NCBI GenBank assembly: GCA_035610835.1
Contig: CM069447.1
Span: forward strand, 39,096,057 to 39,160,056
Length of the DNA stretch: 64,000 nt
Direction of reading: 5' to 3'
Source: Ophiura sarsii
Lineage: Eukaryota; Echinodermata; Ophiuroidea; Amphilepidida; Ophiuridae
The notes under the pieces are model-generated. The model was not told the DNA's origin and searched no databases. It saw nothing but the letters and a program-made list of their open reading frames with translations. Shown piece after piece: positions 1 to 64,000 of the stretch. Position 1 is the stretch's first letter; every line of letters starts with the position of its first letter. The translations under genes and the position numbers were made by a program.

Positions 1-15
1 TACTTTAACTGTGTA

Positions 16-1115
16 CAGGGTGAGTCAAAAACAAGTTTACTCAACTTCAGCGATTTTTTTTAGAAAAAGTGTTTGTTTGTTTTCAAAACAATTTACTACA
101 GTATAAAGACAAATTAATTAGCTTTAATATGAATTTTATCTGGTTTAGATTGGTTGAAGGAAACTTATTTTACGCTGTTTTGAATGAAAGTGACCAATTT
201 AACGTCCGAACACGCTTCCAGATCTTGACCATTATATTTCATAAGATACGACCAATAAAAATTACAATACCGACAGCGAAAGGATAAATTCCTTTGTTAT
301 GAAATGATTGAAGTGTGGTAATTGTGTCATAAATAGGCCTTAAAGCTGTCTATTGTCCCTCAGTGCAACCATCCTAAGCACACTCTCATAGATCAGGAGA
401 AAGACCAAACAAGATGCTGGATTATCAAGTGGGTTTCTATTCATTAACAGGAATAAATTTTACATGTAGAGAGAGAAAGAGAGGGATAGACTATTACTTA
501 CTAGCCTTACTGTGGACATTGACAGTTTTTGATTGGTTCAAGGATAATGTTTACTTAATCGGACATATTTACGAAAAATAAGTGCAAAATTATGTTTATT
601 GATTTTATCAAAATACTATATCGTTTATTATTCACATTATCAGATAGTCACTGGTGACAATTTGTATTCAATATCCTCATCTAGTTTTATCATGTTTATG
701 AATATCCCTTGCGGACTATTTAATCCTTGAAATAATTATTTATTAACAGACAGTGGTGATACGATTTAATCCATATTTCATGTTTTAATCTATTAGGAGA
801 CAATTTTGAACAAGTCTATTGTCTACTTAATTGTTTTAATAAACAAGATGTGTAATGCTTTACATCATAATCCTAGTAAACATTATTAAGCTCGTTAAGC
901 TTGAAATTAAAAACCGTCTTTTTGGTGAAAAAACAGCTCCTGTACAGAAATAGTCATATTTACTTAACGGTATCATCAAATAGCGTGATTATTTTTCCAG
1001 ATGATAGCAAAGAAATGGCGCAATCATTTTAAGTTTTGTTTGCCTCGATTTTGTGGTCAGAAATATTTTTTTATTTTTTTTTCAATTAGGGTAAACGTTT
1101 TTTTGACTCACCCTG
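16..1115. mobile_element. Mariner-like non-autonomous DNA transposon
   Basis: The ends are inverted copies of CAGGGTGAGTCAAAAA (right end reads TTTTGACTCACCCTG) and each is flanked by TA, the target duplication of the Tc1/mariner/IS630 group. The element is 1,100 bp. No transposase frame is recognisable; the only open frame of note (69-287, 72 codons) matches nothing I know. Length, CAGGGTG ends and TA target resemble the element at 21840-22934, but the sequences differ. Superfamily assignment rests on ends and target only. Confidence 0.75.
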
Positions 1116-1215
1116 TATATACTTTGATTGTATATTTTTAATATTTTATAATGTTGTTATTTGTATTGTGTAGGGCGCTTTGATCTTTTTTGGAAAAGCG
1201 CCTTATAAATGCTCT

Positions 1216-1250
<35 letters not shown>
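1116..1250 (+). mobile_element. LINE 3' tail with (AAT)n
   Basis: A GC-rich inverted repeat (GGCGCTTT about 1174, AAAAGCGCC about 1194) is followed by TTATAAATG and an AAT trinucleotide run to 1250. The same layout ends the LINE at 14078-17813, so this is probably a 5'-truncated relative. No coding sequence remains. Confidence 0.6.
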
Positions 1251-1252
<2 letters not shown>

Positions 1253-1747
1253 TAACTCTAAAAGTATAACTCCTATATACATAAACATATTGAATTATCA
1301 ACATGTTGAGAAATTTCTCTTCTTGAATTTGAGATATTACACGCTAAGAATGGCTGTTTATTAAAGGAGTTACAATCCCAAATGTACTGTCAAGTCTGAT
1401 TTTCATTTTCACATTTTCATTTTGAACACGGGGACTCAGACCGGCATATTATTGATTACTGGTAGTGGTAGTGCCAATAGACCCGCCGATGGCCTGGTTG
1501 TTGGATAGTCGGCCGGTGACATTGTTACGGTTGATCAATACGGCACACACGCTTTTCTGTCATACTCTCCCCGTGTTGAAAAGAAAATGTTGAAATGAAA
1601 ATCAGACTTGCCCTAACGTTTGGGATCGTAACTTACTTATTAATCAACCATTCTTAGCGTGTAATATCTCAAAGAAAAGAAAAGAAATTTGTCAACAACT
1701 TTAAAATTAAATATGTTTATGTAGGAGTTATACTTTTAGAATTATCA
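1250..1747. mobile_element. Foldback element, arms of about 190 bp
   Basis: The two halves are imperfect inverted copies. TCTAAAAGTATAACTCCT at the left end returns reversed at the right end, as do GAGATATTACACGCTAAGAA and the AAAATCAGACTT/AAGTCTGATTTT block. A spacer of about 100 bp separates the arms. No ORF; MITE or foldback type, superfamily unknown. Confidence 0.75.
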
Positions 1748-1835
1748 GCATGTTTATTACCTGGTCAGTTACTTATTGTGATGACTGTATTCTAAAACTA
1801 TTCTTACCATAGGCCTAGTCCCATTTTGTTTTTTC

Positions 1836-2180
1836 TTGTTTTCTCATGCATTCTCTCAGTCCTTTTACATTTCCATCCATTTTATTATCTATTTGTTGTC
1901 ATCAATCACCATTATTGATTTCACTCACCAATTATTTTTATATCCCATTTGCCTTTTACTTTATAATCTCCCCTTTGTCTATGTCATCCTTTTGTTATTT
2001 TATCCACTTCATCAATCAGCTGTCTAGCATGATATCTTCCCCTATTCATTCATCTGTCACTTTGACTTCCTGCCTATTGTTCCTCTGTCTATATATATGT
2101 TGTGTAATGTTGTATTCTGTCATTTTACCTTCGATAAAGATTCTGTTAGAATCGAAACGTCAGGTCCTCTTATATTTATT
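1836..2180 (+). mobile_element. Possible Penelope-like 3' relic
   Basis: The stretch 2131-2165 reads CGATAAA, then a short hairpin (GATTCT-GTTA-GAATC), then GAAACGTC. This resembles the degenerate hammerhead-type core (CTGATGA, stem II, GAAAC) that Penelope-like elements carry in their terminal repeats. The 330 bp upstream are pyrimidine-rich, with overlapping open frames (1836-2027, 1846-2301) that look like untranslated sequence. Family assignment is tentative. Confidence 0.35.
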
Positions 2181-2611
2181 ACATTTACTTACACAGGCTA
2201 TTTTTGTGGATAAGCAGTTTGCATTCAGCTTTTACATTATACTATTCTTAAACAATAAATATTGGATATCCTACATTCAAATGTGTAAAGCGTTCCAATG
2301 ACTTGATACCAAGATTGTAGATTAGGTGTATTTCATTAGGTAAACTCAACGGAATAAAGCGCCAAAACACTGACAAAACAGTTAATAACATTTAACATCC
2401 TACATTCCCCATCAGTTGCACGTTTGACTGGAATATTTCGCTACTGTACAATTCTCATTACGAGAATGATTCTATGAATTGAAAAATTGAAAATATAGTA
2501 ACTCAAAATTATATAATTTAATTGTAGAAGATATAGCGATGAAAAGTTGTTGTTGGTTTATAGCAACATGTTACCATACGTTCAATAGCATCGGCTATCA
2601 ATTGCAAAATG
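2181..2611. other. Intron-derived copy of the ankyrin unit, no exon
   Basis: From about 2390 the sequence follows the intron repeated through the ankyrin array (blocks around ACAATTCTCATTACGAGAA and TTGTTGGTTTATAGCAACATG). Nothing recognisable lies between 2181 and 2390. No exon was found to the left, so the C-terminal end of the ankyrin gene is probably outside the window. Confidence 0.6.
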
Positions 2612-3088
2612 TAACTAGGGGTGAAAATAAGACCCGCCCGCCCGCCCGCCCGCCCGCCCATAGCGGGTAACTTTCGTGCCGGGCGGGTAAAGATACAAAG
2701 GTACCCGTCCGACTGGCGGGTAACATTTTTGAAGCTCAAAGTGTAAGTAACAGTAAGTTCAGGGTAATTCATCATCAGATGATGGTTTGTCATGATGATA
2801 GAGGAGATCAGGTTGACAGGAGATTAAAGAGAGTATTGGATTGATGAACATGATGAATATGAGGAGCTGTAACGGGCCAGGGTTACATTGCGAATGTAAC
2901 AATGGAACATTATACATATAAAGACAAAAACATGTTATTGTTTATTCATTTAAATGTATTCTTGCTCTTGTTTGCTGCATAATATTATGACAAAAAAACT
3001 TGGGCTGGTGGACATTTTGTCGGGCAGGTAAATTCTGTGAGTTACCTGCCCAACTGGCCAGTTGAAAAAAAAATCTGAAGTTCCACCA
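2612..3088. mobile_element. hAT-like insertion with a (CCCG)n block
   Basis: Other ankyrin units run uninterrupted from CAATTGCAATATGCAA to TACTGACACC; here about 480 bp is inserted at that point. The right end read inward is CAGTGGTGGAACTTCAG, a hAT-type terminus, and the left end (TAGGGGTGAAAAT) is a diverged version. Flanking 8-mers AATGTAAC and AATATAAT match at 6 of 8 positions, consistent with a decayed 8-bp target duplication. Inside is a CCCG repeat at 2630-2658. No transposase. Confidence 0.55.
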
Positions 3089-3123
3089 CTGAATATAATA
3101 CTGACACCAAGTGTATACTATAC

Positions 3124-3228
3124 CTCATCTTTGATGCTTGGGTCTGACTTGTGCTCCAATAGAACTTTACAAATCTTATCAGGTTCTTCATCATTCGATG
3201 CTGCATAGTGTAATGGTGTTTTACCAGT
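3124..3228 (-). CDS. Ankyrin exon, 35 codons
   Basis: Phase-0 exon with AG acceptor and GT donor. It has the TGKTPLHYA start and KICKVLLEHKSDPSIKDE end, with variable segment ASNDEEPD, one residue shorter than the usual 36. Leftmost intact exon and so the most C-terminal seen. It has PSIKDE, not the PNIKDE of most copies. Confidence 0.85.
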
Positions 3229-6200
3229 CTGTAACATAATAAAGATAATATACATTATTTACACTCTTATTATGTAATTCATTTAATAATAACAGAAGAA
3301 TTACTTGTGGAATAATTGTGTTACTCTACTAAAGCAACATGTCACCATTTTGTAAAGGATAAATGTGTACGGTTATATGAAATTACCACTAAATCAGTGT
3401 TGCAAGATTAAAAAGACTAAATACGTGAAGCTATAAAATAACATCGGCTATCAATTGCAATACACAATGACACCAATATGGGTGTATATAATACCTCATC
3501 TTTGATGTTTGGGTCGGACTTGTGTTCCAATAGAACTAAATCTATTGGGTCGGACTTGTATTTCAATAGAACTTTACAATAGAACTAAATCACCTAATCT
3601 ACATGTAGTTTAAACTCTTACAACATTGATCCCCATCAGTTGCAAGTTTAACATACGTTTGGCTCATATTAGGCCTGTCATATCTGCATGACCTCCCGGA
3701 CACTGCGCCTATACGCTGTTTTTTGTTTTAAAATACCAAGGATGTATTCAATAACTACCAAAAAAATGCACACAAATCTACTCTTGGGGAACTCTTGGAA
3801 TTAGGGTTTGAAGTTGAGGGTACATTATTGCGTCATTAGCGATATTGACACGATGGCGTTCCATCGAAATGATGACATGCTGTGATTACTGTGTGTCTAC
3901 GAGCTGCGTGTACAGACAATCTCCATTCAAAATACACATCGAAGAACATGTTGTAATTATGATACGGTATACGATACATTTCATAGATATTTGTAGCTTG
4001 TTATGTTGATTGGTAATTGATATGTCATCGGTAGTGATATAATAATTGGTATAATTCATGTATTGAAACATTAAGCTATTCAATGACCGTTTTAAACGGG
4101 CAAAAAGGGTGTTTGTCATCTGATTATGAAGCGAGATGGTATGGTCGGCAATATTGGTAATACTCACTTATCACAAGAAGACGGACTACGTTATGGATTG
4201 AATGTTTTATTGATGACGGAGCAAGTGTATTTGAGTGTGAAACGCACAGGGGTGTATGTCTACGGTATTAAACAACTAAAAGGCGGAGTAAATAAGGAGG
4301 GAAAAGGGAATGACACGCACATTATAGGGAACCGGAGAAAGAAAGATAGAACCAGGAGTAGATCCTATGATTATGTGCATCAACCCCCAGGGGCCCTTGC
4401 CCCCCCCCCCCCCCCCAACCCCCACCACACACACCCTATCGATATCGGTAGATATTGAGAACTCAGTATTTGTTGCAATTACTTTCAGTTACCAGAGCTA
4501 CTTATGAGTGATTTTTCGAAAGAGTTGGGACAGTTGATAATCGAGTCCATCGGTTTCGTCGAGCAACTGGCGTAAAGAAGATGAAGATATGACACAGAGC
4601 CACCGGCCAGTTGAAGATGAAGATATGATACAGAGCCACCGCACCGGCCAGTTGAAGATGAAGATATGATACAGAGAAGGCGTGTAGCAGATACAGATAT
4701 AGCACAGAGCGACCGGTGTGAAGAAAATGAAGATATGAAGAGCGACCGTCGCGGCGGCGTGAAGTAGATGAAGATATGAAGAGCGACCGGCGTTAAGAAG
4801 ATGAAGCTATGATACATTAGAAGGCGTTTCAACATTTCATATTGAATGTAAATGTTATTCACTGACAACTCAAACAAGAGAACAGATCTGTTAGTGTTAA
4901 TATTGGTTCAATCATTATTATTAACGAGTCCTTATACATTTTCAATTTAACTATCGATTGCAAAATACTGAAAAGTAATCTGTGGTTCTTCTATTTAATC
5001 AAACAAATTTTATATAATCAACTTTGTGTATATTGGAAATAGCCTTACGGATACTTTTGAATCAAAATTATTATAATTTGCATAAATTTTTGTATTTGCT
5101 GCTGTCTTAAGTCTTAATAAAGAGACGATATATTTGTCTATAATTTCGAAGCTCAACTGACATTTGTTTTTTCTTTGGAACATACAATAACATAGTTAAA
5201 GAGTTTCAATGAAGGATAAGTTCTGTTTTTATGACATTTCAGAGAATAACCTAGGTATACCCTTCCTTTTCATTTTTGGTGCCAGCTGTACTATTTCAAA
5301 GAAAAAAACAAATACTTTTGATGCTATTGTAAACGTTTGATGTGTCAAACATAATTCTATTAGTTTTGTACGCAAGATACAGTTGCTTATATTGCTTTGC
5401 ACAGTTATTTTTGATAATCGTTTTAACATTTTATTTAACTATGTACAATGAAAGTGAATGTTATTTACTGAATACTCAAACAAGTGAACAGATATGTTAA
5501 TATTGGTTCAGTCAGCATTAAATGAGTCCTTATACATTTTCAATCTAACTATCAATTGCAAATTCCGGAAAATGAATCTGTGGTTCTTTTACTTATTGAA
5601 ACCAATTTTATATAATTAACTTTGTGTATATTGGAAATAATCTTACGGATACTTTTCAATCAAAATGATATATAATTTGCAGGAATTTTGTCTTTGCTGC
5701 TGTCTTAACTTTTAAGAAAAGAGACGATAATTATGTTGTCTATAAATTCAAAGTTCATCTGCCATTTGGTTCAAGGATAAATTATCTTTGTACGACAGCA
5801 ATACCATTCCTTTTCATTTTGGTGGCAGGTACTATTTCAAAGAAACGCAAATAATGTCGATGCGATTGTAAACGTTGATGTGTACGGTGTGAAAAATAAT
5901 GTTAGTTTCGTAATTTCAGGCAGAGAAATGATATATATTGAGGTATCAACTTGCTTTAAAGCAAATAACGTGCAATTAGTATGTCAATTAAAATGTGACA
6001 ACTTTTAATGCAGTATTTTAATTTTACAAACTCATGTTATGCTATATCTTACGTCGGGCTTACATTCCGACACAAATATTCGTATTATAAAGAATCACGA
6101 TGCATATAATATTATTTGCAAAACATGTCAACCCTAGTGGATATTCTTTAATTAATAAATGCAGCATTGCCGAGCTGAAAGTTTGATTTGACGGTGTTTA

Positions 6201-9200
6201 AGTAATGTCAATATAATTAGCATTGTTCTTCATTTTTAGATTTTTACCGTTGGACATACATTATTCATATTTATTCTAAAATAGTGCAATAATGGTTTGT
6301 CTATATGGAACTCAATAAAGGATTTTATCTTCAATCATACTAACTACTATTCTATTGACATGACATATAACTAATTTTGGCAATATGCTTGGTTGCTATT
6401 ATCTGTGTGTGATTAATTCCCATTGAAGTGCGCAGACAATATGTGTTGAATAGATGAAAGATATTCATATACTTAAAACTTAGTTTTCAATACTATAAGG
6501 AACTAAATCAAGGAATTAAAATGAGGACCGTTCTCTTATGCAAAAAATACACACAGCTAATTAATATCAAATCAAGCTCAATTGATTTGTATGACTCAAT
6601 TTGATTTGTTATCGACCCACGGTTAAGATTTGCAGTTACTTGTATAGTAAATCGCCTCATTAACATGAACATGTAGTTTAAATTGTACACTTATTATAAA
6701 TGCTTAGTTGTTATTATTATTATTAATGTTATCTATATACTAATTTTCGGTCCCTCGCCTGATTAGATAGTTCAATAATAATTTTGCACTCGCGTCCCTC
6801 TTCAACTGAAAAAGCGTGGTAATTGCGCCTCTAATAGACGAGCTAATTAGATAGTTCAATACCCGTTTTTTCCCGTTTTCAGACATGCGCAGAAAGGATC
6901 ACATGTGAAAATCCAAAATGTTGAATTAATTTTACTCGAGTAGCTACTGTTCGGACACAAATTGTGGTTTTCGGAGTGAGTGATGACATATGGTCTTCAC
7001 CCAAAATATTTTCTTCAGGGATATAGCTACATTTCTGTATATGCGGCTGTTTGTTATTTTTAAAGATCGCATAGTAATAAGCATTTATACGTCCGACAAA
7101 TAAAAATATTTCACGACATTTTCTAAATGTAAACAAAAACTCTTACACATATCTTAAAGTGACACTTTCACATTAGTAACATAGATGAATGCGACGTTTG
7201 CTAACGATAAAGAAACTGGCAGTACCATGTCAACCGTTTCTATGTTGTGCTGCGCGACCGCGTTTAACATGGCGCATGCGGTTCGGCGCACACGTGACGC
7301 AGACAAAAAGTGTACGCGTTTGTGGCGCAAACCGTGCACATTGTAACGGAGCAGAGTGAAAGCAGGCAGTCCGTACACTCTAGAAAAAGGATGCTTCAGG
7401 CTTCAGGGGTTCTTGGCTGTCCCGTATGGAACCCATGTTTATATCACCTTAAAAGGTTCCAAAAAGAACCATTTTAAGGTTCAAAATAGGCAAAATATGG
7501 GCAAACCTCCTCCTCTCCGCACTTGGATATAAGGGCACATGGGGCATCTGGATAAACGGAACGTGTTTTTTGTGTGGTACATTATCATGCTTATTATAGA
7601 GTGTCTGAATTATTAAGGGCATCCGTGGTATCTGGATTACGAGGTGCACTATAAAACGAGTCTCAAATTACCTAGATATACTATGCGCAGGTGGGCCACC
7701 TTTGATAACAGACTGGATTTTAAGGGTGTACACTCAGATAGTATCTCGGGAGGCTTTATAGAACACAGCAAACATGACAAAGGGACTACATACTATAATA
7801 CGTTAAGGCCCCACATGCCTATTGGAGGAATAATGTATTTAATGTAAATAGGCCAAACAAAACCCGGATGGCATATATTGTGCTCAAGCACAAGTGATCT
7901 TGATGATAGACTCCGCCGACCATACTAAACGACCGACTATAAAACTATAACGCTCAGAACGTAGGCCTACTGAATTACCTGGATACAGTAGGCCTATGTG
8001 CATATGGGCAGTGGCGACACCAGCACCAAAATGTTAAAGGAGGAAAACGGGGTGGCGGGCAATAAAAGAATCGGGGGAGACATTTAAAATCTAAATTTTA
8101 AGTAACTTTCAATTTTGACATTAAAATTCAACTTTTTATTATTTGGGGTACACAAAATAGGTAGAGACATGCGCTGACAGGAGATAATAACTGGGGGTAT
8201 TAAAAACACGTTGATGGAGTAGGCCTACTTGGATTAGGAACATGGGTATCTGTATTATTTAAGAGCACATTGGGCCTAGGCTCATGGTGTATTAAGGGCA
8301 CCATGTCACTTACATTATATCAAGGGCACTTCCTGAATTATTTAAGGACATACTTTTGATATTTATATAAACATCTATAACGCTTTGACCGCTGCCTATT
8401 GTGATATGACTTTTACTGCTCGCTATCTTCGGCACCCGCGTTTAATTTACTTGACTATGATAAAGTAAGGGCACCTGGGTATCTCGAGATAACGGCACAC
8501 TGCAGTGGGCCTACCTTGATTATGTGGTATCCGGTGCATTATTAAGGGCACCTGGGGTAACTGGATTAGGGGGTAGGGCTTAGGACTATGTGGTCCCTGG
8601 ATATATTGGACAACGGGTACCTGTATTTCAGGTCTCACGGGAGGCCTACATAGGTATCGGGAAACACAAACGTAGGCCTACCTAGATTAAGGCACATGTA
8701 TACCTGGATTATCAAAAGCACCAGTCCTGCGCTATTCGGATTATTTAGGGCCCCGTCTGGATTATGTATACATGTAGGACATGTTCTTGGTATTATTGTA
8801 TCACATTTTCTTACGCTTTGTTTACTTATTCCCCGTGAAACCTTCTAGCGGGTCCAGCGCGAAGCGCTGGTGCCCGCTAGTTATTATTACTTGTTGGCTT
8901 TCCTGCCTTTTCCTCCATATTGTCCTATGGTTGTATTTTGTTTGTTATCTGTTTGGTTTGTTTGAATATTGTTGATGTTTTGTAAATGTTGTTATATGGA
9001 AATAAATGATTGATTGATTATTATTATTTATATTATATTTATTATGAAACGTTTATTTATTGTTGTTAAAAGGAGAGTAACAAAAAATAAAACAACACGT
9101 GGAACTAATAAATAAATTGTATGTTTCAATATACCGTTCTTAAACCCAACTATTGCTTTATAGCGAAGATAAAGCCTATATATTAGATAGGGCTATTTAT

Positions 9201-12200
9201 TTTCATTTGAGACACACTATATAATAACCAGTCTATCAGAACTAACCGGCCAGGCCTAATCCATATTGAATTGTATTGTGCTCTATTGAGGTAGTATTAT
9301 GTCTATGAATAGCAAGGCATGAATTGAATGTGATGGCTGATGAACTATTGAGTGTCCCAGCAGAAATAAGGTCTGACTGAAATTTGCAAATATCGTATTT
9401 TTTTGGATTTTCCCCCTCACGGTCCCAACTTTAACCTCTTATAAAAAGAGTTCCCCAATAGTACATTTTTGTGCATTTTTTGGTGGTTATTGAATACTTC
9501 ATTAGTATTAGCATGTGTAAACCAAGTGAGACACTACACACCACACAACCCTCGTTTAGTTGCTGAAAGGCGTTGACGAGTACCAGCATAGATGTAGATG
9601 TAGATGTATTTTAAAACAAAAACCCAGCGTATAGGCGCAGTGTCCGGGTATCGTCAAATAAATGACAATTTTGAAAGGCCTATATTCCTGGTTGTCTGGA
9701 ATCTTTCTCTTCTCTGCAATTCTTATTACGTGAAGGATCATATGAATAGAAAATGTAGTGATTCACAATAATGTAATAATTTAACCTTTAGAAGATTATA
9801 GTGATGAAAGGTTTGTGTTGGTTTAAAGATCAATCAGTCTATAGCAACATATTACCATGCTTTCAAGATTAAAGTGATTTATATATTAATACTGTACTGA
9901 TTCAAATACTTGTAATTTTGTAATCTAATGTTTATAGATATCGTGATGAAATGTCGCTGTTCAGTAGGGCATGAAGCCATAAAAAAAAACATCGGCTCTC
10001 AATTGGAATATGCAATACTGACACCGATATGGGTGGATACTTTACCTCATCTTTGATGTTTGGGTCGGACTTGTGTTCCAATAGAACTTTACAAATCTTA
10101 TCAGCAGTGTAATAAGTGTGATAATCAGTAGATGCTACTGCATAGTGTAATGGTGTCTTACCAGTCTGTAATGTAAAGATAATACAGTATACATAATTTT
10201 AAGTTAAACTCTTATCATATGATTCAGTCAATACTAAAGCAACTAAAGCAACATGTCACCATTTTGTAACGGATAAATGTGTACGGTTATATGAAATTAC
10301 CACTAAATCAGTTGCAAGATTAAAAAGACTAAATACGTGAAGCTATAAAATAACATCGGCTATCAATTGCAATATGCAATACTGACACCAATATGGGTGT
10401 ATATATTTATACCTCATCTTTGATGTTTGGGTCGGACTTGTGCTCCAATAGAACTTTACAAATTTCATCAGCTCTATGATAATGATTAGCTTCTGCATAG
10501 TGTAATGGTGTTTTACCAGTCTGTAATGTAAAAATAATATACATTATTTACACTCTTATTATGTAATTCATTCAATAATCACAGAAGAATAACTTGTGGA
10601 ATTGTGTTACTCTACTAAAGTAACATGTCTCCATTTTGTAAAGGATAAATGTGTACGGTTATATGAAATTACCACTAAATCAGTTGCAAGATTAAAAAGA
10701 CTAAATACGTGAAGCTCATATATTACTGATTGTCTGGAATCTATCTCTACTGTACAATTTTCATTAAGAGAATGAATCTATAAAAAGAAAATATAGTTAC
10801 TCAAAATAATGTAATTTAATATTAGTATATACAGTGATGAAATGTTGGTGTTGGTTTATAGATCAATCGGTCTATAGCAACATGCTACCCTTCTTTCAAG
10901 AATAAATTGAATTAATTATTAATAATGTACTGATTCAAATAATTGTAATATTGTAATTAAATGTTTATAGATATCGTGAAGAAATGTCGGTGTTCGGTTT
11001 GGCATGAAGCTATAAATAACATCGGCTCTCAATTGCAATATGCAATACTGACACCAATATGGGTGTATATAATACCTCATCTTTGATGTTTGGGTCGGCC
11101 TTGTGTTCCAATAGAACTTTACAAATCTTATCTGCTTGGTAAATAACATTAGCTGCAGCATAGTGTAATGGTGTTTTACCAGTCTGTAATATAATAAAGA
11201 TAATATACAGTATTTATACTCTTACTATGTAATTCATTCAATAATCACAGAAGATTAACTTGTGGAATTGTGTTACTCTACTAGAGCAACACGTCACCAT
11301 TTTGTAAAGGATAAATGTGTACGGTTATATGAAATTACCACTAAATCAGTTACAAGATTAAAAAGACTAAATACGTGAAGCTATAAAATAACATCGGCTA
11401 TCAATTGCAATATGTAATACTGACACCAATATGGGTGTATATAATACCTCATCTTTGATGTTTGGGTCGGGCTTGTGTTCCAATAGAATTTTACAAATCC
11501 ACTCAGCTCTGCCCAACCCATTAACTACTGCATAGTGTAATGGTGTTTTACCAGTCTGTAATGTAACGATAATATACATAATATTAAGTTTATAATACAC
11601 TCTTATCATGTGATTCATTAATAATCACAGAAGAACTACTTGTGGCATTTTGTTACTCTACTAAAGCAACATGTTACCATTTTGTAAATGATAAATGTGT
11701 ACGGTTATATAAAATTACCACTAAATCAGTTGCAAGATTAAAAGACTAAATACGTGAGGCTCATATATAACTGATTGTCTGGAATCTTTCTCTATTGTAC
11801 AATTTTCATTAAGAGAATGAATCTATGAAATGAAAATATAGTTACTCAAACTAATATAATTTACTATTAGTAGATACAGTAATGAAATGTTGTTGTTGGT
11901 TTATAGAATAATCAGTCTATAGCAACATGCTACCCTTCTTTCAAGAATAAATTGAATTAATTATGCATAATGTACTGATTCAAATAACTGTAATATTGTA
12001 ATTTAATGTTTATAGATATCGTGATGAAATGTCGGTGTTCGGTATCGCATGAAGCTGTAAAATAACATCGGCTATCAATTGCAATATGCAATACTGACAC
12101 CAAAATAGGTGTATATAATACCTCATCTTTGATGTTTGGGTCGGACTTGTGCTCCAATAGAACTTTACAAATCTCATTATCTTCGTAATTTTTACTAGAT

Positions 12201-15200
12201 ACTGCATAGTGTAATGGTGTTTTACCAGTCTGTAATATAATAAAGATAATATACATTATTTACACTCTTATTATGTAATTCATTCAATATAACAGAAGAA
12301 TAACTTGTGGAATTGTGTTACTCTACTAAAGTAACATGTCACCATTTTGTAAAGGATAAATGTGTACGGTTATCTACATTATTACTAAATCACCTAATCT
12401 AGTTTAAACTCTTACAACATTGATTCCCGAGCAGTCGCAAGTTTAAAATACGTTTGGCTGATATTCCTGGTTGTCTGGAATCTTTCTTTACTGTACAATT
12501 CTCATTACGAGAAGTATTCTATTAATTGAAAATATCGTAACTCACAATAATGTAATTTAATATTTTGAAGATATAGTGATGAAATGTTGTTGTTGGTTTA
12601 TATATCAATTAGTCTATAGCAACATGTTGCCATGCTTTCATTAAAAAAGAAGATTTATATATTAATACTGTACTGATTCAAACACTTGTAATAATGTAAT
12701 TTAATGTTGATAGATATCGTTATTATATGTCGCTGTTCGGTATGGCATGACGTAATGAAATAGTATCGGCTATCAATATTACGAAATGCAATATTGACAC
12801 CAATATGGGTGTATACTATACCTTATCTTTGATGTTTGGGTCGGACATGTGCTCCAATAGAACTTTACACCTCTTATCAGGTTTGTATAAAAAACCTCCA
12901 GCTACTGCATAGTGCAACGGTGTATTACCAGTCTGTAATATAATAAAGATAATATACATTATTCACACTCTAATTATGTAATTCATTCAATATAACAGAA
13001 GAATAACTTGTGGAATTGTGTTACTCTACTAAAGTAACATGTCACCATTTTGTAAAGGATAAATGTGTACGGTTATCTACATTATTACTAAATCACCTAA
13101 TCTAGTTTAAACTCTGACAACATTGATTCCCCAGCAGTTGCAAGTTTAAAATACGTTTGGCTGATATTCCTGGTTGTCTGGAATCTTTCTTTACTGTACA
13201 ATTCTCATTAGGAGAAGGATTCTATTAATTGAAAATGTCGTAACTCACAATAATGTAATTTAATACTTTGAAGATTACAGTGATGAAATATTGTTGTTGG
13301 TTTATAGAATAATCAGTCTATAGCAACATGCTACCCTTCTTTCTAGAATAAGTTGAATTAATTATGCATAATGTACTGATTCAAATAATTGTAATATTGT
13401 AATTTAATGTTTATTGATATCGTGATGAAATGTCGTGGTTTGGTATGGCATGAAGCTATAATTAACATCGGCTATCAATTGCAATGTGCAATACTGACAC
13501 CAATATGGGTGTGTATAATACCTCATCTTTGATGTTTGGGTCGGACTTGTGTTCCAATAGAACTTTACAAATCTTATCAGCGTCGTGATTTCTATTAGCT
13601 GCTGCATAGTGTAATTGTGTTTTACCAGTCTGTAATATAATAAAGATAATAATAATGTTTACACTCTTATTATGTAATTCATTCAATAATCACAGCAGAA
13701 TAACTTGTGGAATAATATTACTCTACTAAAGCAACATGTCACCATTTTGTAAAGGGTAAACGTGTACGGTTATATCTATAAACTTCCAACTAAATCACCT
13801 TATCTACATGTAGTTTAAACTCTTACAACATTGATCGTCATCAGTTGCAAGTTTAACATACGTTTGGCTCATATTCCTGGTTGTCTGCAATATTTCTCTT
13901 CTCTACAATTCTCATTACGTAAAGGATAATATGAATTGAAAATGTAGTGATTCGCAATAATGTAATTTAATATTTAGAAGATTACAGTGATGAAGTGTTG
14001 TTGTTGGTTTATAAAATAATCAGTCTATAGCAACATGCTACCCTTCTTTCAAGAATAAATTGAATTAATTATGCATATGATACCCAGAGGGCGCCACCAG
14101 GGAGTGAGCAGCAACCTCTTACATGTCTGCTGTTTTTGTGAAGTTTTTGTTGAAACTTCTGTGCTTCGTGCTTTGAAAAATTTACTGTGTATGGATGTTC
14201 TTGATATTTGATACTACATTTTTGATGCATTTTATGGAATTATATTGTTACTTCTCCAACTTGGAACTATGGAATTTAACACAGTGTACATATAGCCACC
14301 TTGGATATTGATTATTTGCTGCCTTGACAGTGACTTGCCTAATTTGCATACTGCTCTTTACTGCACAGGATGTGTCTTTTGTAATTTATGACCCTGCACA
14401 AGTGCTATTGAATTTACATAATGGCTGCACAGCATGTGATCATCTTGACTCTTCTACTTATCTCTTGTGTTATCAATTTTTTGACTACTCAGGCTATGAA
14501 CTCAATGTTTCTGTTTCTCAGAAATATTACAAATACAAATGTGATCACGAAAATGGAAAATATCTAAATAGTAGAATACCATATTATGCCAACTGTAATG
14601 CCACATTTCAACTTGAACTATTGGTATGTGGTGACATAGAATATAATCCTGGACCAGAAACGACTTTAGCTGAACCTACTTCTACCACATGCAGTACCAC
14701 ATCAAATGATTTCAAACATTATATCTTACAACAGAACAGAACTTCTTCAACTGAACAAAAATCACCATCAAACAGTTCCTCATCTCTCATGTGAACTTTG
14801 GAGTCACCTTAAGGACTTGGGTATAAACAACCGCTGTCGTATTCCTCGTAAGAAAAGAGGTGGGCGCCGAAAGAAAGCTTTCATCCCTCATGAGCATGTT
14901 AATTCTACCGAAGTCCCGCATTTTTCACCTGAACCGAGACTAATTGATAACTCTCATATAAATCGCGATACCATCTCTACTAATTTCACCAATCTCTGTG
15001 TTCTCAACACACAATCTGTTTGTAACAAGACCGCTGTAGTTTGTGACTACATACTGGAACATGACTTTGATATTATTGCCCATACGGAAACTTGGTTGTC
15101 AAACTCTGACAAACATAAGCAAACCGTTGGAGAGTTGACACTCACTGGATATAACTTTTTCCATGTCCCTCGTCCAATTCGATCAGGAGGAGGCGTTGGT

Positions 15201-17737
15201 ATTATTTACAAAGAGTCCATAACCAGAGTTGCCAGCAGCCTATTCCAAGCAACATCATTTGAAAGTGTCGCTGTGACCTTACTTTTAAAGGTGATATATT
15301 ACCACTTAAAATTGACATTTTATATAGACCCGGGTACAGTAAGAAGCACCGTGTAACACCGAGGGTATTCTTCGAGGACTTTTCTGCATATGTTTCATCA
15401 TTATCAACATCGGTTGTAAACTCTTGATAGTCGGAGACTTCAATTTTCATTGGGATATACCATCTGACCCTGATGTCATCCGCCTCGCTGATATTCTTTC
15501 ATCATCAAATTTAACCCAGTTTGTACGCGATCCTACCCATATTGATGAACATACTTTAGACCTTGTTATTTCGCGTTCAGATGATGATATCGTTGATTCT
15601 GTGACTGTTCCATTTTTGTTTACTGATCACGCCGTTATTCATTGCCAGCTTGCTTTACAAAAACCTAAATTTGTAAGGAAAGTTATTTCTTATCGCAAAT
15701 GGAAATCCATCAACAAGGATAATTTCGCGAAGGATTTACAACTAAGTGAATTGATAAGCAGCTCATCAGATCTTGACACCTTTGTTGATGAATATGACAC
15801 TATTCTTCGCAATATTCTTGGCACGCACCTTTAAAACATAGATCCATTACTATTCGCCCCTCTAATCCATGGTATACTCCTGAAATTGATACGGCCAAAA
15901 AACTTCGCAAAAAACTTGAGCGAAGATGGAGAAGAAACAATCTGGATATAGACAGACAGCTATTCAAATCACAGCGCATGGTTGTTGTTAATATATATGA
16001 TAAATTATGCCAAAGCCAAATACTACGAAGACAAAATATTGCAATGTAAAAGCCAAAAAGAAAATTTCAAAGTTGTCGAGAGTCTCTTACACCAAAAAGG
16101 CAATGTCAAGCTACCCTCGCACGCTTGTCAAAAGGGACTTGCACATCGATTCAATGATTATTTTGTCTCCAAAATTTCTAAAATACGTCGGGATCTTGAT
16201 ACCATTGTTCCAACTGCTCCTGTTCTGCCTACTGAGAATAATGTTGCTACATTCATGATGTCTTTCATGCCTGCCACTGACGATGAAATATATAAGCTTG
16301 TGTCGTCTTCACCCTCTAAGTCGTGTACATTGGACCCAATTCCTACATGGATGTTGAAAGATCATATTAACATCATGGTGCCCGTCATTACTAAGATTGT
16401 AAATCTCTCTCTTGAAAATGCAACATTTCCTGACCATTTTAAAAATGCACTTGTTTCTCCACTCATAAAGAAGCCTTCCTTGGACGATGCGCTACAACCT
16501 TTTCAACAATTTTTGATACAAAACGCAGATTGGACACAGGACGAAAATTTTTCAAAATGTCTGCGTCCATTCAGCTCTGAAATGGTTTCAGTCCTACCTC
16601 AAAAACAAAACTCAAGCAGTAAACATAAATGGAACTATTTCTACACATGTTCCGCTAAAATATGGCGTTCCTCAAGGATCTGTGCTTGGACCTATACTAT
16701 TCACCATCTATTCCTCTCCCATTGCTAGCATTGCTCGCAAACACGGATTAAATGTTCATTCTTACGCGGACGATACACAACTATATGTGCCTTTTAATTT
16801 AAATGATCGTAATGATGAAATGTCGGCCCGTCAACGCGCAGAAGCTTGTATTTTAGAAATCAAGTCGTGGATGTCTGTAAACAAGCTGAAATTGAATGAT
16901 GATAAGACAGAGTTTTTAATTATGACCTCCAGATTCAATCAACGTAAAATATGTGATCATCATATCAATATTGACACTTCTTCTGTTCTTGCTTCGAAAT
17001 CTGCTCGGAACTTAGGAATTGTGTTTGATAATAATCTATGTATGGATGTTCAAGTTCGACGGATATGCTAATCAGTGTATTATCATAATTATACGGAATG
17101 TCAATAGCATAAGGAAAATGTTAACATTTGAAACCGCAGCTACTATCGTCCATGCTCTTATAACTTCTCGTATTGACAATGGCAATTCTCTTCTTTTTGG
17201 CATCACTGATCACTTACTTCACAAACTACAACTCGCTCAAAATGCAGCTGCTCGCATTCTCACCAAGACCAGGAAATTTGATCATATCACTCCAATTTTG
17301 AAAGATCTCCACTGGCTTCCTGTTCGCGAAAGGATTCATTTCAAACTTCTTCTTTTAACTTGGAAAGCTTTTCATGGCACTTCACCAACTTATATTGCTA
17401 ATCTTCTTGTTCCATATCATCCAAAACGTACTCTCCGGTCATCTGATAAACTTTTACTTGTTGTTCCACGGACTACTTCTTCATTTAGAGATCGCGCATT
17501 TTCGGTTGCTGCACCAACTCTCTGGAACTCACTACCTTATAATTTAAGATGCTGTGATTCACTTGACTCTTTTAAGAACTTGTTAAAAACAAGATTATTT
17601 GACTCAGTTTATAATTGATTTCTTGTATGTATATGCAAATCATCCTTGTTTATGTATTTTTCATGTTAATTTGTATTTTTGTTTTATATGTTGCGCCTCG
17701 GAATAGTTTACCTAGATTGACGGCGCATTATAAATGC

Positions 17738-17813
<76 letters not shown>

Positions 17814-20800
17814 ATATACTGATTCAAATAATTGTAATATTGTAATTTAATGTTTATAGATATCGTGATGAAATGTCGCTGTTTGGTATGGCATGAAGCT
17901 ATAAATAACATCGGCTCTCAATTGCAATATGCAATGCTGACACTAATAATATGGGTGTGTATAATACCTCATCTTTGATGTTTGGGTCGGACTTGTGTTC
18001 CAATAGAACTTTACAAATCTCATAAGCTCCGTAAGTAACTGCTGCATAGTGTAATGGTGTTTTACCAGTCTGTAATGTAATAAAGATATTATACATTATT
18101 TACACTCCTATTATGTAATTCATTCAATAATCACAGAAAAATAACTTGTGGAATAATGTTACTCTACTAAAGCAACATGTCACCATTTTGTAAAGGATAA
18201 ATGTGTACGGTTATATATAAAATTACCACTAAATCCATGAAATCAGTTGCAAGATTAAAAAGATTAAATACGTGAGGCTCATATATTACTGATTGTCTGG
18301 AATCTTTCTCTACTGTACAATTCTCATTAAGAGAATGAATCTATAAAATAAAAATATAGTTACTCAAAATAATGTAATTAAATATTAGTAGATACGGTGA
18401 TGACATGTTGTTGTTGGTTTATAGAATAATCAGTCTATAGCAACATGCTACTCTTCTTTCAAGAATAAATTGAATTAATTATTAATAATGTACTGATTCG
18501 AGTAATTGTAATATTGTAATTTAATGTTTATAGATATCGTGATGAAATGTCGCTGTTTGGTATGGCATGAAGCTGTCGTAACTCACAATAATGTAATTTA
18601 ATACTTTGAAGATTACAGTGATGAAATATTGTTGTTGGTTTATAGAATAATCAGTCTATAGCAACATGCTACCCTTCTTTCTAGAATAAATTGAATTAAT
18701 TATGCATAATGTACTGATTCAAATAATTGTAATATTGTAATTTAATGTTTATTGATATCGTGATGAAATGTCGCGGTTTGGTATGGCATGAAGCTATAAT
18801 TAACATCGGCTATCAATTGCAATATGCAATACTGACACCAATATAGGTGTGTATAATACCTCATCTTTGATGTTTGGGTCGGACTTGTGTTCCAATAGAA
18901 CTTTACAAATCTTATCAGCTCCGTGATAATCATTAGCTGCTGCATAGTGTAATGGTGTTTTACCAGTCTGTATTATAATAAAGATAATAATAATATTTAC
19001 ACTCTTATTATGTAATTCATTCAATAATCACAGAAGAATAACTTGTGGAATAATATTAATCTACTAAAGCAACATGTCACCATTTTGTAAAGGGTAAACG
19101 TGTACGGTTATATCTATAAACTTCCAACTAAATCACCTTATGTACATGTAGTTTAAACTCTTACAACATTGATCCCCATCAGTTGCAAGTTTAACATACG
19201 TTTGGCTCATATTCCTGGTTGTCTGCAATCTTTCTCTTCTCTACAATTCTCATTACGTAAAGGATAATATGAATTGAAAATGCTAGATTCACAATAATGT
19301 AATTTAATATTTAGAAGATTACAGTGATGGAGTGTTGTTGTTGGTTTATAGAATAATCAGTCTATAGCAACATGCTACCCTTCTTTCAAGAATAAATTGA
19401 ATTAAGTATGCATAATATACTGATTCAAATAACTGTAATATGTAATTTAATGTTTATAGATATCGTGATGAAATGTCGCTGTTTGGTATGGCATGAAGCT
19501 ATAATTAACATCGGCTATCAATTGCAATATGCAATACTGACACCAATATGGGTGTGTATAATACCTCATCTTTGATGTTTGGGTCGGACTTGTGTTCCAA
19601 AAGAACTTTACAAATCTTATCAGCTCCGGGATAATCATTAGCTGCTGCATAGTGTAATGGAGTTTTACCAGTCTGTAATATAATGAAGATAATATACATA
19701 ATATTTACACTCTTATTATGTAATTCATTCACTAATCACAGAAGAATAACTTGTGGAATTGTGTTACTCTACTAAAGCAACATGTCACCATTTTGTACAG
19801 GATAAATGTGTACGGTTATATAAAATTACCACTAAATCAGTTGCAAGATTAAAAAGACTAAATACGTGTGGCTCATATATTACTGATTGTCTGGAAGCTT
19901 TCTCTACTGTACAATTTTTATTAAGAGAATGAATCAATAAAATCAAAATATATTTACTCAAAATAATGTAATTTAATATTAGTAGATACAGTGATGAAAT
20001 GTTGTTGTTGGTTTATAGAATAATCAGTCTATAGCAACATGCTACTCTTCTTTCAAGAATAAATTGAATTAATTATTAATAATGTACTGATTCGAGTAAT
20101 TGTAATATTGTAATTTAATGTTTATAGATATCGTGATGAAATGTCGCTGTTTGGTATGGCATGAAGCTGTCGTAACTCACAATAATGTAATTTAATACTT
20201 TGAAGATTACAGTGATGAAATATTGTTGTTGGTTTATAGAATAATCAGTCTATAGCAACATGCTACCCTTCTTTCTAGAATAAATTGAATTAATTATGCA
20301 TAATGTACTGATTCAAATAATTGTAATATTGTAATTTAATGTTTATTGATATCGTGATGAAATGTCGCGGTTTGGTATGGCATGAAGCTATAATTAACAT
20401 CGGCTATCAATTGCAATATGCAATACTGACACCAATATGGGTGTGTATAATACCTCATCTTTGATGTTTGGGTCGGACTTGTGTTCCAATAGAACTTTAC
20501 AAATCTTATCAGCTCTGTTATGAGAAATAGCTGCTGCATAGTGTAATGGTGTTTTACCAGTCTGTAATATAATAAAGATAATAAACATAATATTTTCACT
20601 CTTATTATGTAATTCATTCAATAATCACAGAAGAATAAACTGTGGAATTGTGTTACTCTACTAAAGCAACATGTCACCATTTTGTAAAGGATAAATGTGT
20701 ACGGTTATATAAAATTACCACTAAATCAGTTGCAAGATTAAAAAGACTAAATATGTGAGGCTCATATGTTACTGATTGTCTGAAAGCTTTCTCTACTGTA

Positions 20801-23800
20801 CAATTTTCATTAGGAGAATGAATCTATAAAAAGAAAATATAGTTACTCAAAATAATGTAATTTAATATTAGTAGATACAGTGATGAAATGTTGTTGTTGG
20901 TTTATAGAATAATCAGACTTCTTTTATTCTGTGATAATGATTAGCTGCTGCATAGTGTAATGGTGTTTGACCAGTCTGTAATGTAAAGATAATATAAATA
21001 TTTACACTCTTATTACGTAATTCATTCAATAATCACCGACGATTAACTTGTGGAATAATGTTACTCTACTAAAGCAACATGTCACCATTTTGTAAAGGAT
21101 AAATGTTATGGTTATATGAAATTACCACTAAATCAGTTGCAACATTAAAAAGATTAAATACGTGAAGCTATAAAATAACATCGGCTATCAATTGCAATAT
21201 GCAATACTGACAACTATATTGGTGTATATAATACCTCATCTTTGATGTTTGGGTCGAACTTGTGTTCCAATATATCTTTACAAATCACAACAGATCTGTA
21301 ATAATGATTAGCTGCTGCATAGTGGAATGGTGTTTTACCAGTCTGTAATATAATAAAGATAATATACATAATATGTACACTCTTATTATGTAATTCATTC
21401 AATAATCACAGAAGAATAAATTGTGGAATTGTGTTACTCTACTAAAGCAACATGTTACCATTTTATAAAGGATAAATGTGTACGGTTATATAAAATTACC
21501 ACTAAATCAGTTGCAAGATTAAAAAGACTAAACACGTGAGGCTCATATATTACTGATTGTCTGGAATCTTTCTCTACAGTACAATTCTCATTAGGAGAAT
21601 GAATCTATAAAATAAAATTATAGTTACTCAAAATAATGTAATTTAATATTAGTAGATACAGTGATGAAATGTTGTTGTTGGTTTATATATCAATCAGTCT
21701 ATAGCAACACGCTACCCTTCTTTCAAGAATAAATTGAATTAATTATAAATAATGTACTGATTCAAATAATTGTAATATTGTAATTTAATGTTTATAGATA
21801 TCGTGATGAAATGTCGCGGTTTGGTATGGCATGAAGCTACCGGGTGTCCCTAAAAAGGGTGCACGTGTTTATCCAACTTGTTGACCATGAAGTTCTAACA
21901 TTTGGTGAAATATGTTTACAAAAATATAAAAAGATTAAATACCTGGCTTTCAGATGCTGCTTATTTCATCTGATTCGGATTTGTCAATCCTGAGATATGG
22001 CCAATTAACTAGAGCTACCCAGAATTGATGTTATGCCACTTTACAGTTTCAAAGGTTTACTCCTAAGATACAACTTCCACTTGTACGATTGCTCTTCACC
22101 AGTATTATGTAAAATAACATTTTTGTATAGAGATTGACTAGGTTTAAATAGTAGAATTAGTGCCTGTGTATCCAGGCAGAACTAAATATAAAGATGTTTG
22201 TTGCATGATTCGAACCAGTCCTTTTAACGACGTTTCACAACCTGTTTATTGGGCCTACATTTTCAAAACAAGACAGACGTCCACATGGCTGGGTGCAGAC
22301 TCAATTTTCGTGGTCTTAAAATATCATGAAAACGAAAAGTCCAGCAGAAGTCACCAGAGAGTTTGACATTCATTTCCCAAACACTCACGTACCATCTAGG
22401 AATACACCTACAAAGCAGTATTGGAAATACTTGGCAGATGGTACAAGCACCAACGTGAATAAAGAATTAACACTGGAAGACTAAAATATGAAATGTGGCA
22501 GGACATGCAGGACACAGTAACACATCGATGACGTGCGGCGTGCACTTCAGAGGGATCCCAGAATAACTGCTCGTAGAAATCCCTTACCCCATATTCCAAG
22601 GACATCACTTTTGTTCCTCAGCCTCTTTTAAACAATTCTGGTCAAATGCCCAGCCCAATGTTTCAAGACGACTGATGCCCATGGATTGACCAATGTTAGT
22701 ATCGTTTTGACGCTCATAATCATTCTTTCTGTAAAAGTGGCACAACGTCGATTTTGGGTAGCTTTGATAAACTGGTTATATCTCAGGATAGACAAATCCA
22801 AATCAGATAAAATAAACGGCATCGGAAAGCTGAGTGTTTCCCCGTTCCGTGTGTATAAACATATTACATCACACTTTAGGACTTCATGGTCAACAAGTTG
22901 AGCAAACATGTGCACCCTTTTTAGGGACACCCTGTATAATTAACATCGGCTATCAATTGCAATATGCAATACTGACACCAATATGGGTGTGTGTAATACC
23001 TCATCTTTGATGTTTGGGTCGGACTTGTGTTCCGATAGAACTTTACCAATCCTATCAGCTCCGTGATAATCATTAGCTGCTGCATAGTGTAATGGTGTTT
23101 TACCAGTGTGTAATATAATAAAGATAGTAATAATATTTACACTCTTATTATGTAATTCATTCAATAATCACAGAAGAATAACTTGTGGAATAATGTTACT
23201 CTACTAAAGCAACATGTCACCATTTTGTAAAGGATAAACGTGTACGGTTATATCCATAAACTTCCAACTAAATCACCTAATCTACCCTTCTTTCAAGAAT
23301 AAATTGAATTAATTATTAATAATGTACTGATTCAAATAATTGTAATATTGTAATTTAATGTTTATAGATATCGTGATGAAATGTCGCTGTTCGGTATGGC
23401 ATGAAGCTATAAAATAACATCGGCTCTCAATTGAAATATGCAATGCTGACACCGATATCGGTGTATATAATACCTCATCTTTGATGTTTGGGTCGGACTT
23501 GTGTTCCAATAGATCTTTACAAATCTTATCAGCTCCGCGATTACAATTAGCTGCCGCATAGTGTAATGGTGTTTTACCAGTCTGTAATGTAAAGATTATA
23601 CGTAATATTTACACTCTTATTATGTAATTCATTCAATAATCACAGAAGAATAACTTGTGGCATTTTGTTATTCTACTAAATGAACAAGTTACCATTTGTA
23701 AAGGATAAATGTGTACGGTTATATGAAATTACCACTAAATCAGTTGCAAGATTAAAAAGACTAAATACGTGAAGCTATAAAATAACATCGGCTATCAATT

Positions 23801-26800
23801 GCAATATGCAATACTGACACCAATATGGGTGTATAAATAATACCTCATCTTTGATGTTTGGGTCGGACTTGTGTTCCAATAGAACTTTACAAGTATCAAC
23901 TTGATACAGATTAGCTACTGCATAGTGTAATGATGTTTTACCACTCTGTAATGTAACGATAATATACATAATATTAAGTTTATAATACACTCTTATCATG
24001 TGATTCATTCAATAATCACAGAACTACTTGTAGCATTTTGTTATTCTACTAAATTAACATGTTACCATTTTGTAAAGGATAAATGTGTACGGTTATATGA
24101 AATTACCACTAAATCAGTTGCAAGATGAAAAGACTAAATACGTGAGGCTCATATATTACTAATTGTCTGGAATCTTTCTCTACTGTACAATTTTCATTAA
24201 GAGAATGAATCTATAAATGAAAATATAGTTACTCAAACTAATGTAATTTACTATTAGTAGATACAGTAATGAAATGTTGTTGTTGGTTTATAGAATAATC
24301 AGTCTATAGCAACATGCTACCCTTCTTTCAAGAATAAATTGAATTAATTATGCATAATGTACTGATTCAAATAATTGTAATATTGTAATCTAATGTTGAT
24401 AGATATCGTGATGAAATGTCGCTGTTCGGTATCGCATGAAGCTATAAAATAACATCGGCTATCAATTGCAATATGCAATACTGACACCAATATGGGTGTA
24501 TACTATACCTCATCTTTGATGTTTGGGTCGGACTTGTGCTCCAATAGAATTTTACAAATCTCATCAGCTTCGTCAAAACCGCTAGCTGCTGCATAGTGTA
24601 ATGGTGTTTTACCAGTCTGTAATATAATAAAGATAATATACATAATTTACACTCTTATTATGTAATTCATTTAATAATAACAGAAGAATTACTTGTGGAA
24701 TTGTGTTACTCTACTAAAGCAACATGTCATCATTTTGTAAAGGATAAATGTGTACGGTTATATGAAATTACCACTAAATCAGTTGCAAGATGAAAAGACT
24801 AAATACGTGAGGCTCATATATTACTGATTGTCTGGAATCTTTCTCTACTGTACAATTTTCATTAAGAGAATGAATCTATAAATGAAAATATAGTTACTCA
24901 AACTAATGTAATTTACTATTAGTAGATACAGTAATGAAATGTTGTTGGTTTATAGAATAATCAGTCTATAGCAACATGCTACCCTTCTTTCAAGAATAAA
25001 TTGAATTAATTATGCATAATGTACTGATTCAAATAATTGTAATATTGTAATCTAATGTTGATAGATATCGTGATGAAATGTCGCTGTTCGGTATCGCATG
25101 AAGCTATAAAATAACATCGGCTATCAATTGCAATATGCAATACTGACACCAATATGGGTGTATACTATACCTCATCTTTGATGTTTGGGTCGGACTTGTG
25201 CTTCAATAGAACTTTACAAATCTTATCAGTTCTGTGATAATTGATTCCCGAGCAGTTGCAAGTTTAAAATACGTTTGGCTGATATTCCTGGTTGTTTGGA
25301 ATCTTTCTACTGTACAATTCTCATTACGAGAAGGATTCTATTAATTGAAAATGTCGTAACTCACAATAATGTAATTTAATATTTTGAAGATATAGTGATG
25401 AAATGTTGTTGTTGGTTTGTAGATCAATTAGTCTATAGCAACATGTTACCATGCTTTCATTAAAAAAGGAGATTTATATATTAATACTGTACTGATTCAA
25501 ATTCTTGTAATAATGTAATTTAATGTTCATAGATATCGTCATTAAATGTCGCTGTTCGGTATGGCATGACGCAATGAAATAGCATCGGCTATTAATATTA
25601 CAAAATGTAATATTGACACCAATATGGGTGTATACTATACCTCATCTTTGATGTTTGGGTAGGACATGTGTTCCAATAGATCTTTACAAATCACAACAGA
25701 TCTGTCATAATGATTAGCTGCTGCATAGTGTAATGGTGTTTTACCAGTCTGTAATATAACGATAATATACATAACATTTATACTCTCATAATCACAGAGG
25801 AATTACTTGCAGAATGTTGTTACTCTACTAAAGCAACATGTACGTAGCCATTCTGTGAAGGATAAAACACCTCATATATATTAAACTTTTATAAAATTGA
25901 TCCACATCAGTTGCAAGTTTTAGAAAGCCAAACTCCTTTGGCTGTTTTTTATTTGTTTTTTTATTTGCTGTAATTATTGAACAATTAATCAAATGCATAT
26001 AAAAGTATACATTTTTGGAAAGGAAATATATCAGAGAATCCATATTTGACTTTTTTTACCAAATTATTTTTTGGACAAGCTGACAAAACTATTGTGATTT
26101 TATCCAAAAATCAACATTTTTGTTCAACATTTATTTGGGACAAGCTAAAAATATTATTTTTGAGTAAAAAATGCCCAAACTTGCTTGATTTTACTATTAT
26201 TAAGACACTAATATAGTGCCGATTTTCTCATTTTTTCTTCTAAAGCTGTAGTTTTTGATTTTAAACACTTGCTACAGCATAATGCTCAACATCAAACGCA
26301 TGGATCATGTCCCAAACACCACCATTTATGACATGACCAAGACTGAGCCTCAAGGAATAATATACTTTAATAGTTGTAGAATGTGTAGATATGCTGATGA
26401 AATGTTGTTGTTAGGTATAGAACGTAGCAATAAAATAGTATCCGCTGCATCAAATTGCAATATTGACACCAGTGTAAATGTATATACCTCATCCTTGATG
26501 CTTGGGTCCGACTTGTGCTCCAATAGAAGTTTACAAACTCCCCATTTTCCTGGCAACCCAGATTCTGCTGCATAATGTAATGGTGTCTTACCAGCCTATA
26601 CCATCAAAGTAATATACAAAACATTATTACTCATTATTGGTTATTCATTTACTACTCACATAAGTTCATGGATATATTCGTTAGTCTAAATCAACATCAC
26701 CATTCATTGAAGGATAAAAGTAGCAGGGTCTTTTTATCATAATCTTAGCCCCATCCCCTTAAAAAAATTTTTTTAAAAAAACAATAGAAGAAAAAATTAG

Positions 26801-29800
26801 AAAAGGAATCAATGAAGAAAAAAATAAATATCGATTGAAAATAATAGAGTAATTCATAATAATATAATTTAAGAGTTGTAGAATTAGTAGATATGTTGAT
26901 GCAATGTTGTTGTTAGGTATAGAACGTAGCAATAAAATAGTATCAGCTGCATCAAATTGCAATATTGACACCAGTGTACATGTATATACCTCATCCTTGA
27001 TGCTTGGGTCCGACTTGTGCTCTAATAGAAGGTTACAAACTCCCCATTTTTCTGGCAACCCAGATTCTGCTGCATAATGTAACGGTGTCTTACCAGACTA
27101 TAACATCAAAGTAATATACAAAACATTATTACTCATAAGGTTATTCATTTACTAATCACATAAGTTCATGGCTATATTCGTTATTCTATATCAACATCAC
27201 CATGTATTGAAGGATAAAAGTAGCAGGGTATTTTAATCATAATCTTAGCCCCCAACCCCCTAGCCCCCCCCCCCCCCCCCCACCCACCCCAAAAACACAA
27301 AACATACCCAAAATAGAAGAAAAAATAGAAAGAAATCAATGAAGAAAGAAGAAGAAAAAAATATCGATTGAAAATAACAGAGTAATTCATAATAATATAA
27401 TTTAGTAGTTGTAGAATGTGTAGTTATGCTGATGAAATGTTGTTGTTGGGTATAGAACGTAGCAATAAAATAGTATCCGCTGTATTCAATAACAATATTG
27501 ACACCAGTGCACTTATCAAACTGTATTATACATTTCACGGACATAAATTATGCTAATGAGCTCATTAAATGACGTCACTCGCATCATCGGGTTTTCCCGA
27601 TGATTGAAATCCGTTGATTGAAATTCTAGGTCGAGTAAAATGATGTTCTTATTTGTTGTCTGTGAGCTTTTGTGAATTTTTTCCCGTATTGGAGTATTTT
27701 TTTATTGAAAATAGACAGTTCAAATTAAACGTTGGTTCCAAGTTCAACTGACAGCACAATTATTAAAGGCGACAGCAACTGCAATATGCAGGCAACATTT
27801 GAGAAATAACGATGCCCGACTTTGCAAGAAAGTGTACGGGGAAGTGTACGGGTGAACATGACAAACCAAAACAGCCTAGTAAATAATCACCTCCGTGGCG
27901 CAATTGGTTAGCGCGTTCGACTGTTAACCGAAAGGTTGGTGGTTCGAGTCCAGCCGGGGGCGTTGTTACTTTTTGCATTTAATGCAGATCGACAAATCAC
28001 AGTAAAAATATAATATTGACAAAATCACAGACCACTTACACAAAAATCGCATCTGCGCATGCTCCTGTCGTGATCGAAATCCAACACACAAGCAATGGGC
28101 GAGTTTTATAAGTGCAGTGTACATGTATTCTATACCTCATCTTTGATGCTTGGGTCGGACTCTCCAATGGTTTGGCAACCCAGATTCTGCTGCATACTAA
28201 AAGGGACTGTGTAGGAATACAGCTACAAGACGACAAAAGTCAGCCAAGTAACTACAAACACTGCAACATGCAGACGCAAATACACATTGAGCAAATCATG
28301 ACTAGGGGATAGGGCGAGCTAGAATGAAATAGTGAGATGTTACGGTATAAAGTATAGTGATGATACTTTTGGGTTTATTGGTTGATAGAATGGAGTGCTA
28401 TAGTAAAATAGATTTATTCCGTAAACATGTAGGCCTAAACTCTAATTAATTGGTAGAAATCGGTGTTTCAACTTGATAGTTAAACCAATAAAACTAGATC
28501 AGACCAATTTTATCAGACATGTTTTTTGCCTGTTCGTGCATTAGGAATAAAATATTTTTTACTAGGTTCTTTTTTGATCTTATTAATGAATTTAAACCCT
28601 TTACTAAGGGCAATAATTTCGATATCTGATAGTGGAATATCAATGTAAATGTATATATGAAATGTTTGCAACGTTTTGCCTCGGCTTTTAATTGCGCCTG
28701 GCGATTTGATAATTTATTAGTTGCATGGGTTCGGTGAAATGAACCACGGTTGGTAATAGACTTGTTACGTTAAGAGGTTTGAGTCTTAGCCCGCTTACGT
28801 ATGACTGTGCGTTTCTTATTATGTGATGGCATGACTGTGTATGATTATGTGTTAAGTTGACAATTTATAGATAAATAGTATTGATATACTTTATAATTAA
28901 TGGGAAAATGAAAGGACTAAACAGGCAGTATTATCAATACTGTCTAACAGTTTTAGGTGGAAGTGAAAGGCCTGACAAATAGTATTGATGTACTTTATAA
29001 TTACTGGAAAAATGACAGGTCTAAACAGGCAGTATTATCAATACTGTCTAACAGTTTTAGGTGAAAAAATGAATGAAACAGCCTGACAAATAGTATTGAT
29101 ATACTTGTAATTAATGGGAAAATGAAAAACCTAAACAGGCAGTATTATCAACACTGTCTAACAGTTTTAGGTGAGAGGCCTAACAATCGTATTGATATAC
29201 TTAATCAATTGTTTTAACACACAAAATATAAAATAAGCTTTGAAAAAAGCCGTTTGGATCAGGGCTTATCAGCTGATGTACGCTTTGGCCGTGAAACACA
29301 AACTAAGTGACTTCATTGAGTTCACTCAAACTATATATCATGTCATTGCGGACGTAAAGCACACACATTGGTTGCGTGTATGAGCATAGCCAAATGCGAG
29401 AGGGCGTAGAGATCAAACGCGTAGTCACACGCCACCTACGTTGGGTGGCGTCTTATTTGATAATAAGACGGCATGAAAGTACTACGGGTGCTGTGTGCAC
29501 GTCCGTTGAATATGAATGTCATATGTTGTGTACTTTAGGATAATAATAAATAAGGCCGTGTAATATGGATGTGTAAAATACCAACATTTCATATAGCATG
29601 ATGCTACTTTGTTTAAGAATTTTTTGAACCAAAACCGCATTTTGTGTAACTTGTCACGTGGATATAGACTAGTGCCAGGATACGCTTTGGCCGTGAAACA
29701 CAAACTAAGTGACTTCATTGAGTTCACTCAAACTATATATCATGTCATTGCGGACGTAAAGCACACACATAGAGTCACGATAAGGTCATAACGGGTTGCC

Positions 29801-32800
29801 ATGCACGGAGTCCCTTAATGGTCTAGTACAGGTCTCTAGTAGCTAGAACCATCGCAGACCTCTCTGCGCTACAGTCTCCCCAGTTCATATAAATATAAAC
29901 AGCGGGGGGGGGGGGGGGGGGGGGGGGAGGTAAAATATCAAATAATAAAAGGGACTGTTCAGGAATACAGCTACAAGACGACAAAAGTCAGCCAAGTAAC
30001 TACAAACACTGCAACATGCAGACGCAAATACACATTGAGCAAATCATGATTAGGGGATAGGGCGAGCTAGAATGAAATAGTGAGATGTTACGGTATAAAG
30101 TATAGTGATGATACTTTTGGGTTTATTGGTTGATAGAATGGAGTGCTATAGTAAAATAGATTTATTCCGTAAACATGTAGGCCTAAACTCTAATTAATTG
30201 GTAGAAATCGGTGTTTCAACTTGATAGTTAAACCAATAAAACTAGAGTAATATATGATCAAATGAGCATGAAATGTTATTCACGTTTTACAGATAAAATC
30301 TTATAGCAAAGGGCGATACTATAGTTTCATCGGGCTGATAGTGCCTCGAATCATCAGTCGCTAACCAGTACGGTTGATATGGGGACATAATGAATAAAGT
30401 AAGCATGAAATATTCACTAAATGAGCATTTTAATTGTAGGCTTATATATAAGTGGGTAATGCGTCGTTCTTAAAAGCACGCACATATGAATTACTCTAGG
30501 TACAGTTTTTCCGTGTTTTCGGTAGCGATTAAATGCCTATATGGTAAGTTAGGCCTACACGAAAAATAAAGAGGAATAAACGCAAAACTTGATAGAATTG
30601 CAAAGATGTTTTGGATGTAATTCATAAAATTGAAATAAAGCCAATGCTCATTCCATTCTAGAATGGCGATATCGAAGAAAGAAGTAATTAAGATGCATTA
30701 AACCAATAACACTTGAAAACAATAGTAGCTCAATAGCCATACATGAGTTCCGTGAAAATATTGAATTGATTAGAACCAGGACAGTATCATCCAATTGCCC
30801 ACTTGAGTGGTTAAAATCCAGCTTCTTGATCTGGTCGGCTTCATCAATTGATGGAGTCGGGCGGTCGGTACACCTTTGATGTTGGCATTCTCGACCGTAG
30901 GAAATTATGATCAGACCAAATTTATCAGACATGTTTTTTGCCTGTTTGTGCATTGGGAATAACATATTTTTTACTAGGTTCTTTTTTGATCTTATTAATG
31001 AATTTACTAAGGGCAATAATTTCGATATCTGATAGTGGAATATCAATGTAAATGTATATGAAATGTTTGCAACGTTTTGCCTCGGCTTTTAATTGCGCCT
31101 GGCGATTTGATAATTTATTAGTTGCATGGGTTCGGTGAAATGAACCACGGTTGGTAATAGACTTGTTACGTTTAGAGGTTAGAGTCTTAGCCCGCTTACG
31201 TATGACTGTGCGTTTCTTATTATGTGATGGCATGACTGTGTATGATTATGTGTTAAGTTGACAAATTATAGATAAATAGTATTGATATACTTTATAATTA
31301 ATGGGAAAATGAAAGGCCTAAACAGGCAGTATTATCTATACTGTCTAACAGTTTTAGGTGGAAGTGAAAGGCCTGACAAATAGTATTGATATACTTTATA
31401 ATTACTTGAAAAATGACAGGTCTAAACAGGCAGTATTATCAATACTGTCTAACAGTTTTAGGTGAAAAAATGAATGAAACAGCCTGACAAATAGTATTGA
31501 TATACTTGTAATTAATGGGAAAATGAAAAACCTAAACAGGCAGTATTATCAACACTGTCTAACAGTTTTAGGTGAGAGGCCTAACAATAGTATTGATATA
31601 CTTTATCAATTGTTTTAACACACAAAATATAAAATAAGCTTTGAAAAAAGCCGTTTGGATCAGGGCTTATCAGCTGATGTACGCTTTGGCCGTGAAACAC
31701 AAACTAAGTGACTTCATTGAGTTCACTCAAACTATATATCATGTCATTGCGGACGTAAAGCACACACATTGGTTGCATGTATGAGCATAGCCAAATGCGA
31801 GAGGGCGTAGAGATCAAACGCGTAGTCACACGCCACCTACGTTTGGTGGCGTCTTATTTGATAATAAGACGGCATGAAAGTACTACGGGTGCTGTGTGCA
31901 CGTCCGTTGAATATGAATGTCATATGTGGATCAGTAAACCAAAACAGGCAATAGCGTCAATCCACAGCTGGGCAGACGCATCTTTGGTTTTCTCATCTGT
32001 GTATATGGGTGCCCACCCTTCTCGGGCACAGGACATTTTGAAATACGGAAACATTGTCCCCACTGCGGCACGTTTCCTAGGTTTGCTTGGCGCTCATACG
32101 ATTTACAATTTAGGCTACGCCAACAGCGCCAGCCAAATAGGTCATGGGCGCTTATTGATGGGGAATTATGGACGCTATGTTCTCTCTTCTGGTGCACAAC
32201 GAGATGGGCCTTCTCAGTTTCGGAAGGGGGGCACAACGTAAACCGCAATCAGGCCCATCAGGTGCAAGTCCTGCCGTTATATGCACTCATGTTCAAAGTG
32301 TCAGGGCCTTGGGCATGGGGACCACTCTTGCAAACAATAGGGCGCACGTTGATAATTTTTGTGTTCATGGCCAACGGTGCGTCAGCTGCAAATATTTATC
32401 TCCCTTTCATGTTAGTGCATGAAAACCATAGTTAGATCATATAATAATGTTTTATATCATATATATAATATAATATAAAGCAGTTTACCAACCCACGGTG
32501 TTTACAATAGACAATATAACAAACAAATAATAACAACCACCGGCGAATGTCCCAACGAAAAAGTTAGATCGTTATCATGATAATGATAAGGTTTCCGCAA
32601 AAATTCTGTTGGATAGTTTTACAAGTGGTTTTAAATTAGGCTATGGGAGGGACCGTGTACATCGTGATTCACCAGATGTAAAATCTGTCGAACTTGATAT
32701 AAACGAGGTATATAATAAATTGAATTGACCCCAAATTTCACCAATTGGGCTCGTTCCCAAGGCAGATCCTGGTAAATTTAGGCTAATCCAACACTTGTCG

Positions 32801-35800
32801 TTTCCACATGGTTCATCAATTAACGATAGCATTGATCCCAGCTTTTGTGTGGTGCATTACGCCAATGTTGATGTGGCTGTTCGCATGGTCGCTGGCGCCG
32901 GTTTCGGGGCTTTAATATCGAAAGCGGACATCCAGTCAGCTTTCCGTTTATTGCTGGTTCATCCGTCTGAATTTGAGTTATTTGTGATTAAGGTGGCTGG
33001 TCAATATTTCGTGGACAAAGCACTCACCAGCAATGTTTGAAAGATTTTCAACATTTTTAGAATGGGTCACGAAATGCGTATCAAGGTCAAACTTGATAAC
33101 GCACTACATGGATGAATTCCTGGTGGTGTCACGCGAGCATAGCTCTAATTTGTCGTGAAGCGCCGTCGTCGAACATGTTGTTAACATTTGTGAGGAGTTT
33201 GGAGTTCCCCTAGCTTTAAGAATTCAGTGGGGCCTACTTCCAAATTAGTGTATCTTGGCCTTGAAATTTATTCCGTGCGACAAGTAGTAGCGAGAGAGTC
33301 TATTTCTATGAAAATCGAAAAAAGGTCGACAATCTGCCAAACTGTCACCCACCACCCGCTAGATATAAGTGGTGGTGTGATCTGTAGTAGGCCCACATCC
33401 AATGTTATGACGTAAGGCAGTGTTTTGTTTTCCAAAGGTTAAAGTCGTGAAATAATTGATTACGATAAATAATTATAATGATAATATTGATTAAGGTCAT
33501 TACCTGAGGACATTGTACAAATAGTCTTAACAGTTTGAATTTAATTAATGGTTAGGTAGCTTTTCTCCGGGGCTTCTTTCGTCTGCGCGATGAAGCTCAG
33601 GGATGGGGTTTGCGCCCCATTCTGTTTTGGTTGAAACTCTACTCTTACAGTTGATAATTGAATAATAAGATACATCTATGGCAAATTGTTTGAATAGGCA
33701 TTGGCCTAAATGAAATAAATAGTTTTGCATTGGCATATCTATCTCGCAAAATTGACACTGATGTGCATCGGCACAGCGATGGCAAATCATTCGTGATTGA
33801 TTGACAACTAGTATTTTGAATAATTTGATAATAATATACATAAAATATCTATGGCAACATTGTTGGACTTTGCATTGGCAAAAATGGCATAATTTATATT
33901 GGTAAGCATTAGCATATCTAGTTGGCATATTTGACCCTGATGTGCATTGGCACATTCTTGGCAAAAAAAATTTAAAACAATCTTGGCAATTTATTTAGGC
34001 CTCTTTTTGTCTGCGCAATGGAGCGAGGGGGGACGTTTGCGCTCTCCTGCCGATTGATTGATAACAGCTCATATAATGGTCATTTGATGTCCTGCATTGT
34101 TGCGTAGATTATGCTTTGGATGACATATGATACAAGTAGGCTTTATAAATAAAAGCAACCTCTTGCATGGCTGGCATGGTGATGTCCGCAAATGTCCTGC
34201 CAATAGTTTCTAGGGTCTGGCGGTAATAGTGTATACTTTTGAATTATGCAGCTTAATAAATTATTATTTTATTTTCAAGGTATGAAAATGACCAGTGAAA
34301 ATGTTGTATTTGTAGTGAATTTCTTCATATTTTCACCCTATATATTGTCTACCCACCATGTATAATGACCTTGATATTGACATTGTGAGATTTGGAAATT
34401 TGTATGCTTTCAGGAAATGTCTTTCCGTATACTCCTATGAATAGTTGTAATGCTAAAAATGTGGAAAGCAGATGGCGAGGCCACCACTGATTTGTAAGAT
34501 GACACGGACAAAACGATGATAGTTCTTTTGTAGAAAGATGTTGTACGCAGCACAATTAAGACTCGCGAAAAAGAATTAACATTACTACGAGAAGGCTCTT
34601 TTTTCACGATCTTCCGTTGTTGCAGCTAAATGCGATATTTGTCCACCTGCTTGTACTGAACTAAATGTTTTTAGGCCTAAAAATTGAGGAAATCTTGGCA
34701 AAACAAGGCTCTGCTACGGAGCTCCTATTTGTTTTGAACAACAATACGAAGTTTAAAGTCTTTCATTTGCTTGTCAGCTTGGCAACACAAGGCTTGCTAC
34801 TATAGTCCAAATATAGTTATACCTTGGACTTCGTCGCGTGTACCTAAAGTTAAACAAGACCCCCCATAGAATTTTGCTCCAGCGAAGGTTAACAGGAACC
34901 CCAATAGAATTCTGCTTCAGCGACTTTTCAAAAGAGATACACAAAATACGTTCTAATTTACCTCATTTGACGACCACAACTTGTTTTCCAGTTCCAAGGC
35001 CAAACTCAAGTTTGTACTGAACTAAATCTTTTTAGGCCTAAAAATTGAAGAAATCTTGGCAAAACAAGGCTCTGCTACGGAGCTCCTATTTGTTTTGAAC
35101 AACAATACGAAGTTTAAAGTCTTTCATTTGCTTGTCAGCTTGGCAACACAAGGCTTGCTACTATAGTCCAAATATAGTTATACCTTGGACTTCGTCGCGT
35201 GTACCTAAAGTTAAACAAGACCCCCATAGAATTTTGCTCCAGCGAAGGTTAACAGGAACCCCAATAGAATTCTGCTTCAGCGACTTTTCAAAAGAGATAC
35301 ACAAAATACGTTCTAATTTACCTCATTTGACGACCACAACTTGTTTTCCAGTTCCAAGGCCAAACTCAAGTTTGTACTGAACTAAATCTTTTTAGGCCTA
35401 AAAATTGAAGAAATCTTGGCAAAACAAGGCTCTGCTACGGAGCTCCTATTTGTTTTGAACAACAATACGAAGTTTAAAGTCTTTCATTTGCTTGTCAGCT
35501 TGGCAACACAAGGCTTGCTACTATAGTCCAAATATAGTTATACCTTGGACTTCGTCGCGTGTACCTAAAGTTAAACAAGACCCCCATAGAATTTTGCTCC
35601 AGCGAAGGTTAACAGGAACCCCAATAGAATTCTGCTTCAGCGACTTTTCAAAAGAGATACACAAAATACGTTCTAATTTACCTCATTTGACGACCACAAC
35701 TTGTTTTCCAGTTCCAAGGCCAAACTCAAGTTGCAATGTATGTATACGGAGACATTTTAAGAGAATCTTTGAAATAGCACATCGATCGAGCCAGACAACC

Positions 35801-36026
35801 TTTGGATATCTTCACTCCGTCGCAGCTTTGCTGGTATTACCAATAGGGGCTCACTCAGTGAGAAGTTAATAGTTAGAGCAATGAATTCTATTTTTTTTGG
35901 TACGTAAATCGTGCAGCAGTTGTAATGCGATGTAAGCGCGGCCTTGTAACCAGGACCCAGCTATCCAAAAAGCGCGGGAAAATACCGGAAGCTGACAGGA
36001 CCAAGCAAATATCCGGGCACGACCAA

Positions 36027-36065
<39 letters not shown>

Positions 36066-39000
36066 CTCAACTCCCGGCCAGCAAATAGTTTTTCCTCGCA
36101 AGTACTTCAGAAAACGTGATTATGTGTACTTCAACCAGTTCAATTCCATCCTTGACGTCACGGCATCCTTAATTACCATTACGCAAACTTTCGCGATTAT
36201 TCAATATCTAGTACTATCATGACTATGGAATCTTCAAAATGAAGTTGTTTTACAGATATTGAATGTTAATTAATTAGCCTTTGTAAGATGTGAACACAGT
36301 AGATCGACCTACCTTAAACGGTATACTGGAGTCAGCGTTTGAACTCAATAACAATTCCGTAACCTTGCAAGCATTATTTCCTCTGTCTGTAACAGCTAGG
36401 TGTAGAGGAATTGGGCTAATCTGAAAATACACCGTTAAAAATGAATACGAATGTTTCGACTAATTTTTAAAATGATTTTCTATTTGTGTCAATTCACCTC
36501 TATCAGTAAAGATAGGACTGAGCTTAAAAAGTTGTACAAACAAGTATAAATTAGGTTACGATGACCCATCTCTACTTATTTGATTTATGCTATGTATCGT
36601 AGCCGCGGATCGTAGCATTCTTCATACTTCCATCTTAAATCAATATTGTGTTTCATTATTGTCATTTTCATGTTTGTATGCGCAATAATGTTTTTATTGT
36701 GTGGCCATAAATATGAATGTCATATTATGTAAGTATGTATGATGGGTTATAATACAGGTCTATCATTAAGATATAGTTATGGGCTGCAAAGAGTCGGCTT
36801 AAGGGGGCTGTCAAGTGTCATTTCGTATTTTCTAGGAATTTCACTTTTCTTCATTTTTCAAAACTTCAGAGTGTTATCTATCAGTACATGCAAAGAAATG
36901 TTCAATTTTGAAATTCCAAAAGCCTATTTAGAAGGATTTAAATCCTTATTGTGATCATTGACAAAGTAGAATGGAAAAGTCTGCCCGCAGGGGATCAGCA
37001 AAACCTCCCATGCGCCGCGTATCCTGTGTTTTGTTTTTCACGCAAATTAGCACGCGCCAGTTCGCTTAAAATACGCGACGATGTTGTTTCGAATGCCGTC
37101 AGTGCGTGCTGCGTTACCCGTTATGTTTTTGGCGCGTTTGAGGGCTTGTTCACACGCATTGTTTACGCATCGGAGGCCCGACTAATCAAACCGTCATTTT
37201 TGCTGGGGTGTGGCTGAGCCTGAAGCAAGTAGGCCTATTAGTAAAACAAGGCTTTAGCACAAGTGTTAGTATCAAGGAGTTTGGAAAGAGAGAAGGAAAA
37301 ATAAAAAATAAATAAGGACAGAGAAAGATTTTGAATCCATGATCGGAGTGAAACATTGTAAGAAGTATCAAAAAGACTTACACCGGGTTTTATCCGAAGA
37401 CGTTAATGTTTAGTTTTTGTTTGGCATTCCGATGTTGTACAAGTCCGTCCCACCCTCCCCGTCCAACCAATACCTGTTTATTTATTTATTGTCATTACTG
37501 AATTATGGTAGGCATATTACTTCGTATCGTTGTTAAGTTAGCTAGTTCTGAATTAGTTCAACTCTGTGTATTAATTTGTCATTCAGTTATATCAAACATA
37601 ATATCAATTATAAGTGCCATTTTACCTAGGCCTACATATTATGGATGGGCATGACCGGAGTTCAAGCATTCTCGGGCCGAAGAGCCGATGCTATCAAATG
37701 GTTCATGGTTTATGGTTTATCTTATGGTTATATAGTCTAACTTTGTACAGTTATGTCACATGTGCACACGCGGCAATCAAAAACACGACATGTAGAGGGG
37801 CGGGGGGGGGGGGGTATAGGGCCATGGAGAGCAGGGATGGACAGCCTCTCCTGGCATGTATTTTTTTAAATACTAAAATATAATACGGTATCCATTATAA
37901 GCTCATTTATATCAGATCGGCATTATCATTGTTATCTTCAGTAGATAGCAAACTACTTTTAAAAGAGATCCAACCGAAATGCTTAATAGGCCTAGAGCTA
38001 TTGTTATAACACTGAACAATCACTATTTTATAATTATCTTCGGTAGATAGCAAACCAAGGATCCAAGTCTATTCTAATGGAAAATACTCATCATTTAACT
38101 ACTGTGAAATGTGATCCATTACCCGCCAGTGGCGTATCTGATGAGATCGCTTGTCAGAGAGAAATGGTATCTTCCCGGTAGGCTTTAGCTTTACAGGTTG
38201 AGGATTGCCGCCGCCGAGTCCGACATTTGAAAACGGGGAGGGTGGGGTGTCCTCAAAATCCACCCCATCCGACTCAAATTGAGGCCCTTGCTCCCCCAAC
38301 CCACTGTATTTATAGAAAATAAAACCTTTTAGCCCGGTAGTTTGAGCTGTTCTACCCGGTCAAATCCGTCGAAGGAGGGGGACACTCTGCTGATACGCTA
38401 CTGTTACCCGTTCGCTTGACAGTTTACCCATATAGACAATTCCTATAGTCATTTTACAAACCGTTAATTTTATTTTCCTGCTTCGTTAAACATTGTAATT
38501 AATGATAGACCTAGGCATAGGCCTATATAAGTGGCGATGGCGTAACGAGGATCAAGTTCAGGTGGCATGTTGTGGCCTTTTACTATGATGAAATCACAAT
38601 TCGTGACGTGACTCAAGTCATATGCCTATATTATGTTAATCAGAAGATTACCCGATTCCGTCTCTTTTAATATCTGAAGTAGAAGAAGAGAAAACATGTA
38701 GGCCTACCAAACGACAGGTCATAATTAAATCTTCATCCCCATTTCTCGCTTTCTCTCTAATGTTTCCAATTTTTCTCTCTCCTTTGCAAAAGTCCTTTAT
38801 CTAGGATAGGTGTTGATTTTTACACCCAGACTACTCACTAACTGCGCCATGGTTAAATGATCACATTGATAAAGACTACACTGGGCCTATATTGAACTCT
38901 GATGATAGCCGCAGACGTTGGTCACAGAAATTAATACACGAGCGTCTAACCTTTGTCAACCGGGTCAACGCGCACGCGTCGCCATTTATTCTGCAAACTC

Positions 39001-42000
39001 AAAACATTCCACGTGCGTCTGCGATCATTGTCGATTGATACACGCGCTTTCATGCGTTACGCTTCCCGGAAATTGTGAACGCACTTCGACGAATGCGCAT
39101 GAAACGGTATGGCTTCTTTTTCAAACTCGACATCATGAAAAAGGTGTTTTTTAACAAACATTTGAGGTTATTTTGATACCAAGAAATGAACGGTTTGTAA
39201 TGAAACTTTGCATGAAGTTGGGGATTTATATGCTTCCCACAATATCTAAAGAACAGGATTTGAAATACGTGTATTTGCCCGTTAACCATGATCAAACGGC
39301 AGTATTGTCACTTTTCACCTTCATCGATTGATTTCATTATGTTCATTTTTGAGTAAAAATACGATTTACAGACACGATAACTCAATACAAACTGCATCTG
39401 ATGGACAGCAAGTAAGTTTATCGCAACAAGCATGATCTTCGCCAGGTTCCATTTTTTTGGTTTTTGTTTTAGGCCTATTTTCCGATTTTTCGGATCATTT
39501 TGTGGAAATTCACGTTTGTTGGATTTAAAAATCCCATTTTGTTGCCTTATTTGGTCAATAAAAAAAAAAAAATATCTCAGATATCAAAAAACAAAAAAAA
39601 TGGAACCCGGGTAATTTTCTTAAGATTACAGAAATCGTAAAAGGACAGATTTTCGGAAAATATTTTTTGGGTTACCTTGTCCGAATTGAAGACTGGTCAA
39701 AATTCTCGTTTTTTATGATTTTCTCCAAAATGGTCCTTTTTAGAGCAATTTCATGTTCATGGTTAAATTTATTGAACCCTTTCCTTCAAGAAAATGTATA
39801 CTTTTATATGGAATATATGAATAATGACGTAGTTACGGCAGTTTTACGGAAGCTATTTCTGACACTTGACAGCCCCCTTAAGTCTAGGAAAAGCGTCCTG
39901 AATACAGTGGAACCAATGAAACAGCTTACATCAACAAGTATTTATCAGTTTCAGTTTCAGTTTTATTTACCAATAATACATATGGAAAGAAAGGTTTCCT
40001 AATCACCCAACACCAATATCCACATTCATATGAGGTAAAGAAGAACTCCCATGTAATGCTGACTCAAGAAGGACTGAAGGGAGATGTCTCAATCGCCTCA
40101 GGTTCAGAGTTGGTCGATACAAAATGAAAAGGAATATGGATACCGGAAGGATGTAGACGTGACCTGCCAATGTGGCTCTGGATCACCTTCTGGGATGACC
40201 TCTTCTGAAGTTACTGTTATAGATCTGGCTGAGTTCAATGACTGTGCTTCGATTGATTTCAAATTCGCTGTGTAAGTCCGTATGAAGCCAATGGCGAACC
40301 ATTTTTCTTTTTAAATTTGGGTTAGATCTTGTTAAATCTGTGTTCTTTTAGCCAGTTTCAACGTTGTTGTTACGCGTCTGCGTATACGCTGGGCACGCAA
40401 TTGCGATTCAGCACGCGTAATTGGGCGTTTGGCGGACCCATATGGCGATTACCAGCGCACGCGTTATGGCGCAAACCGTAAGGTGCACACCCGTTAGTGA
40501 CTTGGGAATATAACAAGGACCTGTTTAGTAAAGGAATGGCGTGAGCAAAATATGCATGGTATTGGTAGAAATACACTTTTAGGAATACGTGCCTACTGGA
40601 GAAATAATTTAATGTCAAGCGGCCGAAAAAATAAAACAAACGTATGGCTCACAGTGCTGAGCTGGGTACAAAATGATCATGGTGATAGACCCCGCCTCCC
40701 GCCAACTATGAAAGACCTACTACAAAACTTAAAGTCCCCACTATAAAACTAAAACCAGTGGCGGCAGAGGAATCAGAATTTAGGGTTCGAGTATGGGGAC
40801 GATTTAGAGGGCGTCGCGGACATTTTAATATTCGTGTTCTATGGTAGACGTGGCATATTTTTGGGAGGGGTCGTACAGGGGGTCGTGAAATCTATGAGGA
40901 CATGACCCGTGACCCCCTACACACACCAACCCCTACACCCCCCCCCCCCCCCCCCACCCGCCGCCTTAATTAAGACCCACTATAAAATTCAAATCCTAAG
41001 TCTTCTGAAATAGTATGTGCACGGTGTAGGCTTGCCTTTACCTGAATTATGCACGGTAGGACAAATTAAGGACGCCTGTGACAACTGGATTTTAAGTGTG
41101 TTTGGGGTAGGTTCATGTCTCATATGGGATATCTATAATAATACATGGATATCTGGGTTTGGCTTTATTAAGAACACAACTGGGTGGGTAGGTCATTGAT
41201 TAAAAGGACATGGGGTATCTGAATAATTAAAGTAAATGGGTGGTACCTGAATAATCAAGGGCACTAATGGTACATGGAGTTCTGGATTATTAAGGTCTCA
41301 TGGGTTCCCTTGATTATCAAGAACAAATGGTGCATCCCTGGATTATTACTGGCACCGTGGTGGCACTGAATAATAATAAATATTAATATTGGAGTACCAA
41401 GGACATAAACTCTTGCTATTTCACAATAGCCTAAGCTGTGATGATTAACCGCCCATTATATTTCAGCGGATACATCCGCGCTTCCCTTACTTGATAATCT
41501 GGATCATACGGGCACATGGGGGTATCTGGGGTAAGTACAACATTTTTGGGTGTCTGGGGTAGCTACAACATTTTCCCAGAATAATGAGGTATTGAGATGA
41601 GGTTCGATGTACAAAGATAGCACAACACTCATATTTCTGTGAACAAAGTCTATTTCAAATGAAAATTAATTCAGGGATCTGCTATTTTGAATTAATGTTT
41701 AATCCTAATCGAGTGTCAATTTTGTTACAAATTATGCATGTTAGATATAGCAGGAACCTAATTTAGATCATAATAATTCAGCCAGCGAGGGACGGCGCGT
41801 AGCGTATGGGTACCCGCTAGTATGAATATAAATTGCTCAACAGAAGAAAGTCAATCACTTTGTTTATGTCCTATAGAGTATCTTCCGATTATTTTCTGTC
41901 CAAACAGGCTAGATAGTCATTTAGATGAATCCTTTCGGATCAACTTGGTACAAAACATGCCACAAAACAACAAAGAAAAATCATTATTAACACTATTGAA

Positions 42001-45000
42001 TAACAATCCGTGACGTTTCCAAATCCGCATTTTAAATTTGGAAACGGCACGGATATTCTTTAAATGGTACTAATCATGGCTTATCTTTGTTGCTTGGTGG
42101 CAAGCTTGGTACCAGATTATGCTTAAAAGATCCATCCAAATGTCTAACTAGCCTGCTTGGTCACAAACTAATCGGAAGTTACTAAATGGGACATAAACAA
42201 AGTATATGACTTTCTTTTGTTGAGCACATTATTACGAAATATTCGAAAAATAGCCATTGAAAACTAATTGCCGAACTTTTTTAGTTAATGTGGTGCATAC
42301 AATATTAAATATGAAAATTATCCACGTGCATTGCGCAGTTTTCATTACATAATCATGCATGCGTATACAATATATTTGATACATTCTTGCCATTGCGTTG
42401 ATCTCACTTGTCTGTATTATAAAGTTATGAACCAAAACGTTATTTATCAACCAATGTGTACATAAACAAAGCAACTATATAGATATATAGACCTAACCTA
42501 AGATCTAAGACCTTAGACATAAGACCTAAGACCGAAGACCTAATTTACCCCTCTCAAATATAAACTAACCTAAGACCCTGTTTGTGGCCATAACTAGATT
42601 TAAGAGGGGGTCTTAGATTAGTATGTACCCCCCTCTCAACTACTAACCTAAGACACTTGTTTTTAGGCGCCAAAATCGTTATTTAAGAGAGGGTATTAGG
42701 TTAGTAGTTACCTTCCCTTTTCAACAACTAACATAAGACCCTGGTAAGTTGGCGCCAAAATCGAGGTCTTAAGTTAGTAGTTACCCTCACTCTCAACTAC
42801 TAACCTTTCTTGTGCCAAAATCGATAGCGATGACATTGAGGGCCTTAGGTTAGTATACACCCGTGGAAAACCTAAGACCCTGTTTTTGGCGCCAAAATTG
42901 ACATTAATGACATTTAAGAGTGGTCTTAGCCCACATAACATCGGTCTTCGGCCCACAGTGGTCCCTCATTGAACCCTTAATATGTTGTCCACTTTGGCCA
43001 TGAAAGATCGATGTGGGATTTTTTGGATCTTAGCTTTTGGGTCTTAGTTTCTGGGTCTTAGTTTCTGGGTCTTAGTTTTTGGGGGTTAGTTTTTGGGTCT
43101 TAGTTTTGGGTCTTAGTTTTTAGTTCTTAGGTTTGGGGTCTTAATTTTTAGTTCTTAGTTTGTGGGTCTTATTTTTTTTTAGTCTTAGGTCTTAGGTCTT
43201 AGGGTCTTAGGAATGTAGACACCCCTGTAAATCCACCCTGAACCGACTACAATAATGCCTTACTTGTAATCCAGATTTAACAGCATCCTCTTGAAGATAT
43301 GTTTGCAGCGTGGACAGATCCCCACTTTGTAAAGCTGATACGATTGCCTGTGTGAAATAAAGAACTTCAATGTTACGACTTTAAAAGTAAAAAGAAGATC
43401 GGGTATTGTTCGGCAAAATTATAACGAAAGTTCGATATCTTACTATAATTCACGTAAAAAAGGTTGTATGGGTGTGGGTGTGATTTTACTAGGAGTGTGT
43501 GAAAGGTTACTACAGATCTATATCGAAATAGGTGAAACATTTTGTACGCGTATACTACAATGATAGATTTTAGTGTCATGCTTAGCTTTCGGTGGCTCAT
43601 TTAAGTTCATTACATTGATTTGAGGGTTTACAAAGTCGACTAAATGAATATCGATTCTGTAATTTAACTTGCGACTCGCTCTAACTTGGTAATATTATGG
43701 AAGTTCATAACATTATGCAAAATTAGTTGAAGGACAACAACATTTGTAGCGTTCATTTTTAGATAAAAGAGTTTGAATATATATTATGAGCTAATTAGCC
43801 AAATGTCTTAATTACAAAGAAAATAGGAATATAATAGACTAGGCGGTCACCCGGATTTAGCGGTTCTCGGGTTTGGTGGTTTGTAGATTGCATGCATAAA
43901 GCCCGATCGGACAAAATTTTGAAAATTCGAACCTTTGGACGACCTTTGACCCCAGACGACCCAAGAAAAGCAAAGCCTTTTTATTTTTTCCACGCTCGAC
44001 TCGTATTCGGGCTTCCCGTCACCGAGTTTAAGCCCGATCGGACAAACTTTGAAAATTCGACCCCTAGACGACCTTTGACCCCGGAAGACCCGACAAACGC
44101 TAACCCGTTTTATTTTTGCCACGCTCGCCTCGCATCGAGCATCGCGATCACCGAGTTTAAGCACGATCCGACCAACTTCAAAAAGTTGACACCTAGATGA
44201 CCTTTGACCTCGTACGCTCTAGCGAATGCAAACTTGCTCTTGCGGGGACCGAGCTGCACCCACCCACGTTTGAACGCCGCCCGACCCCAGGAAGGCGACG
44301 AAAAAGCGCGCACAGACAGACAGACAAACAGACAGAGAGTAGCGTATTATAATATAGATATCAATATGACTATATGAGTATTCTTTGCGAGGGATTATGG
44401 AACTACTTCCTGAAAAGGAAGGCTTCCTAAACAATCGTACCGAACTGATATGAGGATTCCGTGTGTCCTTCTCCTCAGAATTGACTTGCGAACGAGAAGA
44501 AGACATATTGCACCAACATAACATCGAAAAACTCCCTTTAAAAGTACCTTTACGTATAGCTAAATGATTGACTAAAACATAGAATCAGAGGACATCGCCT
44601 TCTTTTTCACGTATGTTTCAGTATTTTAGTTTTTGAGATCGCATGCAAATAGTTTGTTTACCTCTTTGAAACCTTTGACTATTACAATATCTGGGTATTC
44701 GTCTAAATCAGGTGTCTGGTAACGAACACCAGTTGACCGATGAGACGCAATATCTGAGTATTCGTCTAAATCTGGTGTCTGGTAATGACTGTCAGTTGAC
44801 TGATGAGATGTTGAAAGCTTTGCTGTAAGAAAAGAAAACGATATTGGTAATTCGTCTTACATGCTTGCATTGTTAGTAAACGGTCAATATAAAATCGGAA
44901 GGTTTCATATACTGACCTATCTTACTACAATTTTGTTAATATCATTCTTTGTTTTAACCTCTTTTTTTTAAATGTTCTCTACGTTTAGAATTGTTTTTTA

Positions 45001-48000
45001 AATGTCCATAGAACTTATACCATGCCAACAATAACATCCAAAAATTGTTACTAAAACAGGAACCAAATATTAAAAAAAAAATGTCAAGAAGGTCAAATTT
45101 GACAACTTAGTAATATTATTAGAAGATGAGACTTAAGTTGTGGTGTATCCTTTGTTCAAGTTATTCATAAGTTAGACATAGACTCTACTCGGAAACAAAT
45201 CTGTATAATCCTTTAATCACTATTGTGTGGTAAGTTAATTCTGTGCAGTCTTACAGGATAAACCTAGCCTCTCATCAAAGCTTTGTGGCGGTTAAACAGT
45301 ATGAGCGCCCTCTATCAAAATGTCTCGCGCCTAGCTGCGCTCGGCACTCGAGAGGCGTCTTCGACAAAGACTAGGATAAACCATAAACCAAAGTTGGAGT
45401 CCGTTTAAAACCCTCGTTAAATGATAGGATAAGGAAATGTCTGTTTGAATGTTGTATGGCTGTAAGATGTTGAAATGATACTAAGATATTCGCAAAATAA
45501 TTAATTTCAGAATTTATTATTTTAATACATCATTATATTTATTAACTGGGCTTTTTCTATAAACATTCCTCATAATAAACATTTTGTGTCTAATTATTAT
45601 TAACTAAACAACTTGCTTTGCAGTGATAATATAAAACAAAATTAAAAATCTTGAAATAATTACGTCAGTTGTTGTACTTTCCTTCGGTATTGTCAATGAA
45701 GTTATATATGCCTGGGCGAGCGGGCTATTTGATTACGAACAGGTAACATGTGACCAAATAAAATTGATTACTGGACACCCTCTCCGTGATTGTTACTCTT
45801 TTGCTGAAAATCGTTATTTGTGGCGTAGTATCTGTAAGGTCACGAGCTGTCGGTCATGACAGGACCGAACCAACCAACCAACATGTGGTATTTTCTTCCC
45901 GCGTAGTGTATTGAAAATGTGACTTTTGAAAAGTGACTAATTTTCTTTACATGGTGCTAATCATGGTTTATCTTTGTTGTTACACACTAAGAAATAGGTA
46001 GTTAAATTATTGACTGTTTTGGGAAGTCATTTTAAAACAACCCCTTATAAGTTAATTTTGACCTCCATACGGGGTATTGTCCTTCAACTTTTGACTTGGT
46101 ATGAAGTGGAAAATGACTATGTTACCGTAGTAGTAATTTGACTGGTTCGGGGTTCACTTTGAAATAGCCCTGGATGTAGTTAATTTGATCACCATACGGG
46201 GTTGATATTTGCCTTTGGACTTTGAATGTAGTTAAATTCGACTTTGCATGTAGTTAATAATAACTAGGCCTATATCAAGTTACAATTTAACTGCAGCAAA
46301 AGTCATCGTCAAAATGACTACAATGCCGGTCAAATATTAAATATTTTATGAATATTTTGACATAGCAATAGCTCAATCCGTCAACCAATTCAAAGAATAA
46401 CAGCAAATGTATTCAATTTTATCTACAATAATATGAGATTTAATTAAAGACTATTTGAAAAATATGTCTCACAATGTCTTAATTAGGCAAATCATCTCAC
46501 AACTAACGTGAATAACACCATGGGAAGTCGATTCGTAGGATAGTATAGGTACATATCTAACCAAAAGAATTCAAGACGTCACTGCTTGATGGCAGTAAAT
46601 GTTCATACTGTATATTAGAAGCACATTATTGTTTTTATGAAGTTATAAACACGATGTTTAAAGCCGTTATACAGGTTTTCTCGACCTCGTGTTTCCCGAC
46701 TTACAAATTAGATTAACCAATTGGGTTAACATTTGACTACAATGAAGTCACAGGCAAAGGAATGATAATGACTTCATTTAAGAAGAGATTGACCCTTTAC
46801 TATTAATCTCTAATGTAGTCAAATTTTGACTCCATTTTAAGTTATTAGATGACTACATGTAAGTCATCTTTGACTACCATGAGGGTCAAAATCATTTGAC
46901 TTCATATACCGGGTCAAAAATGACTTCAATGGGTTCGGTGCATAGTTTACCCTGCATATGGGGTCAAAATGACTACTTTAGGGTCATTTTTGACTACCTA
47001 TTTTTATGTGTGTAGGTTGCAACTTTGGTATCAAATTGTGACGGAAAGATTCATCCAAATGTCTATCTAGTCTGTTTGGTAAAAAAATGATCGGAAGTTA
47101 CTCTAAAAGTGTATGACTTTTTGTTGTTGAGCACTTTACCACTATAACTTCATTGATACCGGGACTTTCGAACACTGCGATTGACTTGTTGAGAGATCGA
47201 AGTTTTTAAATTCGTTTTATGACTACGCGATTAGTGATATAACTACGCGATTTGGGCACGATAATTATTTTTCTACCATATAATACACAATGTTGGGCTT
47301 TTTGGACACCTTCTTTAAATCATTGATTCAGTACTGGGTGCCGCTGCGGTGAATAGCACAAGGACAATAACAGAGTCTACAATTCACACTTATAATTGAA
47401 TGGACAGACACATTATAAACACTTACAGCTACGTCTCGAAGATTGAATTAATTTTGATGGTGATTTGTTTGAAGATAGACGTGGGGCTATACGAAATAAT
47501 ATCACATTTGGTAATACATACGTTTGCGCCAAGATATATGAAAAAGCTAGTCAGTTTATAATAAGAAGTATGATCTCAATTATTTATAATATTAAATATT
47601 AACACCCTAGTCATGTGCAAGTAATCTGTTGATTTTCCATCTAATTGTTTAGCGTGAACGGGTTTATACTTTTAAATACTTATGGTATCGTGAAACAGCG
47701 CTGCATTAATATACATGTATGGTATTGCCCTCTGACTGTTTTAAAACATTGGAGTCCGTGCTGCGTGTTGCGAATAGGAAGAGGACATTTAACAGAGGCT
47801 ACAATTTACAGTTATCATAGAATGTAAGGCAAAACGTACGAAACAATGTATTCGAATGTTGTGGTCTAAACGATACATTTTCAGTTGTAAACATAACTTA
47901 CTTACCGCTAGGCGGTCGTGAACGAGAGCTATGTTTCAGTTGAGAGCTGGAGCTATGTGACCTGATAATTGCCGTGAAAGAGAAAGGCAGAACAGAGTGA

Positions 48001-50993
48001 TCAATATACATGTATAAATTGTACAAGTACAATATACACCTAGCACAATAAGTCCACGACCAGGTGCTTTGATGTTGGCTAATTCAAAATATATAATCGT
48101 TACCAAAAATCTGATAAAATACATTAAATTAGCACATTTCTTCTCCGTAGTTTGATACCTCATTCAAAAATATCGAATGGATACTTTTAATCTTACGGCG
48201 ATTTCAATGATTGCGCATAACAACAGCAAAGTCGCACTTGGTATAGAAAATCATTGATTTGTGTGTGATTACCCACTGAAAATGTGTGTGTAAAGACTCA
48301 CAGCTAAAGGCCCTGTCACACCATAGCGTATGGCCTGAACGTGGCCTGAACGTATGCCGACGTATTCAAAAAATAGCTCGAAAACTGTCAGAGTCCAAGA
48401 ACGTCCAAGAACGTCCAACTTCCCAACGAATTGCGTCAACATCGGTGATGGAATGAACGTATCCATAGCGTACAACGAACACGTGACTTATGCCGTTGCA
48501 GAAATTGAGTTTCGTACACGGCGGGACAAGTGTTGCCAGTTCAAGTAAACGCAGCCTAGATGATAACTATTAAAATATCTAGAAGGGTAAATATATATGT
48601 TCAACCTACAACTTAAGACAATTAACGTACCTCTAACGTATGTCAGCGTATGTTTAACGTATGTCAGCGTTTGTAAACGTATGTCTAACGTACCACGAAC
48701 CTATCGGGAACTTATGCAGAACGTAAATTAAGCACACGTTGAGTACGTCGAGAAATTTTGAACATGCTCAATAATTTTTCGCGGGCTCGACGTGTTCCAA
48801 ATGTTCACAACGTATCACAGCGTGCTCTTAACGTATACGACGTATCCCAAACTTACCCCTAACTTGTATCAGCGTACACCAACGTACGCCAACGTACGCC
48901 AACGTACGCCAACGTACGCCAACGTACGCCAACGTATTTTTCAATATTTTGCATACGTTGTTATACGTTCAGGCGATACGCCATGGTGTGACAGGGCTAC
49001 CGTACAGCTAGCGCGCATTCGGCGTTTTGGGAACTTGTGGAGGGCTTGAGTATATAAATGGGTCCCTTGAGTATCTCATCCTCACTTCTTTATGGTCTGT
49101 CTTGGCTTTCTTGCTTTTTCCTCCTCCTCGGCCTCGGCCCCTGGTTGCTTGCTTCTTCTTATAGAATCACTAGTACCTTTAGAGTAGAGTTGACTCGTAA
49201 AGTATTTAGTGGGGGTCCGCCCAAAACAACATGATCTATCGAGGCTAAAAGATACAGTGCATTATCAATAAAAGGCATGGGTACACAGTGAAATAAATGT
49301 AATCATAGGCATATGTTGATGATATGCGGTATTTAAACAGAAGGGGTAAAAGGTAGGACCGGTTTCGAATCTCAGTTATGGTATTGGAGATTCTCATCAG
49401 CTACGCCGTTTAATGGCAATATGGGGGAGGGGGGAGCAATAATCTTAAGATGATTCATGGTATAGTTTTTGGCATAATTCTGTAATGCGTCGTTCTTAAA
49501 AGATCACGCAAATTGACAAAATTATTCCATTTTTATGTTATTAAATCATGTCTTTATTCCGTACAAGTTCATAATGTTTGATTTTAGATCTTAGTGAGGC
49601 TGTTGTGTATGCTTTTGGTATAGCTACAAGCGTATCACTGATATCTAGATAGGTGTAATCATGGTATTCACATTTGTACATGGTAGAGATGATAGGTTTA
49701 GACAGAATCAAATCAAAAATTAAAATAAACAATTACTTTGTTAATTAGTAATTAATTATTGAGATATTAAATTGGGTTCCCGTGCCGGGATAAACAATTT
49801 CATTCCCACGCCAAGTCAAATAAGCATTGAAGTACTTCAAAATCGAAATCATTGAAATCGGCATTTGGATAAACAGGTTCAAGTGGACCGGATTTGGGCG
49901 TCGGCGGATAGTGCATTGTTGATGAGTTGTCATGGATCGAAGGTGCGGCATCTTTCATCTTTTGTGTGTGTTCAGATGGCGGGAGCCTTGATCTCACGAT
50001 TTGGTCAGATATATTCTGTGCACGTTTGAACGCAAGTAATGGTGGTCTAGGGAATAGTTTATTTAATATTCCGCTGTTTTCAATTTTGTCCCAATGTTTC
50101 ATAAATGCATGTTTCAAATCTTGATTTCGGGTGTGAGGCGTATATGTCGTTATGAATACTAGAGGAATTGTTTTTGAATTCCCTTTTTGTGTTTCATTTG
50201 TTTGTTGAAGATTCACATATTTAGCCCGGTTATTATGGCTAATTTGTTTGGTGATTTCAGTGACTTGATCTTTTTCATAACCTCTTTCAACTAGTTTAGT
50301 AGTGAAGAAGTCGATCTTATCATTGAATTCGTTTTCAGATGTACACGCTCTGAGATATCGTATTGATTCACCATTGATCATGGCTTTAAAAACAGAGGGG
50401 CAATGAGCACTATCGGGTAACAGCCATTGATGCGTGTCTGTTTTTTTGGTATTAACCCTGTGGTCTAATTTGCCCGTGGAATTAAATCGTTCGCCTTTGT
50501 AAATTTGTAGATCAAGAAAGGTGACAAGTTTGTCAGAGGTTTCAAATGTGAATTTCAGTGTTGGATGTACAGTATTCATTTTAGACATAAGGCCTTCAAG
50601 TTCAGATCTAGGGCCGTTGTAGAACATCAAAATATCGTCACGGTTTGGTTTTGATTGATCGCATTGCTCGAATCGATCACAAAGTGAATCATCATAGCCT
50701 AGACCCCGTGCCAGATTACGCCAATTCAAAACAACACCCCTTGCTATCATCTCTAGTAAAGAGTTGCTTAAAAATATCTCACCTGTTGAGTTGGATTGAT
50801 TGAGATACTGGGGAAGGTTCTTGTTGCGATGCTTTCTTGTTCTTTCTTGTTCTTTCTTTCTTGTTCTTTCTTGTGTGTTTTTCAATACCACCAATAGCTT
50901 CCTGTTGTCTGGTGGATATAATAGGACCTTCCTCTGGTGCTTCTTGTTCTGGGTTCATTATTGATTCAGGTATCAAGTCTGTGTCCGATGAAT
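3124..50993 (-). CDS. Ankyrin-repeat gene, composite multi-exon model
   Basis: Exon phases support one minus-strand gene: 50983-region exon 50783-50993 (phase 1 to 2), 47906-47961 (2 to 1), 44662-44822 (1 to 0), 43264-43347 (0 to 0), 36313-36420 (0 to 0), then the phase-0 ankyrin exons from 26990-27097 down to 3124-3228. The predicted protein is a Ser/Pro/Lys-rich N-terminal region, a linker with two YxDI motifs, a helical cap, then about 20 ankyrin repeats. Ankyrin repeats are protein-binding scaffolds; partner and location cannot be read here. No start codon, signal peptide or polyadenylation site was identified. Weak points: the 5' exons are short and inferred from splice sites and phase only, large transposons lie in the introns, and one exon sits inside a transposon-like inverted repeat. 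The ankyrin exons are secure; joining everything into one transcript is inference. Confidence 0.5.
3495..3590 (-). pseudogene. Truncated ankyrin exon
   Basis: The donor half (GT and the codons up to the LLEHKSDPNIKDE region) is present. After about 3538 the sequence is scrambled, with a second partial copy of the same segment (GGGTCGGACTTG at about 3546), and the acceptor half is missing. Confidence 0.75.
4400..4416. repeat. Poly(C), 17 bases
   Basis: Uninterrupted C run inside a C-rich stretch; one of several long G/C homopolymers in the window. Confidence 0.95.
4570..4830. repeat. Minisatellite, about 30-45 bp units
   Basis: Degenerate tandem copies built on GAAGATGAAGATATGA followed by CAGAGCGACCGGC. 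Overlapping open frames on the minus strand (4485-4877, 4502-4705) are by-products of the repeat. Confidence 0.8.
4850..5900. repeat. Tandem duplication, about 0.6-kb unit
   Basis: 4850-5440 and 5456-5900 align in direct orientation at an offset of about 606 bp, sharing for example ACTTTGTGTATATTGGAAATA and TTTGCTGCTGTCTTAA. Copies are clearly diverged with several indels. No coding content. Confidence 0.8.
5901..7390. other. No gene recognised
   Basis: AT-rich and featureless to about 7100. 7170-7380 is richer in CpG (GCGCATGCGGTTCGGCGCAC and neighbours), and minus-strand frames there (6879-7136, 7154-7378) match nothing known. Confidence 0.5.
7391..8880 (+). mobile_element. Helitron-like non-autonomous element (3' portion)
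   Basis: The right end has the Helitron 3' signature: a GC-rich hairpin CCAGCGC-GAA-GCGCTGG (8854-8870), six bases, then CTAG (8877-8880) followed by T. The body holds degenerate repeats of a GGGCACATGGGGTATCTGGATTATTAA-type motif, also seen at 41010-41530 and inverted near 61140-61260. Related sequence with a CCCGCTAG end lies at 40670-41819. No Rep/helicase ORF; the 5' end is not defined. Confidence 0.5.
8881..9025 (+). mobile_element. LINE-like 3' tail with (TGAT)n
   Basis: T-rich sequence ends in AATAAATGATTGATTGATT then TTATTATT, a typical short-repeat tail of CR1/L2-type LINEs. The Helitron-like end lies directly upstream. Confidence 0.4.
9026..10045. other. No gene; end of the 6-kb insert, then ankyrin intron
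   Basis: 9026-9400 shows nothing recognisable. 9400-9681 is the right inverted end of the 6-kb insertion. 9687-10045 resumes the repeated ankyrin intron. Confidence 0.6.
10046..10165 (-). CDS. Ankyrin exon, 40 codons (longest)
   Basis: Intact splice sites and frame. The variable segment is AVASTDYHTYYTAD, four residues longer than the norm, with framework before and after unchanged. Confidence 0.85.
10413..10520 (-). CDS. Ankyrin exon, 36 codons
   Basis: Intact phase-0 exon; variable segment AEANHYHRADEIC. It lies only 247 bp from its upstream neighbour, so introns here are short. Confidence 0.88.
11076..11183 (-). CDS. Ankyrin exon, 36 codons
   Basis: Intact phase-0 exon; variable segment AAANVIYQADKIC. 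The framework Ser of HKSDP is Ala here. Confidence 0.88.
11448..11555 (-). CDS. Ankyrin exon, 36 codons
   Basis: Intact phase-0 exon; variable segment AVVNGLGRAEWIC, among the most divergent. Framework changes: KILLEH for KVLLEH and HKPDP for HKSDP. Confidence 0.88.
12122..12229 (-). CDS. Ankyrin exon, 36 codons
   Basis: Intact phase-0 exon; variable segment AVSSKNYEDNEIC, acidic compared with its neighbours. Confidence 0.88.
12822..12932 (-). CDS. Ankyrin exon, 37 codons, diverged
   Basis: Intact frame and GT-AG sites. The variable segment AVAGGFLYKPDKRC is one residue longer than usual. The framework is unusually changed: TGNTPLH start, HMSDP, and KDK instead of KDE at the donor. Confidence 0.82.
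13522..13629 (-). CDS. Ankyrin exon, 36 codons
   Basis: Intact phase-0 exon; variable segment AAANRNHDADKIC. The conserved TPLH motif reads TQLH, which could weaken the turn of this repeat. Confidence 0.86.
14324..14794 (+). pseudogene. LINE leader ORF with 2A-like motif
   Basis: 156 codons. Residues 1-20 are hydrophobic, like a signal peptide (CLICILLF). Residues 104-111 are DIEYNPGP (14633-14656), matching the D-x-E-x-N-P-G-P core at which 2A peptides make the ribosome skip a peptide bond. The residues before it (LELLVCG) are also typical. A Ser/Thr-rich tail follows and the frame ends at 14794. The continuing protein lies in another frame from 14706, so a frameshift separates the 2A from the endonuclease. 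Such 2A motifs are described in LINEs of sea urchin and amphioxus; activity here is untested. Confidence 0.75.
14790..15356 (+). pseudogene. LINE endonuclease, N-terminal half
   Basis: Frame open from 14706. A basic linker (RIPRKKRGGRRKKAF) is followed by the EEP nuclease start: LCVLNTQSVCNK, HDFDIIAHTETWL (catalytic Glu) and RSGGGVGIIYK. The frame is lost after about 15300 and stops at 15356. Confidence 0.8.
15424..15834 (+). pseudogene. LINE endonuclease, C-terminal half
   Basis: Continues the nuclease fold in a new frame: IVGDFNFHWD (GDFN motif), HTLDLVIS and FTDHAVIHCQL (the SDH-like site reads TDH). The link to the RT follows and breaks at a stop at 15834; the homologous sequence goes on (NPWYTPEIDTAKKLRKKLER) out of frame. 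Confidence 0.8.
15982..16575 (+). pseudogene. LINE RT fingers, internally deleted
   Basis: Has the DPIPTWMLKDH, FPDHFKNALVSPLIKKPSLD segment typical of CR1/L2 reverse transcriptases. Directly after this the NYRPIS and AFDTIDH segments (first catalytic Asp) are missing and the reading frame changes, so RT activity is lost. Confidence 0.8.
16576..17071 (+). pseudogene. LINE RT palm with YADD
   Basis: Across a frameshift: WFQSYLKNKTQAV, GVPQGSVLGPILFTIY and SYADDTQLY (catalytic YADD at 16763-16774), then MSVNKLKLNDDKTEFL. The frame ends at 17071 soon after SARNLGIVFDNNL. Confidence 0.85.
17060..17618 (+). pseudogene. LINE C-terminal domain
   Basis: Thumb and C-terminal region: ALITSRIDNGNSLLFG, LQNAAARILT, LHWLPVRERIHFKLL and LWNSLPYNLRCCDSLDSFK, the usual ending of CR1/L2-type ORF2 proteins. 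Stop at 17616-17618 is probably the natural one. Confidence 0.85.
17740..17812. repeat. (ATT)n tail of the LINE
   Basis: About 24 ATT units after GGCGCATTATAAATGCC. The 76-codon + frame and 67-codon - frame across it are repeat artefacts. Confidence 0.95.
17968..18069 (-). CDS. Ankyrin exon, 34 codons
   Basis: Intact phase-0 exon, first one upstream of the LINE. The variable segment is shortened to AAVTYGAYEIC by two codons; framework unchanged. Confidence 0.87.
18860..18967 (-). CDS. Ankyrin exon, 36 codons
   Basis: Intact phase-0 exon; variable segment AAANDYHGADKIC. It shares this segment with the degenerate exon at 23000-23107 and, but for one residue, with 19565-19672. Confidence 0.9.
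19565..19672 (-). CDS. Ankyrin exon, 36 codons
   Basis: Intact phase-0 exon; variable segment AAANDYPGADKIC, differing from 18860-18967 by His to Pro. Confidence 0.9.
20454..20561 (-). CDS. Ankyrin exon, 36 codons
   Basis: Intact phase-0 exon; variable segment AAAISHNRADKIC. Its flanking introns are nearly identical to those at 18480-19020, indicating recent duplication or conversion. Confidence 0.9.
20925..20975 (-). pseudogene. Truncated ankyrin exon (acceptor half)
   Basis: Acceptor and codons TGQTPLHYAAANHYHR are present, then unrelated sequence and a stop. The donor half and part of the adjoining intron are deleted. Confidence 0.8.
21235..21342 (-). CDS. Ankyrin exon, 36 codons
   Basis: Intact phase-0 exon; variable segment AAANHYYRSVVICKD. 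It shares RSVVICKD with the exon at 25641-25748 and nowhere else. Framework changes: TPFH and HKFDP. Confidence 0.87.
21840..22934. mobile_element. IS630/Tc1/mariner-group transposon, long TIRs, TA target
   Basis: Uninterrupted units read GAAGCTATAATTAAC; here TA is duplicated (21838-21839, 22935-22936) around 1,095 bp. Ends are CCGGGTGTCCCTAAAAAGGG and the inverse of CAGGGTGTCCCTAAAAAGGG. Inverted similarity continues inward over roughly 200 bp (AACTTGTTGACCATGAAGT, then a CTGAGATATGGCCA-like block). A broken transposase lies in the centre. Confidence 0.85.
22320..22625 (+). pseudogene. Transposase DNA-binding domain relic
   Basis: Two frames give PAEVTREFDIHFPNTHVPSR and then VRRALQRDPRITARR, IPRTS. 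This resembles the helix-turn-helix N-terminus (DUF4817-like) of IS630/mariner-type transposases, where a REF.. FP...PSR.T motif is followed by V..AL..DPR.S.R. Stops and a frameshift break it, and the DDE catalytic domain is absent. Confidence 0.55.
23000..23107 (-). pseudogene. Ankyrin exon with mutated acceptor
   Basis: Full 36-codon frame with an intact donor, but the invariant AG before the first codon is AC (+ strand GT at 23108-23109). Coding changes include ICK to IGK, VLLEH to VLSEH and K to R. It lies next to the transposon at 21840-22934. Probably skipped unless a cryptic acceptor is used. Confidence 0.8.
23474..23581 (-). CDS. Ankyrin exon, 36 codons
   Basis: Intact phase-0 exon; variable segment AAANCNRGADKICKD. 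The intron hairpin beside its donor is a perfect palindrome (ACACCGATATCGGTGT). Confidence 0.88.
23844..23945 (-). CDS. Ankyrin exon, 34 codons
   Basis: Intact phase-0 exon, but starts SGKTSLHY instead of TGKTPLHY. The short variable segment is AVANLYQVDTC. Confidence 0.85.
24509..24616 (-). CDS. Ankyrin exon, 36 codons
   Basis: Intact phase-0 exon; variable segment AAASGFDEADEIC. Confidence 0.88.
25171..25245 (-). pseudogene. Truncated ankyrin exon (donor half)
   Basis: Donor and the NYHRTDKICKVLLKHKSD-type codons remain. The acceptor half is replaced by intron sequence (TTGATTCCCGAGCAGTTGCA), which points to unequal recombination between units. Confidence 0.8.
25641..25748 (-). CDS. Ankyrin exon, 36 codons
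   Basis: Intact phase-0 exon; variable segment AAANHYDRSVVICKD, shared in part with 21235-21342. HKSDP is changed to HMSYP. Confidence 0.85.
25749..26487. other. Long intron, no gene seen
   Basis: 25850-26250 is unlike the other introns: T-rich, with two copies of a GGGACAAGCT-like segment. No ORF of interest and no exon. Confidence 0.5.
26488..26595 (-). CDS. Ankyrin exon, 36 codons, second subfamily
   Basis: Intact phase-0 exon starting AGKTPLHYAA; variable segment ESGLPGKWGVC and PSIKDE end. With 26990-27097 it forms a subfamily whose introns also differ from the main array. Confidence 0.88.
26990..27097 (-). CDS. Ankyrin exon, 36 codons, second subfamily
   Basis: Intact phase-0 exon starting SGKTPLHYAA; variable segment ESGLPEKWGVC. 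Tandem duplicate of the previous unit at a 502-bp offset, introns included. Confidence 0.88.
27264..27280. repeat. Poly(C), about 17 bases
   Basis: C run in the intron copy. The matching position in the neighbouring unit (about 26750) has only a short CCCC. Confidence 0.9.
27545..27582. promoter_or_regulatory. Octamer-like and CRE motifs
   Basis: ATGCTAAT (one base from the ATGCAAAT octamer) at 27550 and the palindromic CRE TGACGTCA at about 27570 lie within 30 bp, inside the small TIR element. Function is unproven; motif match only. Confidence 0.3.
27889..27962 (+). tRNA. tRNA-Asn (GTT)-like, slightly decayed
   Basis: 74 nt with A-box TGGCGCAATTGG, anticodon loop CTGTTAA (anticodon GTT) and B-box GGTTCGAGTCC. 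Mismatches: first acceptor pair A-C, one in the anticodon stem (A-C) and one in the T stem (G-G). No CCA is encoded. The copy sits inside a TIR transposon, so it may be a pseudogene. Confidence 0.7.
28136..28196 (-). pseudogene. Truncated, deleted ankyrin exon (second subfamily)
   Basis: Donor and DPSIKDE codons are present, and the YAAESGLP segment survives beside a deletion that removes most of the LLEHKS region. Acceptor side cut off at about 28197, where the 28198-31927 duplication begins. Confidence 0.75.
28870..29215. repeat. Tandem repeat, three units of about 120 bp
   Basis: Each unit holds the dyad GGCAGTATTATCAATACTGTC then TAACAGTTTTAGGTG. It is duplicated with the larger block at 31270-31615. 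Confidence 0.85.
29431..29472. other. Two adjacent hairpins
   Basis: CGCCACC-TACGTTG-GGTGGCG is followed at once by GTCTTATT-TGAT-AATAAGAC. In the copy at 31832-31873 the only change falls in the first loop, so both stems are kept. Confidence 0.6.
29904..29927. repeat. Poly(G), 24 bases
   Basis: Uninterrupted G run at the junction between the two copies of the duplicated block. Confidence 0.95.
30925..31233 (-). pseudogene. Penelope-like N-terminal fragment (tentative)
   Basis: Open frame of 102 codons: a basic start (KKRTVIRKRAKTLTSKRNKS), then DIPLSDIEIIALSKF, which resembles the LS..E..LLSKGL segment near the N-terminus of Penelope-like reverse transcriptases. No RT motifs follow. The copy in 28510-28830 is broken. 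The tandem units at 31270-31615 lie just upstream in this orientation. Confidence 0.35.
31270..31615. repeat. Tandem repeat, three units of about 120 bp (copy)
   Basis: Counterpart of 28870-29215 with the same dyad-bearing units, differing by a few bases. Confidence 0.85.
31927..32420 (+). pseudogene. DIRS-like gag relic
   Basis: After the duplicated block: SIHSWADASLVFSSVYMGAHP and ILKYGNIVPTAARF match the conserved gag segment of DIRS-type elements (W..AF..F...Y...HP......YM..I). A Cys/His cluster in another frame (CKSCRYMHSCSKCQGLGH, about 32270-32325) looks like its zinc knuckle. Stops and frameshifts make it non-functional. Confidence 0.6.
32580..33420 (+). pseudogene. DIRS-like reverse transcriptase relic
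   Basis: Segments in order: PIGLVPKADPGKFRLIQHLS, FPHGSSINDSI, VHYANVDVAVRMV, ADIQSAFRLLLVHPSEFELF (first catalytic Asp retained), VDKAL, then in another frame THYMDEFLVVSREH (YxDD box mutated to YMDE) and TSKLVYLGLEI. The DIRS order is clear; no tyrosine recombinase is seen. Short AT-rich sequence to 33560 shows nothing. Confidence 0.7.
33565..34070. repeat. Diverged tandem duplication, about 430-bp unit
   Basis: GTCTGCGCGATGAAGC near 33580 and GTCTGCGCAATGGAGC near 34008 head two similar blocks. Within them TTGGCA-rich segments (GATGTGCATYGGCACA at 33760 and 33940) repeat. A Cys-rich minus-strand frame of 139 codons here comes from the repeat. Confidence 0.65.
34071..34650. other. No gene recognised
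   Basis: AT-rich sequence with two overlapping short minus-strand frames that match nothing I know. Confidence 0.5.
34651..35731. repeat. Three tandem 360-bp repeats
   Basis: Units at 34651-35011 (361 bp), 35012-35371 and 35372-35731 (360 bp each). The last two look identical by eye; the first differs at a few positions. Each carries the same open frame (82 codons in the middle unit), without similarity to a known protein. Very recent duplication or an assembly effect. Confidence 0.95.
35732..36312. other. No gene; poly(G) of 38 at 36028-36065
   Basis: Unique sequence with a 38-base G run. Frames crossing the run would encode polyglycine or polyproline and are artefacts. Confidence 0.6.
36313..36420 (-). 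CDS. Diverged ankyrin exon, 36 codons
   Basis: AG acceptor and GT donor, phase 0 at both ends. The product starts ISPIPLHLAVTDRGNNACKV, then has TELLLSSNADSS: the canonical PLHLAV....V..LLL...AD pattern without the array framework. Its introns are not copies of the array intron. It probably encodes an N-terminal repeat outside the homogenised block. Confidence 0.8.
36421..36798. other. Intron sequence, nothing recognised
   Basis: AT-rich, no ORF of note before the TTAA-flanked element. Confidence 0.5.
36803..39877. mobile_element. TTAA-flanked element, perfect 18-bp TIRs
   Basis: Both ends are TTAA followed by GGGGGCTGTCAAGTGTCA read inward (left 36799-36820, right 39860-39881). TTAA targets are typical of piggyBac and Kolobok transposons. 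The 3,075-bp interior has no recognisable transposase. A smaller inverted pair (GGTTCCATTTTTTT at 39445, its inverse at about 39595) may be a nested foldback element. A CpG-rich patch lies at 37000-37200. Confidence 0.75.
40020..40275 (+). pseudogene. LINE ORF2 C-terminal relic (tentative)
   Basis: In two frames: RLRFRVGRYKMKR then DVTCQCGSGSP, and EVTVIDLAEFNDC. This resembles the end of LINE ORF2 proteins (RLR.G.GR..... W...D.. C.CG...QT..HI...C). Short and decayed. Confidence 0.35.
40670..41819 (+). mobile_element. Second Helitron-like copy
   Basis: Shares GATAGACCCCGCC...ACTATAAAACT and the GGATTATTAAGG-type internal repeats with 7890-8770, and ends in GGGTACCCGCTAG before T (41819/41820). 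The terminal hairpin is degraded compared with 8854-8870. Includes a run of 18 C at 40938-40955. Confidence 0.4.
42062..42230. repeat. Third paralogue of the 45.9/47.1-kb flank (empty site)
   Basis: TAATCATGGCTTATCTTTGTTG joins directly to a GGCAAGCTTGGTACC segment, CATCCAAATGTCTA and ATCGGAAGTTACT. In the copies at 45960 and 56110 about 1 kb of MITE sits between these halves. Confidence 0.65.
42480..43215. repeat. CTTAG/TTAGG-rich satellite-like repeat
   Basis: Units of about 100 bp alternate AACCTAAGACCCTGTTTTT, GGCGCCAAAATCGAT and GTCTTAGGTTAGTAGTTACC, giving many dyads. The right part (43020-43210) is a simple GGGTCTTAGTTTTT array. The shorter counterpart is 62770-63165. Confidence 0.85.
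43264..43347 (-). CDS. Helical cap exon, 28 codons
   Basis: Phase 0 at both ends, good polypyrimidine AG and GTAAGG donor. It encodes AIVSALQSGDLSTLQTYLQE then DAVKSGLQ; the AL..GDL..L..YL pattern is common at the start of ankyrin domains. It has a near-identical copy at 63212-63295 with one residue changed (Q to R). Confidence 0.75.
43837..44347. mobile_element. 511-bp insertion with 130-bp tandem repeats
   Basis: The right copy of the segmental duplication lacks it (63720 region). It is flanked by TATAATA on both sides (43830-43836, 44348-44354). Inside are about three units of 129-131 bp (GCCCGATCGGACAAA at 43901 and 44032, diverged at 44161), then an (ACAG)n stretch. Open frames on both strands (43892-44200 +, 43847-44164 -) encode the repeat. 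Confidence 0.7.
44662..44822 (-). CDS. Linker exon with duplicated YQTPDLDEY motif
   Basis: 161 nt, phase 1 to 0, with TTACAG acceptor and GTAAAC donor. The product has two tandem 25-residue copies of SH.ST...YQTPDLDEY.DI, containing YSDI and YPDI, then VIVKGFKE. It joins in frame to the cap exon downstream. Its counterpart in the right copy begins at 63995. Confidence 0.65.
44823..45408. other. Intron, nothing recognised
   Basis: AT-rich; a CpG-rich patch at 45295-45370 (CGCGCCTAGCTGCGCTCGGC) may be a small repeat. Confidence 0.5.
45753..45880. mobile_element. 128-bp insertion, 7-bp target duplication
   Basis: Copy B reads GGTAACATGTGGTATT. Here ACATGTG is duplicated (45746-45752 and 45881-45887) around 128 bp ending in (AACC)n. 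Short repeat tail and variable-length duplication suggest a SINE-like retroposon; no tRNA-like head was recognised. Confidence 0.65.
45993..47016. mobile_element. MITE with TGACTACAATGAAGTCA subrepeats
   Basis: Inverted ends: ACACACTAAGAAATAGGTAGT on the left, and ACTACCTATTTTTATGTGTGT on the right. Many GTAGTTAA/TTGACTACA words lie inside. Present in both copies of the recent duplication but absent at 42080. GTTG at both edges may be the target duplication. Confidence 0.65.
47906..47961 (-). CDS. Ser-rich exon, 56 nt (cassette A)
   Basis: Phase 2 to 1: AG acceptor (TTATCAG) and GTAAGTAAGT donor. It encodes SHSSSSQLKHSSRSRPPS. The final G joins CA of the exon at 44662-44822 to give Ala, in frame. 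Short and low-complexity, so identified by splice sites and phase. Confidence 0.5.
49041..49090 (+). promoter_or_regulatory. Candidate TATA promoter in the left terminus
   Basis: GAGTATATAAATGGG is followed about 30 bp later by CTCATCCTCACTTC, an initiator-like context. The inverted terminus carries the mirrored box at about 53240, so both would point inward. Inferred from sequence only. Confidence 0.35.
49800..50642 (-). pseudogene. Penelope-like RT C-terminal fragment
   Basis: Begins at the YxDD box (RDDILMF; the two Asp codons are 50634-50639). It continues with VHPTLKFTFETSDKLVTFLD, KTDTHQWLLPDSAHCPSVFK, ERGYEKDQVTEI and HWDKIENSGILNKLFPRPPL, the thumb region of Penelope-like reverse transcriptases. 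It ends at 49800 without a GIY-YIG nuclease. The frame is open, but it has no fingers or palm N-terminal part, so it is a 5'-truncated copy in the same orientation as the host gene. Confidence 0.75.
50643..50782 (-). CDS. Death-domain-like half, fused to the RT fragment
   Basis: In the same open frame upstream of the RT: SLLEMIARGVVLNWRNLARG then LGYDDSLCDRFEQCDQSKPN. The NW..LAR.LGY...... D pattern is that of death domains (helices 1-4); the second half of the fold is absent and the RDD of the RT follows directly. The frame differs from that of the adjoining exon 50783-50993. It could be an exon cut by the retroelement, or a captured fragment. Confidence 0.55.
50783..50993 (-). CDS. Ser/Pro/Lys-rich exon, 211 nt
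   Basis: Phase 1 to 2: acceptor TTATTTCCCTAG, donor CAACAG|GTGAGA. The product begins SSDTDLIPES, has EEGPIISTRQQEAIGG, a Lys/Arg/Asn repeat (KNKKERTRKNKK, from a 10-bp microsatellite) and SPVSQSIQLN. The final AG joins the first base of 47906-47961 (Arg) or 58079-58140 in frame. It lies inside the 48308-54136 element, so membership of the ankyrin gene is uncertain. Confidence 0.4.
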
Positions 50994-52486
50994 CTAGGGA
51001 AATAAATGGGAACTTCGTTAGAAATCTTACTGTTTGCAGGCTTTTTACGTGTAATTTTGTTTACAAGATGAACGAAATAGGAGAGCACAAATGGTAAAGG
51101 AAGAAACCGGAGAGTAGAAAGTTGAAAAGTACGATATGGGAGAGCACAATGTGACAAAGACAGAAATGGGAGAACATACAGTCATGTCAGGATCGCGACA
51201 CGCAAAGTCAGGTCATTTCAAAGTATTGACTTTTCTCTGATAAAATAAACAATCTCAACGACCGTTGGTTTTTATTGACACAAATCCTTATCGTCAACAA
51301 TTTACAATGAAAATGGGAGGAGTAGTTTTTTGATTGATTCGGAGCAATTGGATCCAAATGCTCCGATTTAGATGGCTCAAGTTTGCGTGTACCGGTTCTG
51401 GCATGGTGACAAAGGACGTGGTAGACCACAAATGAAATGGGAAAGCATCAAATGCTAATGACAAAGGACGAAATTGGAGACCACGAAATTAGTCCAGAGG
51501 CTAACTCTCATACGAGGCCTAGTTAAGGCGAATCGTTCAACCGGTGTACCTTCTCAAATCTGATCACATAGGTAGTCAGTATAGACCCTCCAGATAAGTG
51601 CCAGGTAGTGAGTCAATCTAAATTGTGGTGTCACATTTTTTTACAGGCCTTTTCAAAAAGTGTCTCATTCGATAGTAAAATAGCATGATTTCAGGGCAGG
51701 GAAGCATAAATCATCATATATATACTTATTTTTAACCGAATTGCGTCATTTTTGCATTAAAATATGCAAATTGGGTACCTCTCTCACGTTAATATTTTCA
51801 TGAAGCCGTGTATCACACACATTATTCGATATACTAATATATCATATCCATTTGATAAAATATTAACATGTTTAATGCATACTATTTTCAACATTCAGTA
51901 AAGTTTATTCAGACACAATTCTAATAAGTTATTCATCATTAAATGTTGTCGTATTGGTAGTCAAACATGTTGTAGTCATATTGTAAATGTATTGGACAGG
52001 TAATAACTTCGCGTGTATACATATTGTTTTTACAAAGTGTCCCATGGAATAGTGGAACTTAATTGTTTTAGGTGTGGAAAAATTAAATTGTCACAGCATT
52101 GCGTTAACTCAACCAAAATAGGTTATTTTTGGTACCAATGGATATGGTATGAACCTCTCTCCTCTTGGTCCGAAATTGTTCGCCTGGACTAGCTTTGATT
52201 GTGGTCTTTCCGGATCAATGACACGGTTATAAAGCATTTCATTCTATCATTCTATTATAGAGCTTAACCTATATCTGTGAAGTATTTCATAACATAATTT
52301 AAATCATTTTTTGAAGTAAACAATTATATAGTGGCCATGCTAAATCATTTAGTTGCAAAGAATGAGTCAATTATTTCACATCAGTGTGGTCGTCAGACAA
52401 CTCAGAAGACTAATCCAACGTCGTGTATGGATTACAGCATCCCTCGTTACACCCGAAACAGGCGCAAGTTTCTGTGCAGCTAGCTA
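50994..52486. other. No gene recognised
   Basis: Short repeats of GGGAGAGCACAAATG / GACAAAGGACGAAAT type at 51080-51490; the rest is unique AT-rich DNA. Confidence 0.5.
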
Positions 52487-54164
52487 AAGGCCCTGTCACA
52501 CCATAACGTATCGCCTCAACGTATGCCAACGTATGCGAAATATCGAAAAATACGTTGGTGTACGTTGGTGTACGCTGATATAAGTTAGGGGTACGTTGGG
52601 GATACGTCGTTTACGTTAAAAGCACGCTGTGATACCCTGTGACAATTTGGACCATGACAAAATATTGAGCATGCTCAAAATTTCTCGACGTACTCAACGT
52701 GAGCTTAATACGTTCTGCATAAGTTCCCGGTAAGTTTGTGGTACGTTAAACATACGTTGACATACGCTGACATACGTTAGTGGTACGTTACTCGTACGTT
52801 ACTCGTAAGTTGGTATACGTTGATGAACGTAGGCTGACGGGGAAACGCACAGCCAACGTATATAGTGATAACGAGTTGATAACGTATATGTGCCGTATGT
52901 CTAACGTATGTCTGACGTATTTCCAACGAGTTTCGACGTATTCTCACGTATTCACCTTATGCTGGGCGATCGTGTAAGGCCCTGTCACGTATCCATAGCG
53001 TATCCATAGCGTATTGAACGTATACATTGCGTATGACTAACGTATTGATAGCGTATCACTAACTTATAACATACTTATGACAGCGTTCACAGCGTATGCG
53101 AGCGTATGCGAGCGTATGACTAACGTATGCTTAACATATACTTAACGTAGCGTAGCGTATTCGTATCGTATGATGATGGATTGATGTGTTCAGCACGACA
53201 GACCTTGAAGAAGTGAGGATGAGATACTCAAGGGACCCATTTATATACTCAAACCCTCCATAAGTTCCCAAAACGCCGAATGCGCGCTAGCTGTACGGTA
53301 GCCCTGTCACACCATGGAGTATCGCCTGAACGTATAACAACGTATGCGAAATATCGAAAAATACGTTGGCGTACGTTGGCGTACGTTGGTGTACGCTGAT
53401 ACAAGTTAGGGGTAAGTTTGGGATACGTCGTATACGTTAAGAGCACGCTGTGATACGTTGTGAAAATTTGGAACACGTCGAGCCCGCGAAAAATTATTGA
53501 GCATGTTCAAAATTTCTCGACGTACTCAACGTGTGTTTAACTTACGTTCTGCATAAGTTCCCGATAGGTTCGTGGTACGTTAGACATACGTTTACAAACG
53601 CTGACATACGTTAAACATACGCTGACATACGTTAGAGGTACGTTAATCGTCTTAAGTTATAGATTGGACAAATGGTTTTACCCTTCTAGATATTTTAAAA
53701 GTTATCATCTAGGCTGCGTTTACTTGAACTGGCAACACTTGTCCCGCCGTGTACGAAACTCAATTTCTGCAACGGCATAAGTCACGTGTTCGTTGTACGC
53801 CGAGGATACGCTGAGGATACGTCGAGCACGGCAGATATACGCTACGAATACGTTGGTCATACGCTCGCCGATCGCATACGCTGTGATACGCTGTCATAAG
53901 TTTGTTATAAGTTAGTGATACGCTATCAATACGTACATGTAAGTCATACGCTATGTATGCGTTTAATACGCTATGGATACGTCCATTCCATCACCGATGT
54001 TGACGCAATTCGTTGGGAAGTTGGACGTTCTTGGACGTTCTCGGACTCTGAAAATTTTCGAGCTATTTTTTGAATACGTCGGCATACGATCAGGCCACGT
54101 TCAGGCCATACGCTATGGTGTGACAGAGCCTTAAGGTTGTGCATCTTGCAAGATATATTGCCAT

Positions 54165-54535
54165 ATTGTGCAGATGAACTGCTCACAAGATTTGATGATA
54201 TCGGTACCCAAAACCGGTGCCTTTACCAGCTCTGCTAAACTAGCCTGATGCTGATCACTGTCAAGAAGTATATACATCAACTGATTTTTTCTTTCAAATA
54301 CCAAACAATGACCTCACAGAATCGCACCCGGTCAAAGCATGAAATCCTGGCAATGCTTCACAAAAGTGACGACCTAAGGAATCGGATATGCTGTGCGTGG
54401 GCATGCAACGTATGTTGACCTTTATTCCTGTTCTGAACCATAATTCCTTGCAGTTGGCATGGTTGATAAAGATAGACACACAGATATCGTTCTGAAAGTA
54501 CCGACATTTGCGACAGTTATGGCAAAACAAAGAAA
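54165..54535 (-). pseudogene. Inverted partial copy of the XPG-like gene
   Basis: Minus-strand match to 55260-55690: CKELWFRTGIKVNIR, MPTHSISDSLG, ALPGFHALTGCDSVRSLFGI, then frameshifted remains. It lacks the 140-bp insert present at about 55528-55650 in the + copy. Confidence 0.75.
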
Positions 54536-54689
54536 TCAGACAAAATAATCACGGTCACTGCCGATACTAATCTCCTTGTTAGTCACCTGAAAGATGTTCT
54601 CTCGTACATGTCGTATGAGCTCTCTCCTATCCTATTTTCACTAGCTCATGCAATCTAAACTACCCCCGCCTTGTGATCAGATGACAACA

Positions 54690-55515
54690 CTGCAATCGTC
54701 ATTGATGTTATGGCTTTGATCCAGATGTTAAAGTCAGGCGGTGTATCAACATTTGGGGAGCTACCTACCAAGCATTATGATTTAATTACCTCATCACTAG
54801 GTACTAACATGACTAACGCATGTCAACGAATAGTGTTTGATAGATATGTGAAGATGTCGATAAATGCAGGAGAGCGAAACAGACGGGCGCATCTACTGCT
54901 TTAGAAATACAGATCCAAGGTTCAGGAACACCAATTCCAAATCAATGGCAGAAGTACATAGCCAACCCCAAGGACAAAGTTAATCTGTGTTTATTCCTGA
55001 TATCATCATGGATTCAGATGGGCCAACAGAGGCTGAAAGAGGATAATCAGCTAGTTATCGGCGGTGGCTTTAAAGATTGTGACCAAGCCGTTTTAGTCGT
55101 CCAAGGAGAGGACAAAGATGTTCAAGTGCTACGATCGGATCATGATGAAGCCGATGCGATGCTTTTGTTACATGCAAAACATGCATCACAAGACCACCAG
55201 CGGATCGTTATCCAATCCCCAGACACTGACGTCGCTCCTCTGTGTGTCTGTATTTACAACTCTGTAAACTGCAAGGAATTATGGTTCAGAACAGGAGTAA
55301 AGGACAACCTACGTCACATTCCCACGCACAGTATATCCAATTCCCTAGGTTAGCGCGTTTATGAAGCATTGCCAGGATTTCATGCTTTAACCGGGTGCGA
55401 TTCTGTGAGTTCATTGTTTGGTATCGGAAGGAAAAAATCATTTAATGTACTTCTTGGCAGTGATCAACATCAGGCTAGTTTGACAGAGCTGGGAAAGGCA
55501 CATGTTTTGGCTACC
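54690..55515 (+). pseudogene. XPG/FEN1-like nuclease-fold gene, broken
   Basis: Fragments in order: VIDVMALIQMLKSGG, VFDRYVKMSINAGERNRRAH, TPIPNQWQKYIANPKDKVNL, LRSDHDEADAMLLLHAKHAS, VIQSPDTDVAPLCV, ELWFRTGVKDNLRHIPTHSI and FHALTGCDSVSSLFGIGRKK. These belong to a multicopy protein family of marine invertebrates that I recognise only as uncharacterised. Spacing of acidic motifs plus the TGCDS..SLFGIG segment resembles the FEN1/XPG nuclease core (EA..A, D.D, GCDY...GIG.K). Two stops and frameshifts break it. The function is inferred. Confidence 0.5.
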
Positions 55516-55527
55516 GATATCATTCAT

Positions 55528-55650
55528 TTCATTTCATTTCATAACTGGTTTATTAAAATTGATATAGCAGTACAAACACTGAATTGCATCAAATTAACAA
55601 AGAAATACACATAATAAAATACATTATAGTTATAGTATACAAATATCAAA
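55528..55650. mobile_element. Short insertion in the XPG-like relic
   Basis: Separates GATATCAT from TCAAATCTTGTGA, which are joined in the inverted copy near 54200. It starts TCATTTCATTTCATTTCATA and holds a CTGGTTTATTAAAAT segment; SINE- or MITE-like, unclassified. Confidence 0.5.
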
Positions 55651-55693
55651 TCTTGTGAACAGTTCATCTGCAAGCTAAATACACCAAAGATAA

Positions 55694-58185
55694 ACCCCCG
55701 TTAAATGATAGGATAAGGAAATGTCTGTTTGAATGTTGTATGGCTGTAAGATGTTGAAATGATACTAAGATATTCGCAAAATAATTAATTTCAGAATTTA
55801 TTATTTTAATACATCATTATATTTATTAACTGGGCTTTTTCTATAAACATTCCTCATAATAAACATTTTGTGTCTAATTATTATTAACTAAACAACTTGC
55901 TTTGCAGTGATAATATAAAACAAAATAAATTAAAAATCCTGAAATAATTACGTCAGTTGTTGTACATTCCTTCGGTATTGTCAATGAAGTTATGCCTGGG
56001 CGAGCGGGCTATTTGATTATGAACAGGTAACATGTGGTATTTTCTTCCCGCGTAGTGTATTGAAAATGTGACTTTTGAAAAGTTACTAATTTTCTTTACA
56101 TGGTGCTAATCATGGTTTATCTTTGTTGTTACACACTAAGAAATAGGTAGTTACATTATTGACTGTTTTGGGAAGTCATTTTAAAACAACCCCTTATAAG
56201 TTAATTTTGACCTCCATACGGGGTTGTCCTTCAACTTTTGACTTGGTATGAAGTGGAAAATGACTATGTTACCATAGTAGTAATTTGACTGGTTCGGGGG
56301 TCACTTTGAAATAGCCCTGGATGTAGTTAATTTGATCACCATACGGGGTTGATATTTGCCTTTGGACTTTGAATGTAGTTAAATTCGACTTTGTATGTAG
56401 TTAATAATAACTAGGCCTATATGAAGTTACAATTTAACTGCAGCAAAAGTCATCGTCAAAATGACTACAATGCCGGTCAGATATTAAATATTTTATGAAT
56501 ATTTTTGACATAGCAATAGCTCAATCCTTCAACCAATTCAAAGAATAACAGCAAATGTATTCAATTTTATCTACAATAATATGAGATTTAATTAAAGACT
56601 ATTTGAAAAATATGTCTCACAATGTCTTAATTAGGCAAATCATCTCACAACTAACGTGAATAACACCATGGGAAGTCGATTCGTAGGATAGTATAGGTAC
56701 ATATCTAACCATAAGAATTCAAGACGTCACTGCTTGATGGCAGTAAATGTTCATACTGTATATTAGAAGCACATTATTGTTTTTATGAAGTTATAAACAC
56801 GATGTTTAAAGCCGTTATACAGGTTTTCTCGACCTCGTGTTTCCCGACTTACAAATTAGATTATCCAATTGGGTTAACATTTGACTACAATGAAGTCAAA
56901 TTGTGACTACAATGAAGTCACAGGCAAAGGAATGATAATGACTTCATTTAAGAAGCAATTGACCCTTTACTATGAATCTCTAATGCAGTCAAATTTTGAC
57001 TCCATTTTAAGTTATTAGATGACTACATGTAAGTCATCTTTGACTACCATGAGGGTCAAAATCATTTGACTTCATATACCGAGTCAAAATGACTTCAATG
57101 GGTTCGGTGCATAGTTGACCCTGCATATGGGGTCAAAATGGCTACTTTAGGGTCATTTTTGACTACCTATTTTTATGTGTGTAGGTTGCAACTTTGGTAT
57201 CACATTGTGATGGAAAGATTCATCCAAATGTCTATCTAGTCTGTTTGGTAAAAAAATGATCGGAAGTTACTCTAAAAGTGTATGACTTTTTGTTGTTGAG
57301 CACTTTACCACTATAACTTCATTGATACCGGGACTTTCGAACACCGCGATTGACTTGTTGAAAGATCGAAGTTTTTAAATTCGTTTTATGATTACGCGAT
57401 TAGTGATATAACTACGCGATTTGGGCACGATAATTATTTTTCTACCATATAATACACAATGTTGGGCTTATTGGACACCTTCTTTAAATCATTGATTCAG
57501 TACTGGGTGCCGCTGCGGTGAATAGCACAAGGACAATAACAGAGTCTACAATTCACACTTATAATTGAATGGACAGACACATTATAAACACTTACAGCTA
57601 CGTCTCGAAGATTGAATTAATTTTGATGGTGATTTGTTTGAAGATAGACGTGGGGCTATACGAAATAATATCACATTTGGTAATACATACGTTTGCGCCA
57701 AGATATATGAAAAAGCTAGTCAGTTTATAATAAGAAGTATGATCTCAATAACTTATTTATAATATTAAATATTAACACCCTAGTCATTTGCAAGTAATCT
57801 GTTGATTTTCCATCTAATTGTTTAGCGTGAACGGGTTTATACTTTTAAATACTTATGGAATCGTGAAACAGCGCTGCATTAATATACATGTATGGTATTG
57901 CCATCTGACTGTTTTAAATTATTGGAGTCCGCGCTGCGTGTTGCGAATAGGAAGAGGACAGTTAACAGAGGCTACAATTCACAGTTATCATATATAGAAT
58001 GTAAAGCAAAACGTACGAAACAATGTATTCGAATGTTGTGGTCTAAATGATACATTGTCAGTTGTAAACATAACTTACTTAGCGGTCGTGAAAGAGAAAT
58101 TTCGCTATCGTAGTCCGGTCGTGAAAGAAAAGAGCCGGATCTACAGAATGATCAATATACTGATATAAATACAATGTAGAGTTAA
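55694..58185. repeat. Recent segmental duplication, copy B
   Basis: Counterpart of 45409-48030; includes the MITE (about 56128-57184) and exon cassette B. Lacks the 128-bp insertion. Confidence 0.92.
58079..58140 (-). CDS. Alternative exon, 62 nt (cassette B)
   Basis: In the place of exon 47906-47961 but rewritten: acceptor TCTGTAG, donor GTAAGT created by a 7-bp deletion, again phase 2 to 1. Product SGSFLSRPDYDSEISLSRPL. Because A and B both start in phase 2 and end in phase 1, they cannot be joined to each other in frame, but either fits 44662-44822. Confidence 0.4.
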
Positions 58186-60176
58186 GCCCACAATTATTCA
58201 TACCCTATGAAAATATAAGTTATTTTGAATTTTTCTCATATCTATACCAGCTTGAGTAGTTGGACTTTCGCTTTACCTAAAAGACAGTTAGTTTACAAGT
58301 ACAAATCAATATATCTGGGCTCCACTTTTTTGCATAACAATAGAATTGAACAAGAATTGTGTTTATATGCCTGTCCAAAAGTATTCATACCCCATACAAA
58401 GTCTCAGGATTGAAGCCATTTTTGTGACAAGGCATAAACAGTTAGAATTATTTGCCTTAAATTTCCATTTGATTATTTGAACTCGAGTAAGTTCAAACTT
58501 TGATAGATTGAAATCCTCCCATTTTGTATCCTGTTTTTGTTGTATTTAAACAATATTACATAGATGCATAGCTGCTCCGATTATAGTAACGGTTGACCTT
58601 CCCTTATAATGCTACAACTCACATACTTACCCTGCATACTCATCCAAAGCATCTACAGAATAGTTTTCTTTAATAGGATTCCTATTATAACTCCTCCTGC
58701 GTAATTAATACATTAATTAGGCGTTAAATGGAATAATTTTGAGCCACTTTGTATGCCCAATTAAGTTATGTAAGGTTTCAAAGTAATCCTTAAATTATGC
58801 TTAATAAAATGGTCAAGCCACATTTCTCAATTTCGTTTGTCTTTTTCTGTAATCAAAACTTTAGATACATTAATTTTGCAACTTTTCTTACAATAACAAT
58901 GTATTTCATACAACTGTACAACTGTGCACAGAGTTAAATATTTGGCCAGTCATGCACGCAAACAATAGAAGCAATCTTCAAGGACATGCTCACGCTAAGG
59001 GACCAATGCTTTGAAATCCGCGCTACAAGAAATGCCATTCAGCAGTTTTGCAGTGTGCAGTCAAGGGTTTTAAGCATAATGGTGTATGTTACTTTAGGTG
59101 ACCGTGTGCTGACATGCAAGCCTGTATATACAGGTACCACCATAAGGCCTGTAGTAAGTCTAAATAGTCAAGGCCATAAAAGCCAGTAGCCAGTAGCTGG
59201 TTGGATTAGCGTGTATGGATAATCAAGTATTGACCAATCCGAAATGAGGTTTAATAAGAAATGTAACAATGCTGATAATCATACAAAGACAACACAGAGA
59301 ACTTTAAAACAAAGCTATTTTGATTATATATGATACACATACTATATTTATAATTCAATATTTGGAAATGTATGCTCTGTTGCACTGTAGAGTGATGATG
59401 AACGAGATAACTAATTATTTGTCTTTAGATTAAGGGCATTCATTTGGAAAATCTTTATTCCGTCCATAAAACAATGGCATCACGATGGAAAATCATGACG
59501 GAAAATTCACGACACACACTAGACAGTCAGGGCAAACTGCTTTTTTTGTCATTGGTTATTTTTGTGGATCGAAAAACTTGTTTTGGATGTTCAGTAAAGA
59601 TGGTTACTTAATGTAATCAAGTCAAAATCATAACCACTTATCATAAAACATAAATTGCATTATTTGTGGTATTTATTGTTGTGACTTTGAGCCTGCAATA
59701 TATTCGCGAAATTAAATAGTTCGCAAAATTAAGCAGTTTTTTGCCTCTGGCGTCTTTATTTTAAGATAGGGAATCACGGTTTTTGAAGAAACATGCTCAG
59801 AAAACATTTTTTAAATTTTGACAGTGAGGTTTGATATGTTTTAAAGCAAAAGGCCATATTAAATAATTAATTAATTCATTAATTAATTAAGGGACTAAAT
59901 AGTAATCAATTGCCCAATAATTGGCATTCCAAATTTTGTAATTCTTTTTTATTCGCACACGACTTAAACATCAATGTTTTATAGCAAAATATCAAAATTA
60001 AATACCTTAAGACCATTTATGACCAATAAGATAATTAATGAGTCACTTAATTGATTAATTATAAGCCTTTTTTAAAAAATTATTATTACATAAATTAATT
60101 GGCTGTTTCAAATACAGTATCATAAGTACCGCTTGACCTTTCCTTATATTGATAGTTTGTACAATTGAAATACTTA
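58186..60176. other. No gene recognised
   Basis: AT-rich unique sequence with an ATTAATTA-rich stretch at 59865-59895. Short frames only. Confidence 0.5.
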
Positions 60177-60276
60177 NNNNNNNNNNNNNNNNNNNNNNNN
60201 NNNNNNNNNNNNNNNNNNNNNNNNNNNNNNNNNNNNNNNNNNNNNNNNNNNNNNNNNNNNNNNNNNNNNNNNNNNN
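60177..60276. other. Assembly gap (100 N)
   Basis: Exactly 100 Ns, a conventional gap of unknown size. It lies at the left edge of the right segmental-duplication copy. Confidence 1.
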
Positions 60277-60881
60277 CGTGGGGATGATTATAACAAGGAC
60301 CTGTTAAATAAAGGAACGGCGTGAGCAAAATATGTATGGTACTGGTAGAAATACATTTACATTTAGGCCTACATGCCTACTGGAGAAATATTTTAATGCC
60401 AAAAGGCCGAAAAATATAATTCACGTATGGCTGAACTGGGTGCACAGTGATCATGGTGATAGACCCCGCCTTCCGCCAACTATGAAAGGCCTACTATAAA
60501 ACTTAAGACCCCACTATAAAACCAGTCGCGGCCGAGGCATCAGAATTTAGAGTAGTCGAGGGTGGGGACGATTTAGAGGGCGTCGCGGTACTGTTTAATA
60601 TACGCATACGATGCCGGTCACGAAAAATCATTGTGACGCCTGGTGACGTGCTGGTATTGTAAGAACACATTGGCAACTCGAAAAGAAAATAATAAATCTT
60701 CGGACCCACCTCCACCGTGCTTCTTAAAAAAACGTACATTTCTCTTATATGTTTTTGCAATTAATTCAAATGGCATATTTCAAAGCAAAAGAGCCATTTA
60801 TATCATAAGTATAGATTCAATTTCCAATGTTTAACTGATAAAACAACGTCATTTGGTACCAAAATAAAGACTAAGAAAAAG

Positions 60882-60965
60882 TGACCCCAGTGAGATTTGA
60901 ACTCACGCGAAAAAAGTCTCCCAATATATAAAAGCTAACGTCTTATACCGCTCAGCCACGGTGGC
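60882..60965 (-). tRNA. tRNA-Leu-like, type II, decayed
   Basis: 84 nt with A-box TGGCTGAGCGG, a long variable arm and a perfect T stem (GTGAG-TTCAAAT-CTCAC). The acceptor stem has two mismatches and the anticodon stem does not pair, so the anticodon (TTA by position) is uncertain. Probably a pseudogene or SINE head. Confidence 0.5.
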
Positions 60966-61213
60966 AGATATAATGTCGGTGGCAAAGAATTAATATATAC
61001 CTAATACTTATTAAAATTATCGTTATTTCCCCAATAATCATGAAACTATAATATAAGGCCATGATATCTTCAAGTATTATGATACTAGAATTCGCGGTTC
61101 GTGGGTTGAGCGGTTCTCGGGTTGGGGTTTATATTGGATGTGTATACTCTTAAATTCAGTTATCACAGGTGCCATTAATATTCCAAATCCCCATAATACA
61201 GGAACCTCATGTT

Positions 61214-61678
61214 CCCTTAAATCCAGGTAGGCTACCCCATGTGCATCCATGTAATTCATCAGTACATGTGTTATTGATATTAGGCCTAGGATTAGGGTTT
61301 TATACTGGGGTCTTAGTTAAGAGGTCTTTTAGTTTTAGAGTGAGCGAGAGGAGGGGTCTATCGTCGTGCCCTTAAATCCAGGTAGGCTACCCCATGTGCA
61401 TCCATGTAATTCATCAGTACATGTGTTATTGATATTAGGCCTAGGATTAGGGTTTTATATTGGGGTCTTAGTTTAGAGGTCTTTTAGTTTTAGAGTGAGC
61501 GAGAGGAGGGGTCTATCGTCGTGCCCTTAAATCCAGGTATGCTACCCCATGTGCATCCATGTAATTCATCAGTACATGTGTTATTGATATTAGGCCTAGG
61601 ATTAGGGTTTTATATTGGGGTCTTAGTTCAGAGGTCTTTTAGTTTTAAAGTCAGCGAGAGGAGGGGTCTATTGTCATA
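61214..61678. repeat. Three tandem 155-bp repeats
   Basis: CCCTTAAATCCAGGTAGGCT recurs at 61214, 61369 and 61524 with few differences. Each unit includes TTAGGCCTAGGATTAGGG. The same motif family appears inverted in the Helitron-like copies. Confidence 0.92.
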
Positions 61679-61939
61679 ATCATCTGTGCCCAGTCTTCAG
61701 AACTGTGTGTCGACATTGATGATTCCTCCGTAGACATGCCTAAACGTATCATATATGTATTTAAATTTAAATCACGCATGTTTGCGCACACCGATATCCA
61801 TGTAACATTCCCATTTATATAACAGACATCCTATGATTAGCCTAGGGTCTATCCGAATTGCTATAAACTACAACATTGTACACATTTCAACGCTCAAGGT
61901 CTGGGTTTGCTTCCTGGCGCATGCAGACTGAAGCCGCCG

Positions 61940-61970
<31 letters not shown>

Positions 61971-62769
61971 ATTTGACTCTTTTCAATCTGATCATGCAAT
62001 TGCATGCATAGTTTAACTCATAAAACCGGGACAAAAACACGCCCGAGAGTTGAAGCTAATTGGAGCTAAATGTTTGCTCACACCGTCCCTTTATATAATT
62101 CGCAATCACTTTGACAAAAACATGTTTAACACATAACGTGTTCCTGGATGAAGGCCTACGGTTTACGCTCCCAGTTCCTTTATTAACCCCAACTCGCCAT
62201 CTGATCCTTTTTTAGCTCCTGATTATATGCATATAGTTTAACGCATACAAAAACACGCCCTTGTTAGCCATCGGACGACACCGGGCGCCATTACGTGCGC
62301 CGGCAATCGCGTGCGGTTTGTTTAAAAAACATTTTATACGCGAGCGCGTAGCAACAGTTTGTTGTCTACGTTGGGCAAAGATCCCTGTGCATAGCGATTA
62401 CATGGGCAGACGGGCAGGGATCTGCACCCGAAGGCATTGGACGGACAGACAGACGGACAAACTCGCCAAAAATAGTATTATGATATTATTGCCTATGACT
62501 ATCCCTTTTGTACCACATTCACATCAAAATTGAGGTGTATAAAATGAAATTTCGAGCTAAACACGTGACCAATATAAAATTACCCGCCATGTTCAAGATT
62601 AAGAATTGTTATTTAACTTGCAAAAATGAGAAGAAAGGACACTTAGAGTGGAGTTGGTTATCCAACTCCATTGGTTTTGGGAATTATTTAATTAAGCTGT
62701 ACCTAGGAATGTGATATTTAGACTTTTTCGATTGGTATTCGCGATTACGTGTTAAACCAATACGAATTG

Positions 62770-63165
62770 CAAAGTTAGGTTAGTAGTTACCCCCTCTCAA
62801 CTACTAAACTAAGACCCTGTTTTATTGTACCAAAATCGATAGTGATGACATTTATGAGGGGTCTCAGGTTAGTAGACACCCGGGGGAAACCTAAAACCCT
62901 GTTTTATGGCGCCAAAATCGATATTAATGACGTTTAAGAGGGGCCTTAGATTAGTAGTTACCCTCCCCCTCTTACCTTCTAACCTAAGACCCTGTTTTCT
63001 TGTGCCAAAATTGATAGTGGTGACATTTATGAGGGGTCTTAGGTTAGTAGACGTCCGGGGAAACCATAAACCCTATTTTTGGCGCCGAAATCGATATTAA
63101 TGATATTTAGTTTTTGGGTCTTAGTTTTTGTATCTTAGGTTTTAGTCTTAGGTCTTAGGAATGTA
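62770..63165. repeat. CTTAG/TTAGG satellite-like repeat (copy)
   Basis: Shorter counterpart of 42480-43215 with the same units and a brief simple array at 63105-63160. Confidence 0.85.
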
Positions 63166-63211
63166 GACAGCTTTGTAAATCCACCCTGAACCGACTACAA
63201 TGATGCCTTAC

Positions 63212-63295
63212 TTGTAATCCAGATTTAACAGCATCCTCTTGAAGATATGTTTGCAGTGTCGACAGATCCCCACTTCGTAAAGCTGATACGATTGC
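63212..63295 (-). CDS. Helical cap exon, second copy
   Basis: 28 codons, phase 0 to 0, intact splice sites. Identical in sense to 43264-43347 but for SALRSGD instead of SALQSGD. No ankyrin exon was found between it and 43347. Confidence 0.75.
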
Positions 63296-63994
63296 CTGTG
63301 TAAAATGAAGAACTTTCCATGTTACGACTTTAGTAAAATGAAGAGGCGTGTGTATTGATTAGACTATGAGTTATAAGGCAGAAAGATCGGGTATTGTTCG
63401 GCAAATTTATAACGAAAGTTCGATATCTTTCTATAATTCACGTATAAATGTTGTATGGTGAGTTTAGTGTGTGTGTGTGTGAGGTTACTACAGACCTATA
63501 TCGAAATAGGTGAAACAGTTTGTATAATACAATGATAGATTTTAGTGTCATGCTCAGCTTTCGGTGGCTCATATTAAGTTCATTACATTGATTTGAGGGT
63601 TTACGAAGTGGACTAAATTTGTAATATGGAAGTTCATATAATTATGCCAAAATATGTCGAAGGAAAACAAAAGTTATAGCGTACTTCTTTAGATTACAAA
63701 GAAAATTGGAAGATAATAGCTATCAATATGACTATTTGAGGTTATAATTCTTTTTTGGCGAGAGATTATGGTACTACTCAGTGTGTCCTTCTCCTAAAAA
63801 TTGACTTGCGAACGAGAAAAAGACCTATTGCACAAACATTACATCGAGAACTCCTCTTAAAAGTGCCTTTATGTATAGCTAAGGATATATTGAAGGTATT
63901 TATGAAAATATAGATTCAGGGGACATCGTCTTTTTTGTCACGCATGTTTCAGAATTTTATGTTTTGAGATTGCATGCCAATTGTGTGTACATAC

Positions 63995-64000
63995 CTCTTT
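63995..64000 (-). CDS. Linker exon, second copy (cut by window end)
   Basis: The donor and last codons (AAAGAG before GT) match 44662-44667, as does the preceding intron. Only six bases lie inside the window. Confidence 0.55.

Follow-up and report, generated by a model that had tools for sequence, protein, structure and literature searches.

Ankyrins have an N-terminal solenoid of ankyrin (ANK) repeats, followed by ZU5, UPA and death domains (DD), and are not known to show loop hypervariability or exon turnover. In DARPins, a constant framework is combined with variable positions in each repeat, the randomised positions lying in the beta-turn and helix 1. For PIDD1, NLRP1 and CARD8, the passages cited here describe an N-terminal part followed by ZU5, UPA and a death-fold domain, with self-cleavage at HF/S or SF/S (PMC3210808, PMC7483925). 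Brown-algal ROCO genes, candidate immune receptors, are described in the sections drawn upon as having one LRR per exon, in tandem exons that are shuffled, with positively selected repeat sites; these exons are 72 bp long and in phase 2, splice variants are documented, and the genes encode a ROC-COR GTPase (PMC11378527). In fungal NLRs, excerpts of the published account report highly conserved ANK, TPR and WD repeats; the ankyrin repeats are near-identical, with positive selection at a few positions, and may have undergone concerted evolution and changes in number (PMC4986451). Among the titles listed in literature searches, none concerned hypervariable ankyrin-exon arrays in echinoderms, and the word "ankyrin" is absent from the main text of the Amphiura filiformis genome paper (PMC11310086).

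Results

The window analysed here, 64,000 nucleotides of the Ophiura sarsii genome, carries on its minus strand 20 intact exons, each encoding a single ankyrin repeat and located by window searches between 27097 and 3124 (starts from 27097 to 3228, last base 3124), in agreement with the preliminary description, which had announced about twenty such exons in phase 0. All 20 are open, in phase 0/0 and 102–120 nt long, with lengths that are multiples of three, whereas only 5 of the 19 introns between them have such a length, so that no length rule like that of the exons applies. A GT donor is present at every exon and an AG acceptor at 19; exon 7, starting at 23107, has AC instead and for this reason is probably skipped.

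The encoded loops are all distinct. Numbered along the minus strand, they are ESGLPEKWGV in exon 1 (26990..27097), ESGLPGKWGV in exon 2 (26488..26595), ANHYDRSVVI in exon 3 (25641..25748), ASGFDEADEI in exon 4 (24509..24616), ANLYQVDT in exon 5 (23844..23945), ANCNRGADKI in exon 6 (23474..23581) and ANDYHGADRI in exon 7 (23000..23107). There follow ANHYYRSVVI in exon 8 (21235..21342), AISHNRADKI in exon 9 (20454..20561), ANDYPGADKI in exon 10 (19565..19672), ANDYHGADKI in exon 11 (18860..18967; the identical loop is present in the sister array), VTYGAYEI in exon 12 (17968..18069), ANRNHDADKI in exon 13 (13522..13629) and AGGFLYKPDKR in exon 14 (12822..12932). Exons 15 to 18 encode SSKNYEDNEI (12122..12229), VNGLGRAEWI (11448..11555), ANVIYQADKI (11076..11183) and ANHYHRADEI (10413..10520), exon 19 (10046..10165) has the longest loop of the array, ASTDYHTYYTADKI, and the last ANK exon of the window (3124..3228, SNDEEPDKI) has a counterpart at the sister locus (C7:37143071, SNDEEPDNI). 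Five fragments were also found: a degenerate relic upstream of the array (28205-28136; nhmmer E 8.7e-5) and, by profile match, an exon without its 5' part (25242-25171), one without its 3' part (20975-20893) and two pieces within 3495..3579 (3579-3545 and 3537-3495), all on the same strand.

Each of the 20 exons matched the family profile, which was built from these same exons, with an E value of 5.4e-21 or better, and one exon tested alone matched Pfam PF00023 (E 1.1e-7, 32.2 bits, cut-off 21.1); by sequence, the family is beyond chance. Against the PDB the profile matched engineered and natural ankyrins, engineered ones best. An Rfam scan of the window gave a single tRNA and nothing else.

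Upstream of the array, also on the minus strand, lie a probable exon 0 (44662..44822, ..QTPDLDEYPDIVIVKGFKE, 5' limit set by eye), which ends in phase 0, and two constant 5' exons kept in three loci. Exon A (43264..43347, AIVSALQSGDLSTLQTYLQEDAVKSGLQ) is probably an ANK cap, and a second copy (63212..63295) lies within a duplicated segment. Exon B (36313..36420, ISPIPLHLAVTDRGNNACKVTELLLSSNADSSIPFK), with AG/GT sites and phase 0/0, probably encodes the first ANK repeat; joined exons A and B from other copies matched Pfam Ank with E 0.003 and 18.2 bits, under the cut-off of 21.1.

Differences between the array exons cluster at codons 12–19, between the helices, as had been proposed; an AlphaFold model of one repeat (pLDDT 64) served solely to locate the helices. 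In the 17 core exons of the 20, leaving out the three outer exons of the window, the suggested comparison of variable with framework codons gave a pN of 0.42 in the loop and 0.05 in the framework. Flanking introns diverged by 0.12, so that the variable codons do not behave like neutrally evolving introns, and a 24-nt sliding divergence profile of the 17 exons peaked at 0.365 in the loop, with an intron maximum of 0.158. Every pair count excluded codons containing a stop or a gap, and one exon was dropped from the counts on the sister array. The excess of loop over intron change was repeated in two further arrays (three arrays altogether). To call the introns near-identical, as the preliminary description did, is fair but loose, as the flanks of the 17 core exons diverge by 0.117 on average (160 alignment columns). 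Most Mantel correlations between exon-segment and flank distance matrices were weak; this is compatible with exchange between exons and is no proof of it.

Searches of the 1.57 Gb brittle star genome revealed complete array exons at three paralogous loci, in numbers of 5, 17 and 20. The sister array lies 2 Mb away, is inverted and is ~79–96% alike in the longer aligned stretches. Exon order between two of the paralogous loci is not collinear (Kendall tau 0.16, p 0.35); therefore the exons turn over. The earlier view of them as interchangeable is supported. Exon clusters are found on two large contigs, and matching exons occur singly on others.

Comparison of the three loci, around which ORF listings were filtered by length, stops or low complexity, suggests a gene order of constant 5' exons, array, constant ankyrin exons and ZU5-UPA. 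In the selected ORFs scanned, Pfam ZU5 scored above cut-off at all three, the window's own included, a UPA domain was found, and an HFS motif, as at the PIDD self-cleavage site, is present in all three array loci. A probable death domain follows ZU5-UPA in two of them, the sister and third loci, where Pfam Death gave E 0.07 and 0.1 at the homologous place. Among four relatives, Pfam Death reached 23.5 bits in one (cut-off 22.6), 21.3 and 16.9 in two others, both below it, and gave no match in P0242, a relative elsewhere that carries NACHT; relative P0243 showed death-domain fold matches. In 19 of 20 related exon clusters, delimited by eye, and in 9/9 of the multi-exon ones, a ZU5 lies downstream on the same strand; the size of the corresponding chance figure, 1e-55, is given no weight because sites were treated as independent and clusters were drawn by eye. 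Some of the 137 ZU5 matches may come from ordinary genes for ankyrin, UNC5 and ZO-1. In the PDB, the ZU5 frame at the window locus hit AcrIIA26 (E 0.0038, residues 7-50), which was taken as chance; antibody-domain matches of the UPA region (Foldseek, VIA-align) were put down to common beta-sandwich similarity.

Discussion

What the analysis establishes at the level of sequence is the exon anatomy, the excess of loop change over introns, the non-collinear exon content of two loci and the recurrent downstream ZU5. Our reading is that of a family of NLRP1/PIDD-like sensors in which the ankyrin part would diversify via exon turnover. It is quite likely that the array is the sensor array of a ZU5-UPA gene family; self-cleaving signalling of the NLRP1/PIDD type, suggested by analogy, has about an even chance; and the whole explanation, in which the array serves as sensor in one member of a multigene family of the brittle star, appears rather probable. 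A recognition role is now more plausible than the sequence of the array alone allowed, because ZU5-UPA modules and probable death domains follow related arrays.

Under this explanation, exons would spread and turn over through unequal exchange and gene conversion, aided by their similar introns, while selection would preserve the framework and favour novel loops. The spliced repeats would build one solenoid, with the variable loops in a row along one edge to bind targets; constitutive inclusion of all sound exons, rather than splice choice, would be the simplest model. Intact members probably end in a death domain after ZU5 and UPA. Their ZU5-UPA module would cleave itself at HF/S in a PIDD-like manner; once the N-terminal sensor is lost or displaced, UPA and the death domain would be set free for signalling, as happens in NLRP1/CARD8.

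The copy in the window appears to have decayed in part: the donor is lost at exon D, after the ankyrin block, its ZU5 is divergent, no death domain was seen on scanning that ZU5 frame, and framework constraint is weak (pN/pS 0.85 in the 17 exons). These features, the dead acceptor, the five fragments and a ZU5-UPA-DD copy bearing stops further down from the array all favour a drifting relic without effector link, whose loop variety records past selection only. That 20/20 exons are open and of lengths divisible by three, that 19/20 keep both splice sites, and that framework divergence is still about half that of introns, speak against such a relic, which we judge a serious possibility though somewhat short of even. 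The copy could be in decay or act as a decoy within the family, and the chance that it is fully functional is likewise somewhat short of even. As for the proposed sensor role, the repeats could instead bind host partners in an ordinary ankyrin-type adaptor with no immune role, as ankyrins share the order of ankyrin repeats, ZU5, UPA and death domain, and there is a profile match to the Ankyrin-2 ZU5-ZU5-UPA-DD chain (E 4.4e-7). However, loops that outpace introns in three arrays and exon content reshuffled between two loci would be unexpected of a fixed scaffold, which makes this explanation unlikely.

An equally unlikely alternative is that splicing selects among the exons, in the way of Dscam or of the brown-algal ROCO genes, so that one locus would give many binding surfaces: symmetric phase and matching splice sites permit any subset, and the ROCO passages offer a precedent (PMC11378527), but full inclusion is equally permitted by phase symmetry. 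Targeted hypermutation of the loop DNA, instead of selection, would account for the loop synonymous changes of 0.147 against an intron divergence of 0.060 (p 0.006; two related arrays pooled, pairs with <80 aligned intron positions dropped) and for a nonsynonymous excess in loops that is borderline in the strict test (p 0.05–0.07). In the C7:71.56 Mb array, however, comparison of all pairs gives a loop pS of 0.237, near the intron divergence of 0.248, and a loop pN of 0.43, although its four disjoint pairs gave a loop pS of 0.273 versus 0.096 for introns; loop and framework N:S there differ (p 0.0008), and we consider hypermutation very improbable. Least credible is an assembly artefact, with haplotypes left unmerged or repeats collapsed: assembling recent tandem copies is difficult, but the exon flanks differ by a mean of 12%, the sister array is distant, inverted and divergent, and the clusters occupy two large contigs with single exons on others.

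A broader proposal takes the sensor family further, to animal self-cleaving NLRP1/PIDD-like death-domain receptors. Their sensor would be put together from single-exon ankyrin repeats with a hypervariable loop, kept throughout the genome as a pool of interchangeable parts, and the exchange of exons between loci, perhaps along with splice choice, would supply the recognition repertoire. We put this proposal forward tentatively, as more doubtful than probable. If true, it would be an animal counterpart, with a ZU5-UPA-death-domain module, of the repeat-per-exon receptors with diversified contact residues reported in brown algae, and would connect exon turnover directly with a cell-death switch of an established kind. 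How an antibody-less animal makes and controls a variable sensor would become open to testing, and the helix1-helix2 loop would be another place where the ankyrin fold presents a variable surface, of possible interest to binder designers.

Joined array exons searched against protein databases matched only ankyrin proteins among the best 120 of ~7,990 candidates scored in each search, with no array protein among these (identity <=48% over the aligned part, <=36% for the long query); this speaks against our reading, but as only the best 120 are concerned, absence of an array protein is unproven. The brittle-star family shares ZU5-UPA and a probable death domain with ankyrins and UNC5 (structures 4d8o, 3g5b), although the title of 4d8o gives Ankyrin-B two ZU5 domains and one was found here. 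Like DARPins, it sets variable positions within an otherwise constant repeat, and engineered ankyrins are the best matches of the exon profile, but its turn is constant and its helix1-helix2 loop variable. Near-identical repeats with few variable positions recall the fungal NLRs; the passages on these list five selected ANK positions, against some eight consecutive codons of the elongated loop between the helices here, and describe no one-repeat exons (PMC4986451). With brown-algal ROCO genes, as far as the excerpts go, it has in common one repeat per exon and tandem, shuffled exons, but the repeats are ankyrin and not LRR, the exons are 102–120 nt long in phase 0, and the module is ZU5-UPA with a probable death domain instead of a ROC-COR GTPase (PMC11378527). 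The ZU5-UPA layout and HFS motif, from which cleavage is predicted, are those of PIDD1, NLRP1 and CARD8; in the accounts cited, PIDD carries LRRs, NLRP1 NACHT and LRRs, and CARD8 no structured N-terminal domain, where the brittle-star loci carry multi-copy arrays of ankyrin exons (PMC3210808, PMC7483925).

Exon anatomy and position of the variable segment

The window contains 20 complete exons on the minus strand, running from 27097 to 3124, each of which corresponds to one ankyrin repeat of 34–40 residues. All 20 are stop-free and in phase 0 on both sides, which bears out the preliminary description of about twenty such exons, and they carry GT donors (20/20) and, with one exception, AG acceptors (19/20). 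Exon length is a multiple of three in 20/20 cases, compared with 5/19 array introns, and length differences are confined to a single short segment. Five exon fragments lie among or beside the array. The 4.3-kb intron separating exons 12 and 13 holds a probable LINE-type retrotransposon, located within ~14312–17618 and opposite in strand to the array; its reverse transcriptase match (PF00078, E 1.3e-16) is at 16517–17071 (+). A tRNA gene (27889–27962 (+); Rfam RF00005, 52.9 bits) is located directly upstream of the array.

The framework (TGKTPLHYA...CKVLLEHKSDPNIKDE) is almost constant across exons, the most variable codons being 12–19. In alignments with three engineered ankyrins, this segment runs from the last part of helix 1 through the turn into the first part of helix 2, in agreement with the variation between helices described earlier, and carries a three-residue insertion at the turn. 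A low-confidence model of one array repeat (pLDDT 64) has helices at 5–11 and 16–26. In DARPins the beta-turn positions are randomised, whereas the same positions stay constant in the array exons.

Divergence of loops, framework and introns

For 17 core exons of the window array, pN and pS were 0.42 and 0.20 in the loop and 0.053 and 0.063 in the framework, with 0.117 in the flanking introns; outer exons 27097, 26595 and 3228 were left out because their flanks look different (for 3228, the downstream flank). Taking all 20 exons, with slightly different loop limits (codons 13–20), gave a nucleotide diversity of 0.415 for the loop, compared with 0.088 for the framework and 0.147–0.164 for the introns. 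The sister array (C7:37.13–37.14 Mb, 16/17 exons) gave loop pN 0.32 and pS 0.07, framework pN 0.033 and pS 0.078, and introns 0.080. In the C7:71.56 Mb array (8 exons, 32 Mb away; loop defined as codons 11–18) the values were 0.43 and 0.24, 0.067 and 0.214, and 0.248, respectively. Loop divergence was above that of the introns in all three arrays, so that variable codons evolving neutrally in the manner of the introns, which the preliminary description named as a refutation, were seen in none. The excess over the introns persisted when the three arrays were sampled as 20 disjoint exon pairs (p 1.7e-26), in which loop and framework also differed (p 0.0008). Taken by itself, the surplus of nonsynonymous over synonymous loop change reached only p 0.067 in these pairs, and p 0.051 in the window and sister arrays.

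Synonymous change in the loop exceeded intron divergence in the window and sister arrays jointly (p 0.006). In the C7:71.56 Mb array, four disjoint pairs gave 0.273 for loop synonymous change vs 0.096 for introns, and all pairs gave 0.237 vs 0.248, with no excess. We read these figures as pointing to old loops maintained by selection in surroundings homogenised by exchange; hypermutation as the source of the loop variety seems improbable.

The family in the genome

One array exon used as genome query produced at least 150 scored matches of 317 candidates, which were clustered by eye into 20 clusters (9 multi-exon and 11 single-exon). A same-strand ZU5 match was found downstream within 25 kb in 19/20 clusters (exception C2:26976), including 9/9 multi-exon clusters. 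This ZU5 was of the common type (80% identity or more to that of the third locus, another paralog) in 17/19, the window locus and C7:38957978 falling outside. The third-locus ZU5 stretch as query matched at least 115 times among 140 scored; at least 49 matches were near full length with 53% identity or more (one with stops) and at least 32 had 80% or more (stops in none), these and the exon counts being lower bounds.

At C7:38966075–38973528, six exon matches spaced ~1,470 bp apart, four with equal scores, look like a recent regular expansion. Another single-ankyrin exon class (NTPLHYAASEGHHEVCKLLLQANAEVNAKDE) occurs in eight stretches, L001–L008 (C9:22.68–23.08 Mb and C9:0.77 Mb); the exons read in L001–L004 carry an identical loop, so ankyrin arrays in this genome are not all hypervariable. 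The Amphiura filiformis protein P0242 (1512 aa) combines three ubiquitin-like stretches, NACHT and a ZU5 of the array-gene kind, and is apparently an NLR-like relative of the array genes.

Condition of the window copy

Exon D, one of the constant ankyrin exons after the array, ends CCG/GTAAGA in the sister and third loci vs CCG/CTAAGA at the window locus. The adjoining ZU5 frame is 36% identical to that of the third locus, and no death domain was seen in it; a common-type ZU5-UPA-DD copy further down carries stops. Framework pN/pS is 0.85 in the window array vs 0.43 (sister) and 0.31 (C7:71.56 Mb). The window copy may be decaying, or may be a decoy, within a living family. Order, strand, distance and recurrence suggest that array and ZU5 belong to one gene; protein database searches listed no annotated protein for the array loci among their matches.

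Constant exon A is present in two copies ~20 kb apart, as is the terminal part of exon 0 (43264–44822 and 63212–64000), so the 5' part of the array gene is apparently duplicated. Two long stretches (~46–48 and 56–58 kb) share a series of similar reading frames in matching order and are apparently a further duplication or a large repeat. Three tandem copies of a 360-bp unit (99% matches) lie at 34651–35732. A 384-aa open frame at 49800–50954 (-) had no Pfam match and may belong to a Penelope-type element.

Proposed working and comparison with known systems

In the simplest model, every sound exon would be spliced in, giving a solenoid of ~20 repeats with the variable loops in a row along one edge; exon choice by splicing is possible. 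Binding or loss of the ankyrin part would then release a self-cleaved UPA-death-domain fragment. We infer these steps beyond the exon anatomy. The release would follow the pattern of NLRP1 and CARD8, in which, according to PMC7483925, a UPA-death-fold fragment is freed once the N-terminal part is destroyed.

The literature searched yielded no description of such arrays in echinoderms. The output part of the array genes resembles that of PIDD, NLRP1 and CARD8. Array evolution resembles that of fungal NLR ankyrin repeats. In layout the array is like the ROCO receptors of brown algae, which have a single repeat in each exon, shuffled exons and sites under selection; judged by its domain content, the array gene is not a ROCO gene.
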